A stretch of DNA of 54,016 nucleotides from Bolinopsis microptera (Eukaryota; Ctenophora; Tentaculata; Lobata; Bolinopsidae): contig NW_026971793.1 in assembly GCF_026151205.1 (NCBI RefSeq), positions 1-54,016 of the forward strand, in the 5' to 3' direction. Made by a program: the position numbers and the translations under genes. The notes below the pieces were generated by a model. That model had not been told where the DNA came from, did no database searches, and saw only the letters and a program-made list of their open reading frames with translations. Below are positions 1 through 54,016 of the stretch, piece by piece. How positions within the stretch are numbered: the first letter of the stretch is position 1; each line of letters begins with the position of its first letter.

Positions 1-385
1 CTTATACTCATACCAGTAGTCTTAATGGCATGTGTTGGACAGATTTTTGTCATGACAATTTTTCGCCATATTTACCCCTCTAGAAAATGACAACATCGTT
101 TAAATCTTTCGCTGTCATGACCAAATATACCAAAATACCTCATGTAGGTCCAAAATTTTTATCCAGAAACATAAGTTACATGTTTTACTCCAACCTAGCA
201 GTAACAGATCCCATTAGTATCGCTTATCTTGGTTAGAAATGTATCCACTAACATGACCTATATTTTGGGGGCCACCTATATTCTGGGGGCCATATACCCG
301 TATCTGGTTTTTTAAATCGAAACATCACTAATTGTTAACTTGGTAATTTAATGATATTTTGTAAATTCCATTCCCCATATTACAG

Positions 386-470
386 CCTGAAAGGAAAGGA
401 GAAGATGGACAAAGTCAACAGACAACTTGCGACCGCATTGGCGGAGAAGAACAAGAAGTCTGCGCAGTAA
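386..470 (+). CDS. Last coding exon of an unrecognised gene
   Basis: An acceptor (CATATTACAG) is followed by an open frame to TAA at 468-470. The first base completes a codon split by a phase 2 intron, and 27 full codons follow. The encoded tail is short, highly charged and lysine-rich, includes KEKMDKVNRQLATALAEKNK, and ends K-S-A-Q. A basic helical C-terminus is the only visible property; there is no membrane segment or known motif. The upstream exons lie outside the window, so 1-385 is read as intron. No AATAAA is obvious close downstream. I do not recognise the family. The ARF gene follows 1.7 kb later on the same strand. The splice site and codon texture make a real exon likely. Confidence 0.6.
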
Positions 471-2142
471 ACCATGTACAAATACCATGTTCAACTTCAA
501 CACTTCATACACTATACACGTGTTTATACAATGTACACGTGTATAAAATGTAGAATGTATGAGTTATGTAGCAGAACATGTACTTCCAATGTTGTTTACT
601 TAGTAGTGTCTCGACCAATGAAGTGACTTGAAAACTCTCCCGCCTCGAGGAGAGACTCAATGTGAAAATAATGCATTTTACGCTTTTTATACGCAAAACC
701 TGTACTTTTGTTAAAATATATATAACCGCATAACATAATACTGTGATCTGACATTGAGTTTAGTGTTTAACGACGAGAAGCACTAAAGAGTAGAAATAGT
801 AGGCGGTGTATTCAATATCCTTTAATCCTACTAGCTACCATTTCTGTAGAATTCAGCTTGGAATGTTCTTATGATATTATGTTTCATAACTGCTGCTAGT
901 TTCGTAATACATAAGTAAAACGTATTTTGTACACAAGTTTAAACCTTTTTTGAGAACATTTAGTATGATTTTATTGCCATTACTCGATTTCAAGTGACGA
1001 TATTGGTGATATATGTTATATTAGTGCTGCTGAGGATATAGTACAGAGGCAAGTACATTAGGAAGGGGTTAAGTGATCAGTCAGACAAGTTTTGAGGCAC
1101 AGATTATGTAGAATATGAAATTATAAGTGTCCATTTGTTGTGTTAACTAGTTTTAATTTTTGTTTTAATATTCGATGCGAGTGATTTTTATATTGCATTC
1201 ATTTAACACACATGCGCAAAACCCGATTTCACGTTTTTTAAAACGTGAAACATCTGATTTTACCGAGTTAGTTATACCACTGCAAGTCCTTTTATTGTCA
1301 AAAGATGTTAGGTGTGTTTTAAATATTCATCGTTCATTCGAACAAAACGTTGTTTTCGTAAGTTGTGCTATTTTGTAGAGAATTGGGATCATGATTCATG
1401 ATGAAGCAAATTGACCATTAATTCAGCTATCAATTCGATATAATTCAATTGTTCGTGAATTGTACGGTTTTATCAATGGCTTGATCCACTTGAAATTATA
1501 ATTAAATGTGTGAATTTGTTTACAGTTATGTTTTACTGCTTCTTATAATCATCTACTTTTGATGGAATTGGTCTACTAAAATGTAGACATGGAATTGGTA
1601 TACTAAAATGTAGACATGGATCGAAATGGCTGTTGAAAAGTGTCATCCGCGATCAATACAATTTTGGCATTCTCCTTTACAGATAAGATTGGTATATCTT
1701 CTTATCAATTTGAATGTATCTAGATAACAGAAAGTATCGGCAACTAATATTGAATACAGATGGCACTTTTTAATAGCCCTTTCTATCCATCTATCTACCG
1801 GCCAATTGATCCACCAATGATATCACATATAGGTCACCCTCTTTGTTTCACCTGTTGTAACGATTTTACATGTGGTCAAACAAATTTACCAATTTCTATT
1901 TCAATTTCAACTTATGTTGATTGTTTACCAATGATAATGACTACGATAGTAGATTACCAACTAGTTTGACCGCTGAGGACATGTTTTATGTTACTAGGTT
2001 GTTGATGTTTTGTTGCCATAAAAGCATGCAGAAGTACCTAGTGAAACTGTGAAAGTGGGGAACGTATCATTCTAACATTCTTTTTACACCAGTTGTAGAA
2101 TTAAATTGATCATCTAAATTGAACAAATACTCTTTTCTAGCG
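471..2142. other. Intergenic stretch, no gene seen
   Basis: AT-rich sequence between the end of the first gene and the ARF start codon. Short open frames occur on both strands but have no recognisable product and no splice context. The stretch should contain the promoter and 5' untranslated exon of the ARF gene. TCTTTTCTAG at 2131-2140 is a good splice acceptor just before the ATG, so a 5' UTR intron probably ends there. A short direct repeat of about 30 bases around 1571-1619 (GGAATTGGTxTACTAAAATG) is also present. Confidence 0.5.
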
Positions 2143-3817
<1,675 letters not shown>

Positions 3818-4263
3818 ATCACAGCTTTTATCTATTAGTGCAATCTAAGCCCCCGAAACGCATTTGTTTGTTAAACCGAAGACTGTATTCCTGGATAAAA
3901 CAGATTAGTTTGAGCGTGATTTTCTTTTTCAGAAGAATGTTATAGTTTATCATACTTAAATAGTTAAATAGACTATCTCTTTGGATCACTAAATAACTTA
4001 AATTACGGTAAGCATCTCAATTTGCCCTCTTTTTACGAATTTAGTTGAAACTATTAATGTATCACATTGGTAGTTGGGTTACCGTTCTTGATAGGCCATC
4101 CTTTTACGATTTACAGCGTTAACTTTTGTGGGCCATGCTAAGTTTAAAGCGAAGTGTTCTGATTTCTTTAAATGAGGAACTTGATAATCTATAAAATCTA
4201 TAAAATAATAGAGCATGGTGAGCTCTTCGCAATGTCGATCTGTATAATAATTCTATGTAGATT

Positions 4264-4269
4264 AATAAA
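4264..4269 (+). promoter_or_regulatory. Candidate poly(A) signal of the ARF gene
   Basis: AATAAA 447 bases after the ARF stop codon, the first perfect hexamer downstream. A second one near 4622 lies inside repeat A and is less likely to be used. Confidence 0.4.
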
Positions 4270-4387
4270 TTTGATATTCAGGGTTTATTATGTAATAATG
4301 CCCGCTCAGTGCAGTGCACGGCGGGACAATCATTATTCACTTTAGAATTAGACATTCTGGGATCTGTTTTGTTTATCGCATTGTAAG

Positions 4388-4770
4388 TTCAAATTGAGCT
4401 AATCGAGCAGTTAGTTAGGGTAGTGACGTCACATGTCGTGCTTTAATCTGCGAAAATTGTGTTTACTACGGCACCCCCAATTTATGTTTCTGTTTGATTG
4501 TAAGTTTCAATTTGAATTTATTTATTTTTGATTTTATGACAAGATGTGGTATTATTTGGACTCACATTTCGCACATTGGGTTTGTTTACGAAGAATCAAA
4601 AAGCATTTAGTTAAAGCTTAGAAATAAAACATGAAAATATCTATTGTTAACATATATATATATTATATATATATATAAGGTATCCCTACGTTCAATCTCT
4701 TAAATTTTCCGTAAAGCAGATGTTGGCAGCGGGGAATGGAACACGTTGCTGCAGACAAATTGTAGGCCAC
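4388..4770 (+). repeat. Direct repeat, copy A (LTR-like, flanks Penelope remnant)
   Basis: Copy A of a ~375 bp direct repeat whose copy B is at 5121-5490. Both begin TTCAAATTGAGCTAATCGAG, carry the CRE-like palindrome TGACGTCA, share the block TCAATCTCTTAAATTTTCCG, and end ACAAATTGTAGGCCAC. They differ by a few substitutions, and a TA microsatellite occurs only in copy A. The repeats bracket a hairpin-rich segment and a GIY-YIG endonuclease fragment, as the pLTRs of a Penelope-like element would. Confidence 0.85.
4652..4677. repeat. TA microsatellite
   Basis: Run of alternating A and T with one interruption. It is present in copy A of the direct repeat and absent from the matching place in copy B. 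Confidence 0.85.
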
Positions 4771-4804
4771 GAGGAGTGGATTTGGCAGTTAGTTAACCAT
4801 ATTA

Positions 4805-4905
4805 CGGGTGATACTCGTAAAATATTTGCTCCAAATATTAGTGACCGTCGACGAGTCCAACTCGGCGCGCGTCTTGGTAGGTTATAAACCTACAAGCAGT
4901 TATTA
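4805..4905 (+). repeat. Dispersed hairpin-rich repeat, copy 1
   Basis: Shares with 19251-19355 the block CGTCGACGAGTCCAACTCGG followed by CGCGCGTC, then a hairpin with stem GTAGGTT/AACCTAC. CGAGT..ACTCG forms a second small hairpin. The segment lies immediately before a Penelope-like endonuclease fragment. Such elements often carry hammerhead ribozymes in their terminal repeats. The 3' part here (GCGCGTC then YTGG) resembles the cleavage-site side of a hammerhead, but no clear CUGANGA and GAAA core is visible. Confidence 0.6.
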
Positions 4906-4932
4906 TTAGCTGCCTGACTCTCTAACATTTAA

Positions 4933-5115
4933 ATGTCATCATTTCGCCTGAAGCGGTACCGAAATAGAACCAAACTGTCAGAGAAGATCTGGTCCTTCAA
5001 AGACCGTAAGTTAGAATTCAGGATCGAATGGACAATAATCAGACGTGGACACGGATACAGAGCCGGCCAGAACAGCTGTGATCTGTGCACGTCTGAGAAA
5101 TTAGAAATCTTACTG
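4933..5115 (+). pseudogene. Penelope-like retroelement, GIY-YIG endonuclease domain fragment
   Basis: About 61 open codons. The fragment begins SSFRLKRYRNRTKLSEKIW, continues through LKR/KDRKLEF/EWTIIRRGHGYRAGQ, and ends in a zinc-knuckle-like C-D-L-C-(TSEK)-LEILL. This pattern is typical of the C-terminal GIY-YIG endonuclease of Penelope-like elements, where SSFxLxxYRNxTxLSxxxW, a KW-I-I-R and CxLCxxEK occur in that order. The amino half of the domain (the GIY and YIG strands) and all of the reverse transcriptase are missing. The frame runs straight into direct repeat B at 5121. It is therefore an internally deleted copy. The assignment rests on remembered family patterns. Confidence 0.75.
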
Positions 5116-5120
5116 TTTTA

Positions 5121-5490
5121 TTCAAATTGAGCTAATCGAGCAGTTAGTTAGGGTAGTGACGTCACATGTCGTGCTTTAATGTTTAATCTGAGAAAATTGT
5201 GTTTACAACGGCACCCCAGATTTATGTTCCTGTTTGATTGTAAGTTTCAATTTGAATTTATTTCATTTTGAATTTATTGACAAGATTTGGTATTATTTGG
5301 ACTAATATTTCGCACATTGGGTTTGTTTACGAAGAATCAAAAAGCATTCAGTTAAAACTTGGCAATAAAATAAGAAAATATCTATTGCTAACATACAAGG
5401 TATCCCTACGTTCAATCTCTTAAATTTTCCGTAAAGCAGATGTTGGCAGCGGGGAATGGAACACGATGCAGCAGACAAATTGTAGGCCAC
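5121..5490 (+). repeat. Direct repeat, copy B (LTR-like)
   Basis: Second copy of the repeat at 4388-4770. Its left edge follows the endonuclease fragment after only a few bases, and its right edge coincides with the end of copy A (TGTAGGCCAC). It has a small insertion (TTTAATG) relative to copy A and lacks its TA tract. Confidence 0.85.
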
Positions 5491-5827
5491 ATTATCAGTA
5501 TCCTCCTTATGCTTACAGTAGCACCTACCACTTTGTCACAAACGCACAGCTAGGCGTGTGAGGAAAAAACCTCCGAAATTTCTTTCAAATAACCAATAAT
5601 GAATCAAAAGGGGCGGTTTGGATGAAAAATCTTTCAAGGTTACCAAGTTAAAAATGTATTTAGATGGCAGCACCATTGCTAATGTAGAAAAGCTATGATA
5701 AATCAAGGACAAGATGACTATTATTGCATTGCCAATTGCTAATTTAGCAAATTATTCTCATAGGTGAACTTAATTTAATCAATTCGAGATTGAGATTCAA
5801 AAATAAATGTTGACTTTGTTAAAATAT
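5491..5827. other. Short intergenic stretch, nothing recognised
   Basis: AT-rich sequence between repeat B and the 3' end of UBE2I. No open frame of note and no repeat identified. Confidence 0.5.
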
Positions 5828-5833
5828 TTTATT
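5828..5833 (-). promoter_or_regulatory. Candidate poly(A) signal of UBE2I
   Basis: TTTATT on the + strand, i.e. AATAAA on the - strand, 262 bases downstream of the UBE2I stop codon. It implies a 3' UTR of roughly 280 bases. Confidence 0.5.
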
Positions 5834-6094
5834 ACGATGGCAAATCAAAATGTTAATTTATAAAAAGCAAGGAGCTCACAGCAAACGTTAATCTCTGACA
5901 CATCCAACTCAGGGTATGAATTTAAAATTAAGTTAGTCTCGACTCCAGTCCTATGTTGAGTGGAGTCATGTCTCCATTCTCCAAGTCCGAAACTTTCGTG
6001 CTCAAGAAGATTTGAAACAAGGAATCGCTTCCTTCCGTCCACTTGCAATGAGTATAGGCGAGAGAATTTGAGGATGGCGTTGGAGAGAGAGAAC

Positions 6095-8585
6095 TTAACG
6101 AGGAGTGAATTTGGCAGCTTGCTGTCTGACCCTCTTATCATACTCTGCTCGGTTCTGGGTGAAGATGGTGTAGGCTTCTGCTTGAGCTGGGTCTCTTATG
6201 TTGGGGGTGTCGAGCAAATCCTGAGAGGATGTTTGTTATTGAGTTGTATGGACCGCTTCTTACATAAAATCGAATATGTTCTGATGATAGTATGCACATA
6301 TGTACTATTGACGGGACCGTTCACATATTGCATAAGACAGAAATTTGAAAATTTTAAAGCCCTTTCCCCTTCCGCAATCACTATTACAAATCACGCTAGC
6401 GTATTAGTATTCCCAAAACCACCTGCCCTAAGTTACTAGTTACTAGTAACGTAACATATGAGCTATCACCAACCTTATCTTTGGTGACTCAGTGACTGTC
6501 ATTATACAGTCGGCCGGGGGCTCAGTCATGTGTATAATTAGGATTTTCTAATACCTCTCTAAAATACTGATTTTAACTAACCAAATTGTGGCTGGACGGG
6601 GATCATCGTTTATTAATAGGTGTTATTCAATGGGATAAATCAGTAACTTTTAAAGGGGTTGCAACGGACTATAATACGCGACTAGGAACGGGCTAACTTA
6701 TTCGTAGTTCTTAAGATTTTAAATTTGGTGGGGTTCACAAATTATGACTCTAGTGATGCCTTCTCTAAACCCCCATCACACCCCATGATGTGGTGGTACC
6801 GCGACAATTGACCCCCCGACAATTGACCCCCTATGTAATTACACTGGGGTCAATTGTCGCGAAATCTAGGGTTTAGTACGAAAATTGACCCCCGACAATT
6901 AACCCCCCGACAATTGACCCCCTATGTAATTACACTGGGGTCAATTGTCGCGAAATCTAGGGCTTAGTACGAAAATTGACCCCCCGACAAATGTAATTAA
7001 ACTGGGGTAAATTAATCTGGTTAGGGTCAGGGTTAGGGTCAGGGTTAGGGTTAGGGTTGGGGTCAGGGTCAGGGTCAGGGTCAGGGTCAGGGTCAGGGTT
7101 GTATTAAATTATATTTTTGGGGGTCAATTGTAAGAGGGTCAATTGTCGGGGGGTCAATTGTCGGGGGGTCAATTGTCGGACGGTCAATTGTCGGGGGGTC
7201 GATTGTCGGGGGGTTAATTGTCGGGGGGTTAATTGTCGGGGGTCAATTGTCGGGGGGTCAATTGTCGGGGGGTCAATTGTCGGGGAGTCAATTGTCGCCC
7301 ACCCGATGTGGTAATCATTACCACGTGGGATCGTTACATACCTCGTAAGCTATTTCATACCCCTCTTATCTCAGTAAGCCACTTAAATAATACATTATAA
7401 TAACTATTATACGTTACAATAGCTATTGTGCACAAATTACACTAGTAGGCTAATCCAAACACATATCTTGGCACCCTGCCTAATTGTCCGGTATACAGGG
7501 TGGTCATTTACTCTGGGCCACCCTGTATATTCTGATCTCGATCCTGGAGCTATGTGGTAAGCTTTCTCCCTAAACCAAATCCAAATACTCCATACCCCTA
7601 ACCCGGGCTAGCTTTCGTTAAATGTGGAAAATCCCCATCTAACTATTGTACAGGTCACATTGTATCGAGAATTCTATAGCCTTCAGTGACATTTGTGATG
7701 TGCCGTGATATCGAACCAGTGGGAACCCTCTTACCAAATCAGTCGTCATATCACAGCAAAACTTTATAGCTTTCCCTTGCCCAGAAAAACTGGTTGGGTG
7801 TAGGTGACTTTTTCAATTGCGCATCTCGATTTAATCTACATTTCTCCCTCACCTGAATTCCGAGCAGTATCTGTTTGATTGTCACCGCTGGTCTCCAATC
7901 CTTCTCTTCGTCAAGTAGTGACAAACACACTGTCGGGTAATTATCTCAAATAAATTAATTATCTCAATTAAATGTATGGGATTTGTGAAATGTAAGAAAC
8001 CCCAGACTGTAAACTACCCAAACTAGGAACAATTAATGAATTAACAGCAAAGTTCACACCCAGGACACTATTTCGGTGAAGAAATATGTTAATCGGTAGA
8101 GATTCAGAGTACGACAATACAAATAGTCGTACAGATTTATAAAATAATATCCGTAGTTGCTAAGAAACTGTAATTAATTTCCCTCCTACCATACCTGTCC
8201 CAGACGGGTAAACGTTAGGGTGGAATAAAGGGGGCTCGAACTTGCACTTGGGTGGCGTTGTGGGGTAATCGTCTTTAAATATCATCCTCAGCTTGTACGA
8301 CCCACCGTCCCACGCAGTAGACTTTTTACCTGAATACATTATACATCATGTGATGCTGAAGTACTAGAACTGCAATATTCTATTTTAGACATTACAGCAA
8401 CTAACCAAAAACAAAACAAAACTGGTGAAATAAGGAGTGGTTTTACCTGGTATGGAGCATTCCCAATTCATGAGATTCAGAGTTCCATCACTGTTTTTAA
8501 TTGGCTTGGCAACGAAACCGAATGGGTGATCTTTTCTCCAGGCCTTTCGTTCCTCTTGCAGTCTACCCAATGCTATACCCGTCAT
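6095..8585 (-). CDS. UBE2I: SUMO-conjugating enzyme UBC9 (UBE2I), complete, four coding exons
   Basis: E2 enzyme that accepts SUMO from the SAE1/UBA2 E1 and passes it to substrate lysines, mainly in the nucleus. Coding exons in transcription order are 8585-8447, 8329-8195, 7929-7853 and 6220-6095; phases fit (1, 1, 0) and the total is 158 residues, identical in length to human UBC9. The N-terminus reads [20 protein letters not shown] with the conserved basic SUMO-binding patch. [18 protein letters not shown] and [20 protein letters not shown] follow; HPN precedes catalytic Cys93, which is in place. The tail is [20 protein letters not shown] then [15 protein letters not shown] possible 5' UTR acceptor (GATTTTAG) lies just upstream of the ATG. 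The last intron (6221-7852) contains the inverted minisatellite at 6803-7297. Fully intact. Confidence 0.97.
6803..7297. repeat. Inverted minisatellite array (CGACAATTGACCCC) in UBE2I intron 3
   Basis: The left half has two CGACAATTGACCCC-type hairpin units. In each, CGACAATTGACCCC and GGGGTCAATTGTCG are perfect inverted partners around a ~15 base loop containing TATGTAATTACACT, joined by GAAATCTAGGGTTTAGTACG. The right half (7117-7297) is a run of about eleven GGGGGGTCAATTGTCG units, the reverse complement of the left motif. A telomere-like array lies between the halves, so the whole is a large palindrome. G/C run length varies between units. Confidence 0.9.
7019..7100 (+). repeat. Telomere-like interstitial repeat (TTAGGG/TCAGGG)
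   Basis: Tandem GGGTTA and GGGTCA hexamers, about thirteen in a row, first mixed and then pure GGGTCA. TTAGGG is the canonical metazoan telomere unit; TCAGGG is a variant. The array sits at the centre of the inverted minisatellite inside an intron, so it is interstitial. Confidence 0.9.
7496..7525. mobile_element. Minimal 30 bp inverted-repeat remnant of the 14.0 kb MITE family
   Basis: CAGGGTGG and CCACCCTG, inverted, enclose only about 14 bases and are flanked by TA on both sides. The termini match those of the 690 bp element at 14036-14725 (CAGGGTGGGCC..). It looks like an internally deleted copy or a tip-to-tip remnant. Confidence 0.6.
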
Positions 8586-9242
8586 ATCCTACTAAAATCA
8601 GCGGGTTAGAGAGAAAGAACAAGCGTGCTACCGCTAAATTGGTCTCAGCGCGCAGTAAAATCATTTATTTTGGTAGAAATTCAGAACCTTTCACAAGAAA
8701 ATGGCACAAATTTTGCCGCCCAAAACGGAGGCTAAAAATGGGACACCAGGCTATTAATTTTATGAAACGATGCAACGATGCAAAGGTAATAAACCGAGTA
8801 AAAAACAGATAAGATCAGATGAAAAAATTTGTATAAAATTTAAAATCAGGTAAATTATCAACACTAGATATTAATGATCATTGATTTAAGTGTAATAAAA
8901 AATCTAAATATAGATTTTGCCTTTTCCCATTTCACACTATAATAATAAAAATAATCAGATATTGTCTATCCACCCTGACTATAAAAATTCATAATGCACA
9001 CTGAAACTCGACAATAAAAATAAAAAACGGGCACAAAATAAAATGTATAAATAAACACGCATGCCCAAATTAGTGTAACATCCTTAAAATTTATCTATGT
9101 TGCTTACTTTACAATAATTGGGGTGCAACCCCCGCCCTGAACCCCCATAAAATAGGATGCACCCCTAGAAATATTTAAAAATTTGAAGCAACCCCTCTTG
9201 AACTTGAATGATAAGTGATCTTATTGAGTGAGCTAAAAACTA
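8586..9242. other. Spacer between UBE2I start and the armadillo gene's stop
   Basis: About 650 bases, both neighbours being on the - strand. It should hold the UBE2I promoter and first exon, and the 3' UTR of the armadillo gene. A - strand AATAAA (TTTATT at 8664-8669) and other A-rich tracts are possible poly(A) signals. No coding exon was recognised. Confidence 0.5.
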
Positions 9243-9745
9243 TCAGTGATCGGATATTAGGCGATATATCTGATTAGCAATTTCGAGGTTATCGTTATCT
9301 TCACTACTGGATAAAACCGTGCCAATACCTCGCATTAGTTCGTCGTCAAATTTACAGTCTGAAAATAACAATTTTGTAAGTACTACAATTTAACAGTAGT
9401 AAACTTAGCGATACAAAAAATGAGTTTCTTATTAAAAACGAATTACCAAATATAAATTATGTATTTTGTTGCAAGCCCTCTGCCCTGGTGAACAGAACTA
9501 TAATTCTTAAGGGTTTATTCGTAATACAATATCACCAGTCGCTAAAGTCACTGACGTGTTTCAGAGTTCCAGACTTAAGGGATAATTCTCAAAGTGTAGA
9601 AACACGGAGAATAATAGCAATGTTTTTACAAACCGTTGTAGCAAATGTATACTCGTCCATGTACACCTGAAGATAATGCTGGAGTTGAACGTTCTTAGTA
9701 CTGCAAGAAAGAATCGCAAAAGATTCTAACTGTAGCATGTGAACT

Positions 9746-9994
9746 CAGTGATCGGCCGGGGTCCCAGCTCAAAAATGCCCCCCCCCCCCTAGCCACGGCC
9801 TAAAATCTTTAATATTTGGCAAGGAAATTATATCTCTGATTGAAAATCATCTAAATTATTTCCACAATTTTGAAATTGAGAGGGAATGCTGGAAGTGAAA
9901 CAACTCTCCCGACAGTTTAAGATTAATTATATTACCGGCCGATAACATCACGGCAAGAGATAATCTCCTTGGCCCGTGCCCGGTCCGATCACTG
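9746..9994. mobile_element. 249 bp MITE-like element inside the armadillo gene's last intron
   Basis: Ends are inverted: CAGTGATCGGCCGGG on the left and, read backwards, CAGTGATCGGACCGGG on the right, with one indel. No coding capacity; the interior has a run of C. No convincing target duplication is visible (left flank GTGAACT, right flank GTGCAGG), so the superfamily is undetermined. Confidence 0.6.
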
Positions 9995-11054
9995 GTGCAG
10001 GCTCTCATTTTACAACCTTAATATGTGACAAGGTGCGAGTAGTGGTATCATGTGTAAGTTTCAGCCCCAGAATAGCTAGTCATTAAAATAATAAGCGACG
10101 CGAAGTATTCAATATTTGTATATTTCAGTTTTAATCAATTTAAAAAAGGTGCAATACGAACTCACAAGAGTTAAATCAAACACCATATCAGAGCAGGTCA
10201 TGTTGATGAGTATCTTCAGGCAACTTAACACTATGTCGTATTGATACTGAAATATATTTTATAATAAACATTATCGAAACATTATATTTGACTTCAAGCC
10301 CCCTGGTAAAATAGGTCAGTCTATTATTTTTATCATTTTGCTCACAGTCACACACTGTTTAATTTAACTTCGGCAAATTTGACATCTGCAAAAAAGTGTT
10401 TGGTGAAGCACTGGGGTTTAAAATTCATACACAAACTTACATTGATTTGAGGTGTATAGAGTGACAGTATCTGAGGAATAGCTCTGAGGTTGTATTCAGA
10501 AATGATGATGTCCTGGTGAGAGGTGATGTTCACCAGGAGGTTTAGAATATTTCGCAGTATTTCAACATCTTCCTGCTCCTGCGCAAAGCGCTTCACACAG
10601 AAGTGGTAATTACAGGCTGGTGGGATATTGATTTTTTATTATATCTCATAATGTACATTTTGTAGGTACATTGTACAATGTGAGATGTACATAGTACATC
10701 TGGAGGCAGGGACAAAAGGATTTCGCGATTATTTTTGGCCAAATTTCGCGATACCGCGAAATTTAACAGGCTATACATTAAACTATACATAAAATTTGTC
10801 GGCGGAGAATGGGAAATTTCGCGATTTCGTACATGCGCGAATCCTTTTGTCCCTGTCTGGAGGTGGTATAACAGGCTAGTGGGATATTGATATAATAATT
10901 AAGATTATTGTGTGGGAGAGAGTTACATTGCAGGATTGGGGTGTAAACTCGCGATACTAATATTAAGGTGTTATCTTGTACAAGATTGGGGGTGCACGTC
11001 AACAATGAAATATAAGGAGTGAACTTACAGTGCAAGATAGGGGGAGTTTAAAGT

Positions 11055-11735
11055 AAGATCGAGGGTGAAAGGTAAGTGCTATTAGGGTGAAAGGTTAGTG
11101 TATTCAGGGTGAAAGGTAAGTGCTATTTAGGGTGAAAGGTAAGTGCTATTTAGGGTGAAAGGTTAGTGCTATTCAAGGGTGAATGTAAGTGCTATTTAGG
11201 GTGAAAGGTAAGTGCTATTTATGGTGAAAGGTAAGTGCTATTTAGGGTGAACTTTAGGTGCTATTCAGGGTGAAAGGTAAGTGCTATTTAGGGTGAAGGT
11301 AAGTGCTATTTAGGGTGAAAGGTAAGTGCTATTTAGGGTGAAAGGTAGTGCTATTTAGGGTGAAAGGTAAGTGCTATAAGGGTGAAAGGTAAGTGCTATT
11401 TAGGGTGAAAGGTAAGTGATTATTTAGGGTGAAAGTAAGTGCTATTTAGGTTGAACAGGTAAGAGCTATTAGGGTGAAAGGTAAGTGTATATAGGGTGAA
11501 AGGTAAGTGCTATTTAGGGTGAAAGGTAAGTGCTATTTAGGGTGAAAGGTAAGTGCTATTTAGGGTGAAAGGTAAGTGCTAATTAGGTTGAAAGGTAAGT
11601 GCTATTTAGGGTGAAAGGTAAGTGCTATTAGGGTGAAAGGTAAGTGCTATTTGGGTGAACTTTAGGTGCTATTAAGGGTGAAAGGTAAGTGCTATTTAGG
11701 GTGAACTTTAGGTGTATTCAGGGTGAAGTTACGCG
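11055..11735 (+). repeat. ~23 bp minisatellite, about 29 copies
   Basis: Tandem array with unit AGGGTGAAAGGTAAGTGCTA plus TTT. Copies differ by one- or two-base indels, and an ACTTTAGG variant replaces AAAGGTAAG in three units. It lies in the intron between exons 3 and 4 of the - strand armadillo gene. Almost every unit contains GGTAAGT on the + strand. Confidence 0.95.
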
Positions 11736-13246
11736 GGTGCTACCAGTCAAAAGATTTCACTCTCTACACGTATAGTGCCTATGGAGGATGGGTAAGTTTG
11801 CAGTGTAAGATTAGACTTGTACCGTGAGATTGGCTGTTATAAATGTGTATATAATGTGCCATGAACAACTAAAGAACATGTACAGCAATATTGGATTAAG
11901 TATTGGTAATAATATAACTAGCAACATTGATTTCTTGCCACTTGAACAATCTATGTCATTGAAAGTCTGAAAACTGTCACTGAAATTTCTCTTACCTTAA
12001 CAAACTCTTGAAGCATATCAGGATTAGTTGATAAGTTTGTAACGATTTGTAACAAACGAACTTGATGTCAGGATTGCTCGTTTGCCCACAATACAGTGAT
12101 TACATTTAGCAGGCACCCAGACTTCTTGAGATGCTCCTGTAAAAACAACAATAACAGAGCTATATATAGCTATTTATATATATATATAAAACTAATATAA
12201 TATTATATTATTATTTTAGTAAGTCTAAACAGTTGTTATCACATACTTAGGCAAGCGCAAGTATGTGCAATTACATGGCATTAGAGTGCATGTAATTATA
12301 AGTACATTTAAAATTATAGCAAAAAGCACTTTTACATTTAAAAAAAGTTATGATATATAAATCACGCTTCGACATTAACAAGAAATGCGGCCGCATTTCT
12401 TCAGTGGGCGGCCACTCCATATAACGATTCAGTGTTTTCATATAAGTTGTCGCATTTCATTTTAATCTCTAATTCTCAGGCCTACGCAAGAAATTGATTT
12501 TGTTCTGTTCAGCATACAAAACAGTGGTTGCACCCAAAAATTAAGTAAAATAAGTTTGTGAATGTAACAAACGAACCTAGAGACCTAGACTAAATATTCG
12601 GAAGGATGGTCAGTTATGAATTCGGTCACGACCCTGCCAGGGCCCTGGCATATTATAAAGTAATCTTAATTTCTAATCGTCCCTAATGACTTTTCGAGGC
12701 TTGGCCCCAAAAACCATATTATAGATGGGGAAAAGTTATCCCTAAATGGTCCTAACTTCCTAATAGTCTTAGTTATGGTGATAAATTGTAGCTATTTTCC
12801 TACACCATACTTAAGCTATAGTAAAGCCAAATAAAAAAAACCTGTTCTTCTTTAAAAGCGCTCTTTTCGTTGATAAACTTAGTAAGACTCCCAGCTGAGG
12901 GTTTCGAGTACTGATGGCTGGTGCTAGCTTGGAATAATCCACTGCTGGTACAGAAGTCTTCTTATCTGGCTTCTTTTCTGAGGAAAGTAAAAACATCACA
13001 CGTTTGTAAATAAAGTGATTCTTAAAAATTTAAGAAAACGTTTCTTGTTAGCCATCGAAATGTCAGAATGGAAAAGAATAAGGTAAAAGACGTTAACCCC
13101 TCTTGTTTGGTTTCTGTGGATCATTGATAGTGCTTGTCTCTTCGTTGTACAACCATTTTTTGATCCAATAGCTGCCCAAAACAGTAACTATACCAGCAGA
13201 CAACCCCAATCACTAGTGTTTTAGTTGAATTTAACATTAAGTTCAT

Positions 13247-14033
13247 GGAGTAAAAAGGAATTCATATTCGTTAATATGATTACACGGTATAGAAAGGAGT
13301 GCCTTCTGGTGATCATGACATATTCCTGATAAATAGATCGTTAAAGTCAAACTTATGAAAGATAACAACATAATGTAAATAAGGCTAATCAACCTATGCA
13401 AAACCGCTAGCCTATTATAGTAAGTACTAGTTTAATCTCAATTTTCTCATTCTAAATTCTATGAGGTACAAATTTTAATTATAATATTCTAAATTCTAAT
13501 CAAGTGTAAGAGTTATCAAACATTTTCAATCTACTATAATAAGTTATCTTTGGAGATGGACGGTAGCTAGTTGCTAGAGTGATCTGTGTACAGTTGAGCT
13601 GTTCGTTTTTAGCTGCATGGACTAGTTAAAAACGATATATAATTGTCAAAGTGAGATAAGCAGTGTGAGGATCAATCCTAAAAAAGTGGGCAATTATAAA
13701 AACCCTATCCCCCCCATTGTATAACTTAAAAATTGACTAGGAATCCAGTCTGGAAATAAAAAAAGACAATATTATGTATTTTTAAAACGACCATACATTT
13801 TTCGGCCGGGTGACTATTTCATTATGTTTCACCTCCAATTCCATACCATCTGTCTTGTGCTTCGCTGATTTATTACTGAGGTATTATTAGTTTTTCTTGG
13901 TATTCCTAATGCCAAAAAAGTGGGAATAAAATTACATCTGCGAGTTCAGAACTCGCATCCCAGCAGATTGGCGGATATTAAGCATTAACCTATTAAGCCA
14001 TGTGGTCATGTTCAAGAGTGTAATATTTATATC
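13247..14033. other. Intergenic, nothing recognised
   Basis: AT-rich sequence upstream of the armadillo gene, expected to hold its promoter. No open frame of interest and no clear repeat except short poly-A and poly-C runs. Confidence 0.4.
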
Positions 14034-14035
14034 TA

Positions 14036-14725
14036 CAGGGTGGGCCAAAAGTCAGGTGTGCAATTGTTGGGTCTTATACTCCGCCGTGTTTTATATTTGA
14101 GAGCTGTTGCTTTGCAGCTGGCATACTGTACTTACTGGTTCGAGGATTCCGTCGTCAAAATTTGAAAATTCGAATATATTTAGACCACGCCCATTCAATA
14201 TTAAAACCCTATATTGTTTTCTCTGAACATGCTGAACGCCTAATTTTTTCAGAGACGGTAGATTATCAAATGTTGCATATGATCTGAAAACATGAGGCAA
14301 AACGGATTAGAAATGACGAAGTTATCAAGTATTTTGTGTATCTCGTTAACAAAATTGACTGGGTGATTATGTGACACCATGACACGACACCTTAATTGGG
14401 CACCCTTAACAATTCCCATAATGTTTAACGGGGTAGTTAACGGGATCACCTTATCACGTGATTAGGTAAACCAATCACCTGATCACACGTAATGAATAAA
14501 CTCGTTATGCTTCATATCTCGGTCATCTGAGAGCTACAGTTCTAATTCTTTCAGGACAAACGTAATTCGAATGGCCAAACACAATTCAATAACATTTAGC
14601 TTTGATGACAAATTCCTCGATCCAGTGGTGGTACTAAGTCATACCAGAAGGAAGTATTTCAATTGGGCACTCAGTGACTGAGCTATTAAGGCCAACGTTT
14701 GCACACTGACTTTTGGCCCACCCTG
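14036..14725. mobile_element. 690 bp Tc1/mariner-type MITE with TA target duplication
   Basis: Left end CAGGGTGGGCCAAAAGTCAG; the right end is its reverse complement, continuing as TGTGCAA after one indel, so terminal inverted repeats are about 28 bp. A TA dinucleotide flanks both ends, the signature of Tc1/mariner insertion. No transposase motif is readable in any frame, so it is non-autonomous. A 30 bp relative lies at 7496-7525. Confidence 0.88.
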
Positions 14726-14727
14726 TA

Positions 14728-15789
14728 TTATAATCGCATGGAACTTTTTTAGAGCATTCCTGCAAAATGCTCGACTAGAAACAAGTCACGACTAGAAAAA
14801 CTAGTCATAGATTTCTGTAGATTTCTGAGAATGAAGAATTACTGGGAATTCCACTTTCCAGGAATATTTGTCGAGCGTTTTTTGTCCCAAGAATCTACAA
14901 GTATCTAGCTAGATCTTACCATGTGTAATGCGCTGGCTTCGACGTCTTAAGAACCCTTGAGAGCAACTAATTATAATTTAATTTACATTTTTTTGACAAA
15001 AATCAGTTGGTGGCTATGGAAAATACTATGACTAGAATTAGATTCTTAAATTCCGCACTTTTAGCCACTGGGCCTATCACTCCCTCATGCTTGTACATTT
15101 ATATGATATGGTCCAAAACGCCATCACCGTATACGTTAAGTCGTAATCTGGTTCAACACCCCTAATTGAAAACAACATCAAATATGGAGTCCTGGTGAGA
15201 GTCACAGCCAAGTGCTAAATACAAGATTGTCATACAGATAATGCCAAACTTAGATCAGGTAACATTGCAACAATCCAAATTTGTTTAATCCTAGTGAATG
15301 TAGCTCGTTGCGTTGCTGATCCCCAACCTAATATATAACCCTTGCCAGTGCAATTTGCACCATGCAAGCCTTGAGTTAGACCTCCAGAAGAACAGTATGC
15401 TGTAGATAGAGACCAGAGTGGCTGTGTTGGTATCCAACAGCTATGAAGGTTTGCATTTGCATTTGTACCTTAGCCAAGTTAAATGCTTTGATAGAAAGAG
15501 TGTGTCAAACAGTATAATATACATATAGTTAAATGCTTTCAAAGGTCAAATAATATATATTCAATTTAATCAAGTGATGCAATGGCAGAGCACACATCAC
15601 AGGTAACGGAAATTATTCACTGCTACCAAAATTATATGAAATGTCAACAATCAAATATTATATACACATCTACTCCATCACAGGGGCAGGTTGTAAGAGA
15701 CTTCTTCTGGTATTTATTGTCCATTTGTTTCGTCAACTATGTCAACTGTATAGTGTATAGAATTATAATTAAATTATGTCCATTTTTTG
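14728..15789. other. Intergenic, nothing recognised
   Basis: No supported gene or repeat. A + strand open frame from 15582 (110 codons) has no family resemblance and overlaps antisense retroelement sequence at its end, so it is not called. Confidence 0.4.
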
Positions 15790-16122
15790 ACTCTATAATC
15801 TCGTTAGAAGCAATGAGCACTGTTCTAACATTGCAAATCTTCTTCTTGTCCTTTCACGTGCCTTACCACATGCAATATCTCTCTTTCTTTTTCCTGGCTA
15901 TGAGGTCCGCCTAATCTGTTGACAAACGCTTACACTCTTTGGACATGCCTCCAGATGTGAGAAATACAGCTGGGGTGAAGGTGGCCTTCTCCACATTCAA
16001 CACTCTCTCCAAGTACTCATCCTATCTTCTCCTTCTCGTTCTCTTCGTATACTTCTTGAAGAGTTTTTGTCCTGTTTGGTAAGTAATCATCAGGGTGTGA
16101 AACCCTTATGTCAAGAAAGGTC
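15790..16122 (-). pseudogene. Retroelement polyprotein C-terminal fragment, frameshifted
   Basis: In transcription order the - strand reads FLDIRVSHPDDYLPNRTKTL, then VYEENEKEK. After a frameshift it reads [29 protein letters not shown], a stop, then ADLIARKKKERYCM and a further degraded RTRRRFAMLxTVLIA-like tail. Order and spacing match the C-terminal part of reverse-transcriptase polyproteins common in cnidarian and sponge genomes, where xVExxxFTPLVxxxxGGM precedes RLAxLxxxKxxxxY. At least three frame breaks make it dead. The family is recognised from memory and the exact clade is not determined. Confidence 0.6.
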
Positions 16123-16435
16123 TTATCAAATGTAAAACTAATTGGCAAATATGGATCCCAAACATCTGAAAAAGCTCAGCCAAAGCAAGCTTCCAGAAAC
16201 GTTGTTCACCTGAGCTATTTGTGGTGATACCATAATTAATTATGATATGGTAAGCACCAAGCCGGTACTCTTCACTTGATAAGAAATGGCTGAAGACAAA
16301 TCCTTCTGAAGACCCAGTGATTCCTTCGTGGCCAGTGGCGACCCAGTTTAGATAAAAGCCTCGATAATATTTGTGTACTTTACTTTCATTAGCATCACAT
16401 GTCTTGAAATCGTGTATTCCACCCCTGCTTAATGC
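16106..16435 (-). CDS. Unidentified 109-codon open frame without ATG at its head
   Basis: Open from just after an in-frame TAA (16436-16438) to TAA at 16106-16108. An acceptor-like AAGCAG lies near its 5' edge, which would make it a terminal exon. It includes GGIHDFKTCDANESKVHKYY, RGFYLNWVATGHEG, SSEEYRLGAYH and GEQRFWKLALAELFQMFGIH. The composition is protein-like, with aromatic and glycine residues well spread. It overlaps the start of the frameshifted retroelement piece in another frame, so it may be the preceding part of the same element or a separate exon. I do not recognise the family. Confidence 0.35.
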   Translation of the reverse strand, partial: ALSRGGIHDFKTCDANESKVHKYYRGFYLNWVATGHEGITGSSEGFVFSHFLSSEEYRLGAYHIIINYGITTNSSGEQRFWKLALAELFQMFGIHICQLVLHLIRPFLT

Positions 16436-16611
16436 TTAATAAGTTGGAAGATGCGTCAAGGATAATAAAATGTCTGAAGACGGATCGACAGTTTCTAAAA
16501 AGATTTAGGTAGCGCTCGATTCTTTTTGTGTGTTTATAACCACGACTACGCGCGCCGCGTTGGACTTGTCAACGGTTTTTTGTCGATTGTTAATAGACTA
16601 GCCCTTGTCAA

Positions 16612-16690
16612 CGTTGTCTGACCCGCCGCGCACGAAGTGCGCGGCTCCCCCACTTTAGTGAAGCGACCGTGGGGTCCCACGATGATACCA
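16612..16690 (+). repeat. GC-rich hairpin repeat, copy 1
   Basis: Contains the perfect hairpin GCCGCGCAC-GAA-GTGCGCGGC (16625-16645), then CACTTTAGTGAAGCGACCGT and GGGGTCC. It shares these blocks with 22613-22715 and, for the 3' half, with 17087-17150. Confidence 0.8.
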
Positions 16691-16889
16691 AACTACGCCC
16701 GGCGCGCGCTATTCGTAGCAATTGCCACGAGAAACAAGCGGCGCGCGCTACTTTCAAAGAAATTTAACATCCGTCAACGGTTTTAATAATTAAAAACACA
16801 TATATTACAAGCATTTTACAATCGTTAAGATTTTTTAACAAATTTTAGTGTGCGCGGCGTCCGAAAGAAATTAATTTAAAAATCATCTG

Positions 16890-17256
16890 CACAGGGACAC
16901 TAAAGTGCAAAACACTGCTGCTGACTGCTGTGCTACTGCTGCTGACTGCTGCTAACTTCGTCATACGTTGTATCTATATGACCCCCCTGTATCGTAAAAA
17001 CTCCCCCCTGCATTTCACATAGCCATGTGTCTACGCGTACTGCGTGACGCGCTTGCTACTGCAAGCGAGAGGGCTCTGGTTAGAGCAACCCCCTGCATCG
17101 TAAAACTACACTTTAGTGAAACGACCGTGGGGGTCACAACGTGATACAATGTTAACTGCTGCTATCACGCGCGCCGGCGCGCGCCATTTCATGCAGCAGT
17201 TAGCCGCAGTCAGCAGCAGTCAGCAGCAATTTTTTGCAAGCTTTAGTCTCCCTGTG
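16890..17256. mobile_element. 367 bp inverted-repeat element with TCTG target duplication
   Basis: The left terminus CACAGGGACACTAAAGTGCA and the inverted right terminus CACAGGGAGACTAAAGCTTG both continue into GCTGCTGACTGCTG repeats, giving inverted repeats of about 55 bp with small indels. TCTG is present directly outside both ends (16886-16889 and 17257-17260). The interior holds GC-rich hairpin repeat copy 2 and GCGCGC blocks. No protein is encoded. Confidence 0.8.
17087..17150 (+). repeat. GC-rich hairpin repeat, copy 2 (partial)
   Basis: CACTTTAGTGAAACGACCGT followed by GGGGGTCACAACGTGATACA, matching the 3' half of copies 1 and 3. It lies inside the 367 bp inverted-repeat element. Confidence 0.75.
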
Positions 17257-17449
17257 TCTGCAGCTTTTAAAAAATGATGAAATAATTTTTAAATTTAATA
17301 AACGTACTATAAACAATTTGGTTTTTATCATTTATTAGTTTTATCCAAAAATATTGCAAATTGCATTGCGGATGATCTGAAAATTGTTTTGTATAAAATA
17401 CTTATATACTTTTTAACTAGGCCATGTTATGTGCTTTCGCGCCACTGCT

Positions 17450-17536
17450 ACTGGGCGCGCTCAGCCCTGTCATTCCGCGAATCTCTATTCGGCGGAACAT
17501 ATATGTTTATGAACATATAGCCTGAGGTCCCCAGGT
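17450..17536 (+). repeat. Dispersed repeat (CTGAGGTCCCCAGG type), copy 1
   Basis: Shares TCATTCCGCxGAATCTCTAT, ATGTTTATGAACAT and CCTGAGGTCCCCAGGTAA with 22120-22193, in the same orientation. This copy has an extra block (TCGGCGGAACATAT) making a longer hairpin. Confidence 0.8.
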
Positions 17537-17942
17537 AAAGCCACTGCAGGCGCGCTTGTTTCACATTTCAAAAATTAATATATACAATATATAAGTAGAT
17601 AACTTTTATTGCTGGATGGCGGGCGCGCGCCACTGCAAACGCAAGGGCTTTGGTTTTAATTATGGTTAGAGCATTAATTTAAAATATGTGCAGCTGATTT
17701 CAATTTTACCTGAAAACCTAGTTGTCATACGTTGCACGTTGTAAACCTGCCGCTTACGAGTGCATGGCTGTATATCGTGGCCACTTAGTCATTATATATA
17801 GTGAACGACGTGATAGTTCAGTAATAGCACATTCACATTTGCTGCTGATTTGTTGCTCTCTTATCGCAGGGCTTATCTCTACTGTTATCCACGACACCGC
17901 TCAGCCTGTCGCTCGTCTTGTTGTGTAACTTTAACTGTAATC

Positions 17943-18785
17943 ATGGAAAAGATGGACTTGGAAAGTATTAATACAGGTGGAAGAGATTTATTCTTGGAGC
18001 AAAGAGCAGTTGCGGGAACTTTGGCAAACCGTACGGAAAACAGACAGACATAGCAGATCCGACGTTTGCGCACTCAGTGAATAAGCCAGAACTTGTTGGC
18101 ATTTGTAGTCGGTCTTTATGAGTACCTAGGCTATTAATGGAAACTGTGCATGGAGTCGTACCGAAATTGCTGCACAACTCTTCAGGCAAAGTTGATTCAG
18201 AACCAGGAACTCTCATCCGCGTTCAGCAGGAGCTCTCTCAGTGTAAGTCCGAGAAACTGGAATCTATGAAGAAAATCGTGGAAACCTCAGTCGCTGATTC
18301 AGTTAAAGAGGAGATTAAGACTTTCAGGCAATTGTCAGCAATTCACAGACGGTAATGCCCCAGTTATCTGCCAGAAGCCCTAAAAAATGTTGTGAAGGAC
18401 CGTAGTCGCAGAAGAGGACCGTAGTCGAAATCTTCTTGTTTTCGGTTTGCCGGAGGAGGAGCAGGAAGAGTTAGAGGGGAGAATCGGCTAGGTTTTAGAG
18501 GAAACTCGGGCAGAAACCGAAGGTGGAAGTAGAGCGACTCGGCAAGAAGAAAACTTTACCTGTACTCTCCCAGTGAAAGTCTGCCTGACCAGCTCCTTGA
18601 TCGTACATCAAATCTTAGCAAACGCTCGGAAATTGCGACAATCAGCCAAGTTTAAGACTGTGTTTTGAGCCCTGACCGATCACTGGAGCAGCGGGAAGCC
18701 CGAAAGGAGCTGATTGCCAGCATGAGAGCTAAAGCTTTAGCGAGAGCCTGACAAAAAGTTTTACATTAAGGGAGGGGACAGATAT
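17943..18785 (+). pseudogene. Non-LTR retrotransposon ORF1 remnant
   Basis: Starts MEKMDLESINTGGRDLFLEQ. Further on, in changing frames, come a coiled-coil-like KVDSEPGTLIRVQQELSQCK..KIVETSVADSVKEEIKTF, then RSRNLLVFGLPEEEQEELEG, PVKVCLTSSLIVHQILANAR, KLRQSAKFKTVF, LSPDRSLEQREARKELIASM and DKKFYIKGGDRYSA. A coiled coil followed by an RRM-like VFGLPE domain and a C-terminal SPDRxxxxRxARxEL motif is the usual layout of ORF1 in L1/CR1-type elements. Several stops and frameshifts show it is inactive. No matching reverse transcriptase follows on the + strand. Confidence 0.7.
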
Positions 18786-18789
18786 TCAG

Positions 18790-19250
18790 CTGTAGTCGCA
18801 ATTGAGTGTACTTATCGTACATGTGTGATAATGCTTGTTTTTCGGTGTGAGTGAAGTATTAGTTAGTGCTAAGCGGGTGCCTACTAGGCTTATAACTTTC
18901 TATACAGGACTGGATAGTCTTCAGACTGTTTTAAAGCTAATTTTTAGTGCAAGAGTTGGTTGCTAGGCATTGCATTTATCTAAGCAGCGCATGTATTCAA
19001 TAATTAAATGAAATTCTTATTCGCGGATTTAGTTATCTAATTATTGTATATCTTATTGTATGTATAAAATTCTTGAGTAAACATTACCCAGTTAAACAAA
19101 GCTGGTTCCCAATCAATCAAATGATACAATGAAAACCCATGTTTGATGTTTACGTTTATCGGTTTATTACATGTATGACGTATGTTAAATGTTAATGTTT
19201 ATGTTTATAAACACATTGATTGAAAATATGGCGGAATGATAGGTTAACGG
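18790..19250. other. Non-coding stretch, nothing recognised
   Basis: AT-rich sequence after the ORF1 remnant, possibly the remains of the same element. No open frame was recognised. Confidence 0.4.
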
Positions 19251-19355
19251 GGTGATACTGTAAACTATTTGTTCCATATATTGGACCGTCGACGTCGACC
19301 GTCGACGAGTCCAACTCGGCGCGCGTCCTGGTAGTGGTAGGTTGTAAACCTACAA
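19251..19355 (+). repeat. Dispersed hairpin-rich repeat, copy 2
   Basis: Matches 4805-4905: GTGATACTxGTAAA, the CGTCGACGAGTCCAACTCGG block, GCGCGTCCTGGTAG, and the GTAGGTT/AACCTAC hairpin. Here the palindrome CGTCGAC is tandemly duplicated. No endonuclease fragment is attached to this copy. Confidence 0.75.
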
Positions 19356-19829
19356 AATTATAGGTTGACATAAGCACCGTCCAGTAAATTAGATTTCAAT
19401 CGCAACATTTTAACTGTGGTATATGCTGACGGCCGGGTGTTACTCGTTTACATTTTTTTTGAAGTAGGTGCGCCGGGGTTTTATTAGTCCGGGTTTTATT
19501 GGGCCATTAACAATGTAAAAGAAAAAATGGGAGGTGGGGAACATTTAAAACTAATATTTAATCATATTTATCAAGAAAGCTTTTGTTTTTAAAGATTTAA
19601 GTAAATACGTTTTAAATATAAGTCAATGGTTTCCCGTTACAGCTCATTGCCCTGGTCCCGTTGTGGTTCCTATCTAGGGGCTCAGGCTTAATATATAAGT
19701 TCAAAAAAATAAACCCCGATAAAGATTCGCGAAAAATTTGATTTTATAATATTTGCAATTTTAAACATATTTTTTCCATCTATTTTAATTGCAAATTTAA
19801 AAGGGTAAGTATAAAACAGTTACTTACTT

Positions 19830-20470
19830 TGGGTTTCTTTGGTTGTGTTTAACCTCGTAGCAGGAAGGGTCACAGATTTTTGACCCCCTCGGGGAGTAGT
19901 TTACAGGGGAATTAGACCCCCTGCAGCTATAACCGGAAGCGGGGGGTTGTCGGTTTTTTAAAGCAATAAACTTGGACAAACTAAATTTAAACGACTCAAA
20001 CGTAGCTTCAGCTTTAATATTATCAGGCACTTTGTTCCACAGTTTTGTCCTCTTACATCAAATGAGCTGTCATAGAGTGTCTGGTTGCTCGAGGAACTAA
20101 ACCTAGACAGGGAAGGGATGATTGCTCGGGTACCATATCTGGATGTTTTTGTGAACCTTATATTGCTGCAATTGGGGACACATTGTGAAGGATCTTCCAC
20201 ATCATCAGAATAGTGTACCGTTCCCTTTCTGCGCTGCAGTGACATAGCTTTAGATCAAGATGTGAAAGCCTCTCCCAGTAGTTCATATTTTCCAGACCGC
20301 ATATACGATCGGTGACTGTTCGCCTGGACCCCCTCCAAAAGCTGGATCTGTGTCACTGTCACCTCAACAGGGTCCCACAGCGGACAACAGTACTCTAATA
20401 GGCTTCTGACCAAAGACTTATATAGGGTAGTCATTACGGTCCTATCACGAGTTTTGAAGACACTAAACAC
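19830..20470 (-). pseudogene. Non-LTR reverse transcriptase, C-terminal (thumb) fragment
   Basis: The - strand begins FSVFKTRDRTVMTTLYKSLV, continues RSLLEYCCPLWDPVEVTVTQ and IQLLEGVQ. After one frameshift it reads RICGLENMNYWERLSHLDLK, then SRYGTRAIIPSLSRFSSSSN, and after another DNIKAEATFESFKFSLSKFI. LYKSLVRSxLEYCCPLWDP and LEGVQRxFTxRIxGLxxxxYWERLxxLxL are standard landmarks downstream of the catalytic domain in CR1/L2-like elements. Two or more frameshifts make it inactive. It lies opposite in strand to the ORF1 remnant at 17943. Confidence 0.82.
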
Positions 20471-20579
20471 CCTTGACAGTTGACGGATAGATTTTTGAAA
20501 ACAGTGACACTTTCATTTCAATTATAGCATATTGATATAGTAATTACAATATATTATTATTATTATAAAACAGGATCTT

Positions 20580-21740
20580 ACCGACAAAAATGATTCTTAA
20601 AAATACCTTTAATGCGGTAACTGTACCCTTGAAAAAGATTTTCCCAACATCTGTTGCATGCAGCTATATCTCTAATTTCGTTCAATTCATGCAAGTTGTC
20701 CATTTGCAAATTTCTACTACTTAAATCACTTCTTAAAACCGATAACAAGTTCATTCTAGGTCTCCCCCAATCTACCAATGAATAAATTATCTGATTCAAT
20801 AGCAAAAGAGAAAGCCGTTTGGGCTGGGGTGTTCTCCATACTCCTGAGAATGTGTCCAAACATCTTCCACCACTGGTGTTCAATACGCTTGGATCACTTT
20901 TCAACTTTGCACCCTTTCCTACAATGCTTTGATGCTTATCATACCTTTAGGCCATTTGATGTTTAAAATGGACCTGAGGTGTCTACGAAGGAGTGTGTCC
21001 ATTTTCTCCCTGGTTGCTTTCTTAGGACTCCCAACTATTTGAGTTGTCAATCAATAACGATACAACCTTGAGCATCATATAACCTCAGCTTTCTTTCAAG
21101 GGAAATTTTCTTACGGACAACCAACTTTTCCAAAGTTCTTAAAGCAATCTCAGCTAGGGATTCTCCTTCTTTGAATGGTCCTACTCAGTACAGAGTAAGG
21201 AACTAGTGACTTGTTACTTCGCCATGGATTCGTTATTAGCTAATGGCTGACGTTTGTGTCTTTATCAGATTTTTTCGCCAGGTAGAAGGTACTGAATTCA
21301 GTTTTACTTTCATTTACTTGGAGGTTCAGTCTTTGAGAATCTCCTTCACTGTAGGAAGGAAAATTCTCCGTTTCTCGATGTCCTCGTCAGCAAAGTCACA
21401 ATCGTCTGAATATTCCACTCAGTTGGAAAACCTAGTTCTGATACTGGTGGGTGTTGGTCTCCCAGATACCAGCTCTGAGGTGGTGTAAGGCTGCTGCAAG
21501 AATAAGTGTGAATAGCTTTCCAGATAAACTGTCACCTTGAAAGGCTCCGAGTAAACTTTCAAACTCTTCCGACAGTGAGGAGTTAACACGGACTCTAAGG
21601 AGAGTATTCGATAGAAGGTATTGAACTAAGCGAATGTCGTCCTCCGAACAACCAGCATCCTTCAAAACATTGATGATAGTGGGTCCCTTTTCACGGTATC
21701 AAAAGCTCTACTCATATCAATACCCATTTTGCTAAATGTC
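20580..21740 (-). pseudogene. Second non-LTR reverse transcriptase with motifs A, B and YSDD
   Basis: In transcription order: motif A MSRAFDTVKRDP (about 21690-21735), DAGCSEDDIRLVQYLLSNT, motif B GAFQGDSLSGKLFTL (about 21520), and motif C read in another frame as EYSDDCDFADEDIEK (about 21400), where YSDD stands for the usual YADD. Then VKEILKD, LQVNESKTEF, and at the 5'-most coordinates FGHILRSMENTPAQTA with LGRPRMNLLSVLRSDL and NDIRDIAAxxxxWENL-like residues. The C-terminal GRPR..L..DL block is typical of a retroelement type frequent in cnidarians and sponges. Frameshifts separate the motifs, so it is inactive. It is distinct from the fragment at 19830-20470. Confidence 0.8.
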
Positions 21741-22119
21741 CATTTCTTCCTCATCACAACCGATATTAGCATTCTCTGAGCCCCACACAATGTCAGAGCA
21801 GCTCCTACCTCTCTTGTAAGCACTCTGCCCATGGCATGGTGTAGTTGTCAATTCTACTCTCAACCCGTTTTAAGGCAATTTGAGTGAGCATCTTCCTTGA
21901 TCCGTTTAACAGTGTAAGTGCAATATATAATATAGTTAATTCGTATTTATATTTGGTTGTTCAATACATCAAAGGTGAAAGGTCCCGCAGATGTAGCGCG
22001 ATGCGTTACTGGGCCTCACCGAGCTGCGAAGAATCCACATTGTCAATTAAGAGCCCGGGCCATCAGCCATGACAAAAACCAATTATACTCTTTTAGTTGT
22101 GCTTTGTTATATTTTATTT

Positions 22120-22193
22120 ACTGGGCCGCGCTCAGCCCGTCATTCCGCCGAATCTCTATGTTTATGAACATGATAGCCTGAGGTCCCCAGGTA
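22120..22193 (+). repeat. Dispersed repeat (CTGAGGTCCCCAGG type), copy 2
   Basis: Second copy of the 17450-17536 repeat, shorter by one internal block. Confidence 0.8.
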
Positions 22194-22363
22194 ATATTTT
22201 ATATGTTATAAATCTGTATAAAACTAACAATGTTTAGAAAGCAGTCGTTATACTAATGTAACGTTGTTGTGATAGTGCATCCCACTGATTATTTCTAATC
22301 ATACAAACTATTAAGTATAAACTACAGAATCTATAACAAAATCTGATATATCTTATTAATTCA

Positions 22364-22531
<168 letters not shown>

Positions 22532-22612
22532 CTACTCAACACTAGATCGGCTCACTCCCCTTGCATGCCTTTGACACGTACGTCTCACATCCTTGATACG
22601 AGAACCCCCTTG

Positions 22613-22715
22613 TCTACGTTGTATGACCCGCCGCGCACGAAGTGCGGGCTCCCCCCTGTAGCGTCGAAGACGCTACTATAGTGAAGCGACCGTGGGGGTC
22701 ACCACGTGATACAAA
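22613..22715 (+). repeat. GC-rich hairpin repeat, copy 3
   Basis: TACGTTGTATGACCC, the CCGCGCAC-GAA-GTGCGGG hairpin, an added perfect hairpin TAGCGTC-GAA-GACGCTA, then AGTGAAGCGACCGTGGGGGT and CACCACGTGATACAA. The outer ends are roughly inverted (TTGTATGACCC against GGGGGTCAC..GATACAA). Confidence 0.8.
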
Positions 22716-22929
22716 GAACCCCCACTTTAGCACGAGCTCCGTCCTTATGTGATCTACGAGTCGAGCAGTCAGATCATGTTTACTTCTTAAGTACAGCTAT
22801 GATTTACCGAATTGACATGTGAAACTCTACCCAATCTAGCCCCTTTCTATGTCAATTAAAAATTTAATCCATGGGTCACTCACCAATTTTACTCATAATT
22901 GGTTCGTGATCTACCCCTTTGGGGGCCGG

Positions 22930-25900
22930 ATCAGTTTCCCGGGCCCCAAAATCGCCCCCTGCAAAAAAAAGGATCAAGATTGATTTGATTTATTTGAAAC
23001 TTTTACAAATAGCAAATATACAAATGACCAACGAACAAACATTAAAATGGGCCAAAAGTATAAAGATAAAGCGGGGTCAGTGAAAAAAATACAGAGGACA
23101 ATTTAAAAAACGAGGTTTATGGGCCCCCCAAAATTTCAAAAACGCACCTCCCCTAGTAAAAAATTTGAAAATATGAAGTTGAAACAAATTATGAAATAGA
23201 AGTGTGAAACAAAAATTATGAAATTGAAGTGTGAAAAAAATCAAGAAAAAGCTCGTTATAAAATTTTAAAAAATTGTTCTCAAATACAGATAAGTCCGAA
23301 AACTATTAAGATACAAATACTCATTCAAATACTGATCAGTGCCCAGAGCATGAATTGTTCATGGTGGTTTTTTACGGGTCAGATTTTCCCTACCGGGGTA
23401 TAGTGGTCAGATGAGTCGTTCACCCCTTCTTCCAGGTCGGTAACCCAAAGTTTTTTCCCCGTTGCTCGTTCTTCCTGATCTATTGGACAGACCATAAATT
23501 TTTTGGGGTCTCAACCCACCCCAGTCTTCCTGTTTCATCAAATCTGTTTAAAAAGCTGTTGACTTGGGCGTGATCTTTCTGGTCTGAAGTCGTACTACCG
23601 GGCCTCTTTTCCCGCCCACTCTGTCGCTTCGAAGTGAGGTTTTTCCCCCCTCTCCCCCCAGAAATGCGGTTACTGCGCTGGAAAACTGTTTCCCCTCTTC
23701 TTCTTTCAAACCCCAAAACAATCAGGTTTTGCTCCCGTCCTCCTCTCGCCACACTCTTCATCACCCTTTTTCAGGAGTTACTGTTTCAGACCGTACCACT
23801 TGCATGTTCTGTTGTACAGTTGCACGTAGCTTAATCCCCGACCCACCGTTGTTTGCACGTTCCTTTAAACCACGTCTTAAAAAACTGTAGTTTTTGTCCT
23901 TCTGCACAACAGTGGCCCTGCAGCTGATCAGCTATCCTGTTTTTTTAACGTTCCGTCTTCAAGAAATATTGATCTCCCCCTTTTAGCCCTGGCATTCAGC
24001 CCTTGAACGAGGTCTATTGCTTCCCCAAGCCCAAGTGCCAGATGCTTTTTTTAGAAGTTTGGGCCAAAATATTTTCTCTGTCCCTATTCCACCAAATCTT
24101 GTGTTATTTTCATTCTTTTCCCCCGCGCAAAGAACCACTTTACAAAAATGTCCTTCAATTTTGTTGTTCATTAAAAACGTACTCGATTTTGTAAACAAAG
24201 ACTCTCTTGAGGGATTATGGATTGATCTTCGAGTTCTGAAGACCCATTTCTCTATCCAATTCCATCTAGCAATTTCACCTTCTGGTTCAACCTTCTAAGG
24301 AGAGCTTGTAGTACGTGCTTTTAAAACCCGAAACCCGTTCGACAACAATACCATTTCTCACCGATTTTGGGTTTAAAAAGGATAGATCACGGAAATGTAA
24401 TACCCCCAGGGTCGTACTTTAAGCTAATTTTTAAAACTCTATTACCCCAGGAGCCACTTTATTACATCAACTTTCTCCCCTTTTCTGTAACCTCTAAAGG
24501 AGCCTCTGAAGGGAAATCGGCAAAATATTTTTGCTCAACAGCAGTCATCATGTTTTTTGCTCAGTATATTGCCGGGGCACGCATTGAAAACCTCCGATCA
24601 AATTATTAAAATTAAAAAATAAAAACCCGGGATATCCACAACTGACAATTCTTCAAGGGGACAAAAGGAAAGTGGGGATGATTACATTAGGACGGGATGG
24701 AGTCAGTCGCCCCAAAAACCCTCTGCTTTTAAGCTTGGAAACATTAGGGGGAATGGGGTGCTTCTTTTCAAAAATTTCCAAAAACTCTTCTTTATGTTTT
24801 ATTGTGGATTTACCGTTATTTAAAACTTTCTTTTTGGAATGAATTTGAGTACCTCAGTCTGTCTCGTTACAATTTTACCAAAAAAAAAATGTTCTTTTAA
24901 ACCCCTTCGAAAAAAAAAATTGGATAACTCATATAACTAACTTAACCCGAGGAAGGCTGTTTTCCTTATAGAACGGGTGGATCAAAAATAATTGACGCTA
25001 TTTGAGCTACCGGAAAGGACCAACACATCTAGACCCAATAAAAATAATTCGATTCTATCATGACTTGTAAGCAGTTTATGAGATGTAAAAATTGACTTCG
25101 GATTCCCATTTTTTATAACCATTGCCTGCCAGGATATTTGTTAAATCGCGAATTATGGATCCCGCAGAAAATTTTGGGTTTTTTGCAAAATTGCGCATAA
25201 AATGTAAAAAAAAAGTACACCAAATGTGTGGCTCTGCAATCGCTGCAACTTTTTTATACCCCGGTTCAAAGTTCCCCTCTAAAATCACCAAAATTAGGGT
25301 GATAAACGAAAAGATATAAATAAAACAGCTTTTATATCAGAACAGAGGGTGTATAATTAGAAATTTTTTTATCATTCCCAGCCGTCACAGTTTTTTTTCT
25401 GTTTTTTGTTAAAATCCCTGCCTGTTGCGTGGTTATAATGCCCCCCCAATACCGCGGAATTTTAATAATGTTATAAGCCGGTGCAATGATGCATGGGTAC
25501 AATTTTACTTGAATTGGCCATTAATAAAGGCTAGAAAATTTTACCCCGTAACCATTGGCTCACTGTTTTCAAGTTTTATTCCAAACTGTTAGTTTTTGTT
25601 TTTAAAAATTTTGCAGTTTTTTTTGGTGTTTTTTAAACCCCTTTCGGCCACCTTTTGCATAGATTCACTTTTTTTAAGTGTGGGTACAGAGACTACAACA
25701 CACACACACACACAGACTGTGGGTATGATGGGAGTGTTGTTTGTAGATAAAAGCCCATGGTGTTTTTTGTTTAAAATAATGAAAAATCCCTGAAAGCATC
25801 CCCAACGCTTGGGAGTCTTTCCACCGTATGCAATAACATTCCTGGTGAGACTATTCCTTCAGTTTATTTATAGATAATATAAATATAAATATAGTTTTTT

Positions 25901-28900
25901 AATTATCCAAACTTTATTCCCTTTAATATTGATTTTGTAGAAGATTTTTAACGCCAGTGAACTGGGATATTGTTATTTTAACAAGACTTAATCCCCCCCC
26001 CGAAAACAAATTTTATTCAAATGAATTGGAAAAAATTAATTTTAATAACCCCTTTTTTTGTTCGGGAATCCGAATTCGTCAGGTGGTGCCAGGGAAGATT
26101 TTTTCCCACAAACCTGGGAAAAAAAAAAAAAGGACCCTCCTAACAGAAGGGATGATGTGTTCCCAAAATCCGACCCAAGAACCTACAGAGCGGAAGCGAT
26201 TTTTGAACTGCCCCACTCTTCGGATAAACAAATTTTGGTTTTAAACCCTTTTTTAAAAACTATTGAACGATGATTAAAAACGGGATGATGCCCATTATGA
26301 ATTAAAGATTATAAAATCTTTACAAAACCATAAAATTTAAATTTTGAAAAAACTTGAACCCACCGTCAAGTCACCACCCCAAAATTTTTGCCGTAAGATA
26401 ATGGAAAAAGGAAAAATTTAATATTGAATTGGAACCGCCGGGTGGATGTTGGTAATGAAAAATCCCCTTTTCCCAGCCATTTGGCTTTTTTCCGATAAAA
26501 AAACCCGAAAAAATCCAAGAATTTCCCATCTCCTTGCCTAGTTTTAAACACTCTCAAAAGACATTGGATTACTATCATGGTGGGGCATTTTTGTTAGCTA
26601 TGTGCCTAACTTCCGAGTAATATACAAAAAATCCCAGATTTTCCCAATTTCCCAAGTTGAGAAATCGTGGTTTAAAGTTTTGAGAACGAATGGAATGGAG
26701 AAGCTGTTCATAAACTTGGACAATTTTAAAGAGAATTGACCGTAATTTTATTTCCGATTTTGCCCGCTGACCCTTAAATACTCAATTCAAGGCCCTTGCT
26801 TTTGTATAGATTGTTTTTATCCCAAATTTTCCCTTTTTCCGTACAAGTTGCACGTAAAAAACTTCAATAAATAAAATTTTTTTGATCCCCGTTGAATAGA
26901 AATGACCCCCGCAAGCAAGACTGGCTCCTTTCCCTGTGGGTCAGGTTTTAAAAATACAAATACATTCTGGAAAAATGATAGGCACCCCTTAAGGGAAGGT
27001 TTTATTCCCTAGTAGTGCTTGTCCCCAATTTGGGAATTTTGGTAATAAATTGTGCAATATAAAGAAACATTTTTGGTCCCTGCTTTTTTTTCTAATATTT
27101 TAAAAAACATTAAAATGAAGAAAAAATACTGAAACCCGGGAAATGGAATAGGTTTATGAATAAGGTTAAAAAAAAAATGTCCACCCTCCCATTACATGCC
27201 CCCTGGGGCCCCCCCCCCCCCGAAATAAAATTCACCATCAATTTTTCACTTTTTCGATTTTTCAGTTTTTTATTTTGTTTTTGGTTTTTTTACTCAAGAG
27301 TTTTTACAAACAAATGGTGGATCCAAGAAGCTAATTTTATTAACTATTCGATTGATGCCCCCCTTCCCCTTAGGAATAACAGTTTATAAGGGTCGAAGTA
27401 ACGGGCCCTCGTGTAATTGAAAGGTGGGTCCCCAAAATCCCAACTGGTCCCGCACCCCCTTCCATTGATTCCATATTGAAATAACCAACCAATTATTTTA
27501 ATCCCCAACCGCAATCTATTCAAGTTAATAATTTCAAACTACGTTAAAAATTAAGTTAGACCTTTTGCCTAACAATCAGAAAAACCTTTGCCCAAAATTT
27601 TAAGATTATATTGAATTTGTTCCCACAAATTATTTTTAATTTATTTTTTTTTGGTAATTGTAAACATTAAATCCCCATTTATATTGTAGTTGCAAGCTAA
27701 ATAAATTTTTTTGAAACCGGTTATATAATAAAAGTACAGAGTAAATGAATAACATTTTGACTGGATATAAATTAAAAGCCCGCCATAGTACTTACATTTT
27801 CCCCCCTAATAAATTTCCCCACCCAGTCGTGCAAGAAAAATAACACAACGGGAAAGATTGGGGGGGAAGAAAGAATCAATTTGGGGCCTGGAAATCCTAA
27901 ACCTATCACTTTAAACGGATGCTTACCCAACACTTAGACCGAGGTTTTAATTTCCCCCCCCAATAAAACGGACCAGAAAATTTTTTTTTAATTGGGTTTT
28001 TATAAAAAATATTTTAAAAAAGGAACCCTTCCAAATAAACTAATTCCAATAAAAACGATTACTTCTTTTCCCTTCATGACCCAGAATCCTGGCACCTCGG
28101 ATCCCTAAATCCATAAGTTTTCTGAAACACCAAAGGCTTAGACCCAAAAAAAAACCAAGACAATTTTATTGCCGATGGAAATGTTATAGCCCCAACCGGG
28201 TATCCCCCACAAAACCAATAATAAAAAAACCCCACCTTTCTAAGTCAGAAGAGGTGGGCCAAACCCCCAAAAGTTACCATTTTTTGGTGAAATGAAAAAA
28301 ACAATCCGGAAAATTTGAAAAAATTTTTTGCATGTCTACACTGGTCCCTGTAAATCCCCCCCGTAAAAAAGTCATGGGCTGAGAGAATGAGCAGAGGAAA
28401 GAGACAGAGTGGATATATCAGGGGCCCTCGGCATTAGGTGGTTTTTTTAAAAATTTCCAAATCGAAATTAATCCTGTGTTCATACTAAGAGACCTTTTTT
28501 AAGCTTTTGATTTTCTTTTAAGAAGGGTTGGTTTTCTGTGTCAGGTGTGACCTGTTATATAAAAGGTTCGTTTCCATCCTTACAACAGAATAATCCATAG
28601 TGAACGTACCCCTACAATTTTAAAAAAACTTTTATCAGAGCAGCGAAACGGTGGGGCAAATGAAACCCTTTTTAGGTATGTGGTGGATCTATATATATAC
28701 TGTGTATCTTCCACCGTCTTAGGGATCGCCAAAAATTTGCTACAATATACAACAGAACTTAGTATAAAACTCGAAACCCCCCCTTAAAAAGCCCTCTCTG
28801 CGGTGCGTGTAGTCTATTTTTTAAACCTGGGTTTCACTGGGTGCGTTTTCCTAATCCAAAGCTTGGGCATTAAAAACGGGGAGAATTGTTTTTTTTTCTA

Positions 28901-31900
28901 CTTGAGGTTTAAATGTCCTCATGGGAACCTACACGGGGCGTAAATATTTTGGTAAGAGATGGAAAAAATGAAGGTTAAGGGTGGGGGCCACTTTTTTTGA
29001 GTTGTATCCTACTAATCCGCAGAATTCCCCCCATTTGGACAAAAAACTTATTTTTGGTTAAGAGAATTTTACATTTTTACTTCCAAACAATGGTCCACAA
29101 AAAATTTGATAAATTGGTTTTGGAAACCAATGGCAAAAACCTAATTTAATGAATTAATGGATAAACAAATCGATTTTCAGGAGGGAAAACAATCTTGATT
29201 GTATTGACGGCACAGACGAAGTTTAAGAAAAATTTATTTACACGAAAATAATAAAACTGTTTTAAGATGGTGGATAAAGAAGTACGGTATTGGAAGCTTT
29301 TAAAGTTCAAGAAAAACTTGGTATGAAAAAAAAGGTGGGTCCTGTAATTTTCCAAGAAACAAATTAATGGGGAAAACAGCCGCCTCCGGTTGTTAATTTA
29401 ATAATAGCTAATTTTGGATATTATCGAAGATTAGGCCGCCCCCTAATTGGTTTATTTTATTCGTGATCCTCCCTTTTAATTCCTCTTACAACCCTTTGCC
29501 CCTCATCCCTTAAATCTCTTCTCGCGCTTTACCAACTTAATTAATTACATATTAAGCAAAAACTTCCCCAGGAAAAAAGAAAACGGTAAAAAAAGAAATC
29601 GAAAGTTAATTGGTTTTTATTTTCCCGTGGGGCTGACCCCCACCAAACCGATGAACAGTGGGTTTATCTTTTTACGTGCCATTCCCCCCCTGGGTCGTGG
29701 GCCCAAAACCTGCTTCTTATTCCCATCCCCCTCGATTTTTCGGTTTGTGGGACATGGTCCCCATTCTTTATTTTGCTGATTCATATCAACCAAAGAAATC
29801 CTAATGTTTTTAATAAACGTAAACAGTTTTATCCACAGGCCAGAAAATACCTTAAGAGTTTTTTTTCCAGATCCAAATACACCTCAAAACTTTGGGACTG
29901 GAATTCTTTGTGTACCCGCCAAGATAAAATAAAAATGTACGTCCCCCCGAATTGAAACCTATGACATACCCAAAATCAGAGATTTATATTTTTTTTTTTC
30001 CTTCCTGGTCACTCCATCAAAAATGTTTTCCTAGAAAATTTTAATAATCAACAAAATATATCCCCCTCGGAAACTCCCCTTTCAGTTTTACTTTTTTCCC
30101 CCCTCAAACTTGATTCCAACAAAAACCTTTAGGAGAAATCCCCCAGGTTGGAAATTCAATCCATTTTTTTGGAACAATATTTATCCCGTTTGAAATCATA
30201 ATATTGGAATGGTCAACGAGGTGAAAGAAATAACAACGGAAAAATTAAAATCAATCCGAAAATTTAAATTTTTTAATAAATTTTTTTGGGCCCCGACCCA
30301 CCTAACTAAACTAGGGTTTTTTTTAAAAAAAAAAAAAAATCGGGTGGGCCCCCAAAATTAATTCAACTCATATTTCCTAACTCCTTACCGTTTCCCCCCC
30401 AGAATAATCCAATAATCATATCCCCAATTTTTAACTGCCCAGTTTTGTTTCAAAGACCCACCTAAAAAAAAATATTATTGGAAAAAAAAAAAAAACTTTA
30501 TGTTCTCTACTTCCCACTGTATAAAATGGAATAACGTTAAAAAAAATTAACAATTACACAATCCCCCAGAACCCCTTCTTAAAATGCCGACGAAATAATA
30601 AAGGCATATCCCCCACCAGAAAGCCCCCGGCCTTATAAATGAATCCTTACCAATGTAAGGGGGTAATTATTAATAAGAAAAAAGGTTTTTGTTTATTTTT
30701 TTCCCTAAACAACAAGAAAACCCGTAAATTAAGAAGAGAGCATGGTACCAACTGAAAGGATCAAACAAACCAAGGTGAAAAGATTTCTATACATATGTTT
30801 TAATTGTTTTAATAAAAGCCTTTTCCTTTTCCCTTCCCTATAAAACTAGTAAAATTACCCCCCCCCCGAATTTTACCGCAGAGTTTGGAAGAAAAAGGAA
30901 AAAAGCACCGCAAAGTAAAAATCCGGGTTTGGCCCGGTTTTATAAAAAATCGGGGGGTTTTTTTTTGCCCCTGTTATATGGGTTTTGTTTGTTTGGACAG
31001 TTTGACGGAAGAAAACCATTGTTTTTGTCCCTTAGTTACCAAAAATTGGAGGGGCCAGTTTTTTCCCAAAATTACAAAAATTTGATCTTTCCCCACAGGC
31101 CGTTCCCACCCCCCCCCCCCCCAAGACTGGAAAAGCAATTGGAAAAATGGCCTGGGTAAACTTTGGACCCAATTTTTTTTTCCCCTTCAAAATTGGGACC
31201 CCTGAAATGTCCTTCTTCTATTGAAAATGGTAAAAATAACCTGAATATTTTCGTTAACTTCGGAAAAGGGTTAAATCAAATACTGTTTATTAAAGAATTC
31301 ACAACCCTGAAGAAAAATAAATAACCTAGCTCTGTTGGCCCCACACTGGGTATAAATCCGTGTGAAAAATGAAAAAAAAAATTTAACGGATGAGAAAACT
31401 CACGAATGGCCACTGAAGTTTTCTTAAAATTCCCAAAGGTTCTCAAAACTTACTGGTAAAAAAAGAAAACTTATCGACTGTTTAGTAGGAAAAAGACCTT
31501 GTTGCCTGTGCAAAGACCAAAACCCCCTTCTTCATGGTCTATTACTAAAGGAAGTTTTAAGAACACCGAAGGAAAATATTTCCCCCCTAAACATTTGATG
31601 GAAAAATGTGGGATTTTCTTCACAAGTTACTTTGGATAATTCAAACGGTAAAAATTTTTTTGGTTTAACATGTTTCCACTTAAAACTTAAGAATTTTATT
31701 TTCTAAGTGAATTTAGTTCCATGAAAAATTTAAATTTTGTTTTTTATGTCACCGGTGGCAAACAAAAGGAAAAACCTAAGGGTTAAAATTTTGGGCTTTT
31801 TTTTTTCTTCTGCAGGAAAATATGGAAAAGAGAATTATTATTTTTTTTTTTAATAGTACCCCTCCTGAAAAGGAAAAAAAAGGTTTAAAAACATATGTAT

Positions 31901-34900
31901 CGAATTCTGCCTACCTTAAACAAATAAAGTAAGTTATAAATTTTTTAAAATATTAAATTTTAATTAGGGGAAATTTCAAGTGTTTTACATTTTTATAATT
32001 TTAATTGGGGCCCCTAACATCCAACAAATAATAAATTTTAAAGTAACTTTGATCTTTGCCTTTACTAAACAAATGAATCAAAACTATGTTAGGGGATAAA
32101 GAGCCAGTTTTCCGAATGGCTTTTTTTTGGTAATACATTTCCCCCCCTTCCGGTGAAAAGAAAGGTACTCATTTTTTGAGTGGGGGGGGACAGAAAAGCT
32201 TTTCCGGGGTCACAACTTAGCTTAGAGCCGCTGTTTTTACGCGTTTTTTTTTTAGTTAATAATAAATCCCATTTTTTTCCCCCTTGTTTTTCCCTATCCC
32301 TATTCCCCTTATCTTATGGATTTGTAAATAAATTTAAATTAAAAAACACCAAAAAATTGTTTGGTTACACCCAGTCCCCCCGTCCATAAGGTTTAATTAA
32401 AGTAATAGTTAAAGTACTTAATAGCAGGAAAAACCCGTTCAAAATAAAAAACCCCTAAAATTGTTGGGGTACCAAAGACTCAAATAAATCTAAAATAAAT
32501 TAATTACCTATTTTTTAATTTTCGCGATTTTTTTGACACCACTTTGGGGGGTCCCCCCCAAAACTTTGGGGGCTCTAAACTCCCTCCTTCCACTTGGCCC
32601 AAAATTTTTTATAATTTTTTATCCATGCCTGAAGAAAAAAATTTGGAAGGCGCCCATTTAACGCCCCAATTTTTTGTTTGAACCCAGTCAAAAAAGTTTA
32701 TTTCAGTTTATGTATATCTTTTTTTACAGGTTTATTTTGCCGCGGAAAGGTCCCCGTTAAAAAGTAGGAATGCCCCCGTTGGGTGGTTTTAGTAAAAGGT
32801 TTTACGGATAAAAAACACCAAACATCACCTTCCAATTAGAATTTTTAGAAAATTAGAAATTATGAAAAATTTAGAAAATTTAGAAAAATTATAAAATTAT
32901 TAAAGAAATTTAGAAAAAAATTAGAAATTTAGAAAATTTAGAACATTAAGAAAAAAATTTAGAAAGAATTAGAACATTTAACGAAAATTTGAAATTAGAC
33001 AATAGAAAATTAAGAAAATTAAAGAAAAAAATTTTTATAAAATTATGAAAATTAAGAAATTTAAGAAAATTAGAAAAAATTAGAAAGGATTCCATACCAA
33101 AATTACAATGTGTCACAGATTCCCCAAAATTTTCAGTTAAAATGAAAGTTATACAAAAACCCAAACAAAAAAAAGTAAAATTACCCCCTTCCCAACCGCC
33201 ATTTTTAATATATAGTATAAAAGATAAACCCATATAACAATATTTCAAAGCGGCAAGGGACACCCCGATAATACTTCTAGTAATGAAAAATCCATCTTAG
33301 TTGCGTTAAAAGAAATGCATAAGAATGGTGGGGTGCACTATTTTTAAAACAACTATCTCCCAACAATTGAGAACCCTCTAAAATGGACCCCCTCGTTAAA
33401 AATAACCCTCTAATGAGTCCCCCCCATCCCCGAAAATATAAACCTAACTTTACATTATAATTAAACCGAGAAGTAAAGAAACCATGTAAAAAACTTAATT
33501 TTCGAAATTTGCCTCCAACAAATTTATCAGAACTGAATTTAAATGAATCAGCATAGCCTTGGAAAAACACAAAACGCAATTCTAGTTTTAAACCCCAATT
33601 GCCCACTCACCTTCTTAAGCGAAAGTTTTGAACCGCATAGTTTTTTGTCCATGGGGGAAATTTACAAGTGGGTTGTAACTGAATAGTTAAAAAAAAACAA
33701 AAACCAATAAGGATTGTGGGGTAAAAAATAAGCCCACGTAAGGAACCTACGCTGAACTCCTTTTCCTAAAGTTGTTGGGGAATATATTATTTGTTAAAAT
33801 CCTTTTGTATACAAACCATCGTCGTAAAAAAAGTCAGATGGGGAATTTTGAAATTTTTTTTTGTGGTAACTTTTTATTTTTTTGGGAAAATGAAATTTTA
33901 ACATTTTTACACTTTTAGATGAAAAAATTTTATTTTTTTTAAGGAAAATTGACAATTTTATTAACGATTTTTTGGCTTCCCTGGAGAAAAATAAACGCCA
34001 GGAGGAACAGAAAAACAACTTTTTCCAAAAAACCCTGTCCCCCCCCCCCCCTGGTGGACCAAAAAATTGACGTGGTTTGAATCCGAAAATAAAATGAGGT
34101 AATTTTGAAAAATTAAACAAAACACATTGTTATGATCCCGGCCTGAAAATAACGGTATGCTTATAAAAAAAAACTTTACTTTGCTTTGAATTTCCCCCCG
34201 CTCCAATACTGTAAAAACCAAAATTTTGCAAAATGAAATTACTGGTAAAAAAAAACCAATTATTCAATCACAGGAAATCCCCAGAAAAACAGATGGAAAA
34301 CCACGAAGAAGCCCAGCTAAAATAATAGGAAAAAGAAAAAAAAGACCTGGGTTAAAAACACTTTGAGCAAAAGATGCATTACCATCAAGTCAGTTACTCG
34401 AAAAGCCTTTTTAAAAATTTAGGTAAAAAAAAGGTTGGTCCATTTTCAAAGTAAGTACCTTTTTTTTTCCCCACTTTATTACCCTTTAAAAAAAAAAGAA
34501 ACCTTTTTTTCTTCATGGCTACAATGAAACCCCCCATCCCTGTTTTAAATTCACCTCTTCTCAGATAAAACTCCCAAACCTTTAAAGTAATCCGGAAATT
34601 ACAATTTGCTATTTCCCCCCAAATTATTTGTTTTGAACCCTGTTTAGCGCCGGCACACTTCAAACTTCCCTTCAGCCAATATACAGACAACAGTTTATAC
34701 GCTCTCCCCGAAAATGGTTTTAATTTGTTGTTGGAATGTGCATTATCACTCCCTAAAATTACTTAATTTAAATCCAGTTTTTTTGGAAATATCTTTATTT
34801 ATTTTTATCAAAAACAAAATTTTTACAATTAAATTTTAGAATCCACTTCCGTATGAACTTTTTTTTCCAACTGAAATTAGAAAACAAAAGCCCAAATTGG

Positions 34901-35900
34901 TAAAAATATTTGTCCCCACCTAATGCTTACTCCGTCACATCATGTTTTGAACCATAGACCCAAACGAAATTTTGGAAATCCAATTTTTTACAGAAGATGG
35001 AATGGGAAACCCCAATTTTTGATAAATCCCCGCAAAATATCAAAACCATATTTCCCCCGGACCCTTAGCTATTGCAACTGCCCCTTTTTTTTATTATTGA
35101 ACGATCATTAGTTTAAAATTATCACTGATATACATGTTAACCTATGTAACGAAAGACCATTTTAATCCCTTTTCAAACCCTTGATATCCCTAAGATTATT
35201 TTGTAGGAAAAAAATAAAAATAAGTTTCACATTTGTTTATTTTTTGAGGTTTCCCAAGTTTTTATTTATAGGTAAAACCAAAATGAAAAATTATTATAAT
35301 TTTTTTTTGCCCTTCAACCATTTCCTTTCAAGTTTTCCTCCCAGTTCTCTATTTTTCTGTTTTTGTAACGTGTGTTTATTATTATTACATAAAAAATGAA
35401 TTTTGACACTCCATTTTCAGATTCCAGGAAAAAAAAAAAATACACAATTGGAATTCACCTGGTTTCCGCATTCCTGAGATCCCCCATAGGGAAGAATCCA
35501 CCCCCTTTTGGACAACTATATCCCCCAATCGGCAAATATTTTTTTGGTTTGATAATTTTTACCCCCCTCAAGTTTTTTGTAGACTTTTTTTTAACAAATA
35601 CTTTTTATGTTATCCTTATTCCCCCAGGACCGTTGATTTTTTTTTCTGAAATTTTGATTGGTCCCCCCCTTATGGCCCCTGATATATCAGGAATGGAATA
35701 ATCATATCGGTTTTTTTACAAAGAAACACATATTTTATGGATGACCCGATTACTCCCCTTCCCCGGTTCATGGGACTTTTTGTCGCCATGTTCCTGTTTT
35801 TTTTAAATTTTCAGGTAGAAATTTCCCTCCCACGGGTCCCGCATTTTGTTTTTTCGCAGAAAGAGTTTTTTTTCTAATAATTTTCCACATGTTCCCCCTC
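22930..35900. other. Low-accuracy sequence, no gene can be supported
   Basis: From about 22.93 kb runs of A, T, C and G of 4 to 14 bases become abundant in every line, and no long conserved frame is found. The change is abrupt. A - strand stretch near 23480-23764 contains VNSFLNRFDETG and may be a retroelement piece. Other frames of 60 to 110 codons are rich in F, K, P, G and N, as expected from translated homopolymers. Real exons may be hidden but cannot be called. Confidence 0.7.
32835..33090 (+). repeat. A-rich low-complexity tract (TTAGAAAA type)
   Basis: About 250 bases made almost only of irregular TTAGAAAATTTAGAAAAA-like units, with hardly any C. A degenerate simple repeat; the true unit length is obscured by run-length errors. 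Confidence 0.75.
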
Positions 35901-35904
35901 CGTC

Positions 35905-38620
35905 CAACCCATATCAATCAACTGATTTGGGAATCAATTTTTCAGGCACCCAAAGGGTTTTTTCCATAAACCGATATGTTTATTTGGGATCCCTGTTTCC
36001 CCCCCCCACCCCCGCCGATAATCGCCTTTTATAGAGCCCGCTTTTTTTTTTTCGGCGCTTTTTTTTTTTTTTAACAAAAAAAAAAAAAAACAAACCGTTT
36101 ACCAAATCGCTTTTTTTTTTACGAATTATAAACGGTCTTTTTTTCAAAAAAAAAATCGCACCCCTTAATAATTTCCGACCCCTAATAAATTTTGGTTGTT
36201 TCCCCCATAATTCCCAAAAAAGCGCTTTTTTTGGAATTTAAAAGCGCCTTATAAGCGCTTTTTTAAAAAGCGCCTTAACTTAGCGGTCCGCGGAGCTGAT
36301 TTTGAAAAGCGGTTTTTTTCTTCCCCCCCAGTAGGAATTATTTGGATGCCCCCAAAAAAACGGGTGGATAAAGCCCGGTTATTTTTGCCGATAGCCCAGA
36401 TTCGTAGCAGACTTTTTTTTTGAAAACCATTTATAAGCGATTTTAAATAAAAGCCGCTTTTATAATTGGGGTGTGGGCAAATTAGCTTGTTAGTTTGAAA
36501 GCGCAAATAAAGCCGCCTTTATAAACGCTTTATTAAAATTGATTCAGGGAAAACTTTAATAAATTTAACATCCATTTTATCACCCGCTTTAAATAAATCC
36601 GATTTATAATCGGTGTTGTTTTTTAGAAAAGCGCTTATTAACGGGCCTAATTCAAACCTTATTCCAACCCGCTTATACCGCTTTTCCCTAATCATCCTGG
36701 GCCCCCAGGTGAGCAGGAATTTAATAAAAAGCGCTTTAATAATGGCGCTTTTTTTTTTTTTTTCCGATGCAAGCCCCCCCCTAGCCCCCCTGTCGGAACG
36801 GGGGTAGGGGGGTGCCCCGGAATTTAAATAAAACGCCATTATAAGCGATTTTACTTCAGTTCCCCCTGTAAAAACCTGGTTGGAACCTTTTCCCATGGTT
36901 GCTATTTCCTGAACAAAACCTGGGTGTGCAAAACCGGCAAAGAGTCCAAGGAATTTAAAAGCGACTTATAGGCCCACGCCTTTTATGATCCGCCACTTCT
37001 TCCTAACACCGCCTTTTTTTTTTTTTCACTATCACCCATGGGGCCCCCCCCCTGGTTTTGGCAAGAAATTAAATAAAAGGCTGCACATTATATAGCGTTT
37101 TTTTTTATCTTTCAAATGCTTGCGGCCCCCTAACCCTTTGTTCGGGAAAACAGGGGGGGGTGGCCCCACCCGAATTAAAAAAGCGCTTATAAAGCCGCCT
37201 TTATTTTTCCAATGCTTGGCCCCACTATAAACCCTGGTCCGATAAACGGGGTAAAAGTTTCCCCGGAAATTTAAAAAAGCCGCTTTAAAGCGAATTTTTC
37301 TCTCAATTCCCTTTCCTCCCCCTTATACCTGGTTGGAAACTTTTCATGTTCCCCTTTTTTCCTGACCCAAACCCCTGGGGGTTGCCATGGCTACCCCCCC
37401 GCAGAGTCAGGAATTTTTAAAAAGCCGCTTAATATTGCCCCATTTATGGAAAAAAATCGCGTTTCTACCGATTTTTTTTCTCTAATCAACCCTATGGCCT
37501 GGTTATGGCCAAAAGAATTAATAAAGCGCTTTTTTTATAACCGATTTTTTTTTTTTTCAATGGCCTGGGGGGCCCCTAACCCCCTGTTTTTTTTTTTTCG
37601 GAAAAAAACAGGGGTTGGTGCACCCCCGGGAATTAAAAAGCGCTTATAAGACGCTTTTTTTCCAATGCCTGCCCACAACCTGTCCTCCGGAAACGGGGGG
37701 GATATGTGGCACCGGAAATTTGAAAAAGCGCTTTTATAAAGCGATTTTCCATCCAATTTCCCCCTTAACCTGGTTCCCAACCGGACAACTTGCGTGAGTG
37801 GACTTTTTTTTTCTGAAGCAAAACCTGGGGTGCACCCCTTACAAACACGCAAGAGTCTAGGATTTCCAAAAAAGCGCCTTATAGGCGGGGCACTTAATGG
37901 GAAAAATCCGCATTTTCCTACCTAAAAACCGCTTTTTTCTTCTAATCACCCATGGCCCTCCTGGGTGGCCCAAGAAAAAATAATAAACCTGCTTTTAAAT
38001 AAGCGTTTTTTTTTATTTTCAAATTGCCGCCCCTTAACCTGTTTTTTTTTTCGGGAACAGGGGTGTGCCCCAGGAAATGAAAGCGCTTTTTAAATGATGC
38101 GCCTTTTTCTTCCCCCCTACCGCCCATTATTTTTCCCTCTTTTCACTATCCCCCCATGGCACCTGGTTGGCCCCAAAAAAAGAATTATAAAAAGCGCTTT
38201 TAAAGCCCGCCTTTTTTTTCAAGCTTGCACCCACTTAACCCTGTCCCCCGGAAACGGGGGTAGTGCCCCCGGGAATTAAAAAGCGCCTCCTAATTAAAGC
38301 GCCCTTTTTTTTTAAAATAACAATGGGCTGCGCAGTTTATAAGCCGATTTTACACAATTTCCCCCCTATAAACCTGGTCCAGAATACCCTGGAATAAAAA
38401 CAGTGTTTGGGGCCCCCGCCCTTATAGTTTTTTTAATAATTGACCTTTTCTTTCTTGTGCAAACCTGGGGGTCACCCACACCGGCCAGAATCAAGGATTT
38501 AAAAAAGACCGCCTTTATAGGGCCCGCCCCTAATGAACCCCGCCCTTTTTTTCCTTCTATCAAACCCGCTTCTACTTAAAATCGCTCGCACCAAATTTTT
38601 TAGCCCCCCCTTTGGGGGGT
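35905..38620 (+). repeat. Satellite-like array, left arm of a large inverted pair
   Basis: Boxes of the type AAAAGCGCTTATAAAGCGC recur about every 90 to 150 bases. Between them, longer blocks repeat in fixed order roughly every 450 to 460 bases. One is CCCATGGCCCTGGTTGGCC (near 37030, 37485, 37945, 38150); one is AGAGTCxAGGATTTAAAA (near 36940, 37400, 37850, 38490); one is CCCCCTATAACCTGGTT (near 36860, 37315, 37760, 38360). This suggests a higher-order unit of about four subrepeats. Most differences look like run-length errors. The outer edge near 36010 has CGCCGATAATCGC and long A/T runs. Confidence 0.75.
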
Positions 38621-40859
38621 AATGAAAAAAGTGATCTGGAAATCGGATATGTAAAAAAATTTTTGGGACCTGGAATTCCGAATCCAACCCCCCCATTAAA
38701 CGTTAGGTTAAAATGCCATTCCCTTGGAGAATTTTTTTTTTTTTTTTATGGACATAAAAAAAAAAAAAAAAACCGTTTTTTTTTTTTGGTCACCTTACAG
38801 GCCAGTTAAAAAATACCAATTCGAATTGTTTTAAGGGCCCCCTATTAGGGTAAGGCATCTTTTGGGAAAAGGGGTTTATGGTATTTTAACTTCGGGTTTT
38901 TTATGGGTGTTAGGGGTTAGGTTGGGAAATTTTAGGAAAATTTTTTATGTAAAACCGTTTATTGTACGGAGCCCTTGCAAAAAACCCCAAAAAAAACCCA
39001 AAGTCCAACCCTGAAAATTTTTTTTTTGGGGCCGAGACTGAATTAGTAAAAAAAAGGCCCCGAGTTTGGACCTCCCCAAATAAAAAATGGAACAAAATAT
39101 TTTTACGAGTGGGGGTCACCCGTCCCAAATTCCTCCCCGCAATCCACCATTCAAACACATTGCCGCCCTTTCCGATAGTATTTATTTGGTAAAAAATTCA
39201 ACCACTAACTTGGGTGCCCCTCGCCCCCAGCTTGGTAAATATTGGAACAAAGATTTTGACTTCACAGCCTTGTGGGAGGTCAATAATTTTATTTTTGTGT
39301 TCTCAAAATGTTTATTTAGTTTTTTCAATGCGTTAAAAATATGGGCCATATCAAGCCCTTGTTTAACCGATTTCCCACGAATTAAAAACCGCGCCCCAAT
39401 TTGTTTAATTTACCTTTATGACCTATGTTCCCCCCCAAATAGACCCCAACTTACGCCCCAGGTTTTTTTATAACAGGGGTGGATACCACTAAATTGACGG
39501 ATGTTAGTACCACCGTCTTAAAAAGTACGCCGTCGCCCCCCCCCCGCTTTCCCTTCCCACGAAAAAATGGCCCCCAAACGAATGGGGCTACGTTGGGGGT
39601 GTGGGCTATGGGTTCCCCGGCCCCAAGAACCCAGTACATTGTAAACATCAAATTGGGTCCAAGTGATTTACTCTTTAAAAAAAAATATTTTTTTATCCAC
39701 AAAATATAACAATTTTACCCCCGGCGAACAATTAAGTTGTCACTCCCTTGCACCCCATGGCTTATAGGTTTATAAAATACGTTTTAGCCCATGGTAATAA
39801 ATACATCTGTTTAATAATAATGGTTTTATAAAACACAACAAACTTTAATGGTTTATAACTAAATATATAAAAGCCCCCCATTGTAGGGGGGTGGGGAATT
39901 TTCCCGAAATTGAAAGCGTAACCCCCCCTTGTTAGGTTAATAACCCTTTCCAGGCGGCGGCGCCCCCCCCCGAGTTTGTGACCCTCGTATCCGACGTTTG
40001 AACCATTTGTTATATGGTATCTCTTTGGGCCCCCCGGGGCGCGTGACGCCTTATCTTCGTAAGCAACTTTTTGCCAAAATCGAATCCCTCGAGAAGAAAG
40101 GTGGGCCGCGTTGCCTACTTTCGAAAGAAAATTATTAAGACCTAAGTAAAACATGAACATAATCCGTCCCCCCCCCAATCGTTCCCCGAAAAACGGTTCC
40201 CCCCCCCTAAAATAATGTTGAAACAAAATATAATTTACGTAGGTAAAAATCTCAACCGTTTTTTTAAAAAGCCGTCCACCCCCCAAAATCTTATACCAAA
40301 TTTTGAAAATCCAATAAATTTTAAAAGCAATTTTTTTAATTAATTAATTGTAATTATTAATTACTCTGTTTACTTTTAGTATGTTTTAAATGCCACGACT
40401 TCGCCTACGTGGCAAAAATTAGTTAAAAAAAGCAAAAAAAAGGTTGTTACATCCAATGAGCTAAGACATAGTAAACCCAGTTTTAACCTGGGAACCCCCC
40501 AGACTAATTAAGTTGCCATATAAACCCCATTAATAATCCCGAATAAAGAATTTTGGCGGAATGAAACCCAGGCTGAAAGCCCCTTTGAAGCGGCCCCCGC
40601 CCTAGTAAAAAAAGGTAAAACCCAAGTTGACCATTTGTTTTTAAAGGGTCCCAATAGCCCCAGAGCCGACCTTTTTTACGTCCGTAATTAATAGCACTTG
40701 CCATCGAGGCAGAAAAAGCCGCCGCAACGGCTTACCTTCGAAGTAAATTTTATAGACGATAAACTCCCGTCCCACAAAAGTAAAAACCAGTAACCATGGC
40801 CACGAGGGTTGAGGGGCCTATGGAGTTACTTAGAACAGTGAACACAGAATTTGCCCGCC
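38621..40859. other. Spacer between the inverted arrays
   Basis: About 2.2 kb without the AAGCGCTT boxes. Low-accuracy sequence; open frames up to 174 codons on the - strand (40286-39762) match no known protein. If the inverted pair is a transposon, any gene it carries would be here. Confidence 0.5.
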
Positions 40860-42715
40860 AAAAAAAAAGCCATTGAAAACAAAACCCGCCTTAAATAAGC
40901 GCTTTTAATAAAATTCTTAGCCAACCCAGGCCCATAGGTTGGATGGAAAAAGGCGGTAGAAAATAAAAGCAATTCATAAAAGCGCCCCTTATAAGCTCCT
41001 TATTTTTAAAATCCTGACACCTGGCCGGTGGTCCCCCAAAAACACCCAGGTTATTGGGCTCCTCATAAAAAAAAAAAGCACATGCCCAAAAGTTGGGCAA
41101 CTCTCCAGTTTTTGTTTCCGAACCCAGGTTTTTTTTGAAGAAGACTAGGGGATGAAAAAAATTCCGTTTTTATTAAAGCGCCGTTTTATAAGATTCCCGG
41201 GCACAACACCCACCCCCCCCCCCGTATCCGGAACGAGGTTTTTTTTTATGGGGCAGCATTGAAAAAAAAAACTCTTTATAAGCCGCCCTTTTTAATAAAA
41301 ATTTCACTTGCCCAAACCCAGGCCACCATGGGTTTTTTGGGGATTAAGAAAAAAAAAGCGGTAGAAAAGCGACATAAGCGCCTTTTTTAAAACCCTGACT
41401 CTGCCCCCCCCCACCCGGTGGGGGGCAACCCCATGTTTTTGGACTTTCAGAAAAGCAACTTTATATAAGCGGGCACACTGAATAATTTTTCCAAGTGTTC
41501 CCCGACCCAGTTTTCTTAAAGGGGGGGCTAGCATTTTTAAAAAAAGCCGCTTTTATGAGGCGCTTTTATTAAAGTTCCGGGCCACTCCCCCCACCCCGTT
41601 TTCCGAACCAGGTAAGGGGGGCCCGACCCGTGGGGGGCAGCATTTGAAAAAAACGCCTTATATAAGCGCACTTAAATTTCTTTGGTGGATTTTTAGGAAA
41701 AAAAGTGGTAAACAAAAAGCCGATTCATAAAGCGCCTTTAATAGTAGCGCCTTTTTAAATCCCTTACTCCAGCTGCCCCGGTGTCCTAACCCCAGGTTGC
41801 CTGTCCCTCCAGATAAATAAAGCAACATGATAAAAGGTTCCCAACCAGGTTTAAGGGGAATTTGAGAAATCGCTTTATAATCGCTTTTTTTAAATTTTCC
41901 CCCGGGCCACTAACCCCGTTTCCGACCCCCAGTCTTAGGGGCAGCAATCGATAATGTATAGGAAAAAAGCGGTTTAAAAAAAAAGCGGGGTTGAAATAGC
42001 CGTAATGTAAACTTAGCCGTTATAATTTAAGGCGAATTTCTTAAAAAAACGCTTTATAAAATCGATTAATAAGCGGTTTTAATAAAAGAAATTGGTAATA
42101 TAGCGTTTCCTGAATACTCATTTTTAAAAAGCCCGCTTTATTAATAAAGCCGCTTTTTAATTTTCGGCTTTAAACAAACAGCTTACAATAATTGCCCCAA
42201 CCACCAATTTATAGTCGCTTAATAATCCGCTTTTGATAAAATTGGGGGATTCAACAAAAAAAAAGCCCGGGCCAAACCGATGAAAAACCGCTTATTTTCT
42301 CACCCGTTTTTTTTGGCGCCCAATCCCAACTGGGAAAAAAAACCGCCCCCGTTCAAATCCGCTCCATGCGGAACGCTTAGTAACGCTTTTAAACAGCGCC
42401 TTTTAATAAAGCGCACTTTTATTAAATTTCAAAAAAAGGCGCCTTTTTTTGAAAATTTTATGCAACCCAACCAAATTATCGGTTCCGAAATTTTAAATAA
42501 AGCGAATTTTTTTTTAAAAACCGTAATTTATAATCCGTCACAAAAAAAATAAGCAATTGTAAACCGGTTTTTTTATTTTTTTTTTTTTTTTTTAAATAAA
42601 CGCCGAAAAAAGCCGCCTCCCAAAATTAAGCGATTTTTATCGGCGACCGAAAAAATCATAAAAATATCGTTATGGAAAACTTGCCCCACCCCAATTTTTC
42701 ACTTTTGATATATTT
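40860..42715 (-). repeat. Satellite-like array, right arm, inverted relative to the left arm
   Basis: Reverse-complement forms of the left-arm blocks occur: GCCAACCCAGGCCCATAGG (40920) and CGAACCCAGG (41119), with AAGCGC boxes throughout. Its outer edge near 42530-42680, read backwards, gives CGCCGATAAAAATCGC, a CGGCTTTTTTCGGCG block, long A/T runs, an ACCGGTTTACAA-like stretch and TTTTCCATAACGATAT. The left array has the same items in the same order at 35965-36150. The two arms therefore share an outer boundary in opposite orientation. Confidence 0.7.
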
Positions 42716-43984
42716 TTCCCAGCAATCTTCCCTCAGCCCTAGCCAGTTAAAAGCCAATTTTCCCCTGGTTTATAATGTCCCCTCGTATTTGTTGTTTACA
42801 GCCTTTTGCTAACTCACTGTTAAACGTTTTTTACTAACCTTACTGTAAAACGTTCCCTTGTTTGAATTAGAACGAAATCATTGAGGCATTGAGTTTACGT
42901 TAACTTACAAAAAACCCCCAAAAAAAATATGAAATTTTTGTTCCGAATTTTTTTTTGAATTAACCCCTTATTTTTCCTAAATGGTTTAAATTAGAGTGGG
43001 TTATTTTCCCCCCCGATCACCTATTATCAAATATAAACAATCAATAAAAACGGTTTTTTATAATTTCCTTAAAATACTAATTGAAAACTTTTTTCCAGAA
43101 CGTAGTCCCCCTTCCTTTGTCCCACATATTCCCCCTGCCGAAAACATCCCCCCTTTCCCTGGGGAATATTTTTGACCCACTTGATAATCCCCCCGTGCCC
43201 ATACAACCAGGATTTTACCACTATAACAAAACCGACCCATGGTCCACTTTTTGAAAGTATTCACTCCCTATATCCCTACCCCTGTGCTTGGTAAAAAAAA
43301 GGTTTAATGTATTTAATAAAATACTTTACCTAACAATAAAAAATGGGGGTTTTAAAAGTTTTTCAATAATATCAATTTTGGTTTTTCCAGATAAGAAATA
43401 ATATTCCCGAATCAAAAAGCCAACTTTACCAACGCAAAAGGGAATGGAATACACAAACCTCCGGTTGCCTGATATTTAATTTCAAGCCCTGCCTTAAGTC
43501 CATTGGTAATTCCCTTGGCGGGTCTTTTGATTGGGTCCGTCACTGGTCCCTTAAAAAAAACCCAAAGTAATTCTACATTCTAACCTGTAACTACTCCCAA
43601 AAGAAAAGTCCCCCACGTGGGATGCCCCCATAGCCAGTTTGGCCTGTGGTTTTAAAAATAAATAACCAAACATGGGTTTCCCCCCCCAGTGGATTCCCCA
43701 GGTTGTGTTAAAATACTAAACAAAATATACCGAGACAGAAAACATGGAATTTGACTTGGCCTGTGGGGGGAGCCGGATAAATTTATAGTTTTTTGCTTGA
43801 TTTTGCCCCTTCCAGAGGCTTCCCTTTTTAGAGGGTACAGAATAAAAAAAAACAATGGTTTGAAGCCAATAAATTTTGGGCGCCTAAAACAGGTGGGGTG
43901 TGTAAAGTAAGAGGTTTAGAATACCTTTTAGATTGGGAAGTAACGACCCTTGAAGGTGGATTTAACATTCTCACGGTGGATCGA
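42716..43984. other. Low-accuracy stretch upstream of the ABCC domain, no exon identified
   Basis: The ABCC gene should have membrane-domain exons upstream, but none could be read through the frame noise. Confidence 0.4.
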
Positions 43985-44575
43985 AATCTTTCTTTAACCC
44001 AACAACCATGTGATAAAAGATAAAGGTTATTTGTTGGTCTCCCCGAAACTGGTCAGGTTAAAAGTTAAAACCATACTTCCCAAAGCCTCTCCTTCAGAAT
44101 GGTTGAACCAGAAAAAAAGGGTGAAATATTTTACTAGATGGGAAAAATGGTTTTTGACCCTAGAGAAATGGGGGTCTTTCTATGAAAACTCAAGAAATCC
44201 ATCCAGCCATAATCCCCGCAAAGAGAGGGTCCCTTTTTTTGTTTTCAGAAACTCTGAAGAAAGGTACAAATCCTTGATCCCGTATTTTTTTTAGGTTCAG
44301 ATGGGGAATGGAAATTACTTGGGTGGGAACGCGCTTAAAAGAGAAAAGGTAGAAGTTTGAAAAATCCGTAACGATTTTTTCAGGCCCCAGAACCATGGGG
44401 GAAAGGGTCCTGGAGATATGGATGGTCCCAGGGAAGGGTGGGGGGAATCTGTCCCAGGCTGGTTCCCCCCCCAGAGATGACAGCTTGATTTGTTTGTTCC
44501 TCGCTAGGAATCCTTTTAGCTGAAGGACAAACAAGTTTTCTGGGGGTTTAATTGACGAGGCTACTGCTAATGTTT
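43985..44575 (+). CDS. ABCC-type transporter, second nucleotide-binding domain, noisy multi-exon copy
   Basis: Frames shift constantly, but the pieces are collinear with ABCC NBD2. Near 43990-44075 a stretch resembling NLSLTIQP precedes a Walker A region (VGxTGxGKSS-like, after skipping extra bases). LQSLxRMVEPE and GEIFLDG-like residues follow near 44080-44140, then TLEKWG, then a Q-loop region around 44210 (IIPQ-like, followed by FxFSET). About 44293-44355 starts after an acceptor (TTTTTTTAG) and reads SDGEWK..ALKxEKVEV. About 44470-44575 matches the 22379-22470 exon: QRQLI, LKDxKxFL, then IDEATANV exactly. Order, spacing and introns suggest a real gene with consensus errors. Membrane domains were not found upstream. 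True exon limits cannot be set. Confidence 0.6.
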
Positions 44576-45335
44576 TGAAACCGAAGGTGTAGGGGAAATT
44601 TTGCATCCATTTCACCCCAAATGAATGTGTTTACCGGTTATTTAAACGCTTGGGGAATGGAACCTTCCCCATATTATTGTTTTTGGTAAACGACCGTAAA
44701 CAAATAATAAAATCCATATAAATTTTGTTTTTTCAACTTGGGCTCCGATGATTATTCAAGCCAGAGTTTTTATGAAATTTTTTCTCCTTTCCGAAAAATT
44801 GTCCCCGGTTAATTAAATCTTTTAAAGTTAAACCCAAAACTAAAAGATTTATATTTGTAAAATTTATCAAAGTCCAATATCGGCCTTTGAAAAATTAAAG
44901 GCAACCTTAATAACATTTAAATATATCCTAAACAAATCATTTTAAAAATATAAATATTTCCAGCCGAAAAAAAACTGAACCAACTTGATTCCATCAGAAA
45001 CTCCCTGCCGCAATAGAAAGTTTTTTTTTCGAAATGACTACTGTTTCCCCCTCACCCATATGACTCCCACAGAGATCCAATACCCATTATTGAATAAAGC
45101 CGAACCGTAATATGTAGGATCGCGAGGGTAAAAATTACCCATGAAATTTAGACCCAACCTGCAAATTGCTTTCCTGAAAAGACCCGAAAATCTTTTTCCT
45201 AAAACGATTTAGTCAACGAAACTGGGAATTTTTTTTGAAAAGTTTTGGTTGGGATCAAGCGAACCCAAATGAAAGTTTTTGGATACATCAAATTAAAATC
45301 CAGATAATAAGCCCATCAAAAACAATAATAGTTCG

Positions 45336-45366
45336 GGGTGGGGGGGGTGGGTGGGGGGGGGGGGGG
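45336..45366 (+). repeat. Long G-rich tract
   Basis: About thirty bases made of G with three T, including an unbroken run of fourteen or more G. The exact length is unreliable in this low-accuracy region. Confidence 0.7.
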
Positions 45367-46919
45367 AAGGTTGTGTTTTAATTTTGTATGAAAAAAATCG
45401 CCCAATGTAACCTGGGAATTTCCCATACAATCAACATAACCCAAATGTAAAAACCCAAACGGTGGGTGTTCCTTTTTAATTAATAGTTTGTCAGGTTTAA
45501 TAAGTGGAATTATTTTAAAAACGATTTTTTTAAGCATTAATCCCATAAAAAGTCCACGAAAAACTTTTTGGAATACGGAATAATTTTTTGGTTGTTGATT
45601 GCCTCTGTTTTGACTCCCATTAAAGCAAAAAAAAACTTTTTTTTTTGTGTTTTTTGGATCAACCCAAACCCCAAACCCAAACGCTTGATTATCCAATGTA
45701 TCTAACTCGATAAAATTTAAATAGAACATGAGGCCAACCTACCTTTCATTTGCAATTTCCAACACTTGCATAGTAAAACCCACTTTTCCGATACTAACCC
45801 GCGTAATTTTGGCGGTAAATAAATAAACAATGGGGTTGTTTGACCCGTAAAATTAAATCCGGGGGTTTGTTTCGGTAAAATTGGGGGCCGCAAAAAGTAA
45901 ATTGGGGGGGGGCCACAGCAGTAAATTTTGGGGATTTACTAAAAATTTTTAATTTATTAAAAAAATTCCTCCAACCTTGGCCCCCAATCACAATTTCGTA
46001 GAAAAATAGTATAATTTTTTAATTTTTTGAAAAAGTAATATTAGGTTTGTAATCCCCTTGGGAAATAGCCTTTGTACGGAAAAGCACAAGTAAAAAAGTT
46101 TTTTTTGGCTCAAAGTACGCTTCATCATTTGTTTATTTTTCAGGAATATCCTGCTAACTTTTTGGGCCTACCGTCACTCCTGTGAAAATAATTGGTTAAA
46201 CCCCCCCCAACTTTTAAGACTTTGATAAAAACAAGTTGGGGATCCGTTTCCGAACAAGAAATTGTCCTCCAAATTCTTCCAATAATTATCAATCTTTCAT
46301 AAACTGTATCGGTCCTTTTAACTTGAAAAACGCGCCAATAAAGTGGAAAAACGACTGCGAGGTACGTGACTAGCCCCCGGTATTTAAATTATGTTTATAA
46401 ACCCCGTTCCAAAATGGAAGTTACCCCTTTTTACCCAAAAGAATACCATTTAACAAATTTGTAAAATTTAATTTTTTTTAATTTACAAACTTATTATCCA
46501 AGATATATCTTTTTTTTTTTTTCGGTTTTTTATTTTCAATTTCTATCGGGAAAATAATTGTTTGGGGATCAAAAAAAGAAAAAACCAAGTTTATTTATAA
46601 AAAAAATGTTTTATAAATTTATAAATAAGTAACAAGTTTATCTAAAACTAAATCACATTTAAGCCATCAATTTCTTTCAGCTTCCTCGTTTTACTTCCTT
46701 TGGATTTAAACTAATTTTGGATCTCCAAAAATAGGAAAACTTAAAAAGGTTTTTTTTGAAATGCCTTCGGGCGGATTTAAAGTATTAATGGGTTCGTTTT
46801 TTAAAAATTTTAATATCCAATTCAGAATCACGTGCAATTGTCCCCGGACTTCCCCCTTTCCCAAATTATGTCCGATAAAGGTTTGTAAAAGGATTTGGTA
46901 GTAATTGTATTTTCTATTC

Positions 46920-48275
46920 ATTCAGTGTTGAGGCCACTTTCGTGTTTTTACTGTTTTTATAAACGATCGGCCCCGAACTGCCGCGGATGCAGACATTCTG
47001 TTCTGTTACTAAGCAGTTTTATAGAAGTTTGAAAATGTCCCACCAACATTGAACTCGGAAAATATGAAAGTAAAAAAAGGTTAGCTGAGTATAAACATTG
47101 TTTAAAATAAATAAGAAGAAAACAACACTTTTTTGCCGACTGCATCTCGGCCAGTCGGCATCCATTTCGTAAAAATCTGTCAGTAAATAAAAGTAGAACA
47201 ATTTCAGGGACATTTTTCAAGAATAAAAATGTAACATTCTGGAACTAGTTTTTTGTGATTTCAGATCAAAACCATTGATACTTGATTTGATTTTGACGTA
47301 ATTAAGTTTAGAGAGAAAGGTATATATGGAAATATTGGCAAAAATAAAATATAAAAGTTTTTTTAAGTTACACATATTTTACACCAAAAAAACAAATCAA
47401 CCAATGGATATGAAAAAATTGCTTGCCCCTCATATGGACCAACACTAAATAAATGCATATTCCGGGACGAGATCCAATTAACTTAAGTGCTGGGGACATA
47501 CACCCAAAACCGTTTTGGATTATTTGGCGCGGGGGCAAAATGATTTTCATTAATTTGGAAAAATATAGACAGAAGTAAATTTTTGTTTTTTGGCACTTTT
47601 TATAAAATGTCCTTTTGAGGATTCCACTTTTGAAAAAAATTCGAAAAGTTCTCAAAAAGCTTTTTTAAAAATTTGGTTTTTATAAATTTAAGGTTGTAAT
47701 ATCAATTTTTTTTATTAATCTTGTAGGGCAAATTTTGTTGAAAACTGAATTTTCACAATAATTCCCTACGATAACCTCCTCTTGCTCCCTCCAAAGGATT
47801 AATTGAACAATAGATACCCCAACAGTAGATAACCCAACAAATAGATACCCCAATTTAGTCACAAGCGGGATTAAGGCTGGAGTGAAGAAGGAATTACGAA
47901 TTTTTTTTGCCCGATAAAAAAATTGTTAAAATCCCTACCAAACCAATCAATACAGTTTCTCGAGATATCGTTCCATATGCGTATATTTAGCATTCTTTCC
48001 ACAATGAACTCATTGTTAGGAACGATAGCCCAGTAATTTTGAGGAGAATAGTGATCCCCCCTGTTGTAAGTTTTATAGAGTATTTAATAGCATGGACCCC
48101 TTGTGCACATATTGCCATACCCTTTTTTAATAGCATGCAGCCGCCATGGGATAATACAGCAAAACAGCTCCATTTTACAATGTTCGAGGACATGAATGAC
48201 ATTATGCTGGAGAACAAAGATATAAACACCAACAAAGAGAATCTACAGTTCCCCCTGGGATCATGAAGTGGGTCA
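46920..48275. other. Cleaner island inside the low-accuracy region, no gene identified
   Basis: Base texture returns to that of the first 22 kb: moderate runs and mixed composition. Open frames of 60 to 95 codons occur on both strands. Examples are a + strand frame 48039-48266 with IEYLIAWTPCAHIAIPFFNS and WDNTAKQLHFTMFEDMNDIM, and a - strand frame 47862-47680 with LFVGLSTVGVSIVQLIL, a possible membrane segment. None has a family I recognise. Confidence 0.4.
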
Positions 48276-51200
48276 AAAAAGTGTGGCCAAGATTCTTATC
48301 CCAAAAATTCCCCTTTTTAGTATATTTTATGTCCGTACATTCCTCTAAAATTAATTAATAGAACTCGGAAAACATGAGCTAGCTAATCACATCAAGTGAA
48401 AATAATGAAAAAATAAATACAGACCCCAAGAGATAAAGGTGTTTTTACAGAGCAGTAGAACTTTATAGCTTTAAAAAATTATAAAGCTTTTAAAAAGTTA
48501 TTAAAACTAAAGACACCTGTAAAAGTTTTTTCAGATAAATTTTGGTTTTTTAGCTAAATGTTCCGAACAAATTGTAACGTTTATGCCGCCAATGCCCCAT
48601 CATTTATAATGGACTCGCTTGTGGGAAATTTTCTAGGTTAAAAATTCGTCAGCTATAAAAGTCCCTGGAAATCAATAACTTTTAATTTTGTTTCTAGATT
48701 TTGAATTAAACAATTCTAACCATTGATTTAATTATAATACTGGTTACTGTCCCACAGTATAAATCCTCTATAATTTTAATACAAAAAACAATGAAACTGA
48801 ATTATTGAAAAACTCGTTTGTTTGGGAAAACTTTTGAAAAAAATCGCTGCTGAAAATTTTTAACTGTTGTGGAAAAATCCGATACCCAAAACTCCTATCG
48901 GGGCCCCTACTCAACCGATTTTTAAACCCCACGGGATTGAAAAGGGCCAGATCACAAATATTTTTAGATTTTTCCTAGTCTTGAAAAAAAGGTCCCCCAC
49001 TCTGTTTACAAGTGAAAACATCCAATTCCCGTTAACCCTATACTAACAAAAAAGTTGTCCCTTGAATTCGTTTCCTGCCGTGGGATTTCTGAAGAATGTT
49101 TTGGCGAGGTTTTTTTAATTTCCTTCTTCTCCAATTTGCCTCTGCTGTTTTCTATAAATTTCCACCTACCTCAAAAAGCTTCCCCGTAGTGTATTGAAAC
49201 TTTCTCCCCTAATTTTTCTTTAAAAGACCCGTAATTACACTCGGGAGTGATTCTTGTTTAATGGTTCCCCCTTTTTAGCGCCTTTGGTAAAAAAAGGTTG
49301 TTTTTTTTAAAATAATGGGGGATTTATAAGTCTCTGGGATTTGGGATTACTGGATCAAACTTGACCAAAAGAATCCGTCCCCCCATAAAAATCAGAGGGT
49401 TTTTGATTATTTGGAAATTGATCGGGGGATGGGTCACGGAGGGGAAATAACGCTAATACCAAGGAGTTGCATCCAACACTTCAAGGGAGTTGGGAAGACA
49501 CAGATCACTATGAAGGGGATCCCCGCAAAAAGGAAATCAGTAATTTTATTTAATTATGGAAAAAATTTTCCTTCGGTTCATTTTTTTTGTATTCCCCGTT
49601 GGGAAAATGTACTACCATAGGGTGTCAGACCTTCTGCTACAAAATTAGATGATTTCGGGAAAGAAAATTTTAAAACCCCCAAATTTCCCAAACCCAAAAA
49701 CCGAAAAATGTAAATTCAATATGAAAAACCAACACAAAGTTCAAAAGGGAAAGGGATTTAAAACCCCCCACGAACAACCCTTTGTGGGTCATCCCTTTTT
49801 TTTTGACAAAAATTTTTGAAAAACAAGCAGACTCCATTCCCTTTTTTTCCCTAGAAAATCAACCCTCTGGAATTTTTTGTCCGTGGGGGTCTGGGGTTAT
49901 TCAAAAATCCGTGAGGGAAAACCCTTTTCATTTGAACCCAATTTTATAAATCATTCTCCAACTCAGTTTTTAGTTGTCCCAAACATTCCTTCCGTAGTAC
50001 GATTCAAGGACTGCTTAGAAAATTTTCCTGCTTGTTTGGCGGGGTTGCCCTTAATAAAAACTTTTTAGGTCCGTCTTGAAAGTTTAACACCGTTTGACAC
50101 AAAGAAAGTCCCCCTGAAATTTTGCCCAACAATTTGGAAATGACAGCGATGATCAGTGATGATAATGATCCATGATTATCCAAACACACGGTTACGAATT
50201 GCAACCGAAAAAATAGCCAGGGTCACCCAACCTTTTTCCCCGGCATTTCCTCATAGAAATAGAAAATATTCCCATAAGATTTCGGTAAGGCCCAGGCCCC
50301 AACACAATGGCAAAATAGTGAGAGTTGAAAAACCCTACGGTGCTAAGAAAACACCGATTTTTTGAGCATTCCCCGAAGCTTGTAAATCCCAATGATTTGA
50401 TTTGTTTAAGGCAATAATCTTCTCGAAAGATGATGCCCCGTCATAATAGAAAAAAAGAATTATCAATAGGTAAAACAGCCGACAAAACAAAATCCCTCCC
50501 CGAACCGATAATTGCAAATGACTAACGATTTGTTTTATTAGAGCCAACTGTTTGTCCCCCCTTGCATCTAGTTAAGGTTTGGCCACACGCTTTTTTTTTT
50601 TAAAAATAATGATAACGTTAGCTAGGACCAGCTAGAAAATCCTAACGAACCACGAAAATACGAATATACGTTTTAAAAGCAGAAACCCTCTAGAAATACG
50701 TTTTTGAACAATGGAACCATTGCCATTCCATCGGATAAGTCCAAACAATCCAAAACAATCTCCATCCACACTTACTGGGTCCTTTGGGTAATGTAATGTC
50801 CCTGTTTTGATTTGCATTTAAAAATGATTAGTAAACAGGATTCCTCGTCTGAAACCATCCTCCACAGCCCATCCCCACAAGATTACAAACTTTTTGAGTA
50901 GTCCCCCGATACACTTAAATTTTGTTGTCACCAAAACAAAATTTTTGTTGTGTAGAACCCTTCCGAAAAAATTTTTTTGGTGAAAAAAAGCCTAGGTAAT
51001 TTGTTATATTAGCTACAGTTTCCTATCCTATTCGGGGTAAATTGTTATCAGGAACAACAACCTCGTATCTAAGGAAAAATGTTTTTTTTTAATGGACAAG
51101 GAGAAGCTGAATACATATTGGGGGAGTACAACTGGTTGGTACACGTACAGCTCCTCCCAAAACATGTGGGTCACAAACTTTGAAGGTTCCTCTCGGTAAC

Positions 51201-54016
51201 AAATCACTGAAGTTTCTATCGGGCTTACTCCAAAAAAAAAATTGTGAATTTTGGGAAAGATGAATGATGGAAAAACGTTTTGTGGGCAGTTCCTTTAAGA
51301 ATTGTCCCACACTGGTTTTTTAATCCTTTTTAAGGCAAAACGAGAAGGAGATGTTTAACTCAAACCGTTTATCCAAACTTGTCCAGAACAGTCGTAAAGA
51401 AAATTTTAGAGTTACTCCCGGGCCTCAGAGCAAACTTTTTTTTCATTTCCCCCAGGTTTTCAAGTCCATCACAAAAGATCTCTCAGCTCCACAAGAAATA
51501 GGTTTTCATTCCATGGACAGAGCAGCAACAATTTTGACAGTTTTCTTCAACTTTCGACAAAATCTCGAGGAAAGAATACCTTTTCCACAAGTGGGCCAGA
51601 TGGTCCCCCCCCTCCTCATCTCTCCCATCGATACAGTTCCCCCCCCCAACCACTCCATCTTTCTAACCAAGAAGAGTGGTAATTGGCAGTTCCCCCTGCT
51701 TCTCCGAAATACGTCCCCCTTTTTACATTTTTGTGTTTGGGTCCTGCTTGTTCCCCCACAGCCTAAAATGTGGTTTTTTCCATCTTTTTTATCGTCCCCC
51801 CCGCCAGTCTTTGTCCCCTTTCCCATCACAACATGAAGATGTTTTGGTGCCAACATGGAAAAAATTCAAAACGATAGTCCCCCCCCCCAAAACAAATGGT
51901 TTTTCAATGTTATCATCCACATATATTTGCTCACCAAAAACAAATATCAATGTAACTTTGAAAACCTGTAGACATAATTCCGTTTTTATTTTGACAAGAG
52001 ACAAACCGACCCCCTGCTAGGGGTCCAGAGCAAATTTTGTCTGCTCTGAATAATCCCTGAGCAATAATCCTGTTTTTCAAAAGCCAATAAATCTAATGCC
52101 AAGATATTCGTCCCCCAACAGAATCGGGTGAATCTAATAACTGTACATCTCTAGTATAAATTGGGTGAATTGGGAATGAATGCGATGTGTCCCCCCAAAC
52201 TATCCTGGCCACCAAGTTGGGTCCCACTGGATCCCCCATTTGTTTACGGTACAAGTTTTTTTTTCCTTCGTCTTCCCCTTCCCCTCCCGTTTTTTAAAAA
52301 AAACAAAGGGCCCCCGCCATCACATATTGCCAAAGTTTTTAACAAAAAGAAAAAATTTCCCCCCCCCCCCCTTTCCCCCCAACAAATGCCCAATCGGAAA
52401 AACCTTACAGAACCCTCCATCCCCCCGCCAGGGTCTGTAAAATTTCCCCCAGAAAAATCACACAACCAGCCTTTTTTTTTAACTGTTTGTAAAACCCCCA
52501 ATAAGGGTTCCCCTGATGTTTTATAAATGGTTTTTGGGAAAAAAATCCAAGGCCCAAAAACCTTCTTCATCCAAGTCACTTTAAAAAATCATTTTTTTTT
52601 AACCATCAAAAAACTTTTACCCCATATACCTTTTAAATGGGGTCCCCCAGTGGGGAAAAAAAAAAGTTTCTTACGGGCCCCCCCTCAAAACACAAAGACG
52701 GGTCCCCCCGCCCCGAAAAAAACCCCCCCCCCATCAAAATTTGGGTAATAAAAACCGGGTTTTTCTATCCCCCCCCCCAAAACGAAAAAAAGTTTTTGGG
52801 TCCATTTTTAAAAAAGAGCTGTCCCCCCTCCTTTTTTTCCCTCACTACCCAAAGCCCCCCCTTTTAAATTCCCCAAAAAAATTCCAAAAACAGGGGTTGT
52901 GGGCAAAAATTTAATCTTAAAATTTTTTCCCCCTTTTTTCCCCCGGGGAGGCAGGAAAATACTTGAAGGAAAACCCAATTTTTGTTTTTTTTTACAAAAA
53001 AAACCCCTTTAAAACCGTTCATAATTAACTAAAACTTTACTTTTTTGTAAATATTTCCTTAACCCCGAAATTAAAAAACGGCTTCGTTTTTTTTCCCCCC
53101 CAATTTTTATTTTTCCCCAAATTTTTTTGAAAAAAAAATTGCCCCCCCTGCCCCTTTCCCCGGGGAGTTAAATTTTAGCAATTTTCCCCCTTTTGGGAAA
53201 ATCAACAAAGCTTTATTTAAAAAATTTTTTTAAAATAATAATTTGGTAAATTATATATTTTTACCAAAAAACCCCCAAAATTTGGGGGGGGGGGGGAGTG
53301 GGGGAACCGCAAAAAAAAATAAAAGGGAAAATCAACCATGAATTACTGTAAAAAAATGCAAAAATTTTAAAAACCGAGAAAAAGGGGAAATTCCCCCCTT
53401 ATGAGCCCCCCTCCCCTTCCGGATTCCCGAAAAAAAAAAAACCCTATTTTTCCCCCCCCTAAAAATTTAAAAAAACCAATTTTTCAACCCCTATAACAAC
53501 CAATAAAAACCCACCAGCAAATTATTCCCCCTGCAATTCGGGGCAGCTTCCCCATTTAAGTAATTCAAGAACAAGAAATAAGTTTTTTAAAATCCTTATT
53601 AGGTTTTTTTTTTTTAGCTTTTCCCCCAGAAAAATCAAATTTAAAAATCAAATTCGTATTAAACCCCTGAATTTTTAAAAAAAAACTGAAAAACGAAAAA
53701 ATTCGTTTTTTTTTAAAAAAGAAAATTTTATTTCCTCTAGAAAAACCCCAAACCCCGGAAAAAAGTACCCCCCCTTTTTCCGGTCCCATTGTACCCCCTC
53801 AATTTATTTCAATTGTGAACCGTTCCCCCCCCCCCCCAAACATTTTTACTAGATTTACCTGTTCCTTCACAGTAAATTTGTCCCCCTTGTTTTTGGGTTT
53901 TTGAAAAAATAGCTACCCAAAAAAAATTTTAAAAATTTTTAAACCCAATGACTAATTATAGGGAAATTTTGGTTTTCGTTTTTTGGTTTATTAATTATCA
54001 ATAGCCCAAAAAATGA
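48276..54016. other. Low-accuracy sequence, no gene can be supported
   Basis: Stretched runs of all four bases, worst after 52.2 kb, where runs of seven or more occur in almost every line. The longest frame (51351-51836, 161 codons, +) is proline- and phenylalanine-rich and matches nothing; a 116-codon frame overlaps it on the other strand. Confidence 0.65.

Follow-up and report, generated by a model that had tools for sequence, protein, structure and literature searches.

A dispersed family of non-autonomous foldback DNA transposons in the ctenophore Bolinopsis microptera and its possible connection with Merlin/IS1595 transposases

The window, as the whole 54,016-nucleotide stretch analysed here will be called, is contig C34 of a Bolinopsis microptera assembly of 264.65 Mb in 232 contigs. 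It carries an element in which two arms enclose a middle (Table 1), both arms being arrays of the box AAGCGCTTATAAGCGCTT, a perfect 18-bp palindrome. A self-comparison of the window aligned positions 36013-37230 with 42645-41516 in inverted orientation (E 6.6e-42; 61% identity in this noisy contig), and additional inverted matches were seen within the arm arrays; the pair is absent from the output of an exact-seed repeat search. The inverted match bears out the two facing arrays in mirror orientation that were noted in a preliminary description. The span given there, 35905-42715, does hold the element, but its limits overshoot by 30-40 bases on either side. Two stretches, 38130-39163 and 39631-40854, lie partly within the middle and match inner parts of other copies of the element.

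Table 1. Features of the foldback element in the window
Feature	Position	Strand	Remarks
Foldback element	35945..42685	.	Noisy length 6,741; placed by end positions and by the window flanks joining at L045 8480-8482 (C8) without the element
Target duplication, left copy	35935..35944	+	Noisy CAATTTTTCA; C8 target is ATCAATTTCACTTTG
Target duplication, right copy	42686..42701	+	Noisy CCACCCCAATTTTTCA
Left arm: terminus and palindromic-box array	35945..38600	+	Inner edge approximate
Middle	38601..40880	.	Between the two arms
Right arm, the left arm inverted	40881..42685	-	Inner edge approximate

The quality of the contig was assessed against matching stretches elsewhere. Compared with the matching stretch of contig C8, the flanks of the window copy are longer by factors of 1.40 and 1.36, and most of the surplus bases (682 of 786 and 476 of 551, respectively) duplicate a neighbouring base. 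The inflation is patchy, with a ratio of 1.39 at 28820-32812 and of 1.03 at 24276-25512, and segments within 6801-7298 are about 92-97% identical to a clean locus. The earlier suspicion of a poorly polished contig was therefore right for most of the stretches compared, and the low identity between the arms is largely due to this inflation. Strong inflation, brought about largely by copied neighbouring bases, is also what speaks for reading the inverted structure as a long-read fold-back or assembly artefact. Poor polishing affects how long and how similar the sequences appear and leaves the nature of the element untouched; the element's real length, scaled by the inflation of the flanks, is perhaps near 4.9 kb.

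The C8 contig also provides an empty counterpart of the window copy. The right flank of the window copy aligns with C8:13017008-13020534, the match being split into three segments, and parts of this flank also align with C10 and C11. Within the C8 locus L045, the left flank (33361-35940) stops at position 8482 and the right flank (42697-44629) starts at position 8480. The family terminus GGCAAGTTTCCATAAACGATATTTTATGATC was not found in this C8 region at up to six mismatches and, as the two flanks meet there, C8 lacks the element. We infer that C34 represents the other haplotype of C8; the window copy is both present and absent within one assembly, filled in C34 and empty in C8. Judging from the C8 target, the duplication flanking the window copy is probably CAATTTCA (8 bp), both noisy copies of which lie outside the element, where a target duplication had been proposed as a check.

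A search for recurrence of the outer edge had also been proposed. Clean copies share the terminus GGCAAGTTTCCATAAACGATATTTTATGATC at their two ends, and in the 12 clean copies for which both ends were displayed each end has the form GGCAAGTTTCCATAAACGATATTTTATGATCG(T/G)CGCCGATAATCGC. This sequence includes the TTTCCATAAxCGATAT and CGCCGATAA..TCGC previously noticed at the borders of the window structure, and the mirrored outer edge is a property of clean copies too. At up to three mismatches, GGCAAGTTTCCATAAACGATATTTTATGATC was found at 230 places in the genome (113 forward, 117 reverse), while a genome-wide control with the reversed pattern gave 0 matches. Exact ends number 169, of which 88 follow G or C and 81 follow A or T. 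Only these were paired, by hand, each forward end being joined to the next reverse end; the remaining 61 of the 230, with one to three mismatches, were left out. This procedure yielded 75 facing pairs, which span 91 to 8,961 bp, with 19 ends unpaired: 11 elements measure 91-1,140 bp and 64 measure 2.8-9.0 kb. Searches with the arms as queries returned dozens of places on large contigs, numbers that are lower bounds, as only the best candidates were scored.

Twenty-nine copies were fetched, most of them with flanks, and both ends were in hand for 28 (L003 is represented by one end only). An exact 8-bp target duplication is present in 25 of these 28 testable copies: as a direct repeat at the junctions of 23 of the 26 copies for which a single fetched locus includes both ends, and in L008 and L001, which were completed with extra pieces. 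In L018 the duplication agrees at 7 of 8 bases, in L016 six bases at the junction are followed directly by another element, and at the junctions of L028 no target duplication was found.

Empty targets are not confined to the window copy. When the flanks of 12 other copies were joined and searched for in the genome, three of them had empty counterparts: L007 (C1:10968477-10968698, 100%), L015 (C13:8992836-8993053, 100%) and L013, the target of which belongs to a repeat family with 38 listed places without the insertion, at 97-98%. Exact empty junctions were read for L007, L015 and two of the L013 places. For the other nine, no match across the join was found among the best 40 of 2,895 candidates scored. 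For L007 and L015, the filled and the empty target lie near each other on one contig, and the empty one may represent a second haplotype assembled in tandem or a local duplication.

These results argue strongly against an artefact. Facing end pairs occur 75 times elsewhere in the assembly, the fetched copies carry their own flanks and duplications, and the C8 site is empty precisely at the edges of the element; a fold-back artefact does not fit recurring ends, 8-bp duplications and empty targets, and nothing of that reading is left for the family. We regard it as highly improbable for the window copy as well. The recurring ends, duplications and empty targets (of the window copy and three of 12 others) indicate instead a genuine foldback transposon, as the preliminary description had suggested. 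The copy in the window belongs to a non-autonomous family of foldback DNA transposons that is dispersed through the genome, has fixed ends and has probably been mobile recently. A badly inflated contig can conceal an ordinary transposon.

The clean copies display the architecture of the foldback class, with long inverted arms of subrepeats and a differing middle; the middles are made of common pieces in differing combinations. All 20 long clean copies examined contain the box, with 7-13 exact occurrences of AAGCGCTTATAAGCGCTT per element and 24-47 at up to two mismatches, against a mean of 0 in 20 order-1 Markov shuffles of each copy. The distance between boxes is most commonly 69 bp, followed by 75, 99, 10, 58 and 132 bp, and L014 displays higher-order periods of 243-316 bp. 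The block of about 455 bases with four subrepeats reported for the window was not confirmed in that form, and the inflation of the contig (1.36-1.40 times in the flanks) may account for part of the difference. Over their outer 700 bp, arms are on average 98.7% alike within a copy and 97.8% alike between copies, and the nearest relative of an arm is its own partner in 10 of 40 cases, where approximately one would be expected by chance. This excess and the likeness of the arms fit an element that is copied whole, or arms that exchange sequence to some extent.

A scripted scan of the 29 fetched copies for coding capacity listed 28 frames of at least 120 aa, the longest of 207 aa, several of them being readings of the arm repeats; for L001, L003 and L008 the scan covered the main fetched piece only. 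Frame listings were made from 100 aa upwards for L006, L007, L016, L017, L018, L020 and L022 and at 120 aa for L005, and L001 had no frame at a threshold of 150 aa. A Pfam search with five frames from five copies left four without a match, and the 207-aa frame of L017 gave a match to DUF6451 below the cut-off. When IS1595 and MULE proteins of this genome were compared with the 29 copies by tblastn, nothing better than E 0.55 was obtained. A positive control was provided by the IS1595 proteins of L033, L034 and L038, which recovered one another's loci with E values no higher than 4.3e-42; L057 was represented in this test by its relatives L034 and L033, its own query having been its longest frame, which is not the IS1595 one. 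Neither the 75 exact pairs nor the 29 fetched copies yielded an autonomous copy with the exact terminus, and the evidence on the transposase class is accordingly indirect. The lack of an IS1595 relative inside the copies is as expected of non-autonomous copies, and the 61 inexact ends could include an autonomous one.

Transposase domains are plentiful elsewhere in the genome. The IS1595 domain PF12762 has 58 matches, the MULE domain PF10551 has 88, and hAT has at least 150 (all 150 that were scored, of 366 candidates). The 75 pairs contain none of the 58 PF12762 matches and none of the 148 hAT matches compared with them, out of the 150 scored.

Elements of the same genome that do encode a transposase were used for a comparison of ends. 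Two related families match PF12762. The first, L057 continued in L061 (1125-4785), has GGCAACTTGTACG at both ends, a duplication GCTTACTG and inverted ends built of subrepeats; another copy, represented by L058 with L062, is flanked by sequences that match at 7 of 8 bases. The second, L034 with L050 and L053 (merged coordinates 1414-5332), contains arrays of 11-bp units and has a duplication CTTCCACT; in a search limited to GG starts, its ends read GGCAACTTGGTCG and GGGAAGTTGGTCG (also read as GGGAAGTTGG and GGCAACTTGG). Two further IS1595-type elements resemble each other in their ends: L060 has GGCAGTTTAC and GGCAGTCTCC with AAGAGGGC, and L038, read by eye, has GGCAGTCTAC and GGCATTCTCC with GGAATCAG. 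The MULE-type element L042, which encodes MULE and FLYWCH domains, has GGCAGTATC ends. One end each was read for L032, L036 and L059. L033/L055/L056, L035, L037, L039, L040, L041, L043 and L044 gave no usable ends and lend the class argument no support.

The foldback end GGCAAGTT agrees with GGCAACTT, the end of the two related IS1595 families, at 7 of the first 8 bases, and with other IS1595 ends at 5-6 of 8. A random 8-mer starting with GG would agree at five or more of the other six positions with a chance of 19/4096. The GGCAACTT ends were chosen from several that were looked at. Since part of the L057 locus shares 67% identity with the L034 protein, the two GGCAACTT families count as one witness and not as independent ones. 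The L033 family, an equally close relative, has a GGTAACTC boundary; in L033, L055 and L056 the boundary is GGTAACTCGG, and no terminal repeat or duplication was found there.

Taken together, related IS1595 families with GGCAACTT ends, 8-bp duplications and repetitive inverted ends favour a Merlin/IS1595-type transposase as the driver, without proving it. Judging from these ends, such an enzyme would be the likeliest mover, a view that we hold with modest confidence. An alternative is that the same foldback element is mobilised by a MULE (Mutator-like) transposase. The genome has 88 MULE-domain matches, L042 starts with GGCA and has an 8-bp duplication (TAATATTG), and in L041 inverted tandem arrays flank a MULE gene; most foldbacks reportedly seem to belong to Mutator (PMC4079207). 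The L042 terminus, however, agrees with the foldback end at only 5 of 8 bases, as compared to 7 of 8 for the two related IS1595 families, none of the 88 MULE matches lies within the 75 pairs, and at E up to 10 the L042 protein had no match in any of the 29 fetched copies. A MULE mover is thus possible, and on this evidence rather unlikely.

An additional scenario involves hAT, P, Zisupton or another transposase that makes 8-bp duplications. Target duplications of 8 bp are compatible with several transposase superfamilies, and hAT is abundant in this genome. Against hAT, its ends start with CA, which does not suit GGCAAG; as to P, the genome gave no match to PF21787, in a search whose positive control was silent too. 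We consider a mover from this group unlikely.

Each long copy consists of two inverted arms, with subrepeats around the 18-bp palindrome, enclosing a differing middle. In the preferred model, a transposase supplied from elsewhere would recognise the GGCAAGTT end and probably the many arm boxes also, if these serve as binding sites by analogy with Galileo. It would excise the element and insert it with an 8-bp staggered cut, a cut-and-paste movement. Long, internally repetitive arms with short sites are common to the IS1595-bearing L057/L061 and L034 and to the non-coding family, and the Merlin/IS1595 superfamily may have evolved a foldback form independently in this animal, as Galileo did within the P superfamily; we see the case for this as evenly balanced. 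If true, arrays of transposase sites in long arms would be a recurrent solution across unrelated transposase families, and the Merlin foldback form would here still show itself, in a single assembly, through filled and empty sites.

Foldbacks are a known kind of mobile DNA, and it is the mover that may be unusual here. Drosophila FB and sea urchin TU, both of foldback architecture, match the present family in shape only and are likened to it by description; FB makes 9-bp target duplications, as opposed to the 8 bp found here. Galileo of Drosophila, of the P superfamily, likewise has long inverted arms with tandem repeats, which hold extra transposase-binding sites (PMC3688188); its transposase is of the P-type with THAP, whereas here no P-type match was obtained, in a search whose positive control gave none either. 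Tm1 of the root-knot nematode, a Mutator foldback, is similar in its composite inverted repeats of variable length and MITE-like members, and differs in its 9-bp duplications and Phantom/Mutator transposase (PMC3169594), no transposase having been found in the fetched copies. Tetris of Drosophila virilis, a suggested Mutator foldback, is also non-coding, with a variable middle, 8-10 bp duplications and an autonomous partner described as not found; PMC4079207 reports only three structurally complete copies, and the likeness is one of description. The same source links foldbacks to chromosome inversions and the birth of satellite DNA; for some foldbacks, Tetris included, the transposase has not been found. 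The MULE-like Rehavkus also carries a minisatellite, placed ahead of the 3' inverted repeat, and makes 9-bp duplications (PMC6446971).

Among the titles and abstracts listed from an open-access literature collection, most subscription journals lying outside its scope, none dealt with a Merlin foldback, and the sequence of the box AAGCGCTTATAAGCGCTT was found in no paper of that collection. Merlin elements are reported in ctenophores and are described as having GG ends, 8-9 bp duplications and inverted repeats of 24-462 bp (PMC8101967). The foldback family shares the terminal GG and a duplication within this range, and its end is near that of the two related IS1595 families; it differs in that its long arms exceed the Merlin inverted repeats and in that the fetched copies have no detectable IS1595 relative. 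We conclude that the family is a new member of the foldbacks, for which a connection with Merlin, as read from its ends, is plausible if unproven. With a large family (75 exact pairs), at least one copy both present and absent, and IS1595 elements of similar form in the same genome, the question of what moves a foldback becomes testable in one species.

An element of IS1595/Merlin type, lying across two adjoining loci fetched from the assembly (L057 and L061), was found to carry a perfect GGCAACTTGTACG at both ends together with an 8-bp duplication; its inverted ends are repetitive within themselves. Four further places have matches to PF12762, the IS1595-type transposase domain model, with a score equal to that of this element. 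In L034, L035 and L037 and the neighbouring pieces L050-L054, 11-bp units (AACCGGCTACT, ACCGGTTAAGA) form long arrays on the flanks of IS1595-type genes, and GTCTATGCAAC was found outward of these arrays in L034 and L037.

Inverted arrays enclose a MULE-domain gene in L041 (C3:14096309), and the facing 15-bp arrays of the window show a best-match identity of ∼92-97% to them. Judged by sequence, the window arrays are probably a relative of this MULE.

Positions of the repeat arrays, elements and closely spaced ends
Feature	Position	Detail
Two facing arrays	window 6801-7298	15-bp unit CGACAATTGACCCCC
Tandem array	window 11062-11727	23-bp unit AGGGTGAAAGGTAAGTGCTATTT, 29 copies
IS1595/Merlin-type element	L057 1125-4101, continuing into L061 (C6:5037324-5040984)	
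Closely spaced ends	C7:13239733/13239740	foldback end just past another element's end
Closely spaced ends	C11:11581232/11581238	foldback end just past another element's end
MULE element	L042 1330-4593	end GGCAGTATCGAGATAGCCCGAC
IS1595 element	L060 981-3686	end GGCAGTTTACAAGAAGCCCGAC

The window contig is a patchwork as to inflation, which amounts to ∼1.4 times in three of the four stretches compared and is almost absent from window 24276-25512 (ratio 1.03). In appearance the contig is a second, poorly polished copy of the C8 region around 13.0 Mb.

At the two sites on C7 and C11, 5 or 6 bases separate the end of another element from a second foldback end, and this close setting possibly reflects a preference for insertion beside an end already present. 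The ends of L042 and L060 are alike, even though their transposases belong to different families.
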